Part shown: in pieces, positions 1 to 64,000 of the stretch | Numbering within the stretch: the stretch's first letter is position 1 | Layout of the letters: each line of letters opens with the position of its first letter | Source of the DNA: Branchiostoma floridae | Taxonomy: Eukaryota; Chordata; Leptocardii; Amphioxiformes; Branchiostomatidae | Length of the DNA: 64,000 nt | NCBI RefSeq assembly: GCF_000003815.2 | Contig: NC_049987.1 | Coordinates: 13,205,434 to 13,269,433 of the forward strand | Direction of reading: 5' to 3' | Program-made: the position numbers and the translations under genes | The notes under the pieces: generated by a model | Databases searched by the model: none | What the model was told of the DNA's origin: nothing | Seen by the model: the letters and a program-made list of their open reading frames with translations, nothing else

Positions 1-70
1 TTTCGCTTTTCCAACGTAACGTTACTGTAGGTCCTCAAATTTAGCACTGTTACACTATATGGAGAATCAA

Positions 71-219
71 TCCATAACTGTACTGTTATCAATAATGTTT
101 TGTTGTTGTTTTGTATGTAGCCTCTTAGTACTATTGTCTGTATAGCTATTAGTTGTTATTGGTTGCCATACATTGTACCCTGTGCGATTGTTGAGCAATA
201 AAATTCATTCATTCATTCA
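71..219 (+). repeat. Truncated LINE 3' tail inserted in promoter of BTB-Kelch copy 1
   Basis: The flanking sequence is continuous in copy 2 (around 21950) but is split here by about 149 bp. The insert ends in a LINE-type tail, an AATAAAATTC followed by ATTC repeats. It is absent from the other three paralogous promoters, so it inserted after the duplication. It lies just upstream of the conserved DR1 motif and does not remove it. The LINE class is inferred from the tail only. Confidence 0.6.
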
Positions 220-235
220 GTATCGATGTTGCTGT

Positions 236-248
236 AGGTCAAAGGTCA
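236..248 (+). promoter_or_regulatory. DR1 nuclear-receptor-type element, BTB-Kelch copy 1 promoter
   Basis: The sequence AGGTCAAAGGTCA is a perfect direct repeat of AGGTCA with a one-base spacer (DR1), the class bound by HNF4, COUP-TF and RXR heterodimers. It lies about 98 bp before the ATG and is kept at the equivalent place in all four paralogues. A CACGTG E-box follows at 283-288. Binding is inferred, not shown. Confidence 0.5.
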
Positions 249-346
249 AAATTATAACGAAAACCAGACGTCTTCAGTCTTCCACGTGTCAGTCAGAGTA
301 GAGGAGCGATAGTTTCTTCACTTTCGGCGTCATTCAGTGGTAGATA

Positions 347-3300
347 ATGGACGTAACTAACAAAGAACACACTAGCAATGTTCTACAAGAGCTGAACAAA
401 CAGTGGGCGCGGGCAGAGCTGACGGACGTGGTTCTGGAGGTGGAAGGGAGATGGTAAGATGGGACGATGGGGAGGGGGGCTGAGGGGCTGCATAATCTTG
501 TACCTCAAGTGATATCACTGATCATCACCAAAAACCGTCCAGATCATGGTGCCTTCGATTAGGAAGGCCATGCTTCGATGTGTCTTATGTTGATTTGTAG
601 TAGTAGTTCGTAAACATTGTTTTCATGTCACCTTCATGAGTGTAACAGTTATCTGCCACACAGTATTAAACAGGCTAGCGGATGTGCCACACTGTGAGTA
701 ACAGGCTAAGATGTGCCACACAGGGATGTCGATCTCGGAGATTCGAGGACGAATCTTGAAAAGAAATAGGGGAGTAGTGTAACAGTGGTGTTCAAGTACT
801 GTCTACCGTCATTGCCAAGTGGCTCTAGAGCTTTTGTGGTGACAGCGATAGTGGTCATGATTTGCAATCCGCCTGCCATCGCTCTGTCCTGGCATCATGC
901 AGTCCCTACTTCAGTAGCATGTTCACCAGCGGCTATGTGGAGGCCAAACAGGAGAGAATCAGAATCCAGGATGTGAGTGAGGTAGCCATGGCAACCATTC
1001 TGGACTACGCCTACACCGGCTGCGTTAAGGCGGAGCCAGACCAGGTCCAGGCTGTGATGTCTGCAGCCAGACTGCTACAGGTGAGGATACTGCATTGATG
1101 TCTCCATATACATTAATAAGTGTGACCGTAATAACTTGATTATGCTCATGTCATATTAGAGTTATTAATTTTGTCAGTCTTTGTTCTTAAGTGAGGTCTC
1201 AAGTTCGAATCCTGCCGTGTCATCGATCTTGTGCCCTTGAGAAAGGCACTCTACATGGCTTTCCTCACTTTACTCAGGTGAAAATGAGTTTCGGCTAGGG
1301 CTGTCCCTCGTATAGGACGTTAAATGGAGGTGTTTGAGGAGAGCCACACCCCACGCACGTTATACAACTTATAGAACCCACCTTTTCTGCGATGGTGCAA
1401 ATCCTTCCGTCTAGAGTGGGTGATTCTCTACAAATCGCTTCGACTCCAGGAAGAATAGTGACATATCAGTCACTAAATAATGGAGATCTGTATCAAACCA
1501 AACCAAACCAAACCTTAGTTTGACATTTAGTTTGAGTATTATAATATAACAATTTTTGGGTTTAAGTTCTATACACTTTTAAGTGCACTTTATCCCTTCC
1601 TACATATTACATCGATCATAAAATATATCTGCCCTTTTATCTCCACTATAACAGAAAAGTGAGGAGAAGTTGAATTTATCCAGCAATAGTCTAATTTTGT
1701 ATCTGTTAACTGTAAACTGTATCTTTTCAACATGACTTTTTGTGACCTGTACTTAGCCCGGTGTGGCAAGAATTTGCAATAAAGGTCTTCATTCAATTCA
1801 ATTACTAGTAAGTGTGAGAAACTGATAACTACAGATTGGTAGATGTAACTGTTTCCATGTTTATTGCCTCTAGGTGGATTTTGTAGGTCGTAAGGCAGCA
1901 GAATACATGAAGGACCATCTGGACGTGTCCAACTGTGTGGATGTTTGGATGTATGCTGACATGTTGGCAGACTGTAGCCTAGTCGAGGCCAGTAAGAAGT
2001 ATGTGGCATCCAGGTCAGTCTGATGGCTGTTAATGATTATTGAATAAATTATAGAATAATACATGTTAATTTGATTGTCTGTTTCAAACAGCACTTACTT
2101 AAAATGCATTCACAATGTGTGATTTAACATATCTGAGTCAACTCATTGCACATGTAATTTTCTCAGGTTCGACCAGGTGGCTCTACAACCATCCTTTGTC
2201 CAGTTGCCTTTGAGCCTCCTCCAGTCATTGCTTGACAGGGATGATCTAATGGCCAAGTTAGAAGACAACGTTGTGCGAGCTGCTCTAAGATGGGTCGACT
2301 TCAACCAAGAAGAGCGTTTGCAGCACCTTTCTACCCTTTCTAAATCATTACGTCTGTCTCATATCAGCCCAGAACTGCGTGTTGAAATGAAGAAAAAATG
2401 CTGGTCGACAGATAGCAAGTTAGTTTACAATGACAGTACAGCCCAACGGCTGGGACATGCGCAAACTGAACTACAGATCTTCCTTAGGGAAGTTTACTCA
2501 GACGATGAAGACGAGTGGTCTACCCCTTGCTATGACCCCTCCACAGGTCGACTATATGCAATTGATATGCCCGATAACCTGGACAGCTTCTCTAGATCTG
2601 TGACAGTAACTCCTGATGATGAGCTGTACATGGCAGGTGACATTGCTAAAAGTAGAGATGACAGGCAGAATAAATTTTACCAGTACAACCACCTTCTAAA
2701 CACCTGGGAGCCAAGGTGTGGGATGATTGAACCCAGATACAGGTATGTCTCTCTGATGCATGCTGCTTATTTCTTGCCTGAAGGCATTTACAAAAGACAA
2801 AATTATTTCAGGGAAGACATATGGATTTTTCATGTTTATGCTGAAGATATCTTAGGAAAATGTGACGTTACATTTTACAGTTATGATGTTCCAGACTTGC
2901 ATGACTTCAGACATATGATACCAGTTTGCCATATTCCCTTGTTCCTGGTACGTGTCGGAAAAAGGCTGAGGGAATTTCCCTGCTACATCTACACTGTACT
3001 CTTTCCCTACTGTAAATTCTGTGCATGATGATACCCACTGTCTTCAAATTGTTGCGACTGAAACGGATTGAAATACATTTCCATTTACTGTAGATAGCGC
3101 AGAAGTGACCCTAACAGGACACCCAAGTCTTCCCCAACTTTTCTTTGCTAGAAAAAATGTACCCAAAAGTCATTTTTTTACGACTGCTCAGGTTCATCAT
3201 AGTTCACTTTTCTTTGGTCATTTAGAATTATTTCCTGCTCATGTATGTTGCTGCCATCTTGCTTGAAATTTCACATTACATGGGGACTTTTTGATGTCAG

Positions 3301-4463
3301 TGTGTAGAGAGTTTGTAGCCTGTTTACAGATTTGGCCACGTCTCAACTGCAAACTCTGGAAGTTTGCAGTTGATGTCTAACCTTCATTGACGTATTGAAG
3401 TTTGATTGTAAAACTCTTAGGAACATCTGATAAAGCTTATTGTGTGAGTCCAAGGTGATTCAGAACATTTGCTACAATAGTTTCACAAGCTTCCAGTCCC
3501 AAGGTGGAGTAATATTTCAAGCAAGATGGCAGTGCCAGGCTACAAATCACTGTCAGGAATGTGAGCTATGATGGATCTTTGCAGTGCTATCAAAGAAAAA
3601 ATTCTGGTAAGTCTCCAATCTCTGGTGCAGTTGTCTCCCCTTGAAGCTCATGCCTACATAACAATTATGTTGTGGCAGAATCCCACAGTTCGATGCCCTA
3701 CATCACATGTTGGTAAACTTTTCCTGCATTTGTATTCTTCAGGTGTGGTCTGGTGTATCTGAAAGGGTACATCTATGCCATTGGTGGTGATGGCGTGAGA
3801 ACAGCAGAGAGGTATGACCCAAGTTGTGATGAGTGGACCTCCATACCACCCCTCCCTCAGCCCTTGTCTTTAGAACTCTGTGCAGTGACTCTAAATGACA
3901 GCATCTATGTCATAGGTAGGAAAGGCTGCTACTGCTTCTCTACCACTGAGAACAAGTGGAGCAAGATAGCGGACATGCTTCGACCACCAGTGCGTCCTCA
4001 GGCCGTCACCTATCGGGGGCGCATCTACTGTATAGACTGTGACAGCAACAGAGACTCCCAACACTATTCCAGAGTAGAGATGTATAATCCTACGAAAGGC
4101 GAGTGGAAGGTGTCAGATGGCTCTTTTGAGTTTGAGTGTGACACAGCAACCTTGATGAAATACAGAAAGACTATGTACATTCTCATCATGCATGGTGGCC
4201 CAGATACAGACCTACTTGAAACTGACATGGACAGCACTACACTTTTAGTTTACCAGTACCTGCCAAAGTCAGACTCTTGGCGGTATCTAGATGTCAAGAA
4301 CAAGAGAAGGCTGTTCCCCCCCTTGGCACTGTGGTTGAGGTTAGCTAGTACGACAGAGTGCCTGACAGTAAGGATGATCCCAATGTGCCTCAGGGATCCA
4401 AAGGTATACGAGCGCGATTATCGTGGTGTAGGTGATCAGAGCGACTCCAGTGACAGTGACTAG
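347..4463 (+). CDS. BTB-BACK-Kelch protein, tandem copy 1 (KLHL type)
   Basis: Five coding exons: 347-453, 852-1080, 1874-2013, 2167-2742 and 3743-4463, giving 590 aa plus TAG. Exons 1-2 encode the BTB/POZ domain (core SVLASCSPYF, then a DYAYTG motif). Exons 3-4 encode BACK (RKAAEYM, then a VxRAALRWVDF segment). The end of exon 4 and exon 5 encode a kelch propeller in which only one blade keeps the double glycine (YAIGGDG). The protein ends in a short Ser/Asp tail. Proteins of this class usually act as cullin-3 substrate adaptors; that role is inferred here. Odd point: the exon 2 acceptor used by the other three copies (CAG or TAG before TTTCCCCTGCC) is destroyed. The frame stays open only with an alternative AG at 850-851, which changes the start of the exon to CGHDLQSACHRS. 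The tail is also shorter than in copy 4, its closest relative. The exon 2 start is the least certain boundary. Confidence 0.8.
1188..1515 (+). repeat. tRNA-derived SINE in intron 2 of copy 1
   Basis: A B-box-like GTTCGAATCC is followed by the typical body with a CCTTGAGAAAGGCAC stretch and the TTTCCTCACTTTACTCAGGTG segment. It ends in an (AACC)n tail at about 1496-1515. Related copies lie at 24931-25145 and 31941-32175. Boundaries are approximate. Confidence 0.6.
1732..1803 (+). repeat. LINE 3' tail fragment
   Basis: The segment TGTGACCTGTACTTAGCCC followed by a GCAATAAAGGTCTTCATTC tail is related to 11441-11510 in EIF2S3 intron 7. It is read as a truncated non-LTR retrotransposon 3' end just upstream of exon 3. 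Confidence 0.5.
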
Positions 4464-5590
4464 AACACTATGAGATTAATACACCATTGAGAAGATCTTG
4501 AAACAGAGCAAAAGAGAAGTTTAGGAAACACTATGTCATTGCTATAAGATAAGATCGACAGGAACATTGATACTTTTAATATGTTTCTTCCCAGGGTTAC
4601 CCAAAAACATACTGGCTAGGTGTGAAGTGTCTTGACACTGATCTCCCTAAATGTGGAAAGACATTGAGAAGTTGGAAATTCCAATCAATTTAAAGCCTTG
4701 TATTTCAAATTGTACATGGATGAAGCCATTGGCTTGTGTTGTAGATGAAGCTGCATTGAGCTTGATATGTTCATGTACTTGTAGATATAGATCTTTTAAC
4801 AGTAAGAATGTTACTAATCAAGCCATTTTCTTGGTCATTGTATAACATTATGTATTTTCATTATGTAATTTGTTGTAAACCCTGGAACGTTTACATGATG
4901 TCGGCAAATGTAGCTACTTTCAAAGCGTTGTATTATTATTACACTAGTAGTCACAGCGTCTTTTTTCTATTCACCCAGTCATTAAATGTGGAGAAATAAA
5001 GCCATGTACTAACCCCAAGTTGTACTGGCTGTTTTCTTGATACGATATCCTAAGCGGAGCCTGAATTTCGTTGATCGTTATGGACTGTGTCTGCTATTGA
5101 CATGACTCTCAGATAGGCATGACGATATTGTCACACAGCTCTTTCACAGTCAACTCTCAACAGGTCGACTCACTTTTACTAGACAGGCAAACTTTCCCTA
5201 AAATAGTCAACAAGAGAATTTTTGTTTGGTCTACTAGGACAGGTTTCGCTCAGTACATGTACTTTCCTTTCTCAGCTGAGACATTTATTAAATGGACAAG
5301 CCCTTTAAAAGCCACTGTTTAGATGAATATTCGTTTACCTTTCTTACTGATTCTTAAATTTTCGGTAACCTATTCCACGGTCACCTGGCTTCATATGCTC
5401 TTAACTTAAAACCTGATGCTATTAACAGCTGGGATCTGGCGGAGGTTTGTGTTCTCCGCACCCTTGTTTTGTCCTCGACTTTATTTTGATCCGTAACCTC
5501 TGACAGCACTGTTTTCACGACAGCGCTATCGGCACCAACGTGTTGTTCTCCCTCAGTCTTGTGTCTTTCTCCGCATATTTTGGCACAAAC
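4464..5590 (+). other. 3' UTR and flank of BTB-Kelch copy 1
   Basis: No coding potential is seen. The 3' UTR runs to about 5020, past a conserved AATAAA. The rest parallels 38241-39260 downstream of copy 4 and, from about 4890 to 5400, the orphan remnant at 20217-20745. Confidence 0.6.
4995..5000 (+). terminator. Polyadenylation signal, BTB-Kelch copy 1
   Basis: AATAAA sits in the block ATGTGGAGAAATAAAGCCAT, which is conserved about 530 to 660 bp past the stop in all four copies. Confidence 0.55.
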
Positions 5591-5657
5591 ATGGCATTTT
5601 GTATGCTGCAGGCGAAGTCTCTGGTGATCTTGAGCCTCACGTTGTGTGCCGTTTGTG
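5591..5657 (+). pseudogene. Orphan signal-peptide exon, duplicate of ZP-gene exon 1
   Basis: This 67-base exon has an ATG, a 22-residue hydrophobic leader (MAFCMLQAKSL...) and an intact GTAAGA donor in phase 1. It is nearly identical to exon 1 of the ZP gene at 39261-39327. The surrounding sequence also matches, so it came with the segmental duplication that produced BTB-Kelch copy 1. No matching ZP-gene exon 2 follows before EIF2S3, although a 256-base gap lies downstream. It is probably a relic, but it could still act as a first exon for distant sequence. Confidence 0.7.
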
Positions 5658-6353
5658 GTAAGAATCGTCTTCTCATATTACTAGTGCTGACTTCGTCCCT
5701 GTGGAATATCTTAAAGGCTCGTATGTGGACTGTTTTTTTCGTAAATGGAAACTTGTGTCGTGTGCGTCAGATTTGCACGATGCTAATATTTAGTCATAAT
5801 TGTTTCTTCATTTGTGAAGACCGTATCTCATGTACGTCTGACTCATGTTGTTTATGAAACAACGGACAGACCGCTGCATTTCATGTATTCTTCCCATGAC
5901 CCGTGTGTAGGCTGCAAGGCCAAGGGCAACTGAGGTCAAGGCTGGTCAAGGAAGCTTTCTCTGCCTTTACGAAAGAGTACAATTGAAAGTTTCTTTAGCC
6001 AGTGGTATTCGTGTACGTAGATTAACTCATTTACACTTGTTTGTAATTGTATGTATATACGTAGTTGTAGTAGACCACCAGACCTCCTTGTACTTTTGTT
6101 GTGACAATGAAGATTATTGTTGTAAGGCAACACGAAATCACCGAACGGGGAAGCCTCATGCATGGCACCACGTCTGATACGCCTCCGTATATCTCAGCAA
6201 GGGTGCGCGGTCAATGACATTAGGTGTCAAAGACAGAGCAACATTGATACCTTTAGTGCACCGACCTAAGCGAGTCATATGGGACACATCAGCTTGGCCA
6301 TCTGGATCCAATTCCATGGATCTGTGGATCTGACTTTGTTCCCAGGGTTGGGC
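5658..6353 (+). other. Duplicated start of ZP-gene intron 1
   Basis: Collinear with 39328 to about 40025, the beginning of the ZP gene's first intron. Shared blocks include GTGCGTCAGATTTGCACGAT and the GCTTGGCCATCTGGATCCAA stretch. The homology stops at the assembly gap. No gene is seen. Confidence 0.7.
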
Positions 6354-6609
6354 NNNNNNNNNNNNNNNNNNNNNNNNNNNNNNNNNNNNNNNNNNNNNNN
6401 NNNNNNNNNNNNNNNNNNNNNNNNNNNNNNNNNNNNNNNNNNNNNNNNNNNNNNNNNNNNNNNNNNNNNNNNNNNNNNNNNNNNNNNNNNNNNNNNNNNN
6501 NNNNNNNNNNNNNNNNNNNNNNNNNNNNNNNNNNNNNNNNNNNNNNNNNNNNNNNNNNNNNNNNNNNNNNNNNNNNNNNNNNNNNNNNNNNNNNNNNNNN
6601 NNNNNNNNN
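6354..6609. other. Assembly gap (256 N)
   Basis: A run of Ns joins the duplicated ZP intron on the left to unrelated sequence and the tRNA on the right. The true length and join are unknown. It coincides with the end of the segmental duplication. Confidence 0.99.
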
Positions 6610-6669
6610 AATTAGCATGAATGGAAAGATATTTTCTTATGCAATAGAATGGCCACGCCACGTGTCGCC

Positions 6670-6740
6670 GCGCCGCTGGTGTAGTGGTATCATGCAAGAT
6701 TCCCATTCTTGCGACCCGGGTTCGATTCCCGGGCGGCGCA
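6670..6740 (+). tRNA. tRNA-Gly (anticodon CCC)
   Basis: A 71-nt cloverleaf. The acceptor stem pairs GCGCCGC with GCGGCGC, discriminator A. The anticodon stem CAAGA/TCTTG (6695-6699 and 6707-6711) carries the loop TTCCCAT with anticodon CCC at 6702-6704. The T arm is CCGGG TTCGATT CCCGG. An A box lies at about 6677-6687 and a B box at 6719-6729 for RNA polymerase III. No intron, and CCA is not encoded. Confidence 0.97.
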
Positions 6741-7582
6741 CGTCTTTTTGCCTTTTGTTGTTTTGTACTTTTATTTTCATATCATGGTGCCCTTATCCAC
6801 ACGAAATCACTTACCTTTACTTCCCAATTTTTTTTTTCAAACTTGATTTTTCAAGTCGTCCTACCAAGGCTGTGCGGTAATATTTCAGTTTGCCCTAAAA
6901 TCTCCGTAAAAGTACAAGGTGATTTGTAAGTCGTGTGTACAGTAGTAGTAGGCATCCTTCCATCTTTCCAGATGATGGTAGCGCTCTGTATCAGGTCACG
7001 GTGGTACAGTGAAACCATAGATATCATCTCTAAACATTTAAATAAAATCCTTACATACTAGTATACTAAATGCTATATCACTTCTGAAACATTGCACGTC
7101 CATATATAGGGTCCGTAGGATACATTGTGCTAAAATGATTCATAATGTTATTAAGCATCACCAAAAGATCAATGTTTGAGCTGGATGGTCTAAACTATAG
7201 TAACATTACTCAGTTTTGACCTGAAATATTGAGCAAGACACCTGACATAAAAAGACAGAAAATGCACCACGCACGGGGGACATCTAGCGATTTAGTGATA
7301 ATCTGCAATAGATTCATCATCAGTGTACGATTGCATCAGACAGCCATTTGCGAAGGCTGTCTAGAGACGATAAATCTTATGCCTGAAAAACAGGTTTGAT
7401 AAAATGAGAAATATTCTGATAAAATAGATATCAAATTATCAAAAATACTTTCTTGATAATATTTTTCTGAGTTTAAACATAAATTTCAATACGTTAATAA
7501 GGTATTAATTTATTTTTAAATTCATTCCAGTACAGGCTGTACAATAATGTGTAAAGAGACAGCTTACATTCACGCTTCCGAC
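6741..7582 (+). other. tRNA to EIF2S3 intergenic region
   Basis: A T-rich stretch follows the tRNA directly and can serve Pol III termination. The remainder is AT-rich. No gene or clear core promoter is seen; the EIF2S3 5' UTR must lie in its last part. Confidence 0.5.
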
Positions 7583-10500
7583 ATGGCGGCGGGAGAAGGT
7601 AACCAAAGTCAGGGCGGAGAAATCTCGTCAAGACAACCGCATTTAGCCAAGCAAGATGTCGCCAATTTGGTGAGTATGGCGTCTAAATGGTGTTAAGAAT
7701 TTGAGGAAGCCAGATTCCTTCCAAAACTCCTCATAGATACAGATAATAGGACTGAAATGTGGCAGTGACAAACGTGGCTTCTCTACCACCATCTGGAAAC
7801 ATGTGGTAGTCGTGTGGGGAGGGGGGCAGATTTACGTGTCTCATGTCACACACTGAAATAGTATACAAAGGAGAAGTAGAATTGCTGCATAACTTTTACC
7901 ATAGCCAAATAGGTCTTAGACCAGAACGGAATGTAGGAACCCTACGATCGGATCTGATGTTTATGAGGAATAACTCAAAAACCCTTCATCAAATTTCATG
8001 CACATGTATCGTTAACGTTACCAGGGGTGCCTAAGCATTTGCACGAACCCTATGAAATTCGTACGAATATTATGTGATACACACGAATCAATATGCGAAA
8101 TTCGTACGAATATGATGTGATACACACGAATCACTATGCGAAAACGCACGAATATTATGTGATACACACGAATCACTATGCGAAAACGCACGAATATTAT
8201 GAAATTCGCACGAATCACTATGCAAAAACGCACGAATATTATGAAATTCGCACGAATCACTATGTGACACACACGAGCCTTATGTGATTTGCACGATCCT
8301 TATGCGAAATTGCGCAACCACTGGCGGGGTCACGTGACAAACGGAGCGGGATTTTCAAGATGGCGGCTTCGCCGCTTCGGCGACTGAAAATACGATGTAA
8401 CACGCCGAAATGAAGCTAAACAGTAGCTCACAGGCTATCAAATACATCTTTGCGACGGTAAATGTCCATTCCATGCCTTGAAATATAAATATCTCGGGTA
8501 GAAACGCTCAAAATCATGCCTCCTCCCGGCCGCCGTTTTTGCATAAGGATCGTGCAAATCACATAAGGCTCGTGTGTGTCACATAGTGATTCGTGCGAAT
8601 TTCATAAAATTCGTACGATTTCGCATAGTGATTCGTGCGAATTTCATAATATTCGTGCGTTTTCGCATAGTGATTCGTGTGTATCACATAATATTCGTAC
8701 GAATTTCATAGGGTTCGTGCAAATGCTTAGGCACCCCTGGTTACTGGGTTTTATGCTCTAGACAAGCTGCACGACTCTCATACATTGATTTTATGAAGTT
8801 ACAGTCTTCGCAAAGCAATATTTATAATCATGACTTTTTCCTTATTCCATTAGAACATTTTATGATAGCATACATTAAAAACCAGCCCAAAGTCTAAAGT
8901 TGCATGTTTTTGCAGACCTGTCCTCCTCCATTCTGCAACATCTTGTTATTGTTTCATCAGAGGCTCAAGTGTTCCAGCAATGCTTAATGCTTCAATGATG
9001 TAGAGTGTTAGGGAACCTTTTTGCTAGTAGTTAGACAACAATATGTACTAATGTTAAAAGACAACATATGTGACCATTTTAACATATGCAGGTGTATGCA
9101 GACGTTGATATTTTCATCACGTTTCAGAGACTGTCCTTAAGAAATTTCCATCATCCTTTAATTCCCTTGCCTTCTATACGATAGTGAAGAAGACATAATT
9201 CTACAGCAATAATTGGTATTATGGGAGGCTACAGAAAGAGTGACATCAGGTTTTCTTACATCTTCTGTAAACTGACACAGATCCACAACCTTAGCAGTGT
9301 TCACGGCAGTAACCTTTTGATGCGCTAATTTGTTTGTTTTTTATAGGATGTGACCAAACTCAACGCCCTCACACCAGAGGTCATCAGTAGACAGGCCACC
9401 ATCAACATAGGTTTGTACTATTTTTTTTATTATTGATGCAATAACAGTAAGGCCTTATAAGTTCTATATGGTAATCATAGAAGTTGTCATCGAAAATCCC
9501 CACCCCAAACCCATTGGTGACTTAGTAGTACATGTATGTATGTTAGCCTGACTAAAATTGCGCTCCCAGCGTCCAGCCCTACAATTGCCGCCGCCGGGAG
9601 GGGGTCATTAACCCCAGCCAGCGAGAGATTGTGTAAATACAGTGCTCAATCTTTTTATGGATGTAAGATGTTGAAAACTACCCATGAAAGTAACTGTATG
9701 GGCTTGGTGAGATAGAGCAACAGAGAGGGTTTATAACATTGTATCCCACCCAGGAACCATCGGTCATGTGGCTCACGGCAAGTCTACTGTGGTGAAGGCC
9801 ATCTCAGGAGTACAGGTAGGTTACTGTTGTTAAAAAAAACACTGTTATTTAAACTTCCCATGAAGTAGAGCTGCATGAAGCCTTCATAAGTTTGGTTTGA
9901 AGTCTGCACGTTGATAACTACAATACTGGTGTATATTGCTTAAAAAAACTTTGTTATTCTCAAATTGTGTATTGTTGTGTTAAGTTTTGTAATATTGACT
10001 ATGATAATGTTTCCCACAGACTGTACGGTTCAAGAATGAGTTAGAGAGAAACATCACCATCAAGTTAGGATATGCCAATGCAAAGGTGGGTTAAAAACAG
10101 TGTACAGACGTAGTACTCTACAGTACTTCCAATCCTAAGGATGACATTTTTATGTTGTTGCTTGAATCCTAATTTATGCATATGGCATCAAGTGTTTGAA
10201 AACTTCTGCCACAGGGAAGATATGATTCCTAACTTGAAGTCAGCATGTTAAAGTGTACCTCCCCCCTATCCAGGTGTATAAATGTGATGGCCCGACCTGC
10301 CCGCGCCCCGACTGTTACCGGTCCTGTGGCAGTTCTAAGGAGGACAACTTCCCCTGTGACAGGATGGGCTGCAGTGGCAAGTTCTGTCTGCAGAGGTCAG
10401 TTTTACTATTGAGACATGAGATAGTGTGGTAAAAGATAGTCTTTTTGTTTTGTAATGTGTGGTTCCTATCGCCAGTCCACTCTTCATGGTAGAACTGTGT

Positions 10501-13500
10501 TGGATTAATTTCAAATCATATTTTGAACTGTCTATACTTTGTGAAAATGCAATACTTTTAGTAAATTTTACAACAAGGAACATACTTTTCTACTCAGCAT
10601 TGAAGCAAAACTTCGCAAGCTATATGACATTGTAAAGAGAAAGCCAAATTGGCCCAGTATACATTTCATCTTGTAGAATTTGATGTCTTGAATGTGGTAC
10701 CTGTGCTTAGAAACTGCATAGCAACCTGTTTTAAAAACTATTTATGAATTGTATTTTAAGAAGTTGATTGATGCTTTAATTGGATGTCCCTTTGCAGGCA
10801 TGTATCATTTGTGGACTGTCCCGGTCACGACATCCTCATGGCCACCATGTTGAACGGAGCGGCAGTCATGGACGCTGCGCTGCTGCTGATCGCGGGGAAC
10901 GAGTCATGTCCGCAGCCGCAGACATCGGAACATCTGGCCGGTTAGTGTTGGTCTTAGATGTTAGATGTGTTGGACGTTCAAATGTATTTTAGGGGCTTCA
11001 GAACTGAACTTTGTTTGGAAGTCTTTATGAAAGCCATAATTTTTTTTCTTACCTGTCCTGTTACTGTTACTTTTTATCTGTATGTTTACAAGATATTGTA
11101 TCATTTTTACCAAATACAGTATTTACCTGTTGTGTTCCAGCTATTGAGATCATGAAGCTGAAGCACATCCTGATCCTACAGAACAAGATTGATCTGGTGA
11201 AGGAGAGCCAGGCGAAGGAGCAGTACGAACAGATCCTCAAGTTTGTACAAGGTCTGTGTGGAAAGAACTTCAATATGGACTGTATAGATTTACTCATGTA
11301 GGCTCCTGGTCTATGTCAAATGTACAGTTACACACAAAAAGAATTAAACGTCTGATATAACTATCCACACATGTACAAAGAAACTATGTATGGTTAACTT
11401 GTGTATTGCATACTTTTCTGTGTACATTCTATTTGAATTTATTGGAGTCATGACCTGTACCTAGCCCCTTGAGGCATGAGCGTACAGTAAAGGTCTTTCA
11501 TCATAATCTTACACAAGCCAAGACCAAGAGAGGATAAGAACCACTCAAGAGACATTTATGTATAAGAGGTCCTCCTTCTGAGTCATACAGACCTAATATA
11601 CCTTTAGTATGTTAAGGTAGCCATTTGACACAGTATTGTCCATGAGGTTAGGCAGCAGGTGAAGAAACAGAGTGTAAACAATAACGAAAACAGTGGGGTG
11701 TGCTTTGAACGTACACTTTTGGAGAAATAGAAGCCCCCAGAAACATGACACTTTGTTGTGATAATTACAGGCACAGTTGCAGAGGGCGCTCCAGTGATCC
11801 CCATCTCTGCCCAGCTGAAGTACAACATCGAGGTGATCTGTGAATACATCTGTAAGAAGATCCCCATCCCTGTCAGGGACTTCACCTCCCAACCACGACT
11901 CATCGGTCAGTCATGTCCTCAGCCTGTCTTCTAGAATTATGGTTACACTCTGTGGCCATGTTTAGCACAGTGATAGAGATGTTCTATTCTGTTTGCAAAT
12001 TGCTCAGTAGTGTTAGCCATGGAATACTGTTTTGTGGTAGATTTGTTACTCTCTTGAATTATCTGTGTAAGTGATGTATGAAAATGTTTTTTCTCACAAG
12101 TTAGTGCTAAGCAGTAATAGCAGTGTTGTTTGTTGTTTACAAAATGCCCACTGGTGTCTGCTACATGATTCTGCACTGTGAATGATAAATTTGTAGCTCC
12201 TATAGTATAGTGTGTAAGTGTTTTATGAAAGCGTGATGTATTGTATTTAGCTTGTAAGATAGTAACAGTAGTGTTGTCTATTTTCAGTGATCCGATCCTT
12301 CGATGTGAACAAGCCTGGCTGTGAGGTAGAAGACCTGAAGGGTGGAGTGGCCGGAGGAAGTATTCTCAAGGGTGTTCTCAAGGTAGGTTTGTCTCCCTCT
12401 TGCTCTCTCTTTCTCTGCCTCCCTCCCTCCTTCCTTCCCTACTCCCTTAAGAAAATTCTACTACTTCCTTTGTTGTTTCGTTCCCTATTCTAATACTTCT
12501 GCCAGTTTTTTTTTCAAACTAGTTACTGACTTGTGCTGAGCACAATGACATGACGTTTTGGTATGTTTTGGCCAGGATTTGAACCTGTGAGTTTCTGACA
12601 TGGACCCTTGCCACCGTTGTTCCCCCCAGGTGGGCAGGAGATCGAGGTGCGGCCAGGTATCGTGTCTAGGACCCGAGGGGAAGCTGATGTGTAAGCCCAT
12701 CTTCTCCAGGATTGTCTCCCTATTTGCTGAGCAGAATGACCTGCAGTTTGCTGTGCCTGGAGGCCTGATTGGTGAGTTAAAGACACGGAGTAGCACAGGA
12801 GATTGTTTGAAAAATGTTGGAACAGAGTCTTTTATAGGTCAAGTAACCAATAGTAGAGCTATTACAGTGTTTATGTCCCAACAAATATCCATTTATTCCC
12901 ATATCCCCAAAATTTTGCTGGGTTTGTGTTTTATGTCAAGTTTCCATGTTTCTATCAACAGAAGCTAGAACTATACTTTTTACATGTTCTTGTATTATTA
13001 AGTTGATGGGTTTTAAAGTTTTGATTTTAAATATAGAATCCCTCATAGATCCAGATTTCAAAATTTGATATTTGTTTAATGAGATGAAAATGCTTACTTG
13101 GTTTGTTATTTAGATTCATTGACTACAGTCTACAATAATCTTTTGTCTCCCCTCCAGGTGTGGGCACTAAAATCGACCCCACGCTGTGCCGTGCGGACAG
13201 GATGGTGGGGCACGTGCTGGGCGAGGTCGGCGCTCTCCCGGACATCTACACAGAAATAGAAATCTCCTACTTCCTCCTCAGGCGCCTGCTGGGAGTCCGG
13301 ACGGAAGGCGACAAGAAGGGGGCAAAGGTGAGAGGCAAAATTTGGCAGAAAGGGTTACTCAGATTTGTACTCTTTAATGCTGGTTTTGTTGGAGCATGGT
13401 TAAGGGTAGTAGTTTAGTCTTTCTTTGGAATCCTTCCTGGCTGGCATTTTGGTTTTGGGAACCCAGAGATACATGAACATGTTGCATGTGAGGTTTATGG

Positions 13501-14477
13501 CACTTTAAAAGTGATGTTGCCAGCTTCTTGTTCTATATCCATAGACATCCATTTTTTAGTTACAGACACCCATTTTATAGCTATAAACCTACATTTTGTA
13601 GCTACAGACATCCATTTTATAGGTAGACAGACATGGTGTAGCTATAAACATTGTGTGGCTAGAGGAATGTTTTGTATCTATAGACATACATTTTAAAGCT
13701 ATGGACATAGTGTAGCTATAGACATACATTTTGTTATTGTTGTTATGTTATATTTGCTTTATGTTATACTGTAGGTGATCCTATGAGTGTTCCTTTTCAT
13801 GTTGGTTAAGTTCCCTCCCATGAAACTGTAGTGTTCCTCCCACAGGTCCAAAAGCTGTCGAAGAACGAGGTTCTGATGGTGAACATCGGGTCGTTGTCCA
13901 CGGGGGGCAGGGTTCTGGCGGTGAAGGCTGATTTAGCCAAAATAGTTCTAACCAACCCGGTGTGTACAGAGATAGGGGAGAAAATCGCCTTGAGTAGAAG
14001 GGTGGAGAAACATTGGAGGTGAGATTTTTGTTGTTGTTTGTTTCATGGCTCATACTACTACTAAGTTGTAGAGTTTTAGGATATGATTTATTTATTGCAT
14101 TGCCTTCTATGCAAGATTTAGATTTCAGTCATACACTGTGGATTTGAGCAGGAAAATACACTTCATCTATTTTTGGGAATGTCCTAAAGTTTCAAAATTT
14201 TGGAAGGATGTAAAAAAATAGTTACAAAGAAGTATCAAGTGAAATGTTACACATAGATTTTAGTAAATGTAGTTCTTTGTGATCTAACATTAGATTCTCC
14301 ATTTAGCAACACAGTAATCTTTACTGAAAAATATTTTATTTACAAACAGAAACAAAAACACCTATGATTATATCATTTCATTTTTATTGATGTTTGATTT
14401 TTGTGTTGTCCAGGTTGATTGGTTGGGGCCAGATTAGAAGAGGTGTGACCATCAAGCCGACAACACAGGAGGACTGA
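7583..14477 (+). CDS. EIF2S3: Eukaryotic translation initiation factor 2 subunit gamma
   Basis: Thirteen coding exons: 7583-7669, 9347-9410, 9754-9815, 10020-10085, 10274-10395, 10798-10940, 11141-11251, 11771-11905, 12288-12382, 12630-12771, 13158-13327, 13846-14018 and 14414-14477; 477 aa as assembled. It is the GTPase core of eIF2, which delivers Met-tRNAi to the 40S ribosome. Visible motifs are the P-loop GHVAHGKST (exon 3), the zinc knuckle CDGPTC...[11 protein letters not shown] (exon 5), the G3 motif DCPGH (exon 6) and G4 NKID (exon 7). The C-terminal beta-barrel domains end in [14 protein letters not shown]. Odd point: in exon 10 the conserved reading is recovered only if one base near 12634 and two bases near 12670-12674 are missing from the sequence. 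The three losses cancel, so the frame stays open but about 13 residues read out of frame. This looks like consensus error. The start ATG has MAAGEG, as expected for the family. Confidence 0.95.
8022..8739. mobile_element. Foldback hAT-like non-autonomous transposon in EIF2S3 intron 1
   Basis: A 718-bp near-palindrome. The ends are inverted copies starting CAGGGGTGCCTAAGCATTTG, flanked by an identical 5-bp GTTAC duplication (8017-8021 and 8740-8744). Each arm of about 220-260 bp is filled with short units of the type CACGAATCACTATGCGAAAA plus ATATTATG. The unique centre contains AAGATGGCGGCTTCGCCGC. CAGGGG termini are typical of hAT elements, and a 5-bp duplication fits the hAT5-like group; that class call is inference. 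No transposase is present. Open frames in the arms are products of the repeat. Confidence 0.8.
11441..11510 (+). repeat. LINE 3' tail fragment in EIF2S3 intron 7
   Basis: CATGACCTGTACCTAGCCCC followed by CAGTAAAGGTCTTTCATCAT, the same family as 1732-1803. Boundaries are approximate. Confidence 0.5.
13541..13735 (+). repeat. Degenerate minisatellite in EIF2S3 intron 11
   Basis: About seven diverged units of roughly 27 bp resembling TAGCTATAGACATACATTTT. It sits between exons 11 and 12 and has no coding content. Confidence 0.6.
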
Positions 14478-15969
14478 CAGCTGTCAATCAATTGATCAAT
14501 TACAACAACTGTGGGCCTGTATGTGTCCCATTGTACAGCCATACTAATAGAATTGCTTGGTTTTGATATTTTTGCATTGAAAACTGCTGCAGAAAGTAAG
14601 TTGGAAGATGAAGGCATACAGAAGCTTGAGTGTTGGTCAAGACCTATATTTCGATCATGAAAGTGTAAATTTTCAACTGTACACTTTAAGCAAGATAAAA
14701 ATGATACTGAATTGGGATTTTTTCAGTCTGAAATAATTGATTGATACATTTGGCTAACTGAGATAACCAAGTAATTATATTGGTATGGTTGATTAGGATA
14801 AACATGGTTTTGTAATAACTGGTAAGTATCACAAGCACCCCTAAAGAGCTGTGTAGTGTATTACTACTACACAAAAATGAGGCATATCTGAGCTTATTTT
14901 TGTGATGTTAACTCAACTGCCATACTGGTGACCTTACATACCTGTAACAGCTACAGTTATGTTGTTCTATGAACAGTTATGTTATTCTATGAACTTACAT
15001 TTCAAACAATCTGAACTTGCCCTTGTAGCTCTTTGTAAGATGTGACATGATGTTGAACTTGACATTTCCCAGAAGTCCTTTTCGATTACTTTACCTCTCC
15101 TTCTGCAGAAGTACTGTATATCATGAAATATTTTGTGGTAGTTTATGTTTGCAGTTTTTACAGTAAGCTCATCACACCATCTATCTACCTTGCCTGGTGT
15201 TACTTCTGTTGTTTTTGACTGTGAACATAAAACACAGCATATCCCTCCCCCTGCCTACAGCAATATACAACTCCAGGAACTTAACTTGCAGTACAATTTA
15301 GCCTTTTGGGATGAAGTTTCTATTAGCTAGATTTCTGTCTCTTTCTCTCACTCAGATACTGTACCAACAATAATTCTTATTTTGTCATCACATTTATTGA
15401 GTACCAGAATATTGAGTTTCAAGCTATTCTGGACAATCTAACTTTTGGTATACCACTTTGTTTGACTACCTATCTCTGTCACATATATCTCAATAAATAT
15501 GTAAACCCTGTATGGGCCTTTTCTGTTTCTGTTGTCAAATATATTACTGGAACTTCTGAAAGTGTTACCAAATAATACAATACAGAATAAACAGTACTAT
15601 ACAAGAATTGCCAACAGTACAATATCTCAATAAATGTATACTAGTGCCCTGTATGGGGCTTTTAGTTTTTGTTGTCAAAACTATTTTTGAAACTTCTGAA
15701 AGTGCTACGGAATAATACAATACAGAACAAACGGTGCTATACAAAAATTGCCAACAGTACAACAACAAAATACTATACAAAACGCTCAATCATGATTTCT
15801 AACCCCCTCTTGCATAGATAGTTATCAATCGTTAGCTACAAACTGCCCATAAAAATACCATTGCAGTTCCAGAGCAAGCTGCTAGGGGGCAGAAACACAG
15901 ACAGACACACCAGAAACGATACCTCTATTTTACATGGAGGTAACAACTTGATAGTTCAGATTTTGAATT
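14478..15969 (+). other. EIF2S3 3' UTR and convergent intergenic region
   Basis: Downstream of the EIF2S3 stop and convergent with the minus-strand kelch gene, whose stop is at 15970. It is AT-rich with no open frame of note. An approximately 137-bp direct duplication at 15489-15770 contains repeated AATAAA motifs. Confidence 0.6.
15489..15770 (+). repeat. Tandem duplication of about 137 bp carrying AATAAA
   Basis: Both units start TCTCAATAAAT and share CCTGTATGGG, AACTTCTGAAAGTG and ATTGCCAACAGTACAA, with scattered substitutions. It duplicates a possible EIF2S3 polyadenylation region. Confidence 0.75.
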
Positions 15970-18900
15970 TTAGCGCAGGTTCCATGGTATCTTGAGTGTG
16001 CATATGGTAGATCCGGACAGTTTATAAGGCATGTCTCTGTCTGACCCCCACTTGTCAGCCTCTACATCGTACCACACTAAAGCAGGCAGGTCCTCCCCAG
16101 CCGCACGGAGTACGTAGATCTTGCCGTGCAGGACGGTCGCGCGACCGACGCCCACGGTGAAGGGCGGCGGAGACAGGACGCTCCACTGCCGGGAGGCGAG
16201 GTCCATGCGCTCGGTGTGCAGGTGCATCGTACGGGTACCGTCGGGACGGAGATGGCAGCCGCCCAGGACGAAAACAGCGTCACCGAATGTCTGAAAAGAG
16301 AAAGTAAATTTCATTAAGGGCCCTGTAGGAAGGCTTTATGGTATAGCATGATATCGACAAAAATGCAACAATGATGTGATTAACAAAGAAAGTTGTAGTT
16401 GAAAAAAGAAAGTTACAATTTTGCGGTAAAGCTCACATGAACAGATACGGGAGATGTAAGCTGTATAGTAAACCTAAAGTTTACATCAAACTTTAAGTTG
16501 TACAGCAACTGAGCAATCCTAAAGTTGTACAGCAAACCTGAAGTTGTACAGCAAACCTAAAGTTGTACAGACTACAGTGAACCTAAAGTTGTACAGTAAA
16601 ACTCAAGGCTCACGCACCTGCATGACGTGCCATCCCCTCTTCGTGTTCATATCTATTTCCCTGCCCCACGTGTCCTGCCGTACGTCGTACGTGAACGTCC
16701 AGCGGTGGTACCTGTTCCTGGAGAACCCGCCCGTCACGCACAGCCGCCCGTCAGGTAACGTCGTGGCGGCGTGGCCGTACACGTGTTCCGGGAAACTAGC
16801 CACGTACCTATGAAAAAGAAACAAGATCTGTTGACTAACGGTTTGTGATGGTTCTACAACATGACTGTCAGTGAGTATTAAATATTCTTTGGCATTTCAC
16901 TAATATCCAAGCAAATGTAAGATAGTAATGTTACAGCCTACTTAAATCTCTTATAGCAGCCCGCTCAACTAACACCCGCCGGGCAGTTGCAGCCCTGGAC
17001 AGCAGAGTTTGTGTTACACAGTCTAGTAATATTACAGTGTCCTGTTTTTCATGAGACACTTCTCTCAAAGGCTCCATCTCAAGCTGGATGCCAGACTGTT
17101 GTGCGAGCCCACACATGCCAGCTTGCCGGCTGTCTTAGAGTCAGCAGGTAGTCAAGGAAACTCTGCTTGTCCCACTGTTAAAGGAAACACTAGCTACAAA
17201 GTGTTTCTTTTTTAGCTTTAATTTTCTTTCACTCTTGTAAATGTAAATTTATTTCCAAGTTGCTTATTATAGGTTTTAAAAGTTTTCAAAGGTTCAAAAC
17301 AGATTTTTTTGTGTGATTAGTATTGGGAAACCGTATTTACAGGCCATTTTAAGTTATGTCATGTAGGAGTCTACCCATACCTCCACGTGTTACTCCGCGG
17401 ATCGTACATCTCCGCGGAGTCCAAGGACTTGTCTCCGTCCGTCCCACCTATGGCGTACAGACGTCCTGCCGACTCCAGGAACGTGAAACACGTCCGTCTC
17501 ACCTGCATGGACGTCACCTTCACGATACAACAAGACCAATTGATGAAAGGTACTTTTGATTCCCAATATACATACATAGAAGACTCATGTCTAAAGTGAG
17601 GGAATGCCTTTTCGATACGAAAAGGTAAATTCACTTCTAGATCTTGTACATATATAGTTACCTGTAACCATGAGTTAGTCCGAGGGTCGTATCTGTAGCA
17701 GACATCACTCGCTGCCTCTCTGTTCGCTTCGGTCAGTCCTCCAACAACGTACACGAAGTTATTCAATACGACAGCCCTGTATTAATATGTCAATATGTCA
17801 ATGAATCTATTAATCAATCAGTCAATCAATCAAGAGAGCAAAATCAATTAGGTCACTAAAAGATGATAAGCACAATGGTCATTGATGTCACAAATAACGG
17901 TATCATCCCAAGCCAATATATAATCAACCATGTTTTAGCAACATGAACTTAAATATATCCGTAATTTTTGAACCATTGTAAAATAAGACATCTGAGCCCT
18001 ACCTGTGCTGACAAATTTGCTTGGGCATGCGCGCTACCTCCTTCCACGTCTGCGTTTTCTCGTCATAGAAGAGCACCTGGTCCAAGAGTGTGTCCTCTTC
18101 TTTCTTACGTCCTCCTGAAAGAAAACGCAATTGTGATAAAAATACATTACATGGACTGTCATAAACAGAACGAAATAAACGCTTCGATGTGAGTTAAGTT
18201 GGTGAAAAAAATCATTCATATAGCATATAACACACACCTATTCGCACAGCGTACACACGTAACTTACCAATGACCACCAAATTCTCCCCGGCCGCACGCA
18301 CCGTAGTTCTGGGCCCCTCTATCACACTCTGCTCGTGTGGTGACAGGTGAAACCACAGCGCCTCTATCAAATAATCCTTCACGCGACTGTTCTCCATCAG
18401 AGCTGTGTCTGTCCTTACATGGCGCGAAAGTTCTCCTAGCGACATCAAAGGGAAGCGCACGTGCTCCACAACACGTCCCAAATGTTTGCTACGTGTAGAC
18501 TCATGTCTCAGCCACACCTTGGCGGCGTCAAGCACTTCCTGTTCCCCGCTCACTCCCAGTCCGTCACTTTGCAGAAGTTTGCACAACGTGTCCACGTCCA
18601 TGTTGAGGAACTCTGCAGTTCCTCTTACCTGGAGGAAGTTTGCCCCCATGGAAGCAAAAACAGCAGCCTCAAGCTTCTTCAGATTATAGCTTTGAGAAAA
18701 GTTCATAAGTTCGTGGCAGTTTTCCAAGTCGATGCATTCTTCAAGTTTTGTTTGGCAGATTTCTAAAGCTTCTTCCATGAGTAAGAGCGAAGCTGCGCGG
18801 GCCAGGTCTGTGGCACTTTCCCGCGTCACTACCAACTCTCCCGTGTAGGCGTAGTCGACTAATTGACTGACAGCTCGGCCGGTAACACCCTTGATGACGA

Positions 18901-19096
18901 TTTTTGAGTCAGAAGACTCCCGCATTCCGGACGTGAACATGGCCCTGAAGTAGTCACTACAGGCGGAAAGTACGGCTCTGTGGGCGGGAATGTCTTCTTC
19001 CTGCACCACCAACGTGACGTCACATAGTTCCCCAGTCTTCTTCATGTTATACAGTCTTGATACCAGGTAGAAACTGTGGTTGACAACGACTCCCAT
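15970..19096 (-). CDS. Kelch-like (BTB-BACK-Kelch) protein
   Basis: Six coding exons on the minus strand: 19096-18268, 18114-18003, 17776-17662, 17517-17381, 16807-16618 and 16290-15970; 567 aa, in frame throughout. Exon 1 carries the complete BTB (LCDVTLVVQEEDIPAHRAVL, then SDYFRAMFTSGM and DYAYTGEL) and the BACK domain (CHELMNFSQSYNL, later VLDAAKVWLRH). Exons 2-6 encode a kelch propeller with conserved double-glycine strands (VYVVGGLTE, LYAIGGTDG, LCVTGGFS, VFVLGGCH). It is a canonical KLHL protein, far closer to the family consensus than the four tandem BTB-Kelch genes, and is probably a CUL3 adaptor. The vertebrate orthologue is not assigned. Transcription starts upstream near 19.8 kb. 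Confidence 0.93.
16455..16605 (+). repeat. Short tandem repeat in intron 5 of the kelch-like gene
   Basis: Five to six copies of an approximately 19-bp unit, CCTAAAGTTGTACAGCAAA, with length variation. It lies 13 bp from the exon 5 donor. Confidence 0.75.
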
Positions 19097-19099
19097 ATC

Positions 19100-19780
19100 T
19101 GTGAAACTGGAGCCATGAGAGACAAAATACGTCCCAAGGAAAAAAACAAACAGTACTTTTTGTTAAAAGTTAAAGGTATACTTTGGACAAATCTTTTAGT
19201 GACTAATGACTCAAAAGTGTCGTAGGTGTGTGTGCGGGCATTGAGGTGAAATCATGAAATCAGAAACAGTTTTGACTCATGTCTTTAGGCTGGTGCTACA
19301 GAGCCTAACGAAAACCACGCATGTTCATAGACATGGACATTCGTAGGAAAACTCCTCTTGATCATTTACCCCTGGCCTAAATTGCATCCTATTTTGAGCT
19401 CTCAGTAAGAACCCGATACACCAGCAAACAGAAAGCGGAACAGGAATTAGGCCATCCAGATTAAAACAAATATTATTGACTTTTAATGCCGCCTAAAACG
19501 TACGGTGAGGACAAGGAGTTGTGGGCAAGTCTACTCTACCTCATCCTGAAAACTGAAATCTTAAACCTATAATCCACTGGTATTTTTATACACGGCACAA
19601 CATTTGGTTATTCCAGTTTCTTTGTTCAAAAATGAGAACTTCATTGTTCCAAATATATCTATTATGTAGTGCTGTGTTAAACCAGGGCCAACTATTATTC
19701 ATATCTAGAGAGTGAGAAATTCGTTAGAAAATGTTAGAAAGAAGGACTATTGAGCACAAACTGAACACACTGTGACTTAC
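19100..19780 (-). other. 5' intron of the kelch-like gene
   Basis: Bounded by the inferred noncoding-exon donor and the acceptor at 19099-19100. Nothing else is recognised in it. Confidence 0.4.
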
Positions 19781-19835
19781 CTGTGGCTAAGCTGGACTAA
19801 GTGCCTTGCAGAGCGCATGCGCAATCCTATAAGAG
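19781..19835 (-). promoter_or_regulatory. Noncoding first exon and NRF-1-type site of the kelch-like gene
   Basis: On the minus strand a splice donor (CCACAG|GTAAGTC) ends an exon at 19781. A matching acceptor (TTTCACAG) opens the coding exon at 19098, two bases before the ATG. The palindrome GCGCATGCGC, the NRF-1 consensus, lies at 19813-19822, near the expected start of transcription. The exact 5' end is unknown. Confidence 0.5.
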
Positions 19836-20216
19836 AAGAGCAGGTGCATTGTTAACGCCTGTACAAATATGGGCTGTATGAATAGCGGAGGACCACATGG
19901 CGTGGGGTGGGGGACACAATATGAACATGTCATACAAACACGCAGTTTTCTCACCAATAAGCTCATCAATTATTCTCTGCACACGTTGATTGTATTGTAC
20001 CATCAGAACGTCTTATTGATTCATTTGGGTAGGATCCCCATTCGATGTTCCCTTTTATTACTATTTTCAAATACGTGCAAATATACATGTACATAATAAT
20101 TGATATAGACAACGAATAACGTATAATAAGTGTATGTACGGAATATTTAATAGTAAACCAGTCATTTTTCCATGGTGGTTCTGCAAAAGCAACCACTTTT
20201 GTAGCGTAATTCATGG

Positions 20217-20745
20217 TAACATTTATAACGTTACATGGCTACAGTAGTAAATGTAGCTTCTTTTAAAGCAGTGGCGTTCTAATAGTTACATCGTCTTCTA
20301 TTAACAGGATTCATTTAACATGGAGGAAGAAAAAGCCGTGTACATACCCCGAATTTTGCTGGCTGGTCCTTGCTATTTCCTAGATACGATATCCTGAGCC
20401 GAGCCTGAGTTTCGTTGGTCGTTACGGTCTGTGTCAGCTGTTGATATGACTCTCAGATAGGCATGACGGTATCGTCACATGGCTCTCTCGCAATCAACTT
20501 CCGGCAGGGTAGTAGTTCCCTTTCACTAGGCGGGCAAACGTTCCTAAAATAGTCACAGGCGGGGAGTGTGCGTGGCCTACTGGGACAGGTTTGAACTTTC
20601 ACTCAGTACTTCCTCTTTCTCAGCTGTCGTCCCCTGGCATATTGAAAGGACTTGTCCATTGAAAGCCATTTGGGTTAACTCTCTGTATGTTAACTCCTTC
20701 TCCCACCCTGTCCACTGTTACCTGGTTTCATATCCTCTTTATTAG
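20217..20745 (+). pseudogene. 3' remnant of a lost BTB-Kelch unit
   Basis: Collinear with the 3' UTR and flank of copy 1 (about 4880-5400). Shared blocks include AAATGTAGCT near the start, GATACGATATCCTGAGC, GACTCTCAGATAGGCATGAC and CACCTGG-like ends. The AATAAA equivalent is mutated. No coding exons of the unit precede it: the sequence to its left belongs to the kelch-like gene promoter. It marks a fifth unit whose body was deleted or replaced. Confidence 0.7.
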
Positions 20746-22075
20746 TATCAACACTAAACGCTTTTAATGGCGCCTCTTCCCTTCCGTTCGTGTATGAACG
20801 GGCTACTAGTAACGCAAGAATGAGGAGTGGGTTTTCCTGATTTTGCTTTTGCAAAGGTCTATGGTGAATATAACGTTAGAGTGTTTGCGTTTGGGTTAGC
20901 GGTATTTTTGTTAAAATCTCTAACATAGGTTTACTGAAGAAAGAAAGTAGGGTTTCCATCTCTATAAACATGCTTAGATAGAGACGTACAAAGAACATGT
21001 TTGGAAGATTTTAAGTGAGAACAAAAGACCTTCATAAAAAGAATAAATGGAAATAATACATGACAAGGAATAAATCAATATATAATACTATATACAAATG
21101 TATATATACTATATATATATATATATCATATATATATATCATAGTATACTTAGAACAAAGGCTACTGGCTACAGTCCAATCCATACTCCATCAGAACACA
21201 GTACAATGTTTGAAACTGTAAAAGTAACATTTCCTAACAGAGGAAGATAAGGAGATACTGGTTTTGCACTGATAGAAATACAAATCGTTGTAACTTGCTC
21301 AGACTTAAGCATGGTACATACAGTACCGGTACTTACAGTGCGTCACATAGACACCAGGGGCGTTGTTGTCTTCTCAACAGAACATTTGTAGTAAGCACTC
21401 ATAACATTGACATTGGCTCGTGCCATTGAATCGTGAGCATCCTAAGCCTTCAGGCTAGCCAAATTACCAAAGGACTAATTGAAGAAGTTAAATGGCTGCG
21501 AGAAATCTTCTACACCATAAATGTCAGCATACTAGTAGATATAACGTTATGCTACGCTGTAAAGCTCTTATTCACACTTTCTGGAAACGACATATAAACT
21601 GTAGGCTATGTGAGAACAAGACATTTACTAATATAAACAAATATGTTGAAATTAAAGGCGTTAGTGTTTTTTATACTGGAATTGAAACGAAATGGATTGG
21701 TTCTCCCTCCCCACACCCTCAGCCAGACGCAAAATGCATAATCCAACCTCCCAATACCATGAAATGGTTGCCCCCTCTCCAAGACCTTCAACTCCATATG
21801 CATGTGAAACGATGGCCACCGTTAAACATTATGAATAAGATAAGACCTCAGACTGAGCTATATCGAGAGAGTTACAGTAATTCGCTTTTCCAACGTAACG
21901 TTACTGTAGGTCCTCAAATTTAGCACTGTTACACTATATGGAGAATCAAGTATCGATGTAGCTGTAGGTCAAAGGTCAAAATTATAACGAAAACCAGACG
22001 TCTTCAGTCTTCCACGTGTCAGTCAGAGTAGAGGAGCGATAGTTTCTTCACTTTCGGCGTCATTCAGTGTAGATA
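20746..22075 (+). other. Spacer and promoter of BTB-Kelch copy 2
   Basis: Contains an (AT)n microsatellite at about 21098-21150. A degenerate pyrimidine-rich minisatellite of the type ATGAAATGGTTGGTCCCTCC lies at about 21690-21815. From 21880 on comes the promoter block shared by all copies (CGCTTTTCCAACGTA...). No gene is seen. Confidence 0.6.
21966..21978 (+). promoter_or_regulatory. DR1 nuclear-receptor-type element, copy 2 promoter
   Basis: AGGTCAAAGGTCA, identical to copy 1 and 98 bp before the ATG. A CACGTG E-box follows. Confidence 0.5.
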
Positions 22076-25000
22076 ATGGACGTAACTAACAAAGAACACA
22101 CTAGCAATGTTCTACAAGAGCTGAACAAACAGAGGGTGCGGGCAGAGCTGACGGACGTGGTTCTGGAGGTGCAGGGGAGAAGGTAAGATGGGACGATGCA
22201 TGGGGAGGGGGGCTGAGGGTCTGCATAATTTGTACTTGTACGTGATATCACTGATCATCACCACAAACCGTCCAGATCGTGGTGCCTTCGATCAAGGAGG
22301 CCATGCTTCGATGTGTCTTATGTTGATTTGTAGTAGTAGTTCGTAAGCATTGTTTTCATGTGACCTTCATGAGTGTAACTGTTAATCAGTCACTTCCCTG
22401 CATAATAATGTCAACTGTACACGTGGCTGTATGTCTTTAAAATTTATACAGCCGAACAAAATTATGAATCAAAGTTCAAACGCCGAGGCTTTTGTTAGAC
22501 CACTCTTAGATTATGCTGCAACGGTGTGGGACCCGTACACTCAGAAAAACACGAGCAAAATAGAAGCAGTGCAGAGGAGAGCTGCTCGGTTCGCTTGTAA
22601 CCGCTTTCACAACACCTCTAGTGTGTCAAATATGCTAGATTCTTTGGGATGGGAATCGCTAGAGCAAAGGAGAAAGCTCACTCGTGTAGGCATGTTGTAC
22701 AAAATTCAGCATGACTCTGCCCAGTGCCCCGTTATTAAGAACAAATTGGTCTCACCACCTGTAAGGCAGAGGAGGGCGCATAGCCGTCAACTGAAGAGGA
22801 TAAACACTAGAACCCAGTACCGAAGTGGTTCATTTCTACCCAGGACAATTAGAGACTGGAACGCTCTTCAAAGCAGCACCGTGGAGGCAGCGACTTTTAC
22901 CATCTTCAAGTCGCTGGCTGCCGCGGAATAATCCAAGTCATTATAACCCCGGTCAGCTCTATGGTGACGGACCTGGCATGGTAATTTTGGACATACGAGT
23001 TACGGATCATGATTGATATTATTAGTAGTAAACCGACGCGCACGTGCACCTCAAAAGCCATAATGTTCAACATGATAAACGTGGGCTTCCGAGGAAGAAG
23101 AAGAAGAAGGCTGTTGACACAATGTTCCTGTATCACTGTGAATGAGCCATTGCACCAGTTCTTCTGGGCAAATGCTTATCATTTCAACGTGTTAAAAGTA
23201 GCAGTTATTTATGCTTCCTGTCAGAAAGAATTTTCTTTGTATATGTACTATTGACAGGAACATAACAGACTTATAATAACTCAAATCAATTCAGACAGTG
23301 CAAGTAATTCCCCAGAATAAAGCAATACATGTATTTTGACAGTTTCCCCTGCCATCGCGCCGTCCTGGCATCGTGCTGTCCCTACTTCCGTGGCATGTTC
23401 ACCAGTGGCTATGCGGAGGCCAAACAGGAGAGAATCCGCATCCAGGATGTGAGTGAGGTAGCCATGGCAACCATTCTGGACTACGCCTACACCGGATGTG
23501 TTAAAGCGGAGCCAGACCAGGTCCAGGCTGTGATGTCTGCAGCCAGACTGCTACAGGTGAGGATACTGCATTGATGTCTTCATATACATGTACATGTGTG
23601 ACCATATAAACTGGGATATGGCCATGTTTAGTCTCATTATTTTTGTCAGTCATTGCTCCTTAGTATTCCTTAGTTTGAACTTTGACAACAACTTTTGGTT
23701 TGCTATGTTCTGGGCACTAATGCACTTTATCCCAGTTCTCCCTCGTCCATAGGTGTCATAAACTGATGTCTACAGAAAGTGCTCTGTAACTGTTGCCATG
23801 TTTGTTGCTTCCAGGTGGATTTTGTAGGTCGTAAGGCAGCAGAATATATGAAGGACCATCTGGACGTGTCCAACTGTGTGGATGTTTGGATGTATGCTGA
23901 CATGCTGGCAGACTGTGGCCTTGTCAAGGCCAGTAAGAAGTATGTGGCATCCAGGTCAGTCTGATGGCTGTTAATGATTATTGAATAAATTATAGAATAA
24001 TTATTGTTAATTTCACTTTCACTTTACTTTATTTTATTTAACCAGGAGTAATACAGCTCAGGTCAACCTAGACCTGTTTTTCAGGCAATCCTGGGCACAT
24101 GCGCATACATAGAAACAATACAACAACAATAAATAACAACAATTCGATTGTCTGTTTCAAACAGCACTTACTTAAAATGCATTCACCATGTGTGCTTTAA
24201 CATATCTGAGTCAACTCATTGCACATGTAATTTTCTCAGGTTCGACCAGGTGGCTCTACAACCATCCTTTGTCCAGTTGCCTCTGAGCCTCCTCCAGTCA
24301 TTGCTTGACAAGGATGATCTAATGACCAACTCAGAAGACAATGTTGTGCAAGCTGCTCTAAGATGGGTCGACTTCAACCAAGAAGAGCGTTTGCAGCACC
24401 TTTCTACACTTTCTAAATCATTACGTCTGTCTCATATCAGCCCAGAACTGCGTGTTGAAATTGAGAGAAAGTGCCCGTCGACAGACAGCAAGTTAGTTTA
24501 CAGTGACAGTACAGCCCAGCGGCTGGGACATGCGCGAACTGAACTGCAGATCTTCTTGAGAGAATGTGACTTTGATCATGACGTCTTCCAGTCTACCCCT
24601 TGCTATGACCCTTCCACAGGTCGACTATATGAAATTGATATGCCTGAGAAACTGGACAGCTTCTCTAGATCTGTGACAGTAGCTCCTGATGATGAGCTGT
24701 ACATGGCAGGTGGCATTATTGCCAGTAGAAGAAAAAAGGATAAGGGTAAAAGGCAGAAAAACTTTTACCAGTATAACCACCTCCTAAACACTTGGGAACC
24801 AAGGTGTGACATGATTACACCCAGAGCCAGGTATGTTGCAAGTGCTGGTTTCTTACAGAATACAAAATTCCAAGACTCTGAATTACTTGTTTTAGATAAT
24901 AGTCAAAGGATGTTGCATAATGTAATGGAAGGATGTTTGGCTCAAATCCAAGAGGTCTTGGTTTGAGTCGCCTGATATGCTCCAAAGTTTTGCTCTTGGG

Positions 25001-26182
25001 AAACATACTTAATATGAATTTCCTCACTTCACTCAGGTTAAAATTACCTAGCATTGGATAGCATATTAAATGGAGCTTATTTGAGAGCCCAAGAACCCAC
25101 CATAAGGAGTAGGGATCCTCTACGGTGTGAGTGGACCATATAGAGGAAATCATCCTGCAGACTAGTGTAAATTATGACACGAATCGATGGAATGAATCAA
25201 TTTTGGGGTATATTCAGCAATGGAACATAGCTCAATTCTTTCCAACCGCTTCTCATGTCTACATTCCAATTTTGTAAGGGAAAAAGCCCCATAGGTGGCC
25301 TTTGTGCGCTAGTGATGTAAAGTTGGATACCCCAGATGCATATGTGTGAGTTGGTAATCTTTTCCTGTATCTGTCTTCCCAAGGTGTGGTCTGGTGTATC
25401 TGAAAGGGTACATCTATGCCATTGGTGGTGATGAAACCAGAAAAACAGCAGAGAGGTATGATCCAAGGTGTGATGAGTGGACGTCCATACCACCCATCCC
25501 TCGCCCCATGTCCACGAAACTCTGTGCGGTGACTCTTGATGACAATATCTATGTCATAAGTAACAAAGGCTGCTACAGCTTCAGTACCACCAAAAACAAG
25601 TGGAAGAAGATAGCGAACATGCTTCAAAAACCACTGTGTCCTCAGGCCGTCACCTATCGGGGGCGCATCTACTGTATAGACTGCGGCAAAGACAGTGACT
25701 CTTCTACAATAGAGATGTACAACCCTACAACACGTCAGTGGAAGCAGTCTGGCAATGGCTCTTACTACTTTGACACAGCAACCCTGATGAAATATGGAGA
25801 GACTATGTACCTCCTCACCATACACAACAGCGAAGTTGATGTAGAAGAATTGGGTCCAGATGAATTGGCACTAACTGCGACTCGCATTTACAAGTACCAG
25901 CCAGAGACAGACTCTTGGCTGGAAATAAAAGACAGGGGCAGTCAGGTTCCCCGCTTGGCAGAGTGGTTTGGTTATGGGTGTAGAACGGACTGTCTGACAG
26001 CTAGCATGATCCCAATGTGCCTTGGGGATCGAACGGAGTACAGTTTAACTTTTGATCATGATGGTAGAGATCACAGTGGCTTCTGGTTCTCAGAGTCACC
26101 CAGAAGTGGCATCTCATATGGGGACAGTGATGATCTATTGGACTCAGAGGAAAATGATGAAGACATGATCATCTATTTCTGA
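22076..26182 (+). CDS. BTB-BACK-Kelch protein, tandem copy 2
   Basis: Five exons: 22076-22182, 23343-23556, 23815-23954, 24240-24830 and 25384-26182; 616 aa plus TGA. BTB is split between exons 1 and 2 (AELTDVVLEV, then SFPCHRAVLASC), BACK is in exons 3-4, and the kelch region is in exons 4-5 (YAIGGDET; other blades lack the double glycine). The C-terminal tail is acidic (LLDSEENDEDM). A Lys/Arg-rich insert (SRRKKDKGKRQKN) in exon 4 is specific to this copy. Introns 1 and 3 hold a LINE fragment and a LINE tail, and intron 4 holds a SINE shared with copy 3. Role inferred as a CUL3-type adaptor; the target is unknown. Confidence 0.9.
22441..23109 (+). mobile_element. 5'-truncated LINE (Jockey/CR1-like) in intron 1 of copy 2
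   Basis: An open frame to 22931 encodes the C-terminal end of a non-LTR reverse transcriptase: FVRPLLDYAATVWDPYTQK, then IEAVQRRAARF, MLDSLGWESLEQRRK, and FLPRTIRDWNAL near the end. An untranslated tail follows, ending in (GAA)n at 23091-23108. The catalytic YADD region is missing, so it is a dead 3' fragment. It is absent from intron 1 of the other copies. Confidence 0.85.
24012..24143 (-). repeat. LINE 3' tail in intron 3 of copy 2
   Basis: Copies 1 and 4 are continuous here. The insert read on the minus strand contains GATTGCCTGAAAAACAGGTC and ends CTCCTGGTTAAATAAAATAA, a widespread non-LTR 3' terminus. The empty paralogous sites show that it came after duplication. Confidence 0.65.
24931..25145 (+). 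repeat. tRNA-derived SINE in intron 4 of copy 2
   Basis: The head GGTTTGAGTCGCC resembles a B box. The body shares TTTCCTCACTTCACTCAGGT with the SINE at 1188. The same element sits in the same intron of copy 3, so it predates their split. Confidence 0.55.
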
Positions 26183-26837
26183 GATGCCAGAATAATCTGA
26201 TGGTTCTTTATCTGGTTGAGTCACCATACAGAAGATCTTGATACAGCAATAGAGAGGTCTTTGCAACACTTTCTTATTGCTATAAGTAAGATCCACACAA
26301 ACATGCTACTCCTGATGCTTTAAACACATTCCCAACGTTACCAACAAAATACTGGCCAGGTGTGAAATGTTGTGACACTGATACCTTGAATGTGGAAAGA
26401 TATTGAGAAGTTGGAAAATCCAGTCAAATTAAAGCCTTGTATTTCAGATTCTAGATGACCATTAGCTTGTGTTGTAGGTCCCAGCATAGAATAAAGTTGA
26501 TGAAGCTGTACTAGCAAATATAGATCTATCAACAGTGAATAACATAAGGGTAGTTAATAAATATTATTAAGCAAATATTATTAAGCTAGCTGTTTACTTG
26601 GTTGTTGTGCAACAATATCTACTTTTATAATGTGACTTGATATAAACCCAGTAACATTACATGATGTCCGCACATGTAGCTACTTTCAAGGCAATGACAT
26701 TGTATTACTTATAGGATATGTTTTAAAGAAAAATTTCTGCACCGCGCGCCCCCGCATTACAATGCAGAAACGGGGGCAGTTTGCTATGCCTACTAGTAGG
26801 CACAATGTCTTCTATTCACTATCATTAAATGTGGAGA

Positions 26838-26843
26838 AATAAA
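26838..26843 (+). terminator. Polyadenylation signal, copy 2
   Basis: AATAAA in the conserved block ATGTGGAGAAATAAAGCCAT. Confidence 0.55.
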
Positions 26844-26883
26844 GCCATTTACTAACCCCAAGTTGTACTGGCTGTTTTCTAGA

Positions 26884-27260
26884 TAACTGACCTGGAGCGT
26901 AGTCTGGGTTGATTGTGTGAAATGGCTGGTCCCTCCCTACCCAGACCCTTTGCTGTATGTGAAACAGATGTCCCTCCTTCCCACATTCTAACCCCATGTG
27001 AAGTGAATGGTCTCTCTTCCCAGAACTCGAACTCCATATGAAATGGTTGGTTCCTTCTTTCCATACCATTGCTTCCATGGTCGGTCCCAGAACCTTTAAC
27101 CTCATGTGGAAAATTTCCCCCTCCCGGATTTCTACCTTCCCGGACCTTTAACCTGATATTTAATGGACGGCCCCTTCTTAGATCCTTCAGCACCTCTTTT
27201 GCCCAATCCTGGTGATTATTATCATTATTACCCATTGAAATTGATGTTCCCTCCCTTGCC
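26884..27260 (+). repeat. Pyrimidine-rich minisatellite, spacer between copies 2 and 3
   Basis: Roughly eight to nine diverged units of 35-48 bp resembling CCCATATGAAATGGTTGGTC followed by CCTCCTTCCC. A related array lies at 33725-34180. No coding content; long antisense frames across it are repeat artefacts. Confidence 0.65.
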
Positions 27261-27594
27261 TGACCCTGAGTGAAATTAGTATAAGCAGGAAATTCCTATA
27301 AAGCACTTATGTTATACGTTGTGCTTTTTTCAATGTCCGTTAAACATGTGTGAATAAGATAAGACCTGAGATTGAGCCATACCGAGAGAGTCACTGCATT
27401 TCGATTTTCCAACGTACTGTAAGTCCTCCGAATTAGTATTACACTATACGGAGAATCCAGTATCGATTTAGCTGTAGGCGTGGGTCAAAGGTCAAATTAA
27501 TAACGAAAACCAGACGTCTTCAGCTTCAGTCCTCCACGTGTCAGCTGGAGGAGCGATAGTTTCTTCATTTTCGGGCCTCCATGCAGTGGTAGAT
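27261..27594 (+). other. Promoter region of BTB-Kelch copy 3
   Basis: Collinear with the upstream blocks of the other copies, starting at AACATGTGTGAATAAGATAAG and including the DR1 and E-box. No TATA box is evident. Confidence 0.5.
27482..27494 (+). promoter_or_regulatory. DR1 nuclear-receptor-type element, copy 3 promoter
   Basis: GGGTCAAAGGTCA, a one-base variant of the DR1 in copies 1, 2 and 4 that still matches the RGGTCA half-site. It lies 100 bp before the ATG. Confidence 0.45.
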
Positions 27595-30500
27595 ATGGAC
27601 GCAACAAACGAAGAACACACTAGCAATGTTCTACAAGAGCTGAACAAACAGAGAGCGCGGGCAGAGCTGACGGACGTGGTTCTGGAGGTGGAAGGAAGAA
27701 GGTGAGATGGGACGGTGGGGAGGGGGGCGCTCCGCACGGGACTGCATGGCACATTTGGATATTTTGGATACTTGGAAGCTTGTACCTCAAGGATGTTGTC
27801 GTCTAATACATGTACCATCACTATAAACGACATTGTCCTACATTCGATGTGTCTGATGTCAATTTGTAAACTTGTGGCATATAGATTGGTCTTGACCTAG
27901 CTACTGGGAACCACTACTCTAAGAACCAACCCCTGTACTGGGGAAGTACTCTACTACACTCAGATCAATGACCAAATCTATCTAGTGGTAGGATTCAGCA
28001 GGCTTGTATATTTCTCTCACGCACACCATAAACCAAGGCCCAAACATGAGGGTTCACGTTTACATTCCTTTTATTCTGACGCTTGTACGGTGGTTACAAA
28101 TAGTCTCACATAAGAGAATGCACAGTACACATCAATGCAAGAATCACACTACAATACAATACAAAGCACACCTCAATAGTAAATAGTTTCTAAGTATCCC
28201 AGGGACCCCCCGAAACCTCAATTTGGACTGTACATGTCTAACCACACATCATTAAGAACCGCCAAGGGCTCACAGCAAAACACTAAGTGCTCACCACAAT
28301 TTGTCGCTTGAGGTACAAGTCATGTCGTCGCGCCGTTCAAAGACCCGTCGGAAGCCCGAGAAACCCGACCGCCGACCGGCCACCCCTCAAGGAAGCGGAG
28401 ATCGATTTCCAAAGATACTCTTTTCCCTACTACCAACTGACTACTACCGAAGATACCCGGATTTCTTGGGTATATCAAGAGAAACTTTCCATCAGAGAGA
28501 GATTTTACATAATGCCAAACGGAAACAGCGATTGGTTAGAAGAGCGGCGCCCACGTGGCTTGTTGACATCTTGACGTCACAGAGACGCGCTACCACCCTA
28601 ACAGTGTGCGGCAGTCACAGGGAAGATACAATAGTCAATGACGGGGAAGGGCTCTAATAAGGGGTGATTCAGCATTACGGGTATAGGGCTCTAGTTATCC
28701 TCACTACAAACTCACTGGTTGTTTGTAAACAGTTTGACATGGCCAATATGAAATTAAATTATGTGGCCTCATATGTTTGCACTATGCAAGGAGGTTAAAA
28801 AAGACAATATGTCTTTTTTAACCTCGTTGCATTGTCTTTTTTAACCTCCTTGCACTATGGTAGCTGCAGGGCAACTGTTGGTTTTTGGCTTCCGCTTATA
28901 GCTCCCGTGACCAGCTATAAGGCGAAGCCAAAAACCAACAGCTGCACTGCAGCTAGCACTATGGCATAGATATAACGTTACAAATGTACATAAAAGTCCT
29001 AGGCTGTTGACAGGATGCCCCTGTCAGTAAGAATTTTTTTAATACTATTGACAGGATGTTTCTATCGAAAAAAAATGATTGGGTGCTATTTATATGCTGT
29101 TACTGTCAACACTACTAGTAGTACCCCTAATAACCCTGACGATAAAGTATTTTGACCCAACCCCTTGTACTTTCCAGATTTTTCTGACCAAACCCCTATC
29201 CAATCCAGGTTTCTTTGACCCAACCGGGCAACCCCCCTGTTCAATCCACATTTTTGCCCCACCCCCCTAACCAACTTCTTCCGCCCCCATTCTGCTTTAT
29301 TTTATTTTGGAATAGCCCAATCCTGTAAAATGGTGCAGAGATAACACTTCCTACATTAATACATTCCGGAAAAGCAGCCTAGTTGGTAGCCTGGTATCCA
29401 AACTTACAGCTCCTGAGTCAAAGCTGCCAGAATAAAACATTCTAGGATACCAGGTCACATAACGTTAGTTGCCATCAAACCCATAACATTTCACTTGACT
29501 CTCAGTTGTCAGAGCCAATATACTGTTTTTTTTATCAATGCTTCCTGTTGGTGAATGCCAATAAGAAGTTTCTTTGCACTTTTGACTGGAACATCCTGCC
29601 AATAGCAGTGTCCTAAATGAAATCAATTCAGACTGCAACAAAAAAACAACAACAAAAATTTACCATATGTTTTCATAGTTTCCCCTGCCATCGTGCCATC
29701 CTGGCATCGTGCAGTCCCTACTTCCGTACCATGTTCACCAGCGGCTACGCGGAGGCCAAACAGGAGAGGATCAGCATCCAGGATGTTAGTGACGTAGCCA
29801 TGGCAACCATTCTGGACTATGCCTACACCGGCTGCCTTCAGACAGAGCCAGACCAGGTCCAGGCTGTGATGTCTGCAGCCAGACTGCTACAGGTAAGGAT
29901 GCTGGATTTAAGTCTTCATACATATGTATAACGTCATACATGTATAGGTGTGACCATGATAAGATGATTATGGTCATGTCATTTTAAACTTATTACTTTT
30001 GTCAGTCTTTGTTCTTTAGCCTTTTGTGTTCCTTAGTTTGACATGCAATATCGCAACAATTTCTGGGTTTGTTAGTTCTATACTCTTTTACTCCCTACAT
30101 ACTAGTATACGTAAGTGTGAGAAACTGATAACTGCAGATTGGTACATGTAACTGTTTCCATGTTCGTTGCCTCTAGGTGGATTTTGTTGGTCGTAAGGCA
30201 GCAGAATACATGAAGGACCATCTGGACGTGTCCAACTGTGTGGATGTGTTGATGTATGCTGACATGCTGGGAGACTGTGACCTGGTTGAGGCCAGTAAGA
30301 AGTATATGGCATCCAGGTCAGTCTGACAGCTGTTACTAATTATAGAATATGTTTTTATATTTCAGCCATACCATAGGTATGGTGAAATATATTGTATTCG
30401 TAATGTTTCTTTCTTTCTTCTTTCTTTCTTTCTCATGCCAAATCTTCAAATCGAATCAACTCCGCCGTTTTTTAACCGATTGACTTGAAATTTGGCACAA

Positions 30501-33068
30501 AGGTAGAGTAAGCCAATACCCTCAGGTGTTTTTTTCATTTTTTTCATATCTGCCTTTGAAATGATTTTATTGAGGTTTTTGTCAATATTTATGTATATTT
30601 TGGGCTCCTGTACCCTGGTATTACAGCCGAATGACATGACATTTGGTACAGAGGTGCCCTGATCATATGCCCACCCAGATTTAATAACAGTTTTGGTATA
30701 CGGTACAACAAAATGCTTAATTTTGCGATTTTTGGCCATTTTTTGACAAAAAAAGCACATTTTTGCCTCCTGTACCCTCGTTTTACAACCAAATGACCTG
30801 AAATTTGGTATAAAAGTGCCCTTCAATTTTGTGCGCATGAATTCAATAACAGTTTTTCCATACAGTACAGCATAATGCTTAATATTGCAATTTTATGGCC
30901 ATTTTTAGACAAAAATTTGACATTTTTGGCTCCTGTTCCCTCGTTTTACAACCAAATGACCCGAAATTTGGTAAAGGGGTGCTCTAGATATTTATCCAAA
31001 TGACCCATGTATAATTTTTGTCATGGAACACTTTAAAATTAGATATTTGGGAATTTTTTGGGTCATTTTCCAATGGCCAAAGGGGTCAACGACCTCAAGG
31101 CCTATTGTTGCATGAGGGAGATGGCTGAAATATGCTGTATTTGCTCTCAAGCAAATGTCGGCCTTTCTAGTTGTCAATTTTATTGTCTGTTTCAAACATC
31201 ATGTAGTTTTAAAGTGCATTCAAAATGTGTGATTTAACTAATTTTAATTTCAACATATAGCATTAAGTTAACTCATTGCGAAATGTGACTTTCTCAGGTT
31301 CGACCAGGTGGCTCTACAACCATCCTTTGTCCAGTTGCCTCTGAACTACCTCCAATCATTGCTTGACAGGGATGATCTAATGACCAACTCAGAAGACAAC
31401 GTTGTGCAAGCTGCTTTAAGATGGGTCGACTTTAACCAAGAAGAGCGTTTGCAGTACCTTTCTACCCTTTGCAAATCAGTACGCCAGTCCCTCATTAGCA
31501 CTAAACTGTGTGTTGAAATTGAGAGAAAGTGCCGGTCGACAAATAGTGAGTTAGTTTACAGTGACAGTACAGCCCAGCGGCTGGGACATCTGCGAACTGA
31601 ACTGCAAATTTTCCTGCAAGAAGGTTTCTCAAACGAAGATTGCGCAGTGGCTTCTCCTTGCTATGACCCTTCCACTGGTCGACTGTATACGATTGATATG
31701 CCTGAAGACCTGGACAGCCTCTCTAGATCTGTTACAGTAACTCCTGATCATGAGCTGTACATGGCAGGTGACATTTTTACCAGCAGAGAAATTGGAATAA
31801 ATGACAGGCAGAAGAAATTTTACCAGTACAACCACCTCCTGGACACCTGGGAATCAAGGTGTGGGATGATTGAACCAAGATACAGGTATGTCTCTCTGTT
31901 GCATGCTGCTGATTTCTTACAAAAGACAAGATTCCCAATTGATGGTAGGGTGTTTCGCTCAAAGACTAGAGGTCCCTGGTTTGAGTCCCCTTATATGTTC
32001 CGATGTTGTGCCTTTGGGAAAGGTACTTGACATGAATTTCCTAGCTTCATCAGGTCAAAATTATGTAGCATTGGTTAGGGACGTCCCTTGGATAGGACAT
32101 TACATGGAGGTCCCTTGTTTGAGAGCCACTTATTGAAAGGTGGACGGGTCCTTCCCAGTGTGAGTGGTTTATATAAATATGTCCGGATATGCAGCTTGTA
32201 CTGTTCACTACAAACCTGGTGTTCCCTTGTAAGCTCATGTCTACTTTCCAATTCTGAAGGGGCAAAAGGCTGAGTGATGCACAGTGAGTGGGTACCTCAC
32301 CTTTGTTGGTAACCTTTTCCTGTATCTGTCTTCCCCAGGTGTGGTCTGGTGTATCTGAAAGGGTACATCTATGCCATTGGTGGTGATGAAACCAGAAGAA
32401 CAGCAGAGAGATATGACCCAAGTTGTGATGAGTGGACGTGCATACCACCTATGCCTCACCAAATGTCCTCAAAACTCTGTGCTGTGACTCTTGATGACAA
32501 TATCTATGTCATGAGTAATAAAGGCTGCTTTAGCTTCAGTACCACCAAAAACAAGTGGAAGAAGAGAGCGGACATGATTAAAAAACCACTGCGTCCTCAG
32601 GCTGTTACCTATCAGGGGCGCATCTACTGTATGGACAATGCCACCTCAAGAAACTCCAGAGTAGAAATGTATAACCCAACAACACATGAGTGGAAGCAGT
32701 CTTGGAATGGCCCTTATGGCTGCAGGACAGCAATCCTGATGAAATATGGAGAGACGATGTACCTCCTCAACGTACAGTACAGAATGGGGGCTAATAAGAC
32801 TTTCATTTACAAGTACCAGCCAGAGATGACAGACTCATGGTTGGAAATAAAAGACAGGGGTAGTCTGGTTGCCCCCTTGGCAGAGTGGTTAGGTGATGGG
32901 AGTTCAACAGATTGCCTGACAGCTAGGATGTTCCCAAAGTGCCTTGGCGATCCAGACTTGTATGAGGACGATCATGATGGTGGAGAGGACGACGACTTCT
33001 CGTTTTCAGAGTCACCCAGAAGTGACAGGGACAGTGATGACCTATCAGACCATGGAGACGATTACTAA
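27595..33068 (+). CDS. BTB-BACK-Kelch protein, tandem copy 3
   Basis: Five exons: 27595-27701, 29679-29892, 30177-30316, 31298-31885 and 32339-33068; 592 aa plus TAA. Domain order as in the other copies. BTB starts MDATNEEHTSNVLQEL and continues SFPCHRAILASCSPYF. BACK includes DNVVQAALRWVDFN. Kelch blades in exon 5 include YAIGGDETR and YVMSNKGCFSF. The tail is acidic (RDSDDLSDHGDDY). An upstream ATG at 27581 is followed at once by a stop (ATG CAG TGG TAG), a minimal upstream ORF also present in copy 4. Intron 1 holds two adjacent MITEs, intron 3 a Helentron-like element and intron 4 a SINE. Confidence 0.9.
28322..28657 (+). other. Unassigned 111-codon open frame in intron 1 of copy 3
   Basis: Opens MSSRRSKTRRKPEKPDRRPA and is strongly basic at its start, then turns neutral (FPKILFSLLPTDYYRRYPDF). 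No domain is recognised and no paralogous intron carries it, so it arrived with an insertion. It could be a piece of a transposable-element protein or chance. Confidence 0.25.
28787..28852. mobile_element. 66-bp hairpin MITE
   Basis: Perfect 22-bp terminal inverted repeats (CAAGGAGGTTAAAAAAGACA plus AT), flanked by a 7-bp CACTATG duplication (28780-28786 and 28853-28859). No coding capacity. Confidence 0.7.
28861..28955. mobile_element. 95-bp hairpin MITE with 9-bp target duplication
   Basis: Inverted ends TAGCTGCA and TGCAGCTA and a long inner stem (CTGTTGGTTTTTGGCTTC with its complement). It is flanked by identical GCACTATGG at 28852-28860 and 28956-28964. It abuts the 66-bp MITE and shares the same target word. 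Confidence 0.75.
30354..31170 (+). mobile_element. Helentron-like non-autonomous element (copy I) in intron 3 of BTB-Kelch copy 3
   Basis: The 5' part carries an imperfect hairpin at 30357-30390 (ATATTTCA-GCCATACC, then GGTATGG-TGAAATAT) and a CTTT microsatellite. The middle has about three 163-bp units, each with GGCTCCTGTACCCTCG and AATGACCTGAAATTTGGTA. The 3' end has the subterminal repeat GGCTGAAATATGC, a 7-bp hairpin ATTTGCT-CTCA-AGCAAAT (31139-31156) and a terminal CTAG at 31167-31170. A 3' hairpin before CTAG, subterminal inverted repeats and internal tandem repeats are the hallmarks of Helentron/DINE-type elements. Copies 1 and 4 show the empty site. Confidence 0.75.
31941..32175 (+). 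repeat. tRNA-derived SINE in intron 4 of copy 3
   Basis: GGTTTGAGTCCCC is B-box-like. The body includes CCTTTGGGAAAGGTACTT and ATGAATTTCCTAGCTTCATC. Same position as the SINE in copy 2. Confidence 0.55.
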
Positions 33069-33667
33069 AGTGATGATTTGAGACACTTGAGACACTAGAA
33101 CATCATAGTATCTTTCTTGAGTCACCATTGAGAAGATCTTAAAACAGAGCAATAGAAAAGTTTTTGAAATACTTTCTCATTGCTATGAGATTAAATCCAC
33201 ACAAACATGCCACTGCAGGCAATATCACTATATTCACAAAGTTACAAAAAGAATGAGGGCCAGGTGTGAATTGTCTCAACACTGATCCCCCTTAAGGTAG
33301 AAATACATTGAGAAAATTGGAAATTCCAATCAATTTATGGCCTTGTATTTCAGGTTGTATATAACTGAACAAGATGAAGCTTCATTACGCTTGATACATA
33401 CTTGTTACATCTTTTATTAGCTTTAACTAAATTTCGGTGAGTAAGTTTAAAGCGTATTTAAAGAATGTTACTAATCCAGCCATTTTCTTGGCTGTAGTAT
33501 AACAATATCTCCTTTTATAATGTGATTTGATGTAAACCCTTTAAAGTTTATATGATGTTGGCATGCGTAAATGTAGCTACTTTTAAAGTTTCATAGCCAT
33601 GACGTTGTATTACTACTACACTAGCAGTCACAGTATTTTCTATTCACGCAATCATTAAATGTGGAGA

Positions 33668-33673
33668 AATAAA
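33668..33673 (+). terminator. Polyadenylation signal, copy 3
   Basis: AATAAA in the conserved GAGAAATAAAGCCAT block. Confidence 0.55.
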
Positions 33674-33724
33674 GCCATTTACTAACCCCAAGTTGTACTG
33701 GCTATTTTCTAGATAACTGATCTG

Positions 33725-34180
33725 GAGCGTAGTCTGGGTTTCGTTGATTGTGTGAAATGGCTGGTCCCTCCCTACCCAGACCCTTTGCACTATGTGAAAC
33801 AGATGTCCCTCCTTCCCACATTCTAACCCCATGTGAAATGAATGGTGTCACTTCCTAGAACTTAAACTCCATATGAACTTGTTGGTTCCTTCTTCCCATA
33901 CCATTGCTTCCATGTTATGGTTGGTCCCAGAACCTTCAACCCCATATGCGTAAAATTTCCCCCTCCCAGATCCCTACCTTCCCGGACCTTTAACCTGATA
34001 TTTAATTGATCCTCCAGTACCTCTTGAGGTTGGTCCCTCTTTTGCCCAATCCTTGTCCATTGTTTAATCGACGTTCCCTCCCTTGCCTGACCCTGAGTGA
34101 AATGGATGGTCTCTCCTCCCCACGCCCCTACCCCCTATTGAAATGTATGATCCCTCCCTTGCTTGGCCCTGAGTGAAATT
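33725..34180 (+). repeat. Pyrimidine-rich minisatellite, spacer between copies 3 and 4
   Basis: The same unit family as 26884-27260, with around ten degenerate units. The remainder of 33069-34463 is 3' UTR and the conserved promoter block; no gene is seen. Confidence 0.65.
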
Positions 34181-34371
34181 AGTATTAGCAGAAAATTCTT
34201 ATAAAGCAATAACGTTATGTGCCTTTTTCAATGTCCGTTAAACATGTGTGAATAAGATAAGACCTCTGATTGAGCCATACCGAGAGTCACTGCATTTCGC
34301 TTTTCCAACGTACTGTAAGTTCTCCGAATTAGTATTACACTATATGGAGAATCCAGTATCAATGTAGCAGT

Positions 34372-34384
34372 AGGTCAAAGGTCA
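34372..34384 (+). promoter_or_regulatory. DR1 nuclear-receptor-type element, copy 4 promoter
   Basis: AGGTCAAAGGTCA, about 80 bp before the ATG. The adjacent E-box seen in copies 1-3 has mutated to CACCGTG here, while the DR1 is unchanged. Confidence 0.5.
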
Positions 34385-34463
34385 ACCAGACGTCTTCAGT
34401 CTTCACCGTGTCAGCTGTAGGAGCGACAGTTTCTTCACTTTGGGCCCCCATGCAGTGGTAGAT

Positions 34464-37400
34464 ATGGACGCAACAAACGAAGTGCACGTTAGCAATGTTC
34501 TACAAGAGCTGAACGAACAGAGGGCGCGGGCAGAGCTGACGGACGTGGTTCTGGAGGTGGAAGGGAGAAGGTGAGGTCTGAGATGAGGCGATGGGAGGGG
34601 GGCTGAAGGGCTGCATGAATAATTTGTACCTCAAGTATATCACGGATCATCACTATAAACCGTCGAGATGATTGTGTCGATCAAGGAGGCCTTGCTTCGA
34701 TGTGTCTTATGTTGATTTGTAAATAGTAGTCCGTAAACATTGTTTTCATGTGACCTTCATGAATGTAACAGATAATCAGTGACTCACCGACATGCTTTGT
34801 CATTGTACACGTGTCTGTATCTCTTTATAAATACTCTCCAAGCAGAGGTTGCTGGTAAAAATCGTGACCTTTTCCTTTCATCATTTTTTTCGACCGCTTA
34901 TTATTTTTTCGATGCTTTTTATTTTAACATGTTAAAGGTAGCAGTTATGCAGGTAAAATGGCCGAGAATGAAGCAATACATGTATTTTCACAGTTTCCCC
35001 TGCCATCGTGCAGTCCTGGCATCATGCAGTCCCTACTTCCGTGGCATGTTCACCAGCGGCTACGCGGAGGCCAAACAGGAGAGGATCAGCATTCAGGATG
35101 TGGGTGGGGTAGCCATGGCAACCATTCTGGACTATGCCTACACCGGCCGCCTTCAGACGGAGCCAGACCAGGTCCAGGCTGTGATGGCAGCAGCCAGACT
35201 GCTACAGGTAAGGATGCTGGATTGAAGTCTTCATATATACATGTGTAACCTTATACGTGTATAGGTGTGACCATAATAAGATGATTATGGTCATGTCATT
35301 TTAGACTCAGTACTTTTGTCAGTCTTTGTTCTTTAGCCTTTTGTGTTCCTTAGTTTGACAAAATGCAATAGCACAACAATTTTTGGGTTTGTTAAGTTCT
35401 ATACACCTTCACTCCCTACATACTAGTAAGTGTGAGAAACTGATAACTGCAGAATGGTACATGTAACTGTTACCATGTTTGTTGCCTTCAGGTGGATTTC
35501 GTAGGTCAGAAGGCAGCAGAATACATGAAGGACCATCTGGACGTGTCCAACTGTGTGGATGTTTGGATGTATGCTGACATGCTGGCAGACTGTAGCCTTG
35601 TTGAGGCCAGTAAGAAGTATGTGGCATCCAGGTCAGTCTGACAGCTGTTAGTGATTATTAAATAAATTATAGAATAATACATGTTAATTTGATTGTCTGT
35701 TTCAAACAGCACTTAAAATGCATTCACAATGTGTGCTTGAACATATCTGAGTCAACTCATTGCACATGTAATTTTCTCAGGTTCGACCAGGTGGCTCTTC
35801 AACCGTCCTTTGTCCAGTTGCCTTTGAGCCTTCTGCAGCCATTGCTTGACAAGGATGATCTAATGGCCAAGTCTGAAGACAACGTTGTGCGAGCTGCTTT
35901 GAGATGGGTCGACTTTAACCAAGAAGAGCGTTTGCAGCACCTTTCTACCCTTTCTAAATCATTACGTCTGTCTCATATCAGCCCAGAACTGCGTGTTGAA
36001 ATGAAGAAAAAGTGCCGGTCGACAGATAGCAAGTTGGTTTACAGTGACAATACAGCCCAACGGCTGGGACATGCGCAAACTGAACTACAGATCTTCCTTA
36101 GGGAAGTTTACTCAGACGATGAAGACGAGTGGTCTACTCCTTGCTATGACCCTTCCGCAGGTCGACTGCATGCAATTGATATGCCTGAAAACCTGGACAG
36201 CTTTTCTAGATCTGTGACAGTAACTCCTGATGATGAACTGTACATGACAGGTGACATTGTTAAAAGTAGAGATGACAGGCAGAGTAAATTTTACCAGTAC
36301 AACCACCTTCTAAACACCTGGGAACCAAGGTGTGGGATGATTGAACCCAGATACAGGTATGTCTCTCTTATGCATGCTGCTTATTTCTTGCAAAGACAAA
36401 ATTGTTTCAGGGAATAGACATACTAGTATGGATTTTTTTTATGTTTATTCTGAAGATATCTTTGGAAAATGTGAAGAGCCTTAAGTTACGTTTTACAGTT
36501 ATGATGATCCAGACTTGCCTGACATTGGACAACATCACTGTCCTTAAGACAGATGATGCCGGTTTGTCATATTCTATTGTTCCTGGTACATGTCGGAAAA
36601 AGGCTGAGGGAATTTCCCTGCTACATATACACTGTACTCTTTCCCTACTGTAAATTCTGTGCATGATGATACCCACTGTCTTCAATTTGTTGTGACTGAA
36701 ACAGATTGAAATACATTTCCATTTACTGTAGATAGCGCAGAATTGACCCTAACAGGACAATCCTTTATAAAGCCCGAGACTTCCCCAACTTTTCTTTGCT
36801 TGCAAAAAATGTATGCAAAAGTCATTTTTTCACATCTGCTCAGGTCCATCATAGTTCACTTTTCTGTTGGTCATTTAAAATCATTGCCTGCAAAGCATGT
36901 TGCTGCCATTTTGCTTGAAATTTCAGTGATTTTCACTGCACATGGGGACTTCTTGATGTCAGTGTGTGGAGGGTTTGTAGCCTATTTACAGATTTGGCCA
37001 CGTCTCAACTGCAAACTTTGAAAGTTTGCACTTGATTTGAAGTTTGATTGTAAAACTCTTTAGGAACATCTGACAAAGCTCATCATGTGAGTCCAAGGTG
37101 ATTCAGGACGTATGCTTCAATAGTTTCACAAACTTCCAGGTGGAGTAATATTTCAAGCACGATGGCAATGCCAGGCTGCAAACCACTGTCAGAAATGTGA
37201 GCTATGATGGATCTTTGCACTGCTATCAAAGAGGAAAGTCTGGTAAGTCTCCAATCTCTGGCAAAGTTCTCTTCCCTTGAAGCTCATGCCTACATTATGG
37301 CTACATACCAATTATCTAGTGGCAGAAATCCACAGTTGGATACCCTACATCACATGTTGGTGTGTAATGTTGGTAATCTTTTCCTATTTTTGTCTTCCTC

Positions 37401-38240
37401 TTCAGGTGTGGTCTCGTGTATCTGCAGGGGCATATCTATGCCATTGGTGGTGATGGTGCCAGCAGAAGAACAGCAGAGAGGTATGACCCAAGTTGTGATG
37501 AGTGGACGTCTATACCACCCATCCCTCAGCCCATGTCCTCATCACCCTGTGTTGTGACTCTAGATGACAGCATCTATGTCATAAGTAAGGAAGGCTGCTA
37601 CAGCTTCTCTACCACCGAGAACAAGTGGAGCAAGATAGCGGACATGCTTCGACGACCAGTGCGTCCTCAGGCCGTCACCTATCGGGGGTGCATCTACTCT
37701 ATAGACTGTGAAAGCAACAGAGACTACCAATACTATTCCAGAGTAGAGATGTATAATCCTACGAAAGGCGAGTGGAAGGTGTCAGATGGCTCTTTTGAGT
37801 TTGAGTGTGACACAGCAACCTTGATGAAATACAGAAAGACTATGTACGTTCTCATCATGCATAGTGGCCCAGATACAGACCTACTTGAAACTGACATGGA
37901 CCGCACTACACTTTTAGTTTACCAGTACCAGCCAAAGTCAGACTCTTGGCGGTATCTAGATGTCAAGAACAAGAGAAGGCTGTTCCCTCCCTTGGCACAG
38001 TGGTTGAGTTTAGCTAGTACAACAGAGTGCCTGACAGTAAGGATGTTCCCATTGTGCCTCAGGGATCCAAAGGCATACGAGCGCGATTATCGCGGTGTAG
38101 GAGATCACAGCGACTCCAGTTCCTCTGACTCATCTGGAAGTGACTACAGTGACAGTGATGACATATCAGACCAGGAAGACGGTGATGAGGACAATTCCAA
38201 TAGCGACAGACAGAGTGGAAGTGATGATGAAGACATCTAA
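34464..38240 (+). CDS. BTB-BACK-Kelch protein, tandem copy 4
   Basis: Five exons: 34464-34570, 34994-35207, 35492-35631, 35781-36356 and 37406-38240; 623 aa plus TAA. It is the closest relative of copy 1: exons 4 and 5 are nearly the same, and intron 4 is collinear over about 1 kb. Unlike copy 1 it keeps the normal exon 2 acceptor. Its tail is longer and highly acidic and Ser-rich (DSSGSDYSDSDDISDQEDGD, ending SGSDDEDI), which suggests possible phosphorylation. BTB, BACK and one clear kelch blade (YAIGGDGAS) are visible. The signal-peptide exon of the ZP gene starts about 1 kb downstream, the same order as copy 1 and the orphan exon. Confidence 0.9.
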
Positions 38241-39260
38241 GACACTAGATCACCATGAAGGATTAAATCAGCATTAACAAGATCTTGAAGGAGAGCAATA
38301 GAGAAGTTTTGGAAACACTTTGTCATTGCTATAAGATAAGATCCACACAAACATGCCAGTATTGATGCTTTCAATACATTCCTTTCCCCCAATATACTGG
38401 TCAGGTGTAAAATGTCTGAACACTGATCTCCCTAAATGTGGAAAGACGTTGAGAAGTTCCAAACAGCCTTGTATTTCAGATTGTACATGAATGGAACCAT
38501 TTGCTTTTGTTGTAGATCTCTGCTTAACATGAATATGCAATGAGCTTGATATGTTTATGTCCTTGTAGATATAGATCTTTTAACAGTAAGAATGTTACTA
38601 ATCCAGCCATTTTCTTGGTCGTTTTATAACAATATGTATTTTTATGATGTAATTTGTTGTAAACCCTGTAAGTTACGTTTACATGATGTCAGCAAATGTA
38701 GCTACTTTCAAAACCATAACGTTGTATTATTATTACACTAGAAGTCACAGTGTCTTCTATTCACCCAGTCATTAAATGTGGAGAAATAAAGCCATGTACT
38801 AACCCCAAGTTGTACTGGCTGTTTTCTGGATACCTGATCCTGAGCGGACTGGTTACTGGTTACTGGGACTGGTTAATAAGCTGGACTGCACTACCATGGG
38901 ATTTTGGGATTTCGTGCAATTAACGTGCGATTATGCGTTGTTTAATTAGCTTGTGAAATTTAGATCATGCAAATTAGGACCTCCATGAGGAAATGTCATC
39001 ATATGTTAGTGTGACGAGATGAGCATCCAATAATCGTCATCGACGTGGCCTCTATAAATCAGTAAACAAGAAGAGCCAGGTTCATCGGACGTCCCATTTC
39101 CACAGGATCTGGCGGAGGTTTGTGTTCTGTGCACCCTTGTTTTGTCCTCGACTTAATTTTGATCTGTAACCGCTGACAGTGCTGTTTCAACGACAGTGCT
39201 AGCGGGACCACCGTGTTCTCTCTCAGTCTGTTTTCTTGCTCCGCATATTTTGGTACAAAC
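38241..39260 (+). other. 3' flank of copy 4 and upstream region of the ZP gene
   Basis: Noncoding; collinear with 4464-5590. It must hold the ZP-gene promoter and 5' UTR, but no core element is clear. Confidence 0.5.
38785..38790 (+). terminator. Polyadenylation signal, copy 4
   Basis: AATAAA in the conserved GAGAAATAAAGCCAT block. Confidence 0.55.
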
Positions 39261-42200
39261 ATGGCATTTATTATGCTGCAGGCGACGTCTCTGGTGATCT
39301 TGAGCCTCACATTGTGTGCCGTGTGTGGTAAGAATGGCCTTATTGTACAGTATTACTAGTACTGAATCTGTCACTGTGGAATATTGCGAAGGCTCGCATG
39401 TGGGCTGATTTGTTTGTAAATGGAAACTTCTGTTGGGTGCGTCAGATTTGCACGATTCTCATCAATTTTTTTTTCATATCTCATGTATGTCTGACTCATG
39501 TTGTTTATGAAACAACGGACTGACCTCTGCATTTCACATGAGTATTCTTCCCATGCCCCGTGTGTAGGGCTGCAAGGCCAAGGGGTAACTGGGTTCAAGG
39601 CTGGTCAAGGAAGCTTTCTCTGCCTTCACGAAAGAGTATAATTGAAAGTTTCTACTTAACCAGTGGCATTCGTGTATGTAGATTAATCAATTTCAACTCC
39701 TTTGTAGATATGTGTAGTCGTAGTAGACCTCCAGACCTCCCTGTACTTTTGTTGTGACTCTACTGAAGATTGTTGTTGTAAGCCATCACGAAATCACCGA
39801 AAGGGGAAGCCTCATGCATGGTACCACGTCTGGTACGCCTCCGTACATTTCAGCAAGGGTGCGCGGTCAATGACATTAGGTGGCAAGGACAGAGCAACAT
39901 TGATACCTTTAGGGTCCTTTAGTGCACCGACCTAAGCGAGTCATATGGGAGACATCAGCTTGGCCATCTGGATCCAATTCCATGGATATGTGGATCTGAC
40001 TTAAGACTTCGTTCCCAGGGATGGCTCAGCTCGGGCATGTTGTAAGGGATATGCCAGTGTCTTTCAGAAGGGACGTAAAACGGGGCGTCCCGGCCTAAAA
40101 TGGAACCAACCGTTCCTATCTGGCATGACGAACTCTATGAGTTCTCTATGACATGACGTCAGTGGCACAGCATAGCTCAGTGCGACAGCGGGGGCAAAAG
40201 TTTCCTCTCTTCCTCTTAGATGTTTGTGTGGACCCCGTAAACCTTTCAGCACATGGCTGATTCAAATTCCATTCACCCAACAAGGACAGACCGTAAAGAC
40301 AGACCCAGGAGGAACGGTTGGGAGAAACAGAGAGTTTCAGGAGAAAGTATTGGTTGGAAAAAACTGACCAAGTAGAGAAATGTTTAAGATTTGAGCAGGT
40401 TCCGTCATTGTAGTTTTCATTGCAGCTGCAGCTGACACTGATGATGATGTAATCTGTTCGTCATCTGTATCTGTATCTAAATATATATTATATAACCGGT
40501 ATCACCACCCTTTGGCGTAATTACACACCAGCAGCTTGTTATATTAGACTTGACGACAAGTCACCTAACCTATGCATCTGTTTTAATCCTTGCACAAACG
40601 TTACGGAACAGTTGAGGAAGATGATTTTTACCTAAAATCCGGGGGTATTGTGACCTCCATGGAATATGAAAAGTTTTTGGCATGCATGTGTGTGTGTTTG
40701 CGGATTATAACTATATTACAATGATATTTTATATGTGGGTAGGTCTTTGGAAGATGAAGCTCAATTTAAGTTTGGGCCCCCTTGTGTGTGACCTTGATAC
40801 TGCAGCAAAATAGGACTTAATCTGTGTATGATTAACGAGAAAAATCCATAATTATAATTTCTCTTTTATATGACACGTGACATGTGATTCATGGTAGGAG
40901 GAACATTTATAGATCTCATAATAGATTATGTAAATATGGAAATCATTTGAATACCTAATCATGGTATACGAGGTATCCGAAGTCTTGTTTTTATTGATAT
41001 TTCCTCTCATTTATAGAACGGGAGGCGTCATATCTTTCCCAGTTTGCAGGATGGCATTACTACAAAGTACCCGTCACGGGAGAAATGACATCGACCAACG
41101 TGAAGGACACCTGTGAGGCAGCGGGGTACGTGACACCGTGTCCCGGGGACAGCGACTGTCCTCATTCCTCGTCCTCGTGCGTCGACACAGGCTTAGATAA
41201 CTGTAGTGGACCGATGGATGACGTAGCCCGGGTCCTGTGTGGTAATAGCTCTCGCCCAGATACCTGTGACCAGCTGGACGGTGTGTACCAGTTCATGATC
41301 AACTGGAGGTCAGACGACGGCGCTTGTGGTGTGGAGTCAGGAAGTTGGTGCACCAGTGGCTCTGGGCGACAAGACAGATACGCCTTCTGCGCAAGAGGTG
41401 TTTTCTTGTGGTTTTTAGATCTTTTTACATGTATGTTTTTACATTGTAAATGTTTGGTGGAGGGATAGTTACTGTGACCGTTACATGATGTCCATCGTTT
41501 CCTGGTGGGTGGCAGCAGGGTAATGCTCTTAGGTGGGTAGGACAGATTCTCCATTAGTATTTTTTGTGTGGTGAGAATCTAAGGTCAGTTGATGATGTTC
41601 GCTATTGCCAGTTTCACCATGCCACCACCTTTCAAACCACAAGGTCAATTTGTTAATTGACCCACACATTCGGTACATATAGATAAATAATACGCTTATG
41701 GTACAAGACGCAAGGGCGCACATTGGTTTCAAATGCCTTTTCTTTGTTGTTTGTTTTTCCGTTGTAGACAGGAATGTTACAATTGCTGCACACATCGATG
41801 TAACCACAACCGTCACACCAAGAAAAGAGCCAAGTAAGTTAACAGTAATTGCAGGTCTCTGTAGTAATTGAAACTAAACATAATCAAACGTTAATTATGT
41901 AATCCAGGTAAATTTGCATGACTGATAAGAAAATTCTAGAATAGCTTTCTTTGTTAAGATAGTGCCAACCCATCAATTCAGCATACGTTGTTGTCAGGAA
42001 ACAAGACAAAACATAGACTACTTAAAGTTTTTTTTATTGAACAAATGGTCAATCTGTGGCAGCTAGTTAACCTATCAATTGACACGACGTTAAAATGTTC
42101 ATTTAATTTAGAAAGTCATTTTCTTTTCAGAACGAGAGTCGTCCTTTCTGGCTCTTTATAAGGGTTGGCGCTACTACAAAGTACCTGTAACCGGAGAGAT

Positions 42201-45200
42201 GACATCGTCCAACGTGAAGGCTACCTGTGAGGCAGCGGGGTACGTGGCGCCGTGTCCAGGAGACAGCGAGTGTCGGTATTCCTCGTCCTCGTGTGTCGCC
42301 ACAGGCTTGAAGGACTGTGGGTTGCCGATGAATGACGTATCCCAAGTCCTGTGTGGTACTACACCAGACGACTGTGCTCAGTTTGACGGTGTGTACCAGT
42401 TCACGGACAACTGGGAATCTGAGGATGACGCTTGTGGTGTGGAGTCGGGAGGTTGGTGCAAGGTTGGCACTGGGACAGAAGACCGTTATGCCTTCTGTGC
42501 CACAGGTATTTTGACATGTGTTTATGACAACTGCTCTATGTATATGTTTGCTACAGTGATTTCTCATTTCCCTTGGTAGTGCTCTGAGTTGGACAGGACA
42601 GGTTTTGTTTCCACAATTGTTTGTTAGGGAGTGTTCCATCGTCAGTGGCTGACATTCACTATTTTCAACTACATCAAAAGAAGTCTTCGGATCCTCTAAA
42701 AATGTAAACTGGCCCCCAAATCCACTGGAAAGCATGAAATTCTGATTGATCTGGGATACTATTGGGCGACACGTGGCCACATTCTTTGGAGACTAGAGCA
42801 GGCGAAAATCAATGCGTGCGTGGGTGGCATCCATAAAATTAAGTCAGTGTGGCCCAATAGAAAATAATCTATGAACAAACTGAAGTCAAGAGTCATGCTG
42901 TCTATTTTCAACACGTGTCATTTGTGCTGTGTACTGTTCAATTAGCCTGCCATTTTCTTTTTTACTCCTCACAAAGCTCTCCCCAAGTGCGTGTCGAAAT
43001 TGTTTACATTGATTACAAATTCTTTGCTGTTTGTTGCTCTGTACACAGACCGGAATGTCACAACCATTGGCACTGCACCTCATAATGCAACCACAAGAGC
43101 ACCTGATACAACTGGCGCACATGGTAAAGCAGAGTCGAGTAAGTAACCTTCAATTTAAGCTAAACTCGCATTGCTGGCAACAGAAAATCTATTTCTAAAA
43201 GAAGTACTCTATGTAACACATGATTGACGATGGCTTGCTGCGATTCTCTCTTAAGCTTCGTAAACCATGGCCTCTTGAATAAGATGACAAGACGCGTATG
43301 CTGTCGCCAGGAAACATGGCAACCTGTTCTATGTAATATAAGCAGCTGCTGTCGCGCCGAGTGCCTGCAAAGCTGGTGTGTCACGCTGATGTGCGGTTCT
43401 ACCGGTTATATACGCACAGATGGCAAAACCTAAGAGTAAAATTTTAACTGAAGGACAATCTTTGCACCGTCGTCACGGAAGTGTTACAGTAGCTTGCTTT
43501 GGCAGCTGGCAACGGAAGAAGATAACACTCAAGTGTCATGTGGTGAACATCCAAATTATTTTCATTGATATCTTTCCTTTATAGAACTAGCGGTGTCATT
43601 TTTGGCTCTTTATAATGGATGGCACTACTACAAAGTACCCGTCACCGGTGCAATGACATCGGCCAACGTGAAAGCTACCTGTGAGGCAGCGGGGTACGTG
43701 ACGCCGTGTCCCGGGGACAGCGAGTGTCGGTATTCCTCGTCCTCGTGCGTTGTCACAGGTCTGGAGGACTGTATAAGGCCGATGAATGATATATCAAAGG
43801 TCCTGTGTGAATCAGAATCGACACCGCATACTTGTGCTCAGCTTGACGGTGTGTACCAGTTCATGAACAACTGGAAATCCGATGATGACGCTTGTGGCGC
43901 AGAGTCAGGAAGATGGTGCATTGAAGGCTCTGAGCGACAAGACCGATACGCCTTCTGTGCAGAAGGTATTTTTGAAATGTGTTTAGTTAGGACAACTGCT
44001 CTACGTAAATGTTTGTTGCAGTGATTTCCCATTGGTTTCCCTTGTTGGTGGGTAGTGCTCTGAGTTGGACAGGACAGGTTTTGTTTTCTACCATGGTTTC
44101 TGGGGGAGTGTTCCAGGGTCAGTGGCTGACGTTCACTAAGAAGCCTCCGGACCCTATAAAATGTAAACTGACACCTAATTGGCCAATGACACTCCTTCTC
44201 CTCTCAATAGAAAATCACCCATTAACGAACAGATCTAGAAGTCAAGAGTTATGCTGTCTATTTTTAATCGCGTAGTATGTACTGTGTACTGGTCAAACTC
44301 TTCTATTTTCTTTCTACTCCACACAAAGCACCTCCCCCCGTGCGTGTCAATGTTCTTTTACATCACAAATACGTTTCTTTGCTGTTTGTTGCTATGTACA
44401 CAGACCGGAATGTTACAACGATTGGTGTTGCCACTCATGATACAACCACAGCAGCCCCTGCGTCAACTATCGCCCATGAGTCGAGTAAGTGACCGAAATC
44501 CAGTTCTAAAAGAATTACTCTATGCTACATAGGAATATTCTGCTATGTTTGCAGTGACAATGAATTTGTTTTCTTTTTATATATTAAGATATTAATAATA
44601 TCGATGTATGGCCAATGAACAAATTCAATACGTCAATATGCAATAATTATAAAGGACAAGGCTACCTGCTATTCTGTGTTTGTAAACCATGGCCTCTTGA
44701 ATAGGATGAGAAGACGCGTCAACTCAGCATATGTTGTCGCCAGGAAACATGGCAACTCGTTCAGTTAATATCAACAACTCCTGCCGCGCCGCATGCCTAT
44801 GAAGCTGGTGTGCCACGCCGATGTGCGGTTATACCGGCTCTATAGATACAGATGGCAAAACCTAAGAGTAAAATTTGAACTGAAGGACAATGCTAGCCTT
44901 GTACCAACGTCACGGAACTGTTACAGTATCTTGCTTTGGCAGCTGGCAACGGAAGAAGATAACTCTCAAGTGTCATGTGGTTAACATCCAAATTGTTTTT
45001 ATTAATATCTTATTTCCTTTATAGAACGAAAGGTGTCATATCTGGCCCTTTACAAGGGATGGCACTACTACAAAGTACCCGTAACCGGAGAAATGACATC
45101 GTCCAACGTGAAGGCTACCTGTGAGGCAGCGGGGTACGTGGCACCGTGTCCCGGGGACAGCGAGTGTCGGTATTCCTCGTCCTCGTGTGTCGCCACAGGC

Positions 45201-48200
45201 TTGAAGGACTGTGGGTTGCCTATGAATGACGTATCCCAAGTCCTGTGTGGGAATAAACCAAACGACTGTGCTCAGTTTGACGGTGTGTACCAGTTCATGG
45301 ACAACTGGGAATCTGAGGATGACGCTTGTGGTGTGGAGTCGGGAAGTTGGTGCGAGGTTGGCGCTGGGAAAGAAGACCGTTATGCCTTCTGTGCCAAAGG
45401 TATTTTGGAAAGTTATGATTGATACTCTTTGCTATGTTTGCAGTAGTGCTAATTTACAGCGACCGTTTCTGGATGTCCGTGGGCTTGCAAGTCAAGTGGC
45501 TGGAGTTATACTCCGAGATGGGTAGGAATCGTTTTATTTATCAAGATTTAAAGTAGCTTCTGTGGAGTTGCTCGGGGCCAGGTTCACCATTTCCAACTAC
45601 ACCGTCCGTCTTTGAAACCACAAAACCCCTGAAAGTGTCCATTTTCAATTCCTTACGACCTGTTTCCTTTTTAATGCTACAAAGCTTTTACGAGCCTCAA
45701 TCAACTAATGATACTTTTCCCAATTGAGGATCATCCATGATAAAGTAAAAGTTCATTCTGTGTTTTACACGACTCGTGTACTATTCTATTGTTGTATACC
45801 GACCAAGGTCTTATTTTCCTCATTTTCTTTTCATCATTTACAAAAGTATCCTGTAGCATATAGCAAAATGGTAAGCATTAATTGCACTTATCTATTATTT
45901 GTTGTTTATTTGTTGTTCTGTCATAGATGTTGCAACCGATGTAGCAACAACACCACCACATGATACAACCGTCGGACACGATGAAGCGCCAAGTAAGTAA
46001 CCATCAATTTTAAGTTAAATACATATGCATTGAAGGCCACAAAATTCCTATTCATGATAGAGGTATACAACGTAATACATGAGTATTGTTATTTGTTCAA
46101 GGGGTGGGGGATATTTTCCTTTTCAGTATTCTTTTTAATAGAAAGATATAATGATAGTTTTACTTCCAATCCGCTCGGCCTGGTGTCCTTAAAAAATGTT
46201 TACTGTTATCAGTAAGGGTTAAGAAATAATAAAATGCAAATCGAATATACATTACACCACACCCGTCATATGCTCGTTCAACATGTGTTGCGACTGAAGA
46301 AAAGGCGTGGCCGAACTAATGATATTCCCTGAACGAAACGCTTTGTCGTTTGGTAGGTAACTGCTGTGGTAACATACTGCGGCAGGCGACGGAAGTGGTT
46401 GATCAGTTCAGCAACTACCAGGTTCCAGACGGGTGGACCATGTGCTACATCGACGGGCGCGACACCGCGTACTACAGAATCCCTTGTCGGGACCTCATCC
46501 AGGGCATTCCCGGGTACGAGAATGCCGATCAACTGCTCGCAGGCGGAGGAAACTTCGGGTGCTGGCACGGGAACACCGGTGACACTCCTGGACCGGCGTT
46601 CGCAAAGAACAACGTGATCAAGAACAGCTGTAGGGATGGCGTCCAGCAGAACACCCTGCTGTCCTCGTGGAGCAAAGTGCAAACAACAACACTTGGAGTA
46701 TGTATCAAGGGAATTACTTGTGGTAAGTACGGCATAGATAAGCCGGAAGGCACCTGCAACGTGGCATTAACTGCAGAGCTGTTGTTGCGTATGTGAATAC
46801 ATCTTAAATGATTGTATATACTTTCTTGCTTCATACAGACCAACGAATGAAAGCACCTGAGCCGTCAAAGGATATATCGGGTATGTTACTTCTTTTTTTT
46901 TGGGGGGGGGGGGGGGGGTGTCAAAATGTATTGCAAGTGCATTTCCCTGGTCGGAATGTTCTTTATTCCTTGAGTAAAAAGAATACATTTCATTTCGTTC
47001 AGGACTACGAGTATTACTCTGTATTTTGACAGGGCATTCCTTTCCATAGTGGGGGTGTCAAAACACCATTGAAAGTATCCCCATTTCAAACTAGTACAGT
47101 AACCCCCAGATAAATCTTACAGCTGCTAACTGGTTAACCCTCATAAACTAAACTGAACAGTATATGTCAATTTCCCACTGCAGCTTCTGTTAAATGCACC
47201 AATGACTACATGGAACTGTCCATTCCTGTGGATGAACTGACCGACATCACCCTGAACGACCTTCACTGGGAGCCTGATCAGAACTGTGGTGCCACAACTA
47301 ACGGTACTCACTACCTTTTCCGTACAGGTCTGCACGAATGTGGGACTCAGGTACGTCTAGTTAGGGTAGTCCCCAAGTAGATGTGTCATTTGGCTCCTTT
47401 TTTCTGTCTTTCAGTACGTGTTGTTCTTTCAACCGATAACCTCATCGCACGTGTGATTGTAAGCAGCCTACAAAAGATATGGCATAGATTGGGAAAAAAT
47501 GGTACTTGTACTCGCAGTCTTTTTCTGGGCTATTTGTAACTTTCTGTTAATCCTGCTCTCCCCCGCTGAAGCATAAGACGAAATGTCTCCAGCCATTCCC
47601 ATCTTGGGCCATTCATCTAATCTCGTGCCAAGTCTTTTGTATTTTTTTTCATCTCTCCTTCGCATGTCCTTCTGCACGTCTCTAAATGCTTTCCTGCATT
47701 ACGTATCTCTTGAGGATTCCATTCGAGGGCAACACATGTATATCTGTTTTTAATCATACGTAGAATGTGCCCTAGTCAGGAGTTTTATTTCCTACACGAT
47801 GTTAGGGCTACGTGCACGTCTGTTGACTTTCTAGTTCGAGTTCTTTGCTCCCACTTTGAATTCTCCGTATTCAAAGCCCATGAGATGGCTCTCTATCCAT
47901 TTCTAACTGCAACCTCTTTTCTTCTTTTCATCATTTATTTATTGTCTACGCACATTTTTGTCATCTTTTTTTCAACATGCCATCAGGTGACTTTTGACCC
48001 CAAGTACGTCATCTTCAGGAACAACATCAACATCATCGGTACTCCTACGACAAACAGTGTCATCGCCCGGGACGGAGATATCAGGATTACTTCAAAGTAT
48101 TAGATAATTCTGATTTACAGGGCAAGCTTTACAGCTATAGCCTTGTATTTGTTTGCTTTTGCACAGCTGTTCTTGCATTTGCATTCTTATTCCTCCATGT

Positions 48201-51200
48201 AATAAAGAATCCCGAGTCTCCATAATTGTGGTTTACTTGTGAAATTCATGTTGAATAGAATGGTGCAAAGCTATACATATATTGAGTCTGTAATTTGATT
48301 CACTCAGTGTTGTGGTAAACAGTATAATAAAAAAGTCTACTCGTCCAGACTATTTTACATATGGTATTATAACTGCCCTCTGGCTACTAAGATGTGTTTG
48401 AAATAAAACATCATGAACCGCGTATCATTACCATGTAGATATCAATATAGTAATGTGGAAATTAGTATAGTGATGGTAACACACTCGTATATGAAGACAG
48501 AAAATTATTCATTTTCTCATTTACCAGATGCAAGTACGAGCGTCAGCAATGGGTGGACTCCACCTTCTTACCCATCCCTGGAGGCCACGGACTGAACATT
48601 ACTGAAGAGGGGTTCGGGCAGCTTGAGGTCCGGCTCTCCATGTTCCCCACAAGTCAGTACCAGAGTCAGTACCGGGCCAACCAGTTCCCCATCCACATCA
48701 AACTGCGTCAGCGCGTCTACATGCAGCTAGAGGCTCAGGGTCACGGCAAGAAAGTATCTGTGCTGGCGCTGAACTGTAAGGCAACCATGTCACCTGAACC
48801 TAACGACACCCTGCAGTATCAACTCATCAACGACGGGTAGGCATGACACGACAGAAAGTACAGCGACTTTAAACTCTAACTAAAAATCTCTACTAATTCA
48901 ACAACATAGGATAATAATAAAAACTCCATACAATCGGAGGTGGGGCTAAACATGAGTTTCACAATTTTTCTAATCACAAATCAATCTTTTATGTATTTAC
49001 CTATCTTAGCATTAGAAGGGCTGTCGGATCTAAAGATATTGTCAAATCTACTTCTGGTACCGAGTATCGTAAAATCTGTAGAGTTTAGACATAGGAATGC
49101 GAATGACTTATTGTGCAACATTTCATACATAGGACACTCCATGACGAAATGAAATTCATTTCCAATTGAGACGTACAGCATAGTAAATACTCATGTCTTA
49201 TTCTTTGGTCTGAAAGGCAACTTGAGAAAGATTTAACCTAGGATTTAACTTGTTTTCTCCAGTTGTGCTTCTGACCCAACCCTGGATATCTTCAGTATCG
49301 ACGACCCCGGTAAGGAACGCTTTGGTTTTGAGGCGTTCCGCTTCATCCAGGAGGTGAAGACGGTGTACGTGCACTGTGAGGTGATGGTCTGTAACGCCGC
49401 TGATCCTGGGTCTCGCTGTGCAAAGGTTTGTTTTATAGTTAGTACTGTATACTGTGCAGATTCCTACCTTGAGGAACATGCCCAAACGTTTATCATCACA
49501 GATACGTTTTGTGTGGTCATTCTGGATAAAGTTCATATGTTGTTGTTTCGATATGACGTGACAAACATACTCTCCACATTGTATTTTCAGGGTTGTGTTT
49601 CGAGACGCAAAAGGACCGCAGGCGAGAAAATCGACATGATCGGTCGTCACGTGATCCGCATGGGGCCAATCATTGTAGACGATAGCGAAGCAGGTACACA
49701 TTCATTTGCATTTTATTAAGTCTGCTTTTCAAATACCATTGGCGTTTTTACCCTTAAGCAAGTATACGTAATAGACCTACACACCGACAGATAGCCAACA
49801 AGGGAAATCATATTATTTTGTGTGCTCGTGATTTTGTTTTTAGCTAGCTCTCGGGGCAGTGAGGAGGTTGTTTAAGTTTCGTCTTAAAGCTGCTTTTGGA
49901 AGTTTGTTTTGAAAGAAAGCTCAAAAGGTTTCAGGGATCGTAATAACATTTAATATGAAGATAGGTAGATGCAAAGAAATCAGGACTCATTTGCATAATT
50001 CACAAGAAAATGCTAGAATATGTATAAATGTCATACTTTGAACAAATGCTGTTATTTGTGTTGATCAACTGATCCGATTTACCTAAAGGGGGCATCATTT
50101 GCATAAGCTACGAGAAAGATTCATAATACGTCAGTAGTAAATGTGTTAAACATTATTTGGTGGTAGTCGTGGAACTCTGTTGTTGTTACCGTTATTGTCG
50201 GTTCAGGATTGCACATAGAGTTGGTCCAAGTTCAGAGTATATATTTTTTTCCATTTTATTGAGAATCAACTAGCAGTATACAATGGTAGTCGCATGTCCA
50301 CTGAATTGTGCTGATTTATCACAAAAATCAACTATGCATTCTGGTAGACTCCGAGTTACGATAACAAAAACACATACTGGTATCAATTAACTCACGAGAA
50401 CGATATGTCCATTCGCCATTTGACTCATTATCAAGGAGTTTACTTAGTAGATTACTCATCTCAAAAATATATAGCGAAGTACATTCGAGAGTACAGCATC
50501 TTGTCTGAAGGTGCACCTTGTGAATAATTTAGTGGTACTAATTAATTACCTAATTCATTAGGCTGTTTCCGGTGATCGGTAAACTACTGATAGAACATTA
50601 GTATACTTGTTAAGTCGTTGTTACACTTGACCTTTTTACAAAGTTTTATGGCACTGTACTATTCTAAAATATAAAACTACAATAAAAGAGATCCCGAACT
50701 TACTTTTCCCCAATGTTTTGCCTATAATATTGTACAAAATTAGTACCTGGAATTTTCCCATGGTTCAAACGTTTCTATGCATTTTTATGCCATGTACACT
50801 TGTATTTGGTATTCAGAGTGTTTTAGGCGTAGCTAAGGATACATGTAACTTGAGAAAGTTTACTTTTTATATAATCCAACCAAATTTAAACCTCTTGCAT
50901 TTTGTGAACTACGTTTGGGTCTTCAGTATTTGGCCTTAGGAATAGGTTGTCCCATATCTACATCATCAGTCTTAAGCTTATAATGATGGTATGTATGGTC
51001 ATGTGGAAGGTGTTTGAAATGCAAATACTGAACGCAAAAAGTCATAACTACATCCTTTAACTTCTTTTCAGTCACCACAACACAGAAGGTTATCATGCCT
51101 GTATACTGACTACAGGCGTTCTTCACGTGGGTTATGATGTGAGCCTTACATAAAGCCTCGTCCTTACAGTGTATGTCTATGTGATACACCCTGCCCCGGG

Positions 51201-54200
51201 GAGTCATGTAACTCCCGCCGAAACTAAGACTCTTGGCGGCCGGTACATTCGAGTCGACAAGGATGTAGCAGCCCGCTTCTACTAACTTCTTCATGTTGGG
51301 TTCAGAAAGTTTGTACGGGTCCCAGTCAACAAGCAACAAGCCTCCAGAAAGCACGGTAGCCGAGAAGGCCGGCGGAAGCAGGCGGTGGATGTCTGCAGGT
51401 CGGTAGGGTACGAGGGCCGGGAGGCACATCTGGGCGTCTGTCAGCCGGTCCTTCCTGGGGGTTGCGTCCCAGCAAAAGTACATGACATTCTAAAGAGACA
51501 AAGTAGAAATTGCTGACGTAATACTCGAGATGAATGTGATTTCAGATTAGGCCAGTCATGTTTCTATCTTTTCAGTGTGGTATTGTGTTAAGCACTGACC
51601 GGGTGGTATAACAGTGTAAGGTTGTGCAATACACTGACTGGGATATTACATTGTGGGATTGTGCTATACACTGACTGGGGTATTACAGTAGTCACGGGAT
51701 TGTGCTATACACTGATTATGCTAAACATGCCATACAATACTTACAATAACATATTTGGTCCTGTAGGGCGCATCGCGCCACTCTAGTCCCAGAAGCACAG
51801 TAGTCACTGAGTGGGATATAACAGAGTGGAATTCTGCTAAACAGCTTTATAGGCCATACAAATCACTTACAATTACAGATTTGGTCTTGAAGGGCAGGTC
51901 GTACGCGTTGTCCAGACGTTTGAGGTCTTGTCGCTCTGTGTCTCTCAGTACATGCACTACTTTGGGATGTCGCCCCGACATTTCTAGAAACTTTGCCAAG
52001 TGACGAACTCTCATGGCAGCTATAAACGTTCTTGAAAATCTCCTGCCTTGCATTTTCTTCGCCATGCGCATGGTTTTAGCAACCCAGCTTTCTCCGCCAT
52101 CCCGCAAAAAGTGCACATCGAGGAAGACCTATTAAAGGGAAAAATAACTAGAAAGGCCGACATTTGCTTGGGAGCAAATACAGCATATTGCAATCCATCT
52201 TCATACGTATGTCAAAATGTACTGTTCCATATCAACCTTTTGCAGGAGTTGACCTGTCCTAAAACATCATCCCGCTCCAAACTTTATTTTACCCCCCCAT
52301 ACAAGAATGGACTCTTCCAGAACACCCCTATCTATGCAAAATGGACTGGTCTATGTGGCCCATTTTCCATTAATAGTGCTAAAGCTACCCCAATACCAAA
52401 TTCCAGATCAGTTGGCTTTTTCATGACACAGGAAGCAAAAATATACATTTTTGATCAAAAATGGCAAAAAAATCCCAAATTTAAGAATTTTCAATAGGTG
52501 TGAATTGAACCCTGTGCCCACATACCGTACGCACCTTCATACCAAATCTACGACCATTTGGTTTTCATACATAGGCACAGGAGCCAAAACTTAACATTTT
52601 TAGTCTATAAAAGACAAAAATCCCAAAATTCAACAGTTTAAAGTAATGAATGCCCAAAGTGAAAATGAAGTACTGTGGGCACTTGCCAGTCACACCTTCA
52701 TGCCGAAATTCAGGTGATTAGGTTTCCATACAAGGTTGTAGGAGCCAATTATACACATTTTTAGTCAGAAATGGCCAAAACCCCCAAAATAACTCATTTT
52801 TAAAGTGACCTATGAAGAAAGTGTTGATAGAGGTCTGTGCTCATATGTCCAATGCACCTATGTACTAGCCTCTACCAGGCTTCGTGGTACAGTGTGGTTT
52901 GGAGAATGTCCCTACTCGGCCGGCTGACTCCCCTAGCGTACTGTATTTACTCTATTTGACCAATTTCTACAATTAGACCACCAAACCACGAAGCCAGGTA
53001 GAGGCTACCTATGTACCGAATTTTCAGGTTATTAGGTTGTAATACCAGGGCACAGGGGCCCAAAATATATATATTTGGTCTAAAAATGACCAAAAACCCT
53101 AAATATTATAATTTCTAAGGCCTCTATCAAAAAAGTGGATAAAGAGCCCCGGGGTATTTGCTATCTTTACCTTCATGCCAAATTTCTGGTCAAAGTTCAG
53201 GTCATTTGGCCCCAAAATGAAAAAAAGTTGAATGCATTTGAAAGTTTGGCAGGAGAAGAAGAAGAGGGGGAGACCGAGCAAAAAACAATATACATGTATT
53301 GCAAATCCATACTGTAGTATGGATTGCAATATAAGAATAGTTATATAGAATGTTCCGTTCGGTATCAAAACCTATGTGTAATGATTCACAACACCATACT
53401 GTCCAGGTTTTTTTTCTATTTGGTCTTGGACAATGAAAATGTGGCACTGCACTCAAATTTGTAACTTATACTAACAGTGCTCGCCAGTTTGTTGACAGGC
53501 TTCGCAATAAGGTATTAGTAAGACATTTCAATCTAAGTTCACGTTATAATTTTGTAGGTTGTTATTTCAGTCTTTGCTTGCAGTTCGTCCTGTCAACATT
53601 CGTGTCAACTTTCTGAAAAAAGTTTTTATCTTTGCCACCCCCTCCCCCCCAATGTTACTTATGCACATTTTACCACTTCCCCATCGAGCTCCACCAGGAG
53701 AAACACCGTATCGGGATCGTCCACAAAACCGTGAAACTTGGCCGGCAGGTAGTCAAACCCGTCCCGAAAGGTGTCAGGAGACGCCATGGTCATAACGGCC
53801 TGGTAGTCGTCGTGAGTCGCCTCTCTCACAGTCATCCGGGATAACAGGTCTTCGTCCTAAAACAGAAGCAGGATAGCTTCAGAACTACTGATCTAGAGTT
53901 CCGCGACCCCGTACTTATTACATATATCACAATGTATCAACTCCATATCTCATGACGTTAGAATTCGATCTTAGTTACATATATTAAAAAATGGGAAGTT
54001 CTCAGAATTTACCGCAAATGTGTTATTAATGTCTATCATCAATGATACAAATGGGATTGTTATTCACATGACTTATAGTGAGTAATGATATAAAGGAACG
54101 ATCCCCTTCTGTTTCAATAGTTTGCCAAGGGTTCAAGGATTCGGAATTTGACCTGGGGTGTCCTTGCCTGTTTGTACGGCAATTTTTGAATTAACGACAG

Positions 54201-57200
54201 TGGTTCAAATAACTGACACAGGCCCATAAAGATTTCAACAGCCCAATTAGTCAATGCTATACTTTATGAGAAGGGCATTTGTCACTATTGTACTAGTACG
54301 TGGTTGAAGACACTGTTATTTACTGAGAGGAGAGGTGACCTTGGCGCAAGCTGATTAGGAAATGACGTACCCTGCAGCTGGTTGAAAGGTGGCGTGTTTG
54401 GATAGTTAGGTTCATTACGTCCTTTCACGGCCTACTGGAAGGATTTGTTAAAACAGCCAGCTAGTGCATGAAAAGCAAAAGGTCCAGATGTTGAGAACTT
54501 ACCATTGCTCACGGAACAGATCAAAATCGTGCACAACGAGTGACCTCAAGCTGCAGGGGCGGCACGTTTATATAGTGGTGGCGTCAATACGTGTTTCAAG
54601 TTCAAAGGTTGTTTCCGGTTCCCTTAATGGTCTTACACTGAGTTGGAAGGGCTGCTAGGAGCGCGATTCATACATAGGTCATATTTCCAAACCGGTCCCG
54701 GCTGGGATGTTTTTGGAAACGAAATATGAAAATGTCGATCACTGATCATACAGAAATTCTCGTGACTACTTTTATTACGTTCTGTGCGTTTCGTTATCTC
54801 TCTTTAATAGATTGCATACATGCACATTGGGCAGCAAGTTTCTATTTCGTATTTACCTTAACCGACAAGTTTATGTTTTCTGTGCCGTTTCTGTGTCTGT
54901 GAACATTATAGCTCGAGACGATGTAGAGGGATATCATTCTACATTTGTATTTTGGTATTTTGTATGCTTGTGATGTTGTTTAGTATTAAATAGCTCTTCG
55001 GGCAAAGAGGAAGCTGTTTGAGTTTTGTCCTATAGCTGCTTTTTTGTATTAAAACTAAAAGGAACCGAGTTCAAAAAGGTTTGACGGATCGTTGTTTTTT
55101 AAATATGAAGATAGACAGGTTAAGTGATACTTGACATCATAAATAATGCTTGAAATATCAAAATTTTATAACGACGCTAAGGCCCATGCTAAGACATGTT
55201 GCATTCAAACGTGTAACATATGTTCTGAGTAAGACAGAAGAGGAGCATCAACGCGTATAAATAAAGTTAAAGAAGACCTTATGTGCATAATCAATATAGG
55301 AGAAAGCAGAATAGTTCCATAGTGGTAAATAATGGGTATTTCGTAATTCCGGCCTTTAAAAGTTAAGTGAAGTTAGTTGAACGATAAATGCAAATAAGGG
55401 AAATCAAGATCTGATTTTCATAATTTACATGGAAATGCTAGCAAAAATACTAGCTTTAAACTTTTGTTGTAAATGTAAAACTTTCTCACTTTTAACATAT
55501 TCTGTTATTTCGGGTTGATCAACTGATCTAATTTCTATAAAGGAGGACACATTTGCATAAGCTACAAGAAGGATTCATAATACATCAGTCGTAAATGTTT
55601 TTCAACATGTAGTGGTTGTCGCGGAACTCTCTTGTTGTTGCTGTTGTTGTTGTTGTCGGTTCAGGATTGTACATTTTTAATCCCTGCTAATTACACCAGA
55701 AACGATACTTGACCGGCTGGAGTTCGTCAGAGGTCAGAGTTTATCAATGAGAATTTCAAATATGTTTCGTGGTACATTCGAGAGTACAGCATCTTGTCTC
55801 AAAGGCGCACCTCAGGCCTTAAGGCTGTTGCTTGTGATCCACAGAACGGTTAACTACTGACATGGAGAACACTAGTGTACTTGTACAGTCATAGCCACAC
55901 TTGACCTTTTTAGAAAGTTTTTAAGTATTGTGCTGTTCAGAAAATATAAAGCTACATTCAAAGACATCCCGAAATTACTTTATTCCTGTGTTTTGCCTAC
56001 AATTGTAGTAATTACCTAGAATTTTGGATTATGTCCTCAGTATTTGGCCTTAGAAACAGGTTTTGCCATCCAGAAATTTTCAAAATCAAGCTCGTCATGA
56101 GTATAAGCATGGTCATGGGGAAGGTGTTTGAAATGCAGATACTGGACGCAAAAAGTCACCACTACATCCTTTAACTCCTTTTCAGTCACCATAACACAGA
56201 AGGTTATCATGCCTGTAAACAGACTACATGCGTTCTTCACGTGGTTTGTGATGTGAGCCTTACATAAAGCCTCGTCCTTACAGTGTATATCTATGTGATA
56301 CACCCTGCCCCGGGGAGTCATGTAACTCCCGCCGAAACTAAGACTCTTGGCGGCCGGTACATTCGAGTCGACAAGGATGTAGCAGCCCGCTTCTACTAAT
56401 TTCTTCATGTTGGGTTCAGAAAGTTTGTACGGGTCCCAGTCAACAAATACAGTGCTCTCAGAAAGTACGGCAGCCGAGAAGGCAGGCGGCAGCAGGCGAT
56501 GGATCTCATTGGGCTGGTAGGGTACGAGGGCCGGGAGAGACATCTGGGCGTCAGACAGCTGGTCCTTAATGGGTGTTGCGTCCCAGCAAAAATACATGAT
56601 ATTCTAAAAAGACAAAGTGAAAATTGCTGATGTCGATATTCCAGATGGAATGTGATTTAAGAATAGGCCATTCATCGAAATAAAAAACAAATAAGCAATC
56701 AAACAAACACTGTCTATATATCGGGACGGGCTCTGAAATCGTGATCACTCCGGATATGCTACTCGGAAAGTTTCAAACCGATGCCCCTTCGGATACTACG
56801 GGTCGCCCCGCAGGATACTGCGGTCTTTTTCTTTACTTTCGGAAGGGACCAGCGATCGATTCTATCAATGTTTTCGAGATTAGATTATGGTTAAAATCGG
56901 GCATTTTTGTCGCTGGGGTTGGAGCTGATTTTAAGTTCAAATCAAAAATCTACTGGGGCCCACTCTAGCCTCAGAAGCACAGTAGTCACTGAGTGGGGTA
57001 TAGCAGAGTAGAATTCTGCTAAACAGCTTTATAGGCCATACAATTCACTTACAATTACAGATTTGGTCTTGAAGGGCAGGTCGTTGTCTAGACGTTTGAG
57101 GTCGTGTCGCTCTGTGTCTCTCAGTACATGTAGTGTTTTGGGTGGTCTCCCTGATATTTCAATAAATTTTGCAACAGAACGAATTCTCGTGGCTGATGTG

Positions 57201-60200
57201 AATGTTTTTGAAAATCCCCTGCCTTGCAATGTTTTGGCCATGCGCATGGTTCTAGGAGCAAAGCTTTCTCCGCCATCCCGCAAAACCTGCACATCGAGGA
57301 AGACCTATTAAAGGGGAACATAAAAATAATTGGATGGAATGTTCCGTTCCGTATTCGGTATGTTTACTGATTCATAACACCATATTCTTCAGTTTGTTGG
57401 CAGACTTTGCAATAAGATTTTACCAAGACATTTCAATCTGTCATTTTTACGTCATAATTTTCTAGGTTGTTAGCTCAAGCAGCCTTTGCTTCCACTTCTT
57501 CTTGTCAACGTTCGTTTCAATTTTCGTAAAAACGTTTTTATGAGGATTGTATCTATTAGTGAGAAAATGTGATAGCACCCGTCTATCCCATTACTTCACT
57601 AGTCAGAGAAAATAATGATAGCGCCCCTCTATAACGTTATTACACTAGCCTATCAAAACACAGTCCAAATTTGTGTCTAATAGAGAAAAAAATGTCATAG
57701 GATCCCTCTGTCACTAGTATATAGACAATTATGGAAACAACCGTTCAAAAACACAACTTTCCCCACAATTTCCCACGCTTTCTATCTTAAATTACTATTC
57801 ATGGCTTAATAAATGTGTTAAATAATCAGGTCTGTCTTATCACCCCCCCCACAAATGTTACTTATGCATATTTTACCACTTCCCCATCGAGCTCCACCAG
57901 GAGAAACACGGTATCGGGATCGTCCACAAAACCGTGAAACTTGGCCGGCAGGTAGTCAAAACCGTCCCGAAAGGTGTCCAGAGACGCCATGGTCATAACG
58001 GCCTGGTAGTCTTCGTGAGTCGCCTCTCTCACAGTCATCCGGGATAACAGGTCTTCGTCCTAAAACAGAAGCAAGACAGCTTCAGAACTAGATCTAGACT
58101 TCTTTACTTACCACATGCTTCTACGACCCCATACTTATTACATATATTACATTGTATCAAATCCATATCTAATGACGCTAGAATTCGATCTTAGTTACAT
58201 ATATTACAAATAGGAAGTTCTCATAATTTACCGCAAATGTGTCTATTATCAATGATACAAATGGGATTGTTATTCACATGACTTATAGTGAGTAATGATA
58301 TAAAGAAACGATCCCCTTCTGTTTCAATAGTTTTGCAAGGCCAAGGGTTCGGAATTTGACCTGGGGTGTCCTTGCCCGTTTACACGGAAATTTTTGACTT
58401 AACGACAGTGGTTCAAATAACCTTAACAGACCCATAAAGATTTCAACAGCCCAACTAGTCAATGCTATACTTTATGAGAAGGGCATTTGTCACTATTGTA
58501 CTAGTACGTGGGTCGAAGACGCTGTTGTTTACTGAGAGGAGAGGTGACCTCAGCGCCAGCTGATTTGGAAATGACGTACCCCTGGTTGAAAAGTGGCGTG
58601 TTTGGATAGTTAGGTTCATTACGTCCTTTCACGGCCTACTGCAAGGATTTGTTAAAACAGCCAGCTAGTGCGTGAAAAGCAAAAGTTCCAGATGTTGAGA
58701 ACTTACCATTGCTGACGGAACACATCAAAATCGTGCACGACGAGTGACCTCAAGTTGTAGGGGCGGTATGTTTATATAGCTGAGGTGTGTTGCAAGTTCA
58801 AAGGTTGTTTCCGGTTCCCTTAATAGCCTTGCACTGAGCTGGAAGGGCCGCTACGAGCGCGATTTATGCATAGGTCATATTTCCAAGCCGGTCCCGGCTG
58901 GGATGTTTTTGGAAACGAAATGTAAAACTGGATCACGGAACATACAGAACGTATTCTCGTGACTACTTTTATTACGTTCTGTACGTTTCGTTATCCCTCT
59001 TAGATTGTATCTGCACAGTAGCAAGTTTGTATCTGGTATTTACCTTTACCGACATCTTTTCTGTGCCGTTTCTGTGTCTGTGAACATTATAGCTCGAGAC
59101 GATGTAGAGGGATATCAAACTATTTTGGGATTTTGTATGCTCGTGATGTTGTTTAGTGTTAGATAGCTCTTGGGCAGAGAGGAAGTTGTTTGGGTTTCGA
59201 AGTAAATAAAGACCTAATGTACATATAATCAATATAAGAGAAAGCAGTATAATACCATAGTGGTAAGTATAGAATACGACACGGTGTATTTCGTATCACC
59301 CGAGGTACCAGTCAGACCGCGGGTAGGATCGCCCGTTTCCACGCATCTTTATATCATATACACATGTATGTGTATTCATAGTGTTTCAGTGGGCGTATCT
59401 AAGGATACATGCAACTCGACAAATTCTACAGTCGCCGGCCTAAGTTTACTCTTAGTATAATCCAACCAAATTTAAACCTCTTGCAATTTGTGCACTACGT
59501 TTGTAAACGGTAATGTCCTCAGTATTTTGCCTTAGGAGCAGGTTCTGCCATCTCTAAATCATCAGTGTCAATGTCGTAATGAATGTATTCATGGTCATGG
59601 GGAAGGTGTTTGAAATGCAGATACTGGACGCAAAAAGTCATCACTACGTCCTTTAACATCTTGTCAATCAACACAACACAGAAGGTTATCATGCCTGTAT
59701 ACCGGCTTAAGGCGTTCTTCATGTGGGTTATGATGTGAGCCTTACATAAAGCCTCGTCCTCACAGTGTCTATGTGATACACCCTGCCCCGGGGAGTCATG
59801 TAACTCCCGCCGAAACTAAGACTATTGGCGGCCGGTTCGGTTGAGTCGACAAGGATGTAGCATCCCGCTTCTACTAGCTTCTTCATGTTGGGTTCAGAAA
59901 GTTTGTACGGATCCCAGTCTACAAGCACGGTACCCTCAGACAGTATGGCAGCCGAGAAGGCCGGCGGCAGCAGGCATTGTATGTCGGAAGGCTGGTAGGG
60001 TACGAGGGCCGGGAGGGACGTCTGGTTGTCAGTCAGCCCGTCCTTCATGGGGGTTGCGTCCCAGCAAAAGTACATGATATTCTAGAGAGACAAAGTAGAA
60101 ATTGCGGAAGTCAATTCTCTAAATGGAATGTGATTTCAGATTGGGCTATTCAGGTTTCTATCTTATCGGTTTCTTGGGACGGTCACCGAAATAAAAACCA

Positions 60201-62532
60201 GACGGTCAACGAAATAAGAAACAAACAAACAAACAAACCCCTGCTTGGCTGTGAAATCGTGGCCACCACGGATTCTACAGTCATGCTACTCGGAAAGGTT
60301 TAAAACCGACGCCCCGCCTGGTCCTCGGGGTTCCCCCGCCGGATATTATGTTTGTTTTTTATTGCTTTCCGACGGGACCAGGGATCGATCCTATCAAAGT
60401 TATCAAGATTCTATTACGGTTGAAACCGTATTTTTTCCCCCTAGGATTGGAGCTGGTTTTAAGTCCGCATCAAAATCAACCGGGGCACATTGGAGCCCCA
60501 GAAGCACAGTAGTCACTGACTGGGGTATAACTGTGTAGGATTGTGGTAAAAAGCTAGGCCATACAATACTTACAATCACAGATTTGGTCCTAAGGGGCAG
60601 GTCGCTGTCTAGCCGCTTGAGGTCGTGTCGCTCCGTGTCTCTCAGTACATGTAGTTTTTTTGGTTGTTGCCCCGACATTTCAATAAACTTTGCAAAATGA
60701 CGAACTCGCATGGCTGCCCTGAATGTTTTTGCAAATCTCCTGCCTAGCATTTTTGGGGACATACGTATTGTTTTAGCAACACAGCTTTCTCCTTCATCCC
60801 GCAAAAACTGCACATCGAGGAAGACCTATTAATGGGGGAAAATAAAAAAAAGTTGGATAGAATGTTCCCTTCGGTATCAAAGCCTATGCCTAATGATTCA
60901 TAACACCATACTCGTCAGTTTGTTGGCAGGCATTGAAATAAGGTATGAGTAAGACATCTCAATCTAATTTCACGTGATAATTTTCTACGTTGGTAGTTCA
61001 TACAGCCTTTTCTTTTTCTTTTTCCTGTTAACATTCATTTCAACTTTCCGAAAAACTTTTTACATCTTTCGCACCCGGTACCCCCCCCCCCCCCACACAC
61101 ACACAAATATGACTTGTGCACATTTTACCACTTCCCCATCGAGCTCCACCAGGAGAAACACCGTATCGGGATCGTCCACAAAACCGTGAAACTTGGCCAG
61201 CAGGTAGTCAAACCCGTCCCGAAAGGTGTCCGGAGACGCCATGTTCATAACGGCCTGGTAGTCGTCGTGAGTCGCCTCTCTCACCGTCATCCGGGAGAGC
61301 AGGTCTTCGTCCTAAAACAGAAGAAAGACAGCTTCAGAACTAAAATTTAAAGCCAACGATCCCATACCTATTACACATAGTACATTGTATCAATTACATA
61401 TCTAATGACGCTAGAATTCGATCTTAGTTACATATGTTACAAATATGAAGTTTCCATAATATACCACAATGATGTTATTAATGTCTATCATCAATGAATG
61501 ATACAATGATACAAATGGGGTTCTTATTTATATGATTGATAGGTGAGTACTGAAATGAATAAACGAGCTCGAGTCCCTTCTGTTTCAATAGTTTGCAAAA
61601 GGTTCAGAGATTCGGACTCTGACCCGAGAAGATCCGATGCCTGTTTGTATGACACTTTTGACTTATTAGTGACAGTGGTCAAATAACCGACACTGACCCC
61701 TTCAACAGCCCAAGACACGACTGGACATACTTTATGAGCAGGGCATGTGCATTTGTCGCTATTGTAAATGGACCAAAGGCACTGCTGTTTACTGAGAGGA
61801 GAGGTCACGTTACAGTAACTCCATTTATAATGACGTACCCCCGGTTTAAATATGGTTAGGTAAGTTCATTACGTCATTTCAGGTCCTACTGCAAGGACGT
61901 CTTGCTCTACAGCTATCTGATACGGGAAAAGCAAAAGGTCCAGATGATAAGAACTTACCATTGCTAACGGAGCAGATCAAAATTGTGTGCACGAGTGGCC
62001 ACAAGCTGTAGGGGCGATATGTTTATATAGTGTAGCAGTTAATAAGTGTTTCAACTTTCAAGTTCAAAGGCAATATGTGGTTCTATAGTTCAAAGGTTGT
62101 TAAGCTCGCGTTACGCAATCTCTGGTTTGCCTGTACTGTGTTGGGAGGACCGCTAGTGTCTGAATACAGAAATTCTCATGACTGATTTATTATGTTTTGT
62201 GTGTTTTGTTGTCTCTCAGATTGTTCTTGTCGTTCCCGAAAGCTGACGAAGTGAGCATTTTAAGTCTTATATTATGCAAATAAGGGAATTTACACATATA
62301 CTTATGATACTGCTTGGCGAAATTGGGGTCGTTAAAGTTCTCTTTATCTTTTTAAGCTGAAAGCAACCCGCGGGATCGCCGCAGTGCAGCCTGGTCCCTG
62401 CTGGCTGCCGGAGGAGGTCTGATGGCGCTCGCCCTTGTCGTGCTGGGCGCGGCCATCGTGCTGAAGCGGTCCCGCCGTGAGGAGTGGGCCTACCAGGGGC
62501 TGACTCACGTGGACGAGGAGGGGGAGGAGTAG
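39261..62532 (+). CDS. Multi-domain ZP transmembrane protein
   Basis: Seventeen exons: 39261-39327, 41017-41397, 41768-41833, 42131-42505, 43049-43138, 43585-43965, 44404-44484, 45025-45399, 45927-45992, 46357-46722, 46839-46880, 47184-47350, 47987-48096, 48528-48836, 49263-49425, 49591-49693 and 62357-62532; 1105 aa. Residues 1-22 are a signal peptide. Four repeats of about 125 aa (from 23, 172, 327 and 481) each have ten cysteines and the frame YYKVPVTG...TCEAAGYV...DGVYQF...DRYAFCA. They alternate with short Thr-rich linkers, three of which open with the glycosylation sequon DRNVT. An 8-Cys module spans 628-749. The ZP domain starts at about 764 (ZP-N DYMELSIPVD; ZP-C in exons 14-16), followed by an RRKR furin-type site at 1018-1021. 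A transmembrane helix lies at about 1057-1078, then a short tail ending DEEGEE. The ZP domain implies extracellular polymerisation; its partner and tissue are unknown. All domain and linker exons are phase 1-1. The last intron is 12.7 kb and hosts three antisense genes. Confidence 0.88.
42131..45399 (+). repeat. Tandem duplication of domain-plus-linker exon pairs in the ZP gene
   Basis: Domain exons start at 42131, 43585 and 45025, 1454 and 1440 bp apart. Introns match as well: GTAAACCATGGCCTCTTGAA recurs at 43258 and 44680, and GCCAGGAAACATGGCAAC recurs nearby. So the last two modules arose by recent unequal crossing-over, while the first module (41017) is more diverged and its flanks do not match. 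Confidence 0.8.
46891..46918 (+). repeat. Poly-T/poly-G tract
   Basis: About ten Ts followed by a run of roughly 18 Gs in the intron after the small linker exon. It has G-quadruplex potential, and its length may be unreliable in assembly. Confidence 0.8.
49694..50922 (+). other. Start of the last ZP-gene intron; left flank of the nested gene array
   Basis: Noncoding. Blocks such as GCTCGTGATTTTG plus AGCTAGCTCT (about 49825-49900), the GATCAACTGATC region and ACTTGACCTTTTTA-type segments recur at 54960-55950, and some again at 59140-59510. They are the ends of an approximately 5-kb unit that carries each nested gene. Confidence 0.65.
50923..54505 (-). CDS. GNAT-fold acetyltransferase-like protein, nested copy A
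   Basis: Four exons on the minus strand: 54505-54503 (ATG only), 53856-53674, 52128-51871 and 51489-50923; 336 aa, in frame. Exon 2 encodes the N-terminal GNAT segment (MTVREATHDDYQAVMTMA, then GFDYLPAKFHGFVDDPD and LLVELDGEV), which resembles NAT16 / histidine N-acetyltransferase. Exon 3 continues VFLDVHFLRDGGES. The position of the acetyl-CoA loop (usually Q/R-x-x-G-x-G/A) reads MQGRRFS, so cofactor binding is uncertain. Exon 4 encodes a 188-aa C-terminal region (MYFCWDATP, later DWDPYKLSEPNMKKLVEAG). A TATA box lies 62 bp upstream of the ATG. The gene lies wholly inside the ZP gene's last intron, on the opposite strand. Substrate unknown; the family call is from recognised sequence only. 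Confidence 0.85.
51580..51840 (+). repeat. Minisatellite in intron 3 of nested copy A
   Basis: Units of about 40-50 bp built on TGTGCTATACACTGACTGGG plus TATTACAGTGTGGGAT. A single-unit version (CACAGTAGTCACTGAGTGGG) remains in copies B and C, so the array expanded in copy A. Confidence 0.6.
52148..53335 (-). mobile_element. Helentron-like non-autonomous element (copy II) in intron 2 of nested copy A
   Basis: The reverse-strand counterpart of the element at 30354-31170, about 1.19 kb. On the minus strand its 3' end is ATTTGCTCCCAAGCAAAT, then GTCGGCCTTT and CTAG (52148-52151), identical to copy I except for one loop base. Its 5' end carries the hairpin ATTGCAATCCATAC...GTATGGATTTGCAAT at about 53297-53332. 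Internal units repeat the GGCTCCTGT... / AATTTGG motifs. Nested copies B (after 57305) and C (after 60827) show the empty site. A MITE is nested inside. Confidence 0.75.
52866..53007. mobile_element. 142-bp MITE nested in the Helentron-like element
   Basis: Terminal inverted repeats of 22 bp (TAGCCTCTACCNGGCTTCGT plus GG, one mismatch) with exact 9-bp CCTATGTAC duplications at 52857-52865 and 53008-53016. No coding capacity. A 9-bp duplication suggests a Mutator-like origin (inference). Confidence 0.8.
54567..54574 (-). promoter_or_regulatory. TATA box of nested copy A
   Basis: TATATAAA on the minus strand, 62 bp before the ATG-only exon. It is followed by a conserved GC-rich leader (GCCGCCCCTGCAGCTTGAGG). 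A DR1-like AGTTCAAAGGTTG (on the plus strand) lies about 25 bp upstream. The same layout is found in copies B and C. Confidence 0.75.
54600..56036 (+). other. Spacer between nested copies A and B
   Basis: Noncoding and a paralogue of 49800-50920. It includes a (TTG)n run near 55635 and shared AATTTACATGGAAATGCTAG-type blocks. No gene is seen. Confidence 0.6.
56037..58709 (-). CDS. GNAT-fold acetyltransferase-like protein, nested copy B
   Basis: Four exons: 58709-58707 (ATG only), 58059-57877, 57304-57053 and 56603-56037; 334 aa, in frame. Same architecture as copy A but two codons shorter in exon 3 (RLDNDLPF rather than RLDNAYDLPF). The loop corresponding to the acetyl-CoA site reads LQGRGFS here, closer to the Q-x-x-G-x-G pattern than in copy A. 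The C-terminus (about 20 residues, ...ENFWMAKPVSKAKY) differs most among the copies; otherwise exon 4 is strongly conserved. It has its own TATA box. Intron 3 shares an approximately 200-bp insertion with copy C, so B and C are the closer pair. Confidence 0.85.
56745..56970 (+). repeat. Intron insertion shared by nested copies B and C
   Basis: The block GCTACTCGGAAAGTTTCAAA through GGAGCTGATTTTAAGT matches 60284-60490 in copy C and is absent from copy A. It is probably an old transposable-element fragment of unknown class. Confidence 0.6.
58771..58778 (-). promoter_or_regulatory. TATA box of nested copy B
   Basis: TATATAAA on the minus strand, 62 bp before the ATG, with the same GC-rich leader and upstream AGTTCAAAGGTTG. 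Confidence 0.75.
59519..61961 (-). pseudogene. GNAT-like nested copy C, frameshifted
   Basis: Exons correspond to those of copy B: 61961-61959 (ATG), 61311-61129, 60825-60574 and 60081-59519. Exon 4 has a 4-base deletion at about 59767. After VYHID the frame shifts and stops at 59728-59730, giving 263 aa instead of about 334 and losing the last third of the C-terminal region, although those codons remain intact downstream (to 59519). Splice sites, the ATG-only exon and the TATA box are all kept. Exon 2 also has a Leu in place of a conserved Pro (FDYLLAKF). It is either a young pseudogene, an allele, or an assembly error. Confidence 0.8.
62022..62029 (-). promoter_or_regulatory. TATA box of nested copy C
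   Basis: TATATAAA on the minus strand, 61 bp before the ATG. The upstream AGTTCAAAGG motif occurs twice here (about 62060 and 62089). Confidence 0.7.
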
Positions 62533-62730
62533 AGCGGGACTACAGACTAGCGGGGCTGACTTACGTGGGCTAGGAGGGGGAGGAGTAGAGCGGGACTACA
62601 GGCTAGCGGGGCTGACTTGCGTGGAGGGGGAGGAGTAGGGAGGGACTAGAGGCTAGCGAGGCTGACTCACGTGGAGGAGGAGGGGAAGAGTAGAGCAAGA
62701 CAACATAACAGGCTAGCGAGGCTGACGTCA
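62496..62730 (+). repeat. Minisatellite that includes the ZP-gene stop codon
   Basis: Four units of 50-60 bp starting at 62496, 62552, 62608 and 62658, plus a partial unit at 62718. They are built on GGGGCTGACTCACGTGGA, then GAGGGGGAGGAGTAG and ACTACAGGCTAGC. The first unit encodes the protein's last 11 residues and stop; the rest are 3' UTR. Confidence 0.9.
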
Positions 62731-62732
62731 TG

Positions 62733-63790
62733 TTTAACCCCATTACATCAAGATGTAGTTTGTGGTTTGAAAATATATCATCATGTCACTTCGATTTACA
62801 TATACATACTTATTCATTAGCAAAACTGACAAAGTACATAAAACAGACGCATACGTTGCTGATATTGAGAGTCTACAAGTAGGGACAGACATATACATAT
62901 ACACATACATAGGAGTAGCTACCAGCATGGCCGACAATGATTACGCCATAGTGACGTGAGTAGAAACACCTTATATAGAAAATGATATTCCTGGAATCGA
63001 TTACAGAATTCAAAGGAACGCCAATCAAAAAACAATTACACCGAAAAGGGTACTGTATGATGTGTCAAAACCTTTAACCTATAGGTATGTGAGCAAATGT
63101 ACGTTGTACATACTTGGTACTTTTTAAAGATCTATTCCAATGCCTTACAAAGTTTCCTTTTCTGCATTGTAACATGTGTGATATGCCTTGTAATATTCCA
63201 TTGTGAGGGGTGCGTAATAGCGTGACCTATGACTATGACTTGCGACAGACTCTTAGAGCATAATAGGGAGACTAAATTTTCCCCACAACAAAGGAAATGT
63301 CATCTTAACAATGGATTCTGCAAGGATGAAACGACCATCGGCCATTTAGACTCTGGAGTTCATCAGTTGATTTATTTGGAAATGACAAGTTAATTGTTAA
63401 CTCAAGGTAACAGAGGAGTGTTGTATTGTATGCACTGTATGCATGTATTGGGGAATACATTGGATCGAGTTGGAATACATATGAATAAATGTCGCAATGA
63501 CATCCTTATCATACTCTTATTGATATTTTACGAGCATTTATCCAGTCAGCATATGTATACAAGTTAACGCAGTCTCCAGTACCAAGTGTTTACGTACATA
63601 GTGCGTCACTACGTCTTTAATCATGTCATGGTTATGACCCCACCCTGTCTGATGACACACAAAATAATATTACTGCACAAACTGAAGTGAACGTAGACGT
63701 GTGTCGTCCGGGAAAATAACGGGTAGAGGACAAATGGACGTGCCTCTATGCGATTACTCTGCTCCGAACCTTACCATATTGAGAACAAGA
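62733..63790 (+). other. Intergenic region after the ZP gene
   Basis: AT-rich. A possible tiny coding exon lies at 62936-62955 (ATGGCCGACAATGATTACGC with a GTGAGT donor close behind), but nothing supports it further. No repeats or RNA genes are recognised. Confidence 0.35.
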
Positions 63791-63869
63791 ATGGGGATCG
63801 CCCGATTCATTTCAGTTGGAACCGTGCTCATCCTTATGACACTGATAGACGAAGCCTTGCTGATAGAAG
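63791..63869 (+). CDS. Possible signal-peptide first exon of a further gene (partial)
   Basis: A 79-base open stretch, MGIARFISVGTVLILMTLID and six more residues, ends in phase 1 before a GTGGGT donor. Length, phase and hydrophobic leader mirror ZP-gene exon 1 (67 bases, phase 1). An in-frame upstream ATG at 63734 would extend it. The rest of the gene would lie beyond the window. Confidence 0.35.
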
Positions 63870-64000
63870 GTGGGTTGGCTACCCTTTCTATGTTGGCCAC
63901 TTGACAACTGTCAACTCAGAACTTCCTTTAATCGGTAGTTGTCTTGGTCACACATTTTACATTCACAGGGACCAGCTTCCACTAGTCCCGACTCGTAGTT

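Follow-up and report, generated by a model that had tools for sequence, protein, structure and literature searches.

Three tandem antisense NAT16/HisAT-like genes, one of them frameshifted, lie within the last intron of a predicted ZP gene of Branchiostoma floridae

The window, meaning the whole 64-kb stretch of Branchiostoma floridae DNA that was analysed, corresponds to C9:13205434-13269433 in a genome of 513,431,437 bp and 431 contigs. Its plus strand holds a ZP gene, referred to below as the host, which we modelled from 39261 to 62532 as 17 exons in frame that encode 1105 amino acids without an internal stop, with GT-AG borders at 16 of the 16 introns. Exon 1 (39261..39327) comprises an open frame with a signal peptide and a GT donor in phase 1. 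Exons 2 to 11 (41017..46880), also modelled on GT-AG borders, encode four cysteine-rich repeats of about 115 residues with linkers, followed by a domain of about 120 residues; no Pfam match above the curated cut-off was obtained for these domains, the other Pfam matches being sub-threshold. Exons 12 to 15 (47184-47350, 47987-48096, 48528-48836 and 49263-49425) encode ZP-N (PF23344, E 2.8e-14) and ZP-C (PF00100, E 1.6e-29), as defined by Pfam and the exon models. Exon 16 (49591..49693) carries an RRKR furin-type site and a hydrophobic patch, and ends at a phase-1 donor at 49694. Exon 17 (62357..62532) encodes AGGGLMALALVVLGAAIVL, which comprises the transmembrane (TM) segment, a short tail and the stop. 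All the features of a membrane precursor are present in the host, namely signal peptide, RRKR, hydrophobic patch and TM segment, the last as a hydropathy peak and the signal peptide and patch as judged by eye rather than by a dedicated program.

The first exon of the host, together with its flanks (about 39105-40024), is duplicated with 84% identity at 5432-6351, some 34 kb upstream, and this copy ends beside an assembly gap (6354-6609). The region before the ZP gene, from 2123 to 38240, contains several BTB/kelch-like gene copies, recognized by visual inspection of their open reading frames. At 62496-62696, 3.7 copies of a 56-bp tandem repeat begin in the last codons of the TM exon and extend into the 3' region.

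The last intron of the host (49694..62356, plus strand) is 12,663 bp long, or 7 to 109 times the length of introns 1 to 15 (116-1689 bp). Its predicted junction, with a donor at 49694 and an acceptor ending at 62356, is in phase 1 and joins GCA-G to CT-GAA. On both strands of the window, 15 of 1291 AG sites followed by a phase-1 open frame of 40-199 residues have a TM-like score; on the plus strand between 49694 and 64000 the only such acceptors are 62357 and 62390, which read in one common frame.

We performed a genome search with the C-terminal part of the ZP protein as query, which returned at least 120 matches, with 118 of 222 candidates scored. Among the matches listed, eight extend to the TM exon, the window's own and seven others, all on C9. 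In each of the seven, the exon-16 homologue carries a basic motif and is followed by a phase-1 GT-AG intron and a homologous TM exon, whose product is 74-89% identical to that of the host over the matched stretch. Two of the seven, at 13.290 and 13.299 Mb, belong to the cluster in which the window itself lies. Their last introns (L061 to L067) measure 159, 180, 356, 326, 336, 1249 and 281 bp, respectively, although in L064 and L065 use of a second open acceptor would make a difference of 18 or 27 bp. The host intron is 10 to 80 times as long, and an insert-like gene array was observed in the last intron of the host only, one of the eight ZP genes examined. This comparison is of eight genes and leaves out those with a ZP domain but without a TM-exon match (e.g. 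C9:13.281 Mb, C145, C216, C2, C3, C5 and C16). The seven paralogues provide good homology evidence for the predicted 49693/62357 junction and for a later insertion. The sequence-only reading had placed 62357-62532 as the final ZP exon by its splice phases, and the 17-exon frame and the phase-1 TM exon of all seven paralogues agree with that placement. It had also named a different last exon, or a separate owner of 62357-62532, as the outcome that would overturn it; the paralogue TM exons and the AG-site scan lend no support to either.

Synonymous divergence of the TM exon is uneven. Between the host and its two nearest paralogues (L061 and L062), dS is 0.05-0.07 in the TM exon and 0.28-0.75 in exons 14 to 16, exon 14 being taken from L050 and L055 for this comparison. 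Against the five other paralogues, it is 0.14-0.21 in the matched core and 0.27-0.37 over the whole TM exon, the latter not below the dS of exon 15 (0.28-0.42). All TM-exon values are rough because the exon is short and GC-rich (0.66-0.71). For the low values against L061 and L062, either DNA-level constraint or exchange among adjacent TM exons could be the cause. In tests for purifying selection, the TM exon gave p<0.05 in none of the seven host-paralogue comparisons and in none of the three paralogue controls.

Three genes, c1 to c3, are predicted on the minus strand of the last intron. Their coding sequences (50923-61961) are entirely contained in that one intron, the borders of which are backed by the seven paralogues. 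Each gene comprises four exons separated by phase-0 introns, and the first coding exon is the ATG alone. Gene c1 (50923..54505; exons 54503-54505, 53674-53856, 51871-52128 and 50923-51489) is intact and encodes 336 residues. Gene c2 (56037..58709; exons 58707-58709, 57877-58059, 57053-57304 and 56037-56603) is likewise intact, with 334 residues. Gene c3 (59728..61961; exons 61959-61961, 61129-61311, 60574-60825 and 59728-60081) encodes 263 residues; in the alignment, it is frameshifted by a 4-bp deletion in exon 4, and it lacks the last part of its Hisat_C domain. The homologous remainder persists out of frame beyond the deletion, at about 59522-59767. Since this sequence still resembles c1 and c2, the lesion looks recent, unless it is a variant or an assembly error. 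Three complete genes had been claimed from the sequence; there are indeed three, of which two are intact. A TATA motif had been noted for each, and we found one upstream of every ATG, at 54567..54575 for c1 and 58771..58779 for c2 (both at 62 bp) and at 62022..62030 for c3 (at 61 bp), all on the minus strand. Minus-strand AATAAA signals downstream of c1 (50255), c2 (55979) and c3 (58968) are candidate 3' ends. Intron 2 measures 572 bp in c2 and 303 bp in c3, against 1,545 bp in c1 (52129-53673), where parts of it align with the opposite strand at 30480-31172 and probably belong to a dispersed repeat.

The copies have diverged under purifying selection, with dN/dS of 0.48 for c1-c2 (p 3e-4), 0.34 for c1-c3 (p 4e-6) and 0.42 for c2-c3 (p 1e-4), where c3 is represented only by the part before its deletion. 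Pfam identified the Hisat_C domain in c1 (E 4.7e-33), in c2 (E 5.6e-33) and partially in c3 (E 5.7e-18, profile positions 2-87 of 124); the N-terminal GNAT domain gave no Pfam match in the nested proteins. A phmmer comparison aligned residues 14-304 of c1 with human NAT16 (PDB 9emo) over both GNAT domains, with an E value of 3.8e-17. We used the residue names of PMC12219266, with the numbering mapped to the 9emd chain through a constant offset of 23. By alignment, the positions of Trp246 and Tyr79 are conserved in the nested genes. In contrast to the human enzyme, the Tyr74 position is Arg in the nested genes, and the Gly134 position of the CoA site, still Gly in c2, is Arg in c1 and c3. The nested genes are clearly predicted, by similarity, to be members of a NAT16/HisAT-like double-GNAT family. 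The antisense tandem triplication of a GNAT-like gene inside the last ZP intron, as originally proposed, is supported by the gene models, the comparison with the paralogues, Hisat_C and the NAT16 match.

When the genome was searched with c1, 58 matches at exon level were obtained, spread over many contigs. The nearest relatives are contig C374 and a pair of genes at C9:14.82 Mb, on the contig of the window at a distance of 1.56 Mb. Contig C374 is unplaced (L042) and, being 96.9% identical to the C9:14.82 Mb array across 2,960 bp, looks like an alternative copy of it. The two C9:14.82 Mb genes have the exon structure and splice phases of the nested genes. Compared by eye, their ATG/GTAAG first exon, for which the second gene offers two candidates, is also preceded by a similar putative promoter block, in which TATACAAA or TCTACAAA takes the place of the TATATAAA of the nested genes. 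The introns and the similar promoter block of these non-nested copies speak for DNA-based copying. Retroposition was considered as a source of the array and was rejected because the non-nested copies contain the same introns. We also considered whether the copies at C9:14.82 Mb are surrounded by a comparable ZP host, and rejected this: with the host protein as query, tblastn gave no match at E 1e-3 in ten loci (L039-L048) around acetyltransferase-like copies, including 30 kb at C9:14.82 Mb.

In an exon-4 tree of ten rows, which omits more distant copies, c1 to c3 group together with a support of 80/88, and this is modest evidence that the trio may have a single origin. The best DNA matches of c1 exon 4 are nevertheless to C9:14.82B (90.7%, 567 bp) ahead of c2 (87.7%, 644 bp); the trio may therefore have arrived in several steps or have undergone gene conversion. 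In exon 2 of the nested genes (53674-53856, 57877-58059 and 61129-61311) and of the C9:14.82 Mb genes (922-1104 and 6080-6262 of L040), dS is 0-0.10, versus 0.15-0.30 for the whole genes, which suggests gene conversion or constraint.

Comparison of the last intron with itself revealed three repeated units, and the longer DNA matches between them are 77-88% identical. The inter-unit matches extend from 49814, where the first one starts, to 62217, where the last one ends. Outside the units, there remain 120 bp on the left (49694..49813) and 139 bp on the right (62218..62356), the latter perhaps holding some unmatched unit sequence. Without the repeated units, the intron would measure about 259 bp, which is within the range of the paralogues (159-1249 bp). 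With a remainder of this size in a 12,663-bp intron, it is most likely that the array was inserted into an intron that had been short. The intron ends gave no significant match to the paralogue introns, and the insertion point was therefore not located.

Taken together, we consider it very probable that a double-GNAT gene segment inserted antisense into a short last ZP intron and was tripled in tandem, that one copy was then frameshifted, and that the nested genes are passengers. This reading builds on the exon order and phases of the host, the comparison with seven paralogues, the gene structure in common with the C9:14.82 Mb copies, and the divergence and purifying selection among the nested copies. 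A DNA segment with a complete NAT16/HisAT-like gene, including its introns and promoter, would have entered the last intron of one member of the ZP family in antisense orientation, and the inserted gene would then have multiplied to three copies, one of which has since been frameshifted. We infer the direction of change to be insertion in the host, not loss in the seven others. Splicing presumably still joins 49693 to 62357, and the nested genes would be transcribed from their own putative promoters, with at most incidental transcriptional interference with the host. As for the host protein, it would be synthesized as a membrane precursor, from which furin-type cleavage at the exon-16 site would set it free. 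ZP precursors are described in PMC8789258 as being cut at a furin site during secretion, with loss of the TM propeptide. Since RRKR is encoded in exon 16, before the intron, and the basic motif is kept in the seven short-intron paralogues, release of the ectodomain is expected to occur by proteolysis whatever the intron does.

We obtained no positive evidence for the earlier suggestion that three opposing promoters could determine how much of the ZP protein is membrane-bound and how much is soluble. It is quite improbable that the array is a regulatory device, in which a firing nested promoter would obstruct host transcription in the last intron or terminate it too early, yielding a ZP protein without its TM anchor. 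The opposed TATA motifs are present, a transcript that reads on into the intron would gain a short tail with a stop (GTHSFAFY), and a plus-strand AATAAA is found at 50681; in human genes, moreover, nested genes can lead to exonization, retained introns and cryptic polyadenylation, according to the section of PMC3192792 on tandemly arranged pairs. However, the similar promoter block before the copies outside the ZP gene indicates that the promoters probably arrived with the genes and are unlikely to have evolved to serve the host. Release would already be provided by the furin-type site, which precedes the intron, so a nested-promoter mechanism is not needed for a soluble ZP protein. One nested copy, c3, is broken, and none of the seven paralogues examined carries such an insert in the corresponding intron. 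If the array nevertheless acted as a host switch, so that firing of the acetyltransferase-like genes terminated host transcription within the last intron and the ZP protein was secreted without its anchor, a passenger gene family would set the form of an extracellular matrix protein; we regard this as quite improbable.

Two other explanations bear on whether anything is nested at all. The host splice model is built from sequence, and the exceptional length of the last intron, relative both to the other host introns and to the paralogue last introns, is what might be expected if 62357-62532 were owned by another gene and the ZP gene ended elsewhere. The TM exon found after the exon-16 homologue in seven of seven paralogues, with its high protein identity, argues against a separate owner, as does the scan in which only 62357 and 62390 are TM-like; with the exon model, these led us to reject this candidate, which we hold to be extremely unlikely. 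An assembly artefact, with the array misjoined or copied into the intron, is very unlikely: alternative copies do occur in this assembly, as C374 illustrates, but the 49694-62356 interval is without any N, host exons flank it on both sides in the expected phase, and the longer inter-unit matches differ by 12-23%, hence are not one unit doubled by error.

The locus offers a natural comparison, with eight ZP genes of one genome that have a common last-intron position and a 12-kb antisense array in only one of them. The seven others are built-in controls for the effect of opposed nested transcription on splicing to a terminal exon. Among known ZP proteins, the host resembles the amphioxus egg-coat proteins BbZP1-5 in its C-terminal ZP module, and for BbZP1 both a furin site and a TM domain have been reported (PMC3543715). 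BbZP2-5 differ in having LDLa and vWFA domains, according to the same report, for which the window's host has no Pfam match.

The sequence-only reading knew of no described case of this pairing, which may hold for the exact pair but not for the kind. No description of a ZP/acetyltransferase nested pairing was found in the open-licence literature on amphioxus, ZP-domain, nested-gene and NAT16 topics. Intron-nested gene arrays are a known kind, with three antisense genes in one host and a set of paralogues in another described in PMC4394429, and the exact combination of ZP and acetyltransferase-like genes may be new. According to PMC4394429, about 1% of genes in humans and 10% in flies are nested, and two-thirds of these lie on the strand opposite to the host. 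The NF1 gene, with OMG, EVI2A and EVI2B, likewise holds three antisense nested genes in a host intron, but in that account they are not described as duplicates of one gene, and the host and nested families are others. MOB2 is similar in containing a set of paralogues within a host gene, KRTAP5-1 to -6, although these are part of a larger mixed set of 13 nested genes and the families again differ (PMC4394429). The LRRTM genes in the alpha-catenin genes are also protein-coding genes on the opposite strand of a host intron; there, one nested gene per host is reported in most jawed vertebrates (PMC3933685), whereas here three copies are found in one of the eight hosts examined. The present array thus adds a non-vertebrate chordate to the nested arrays of these papers.
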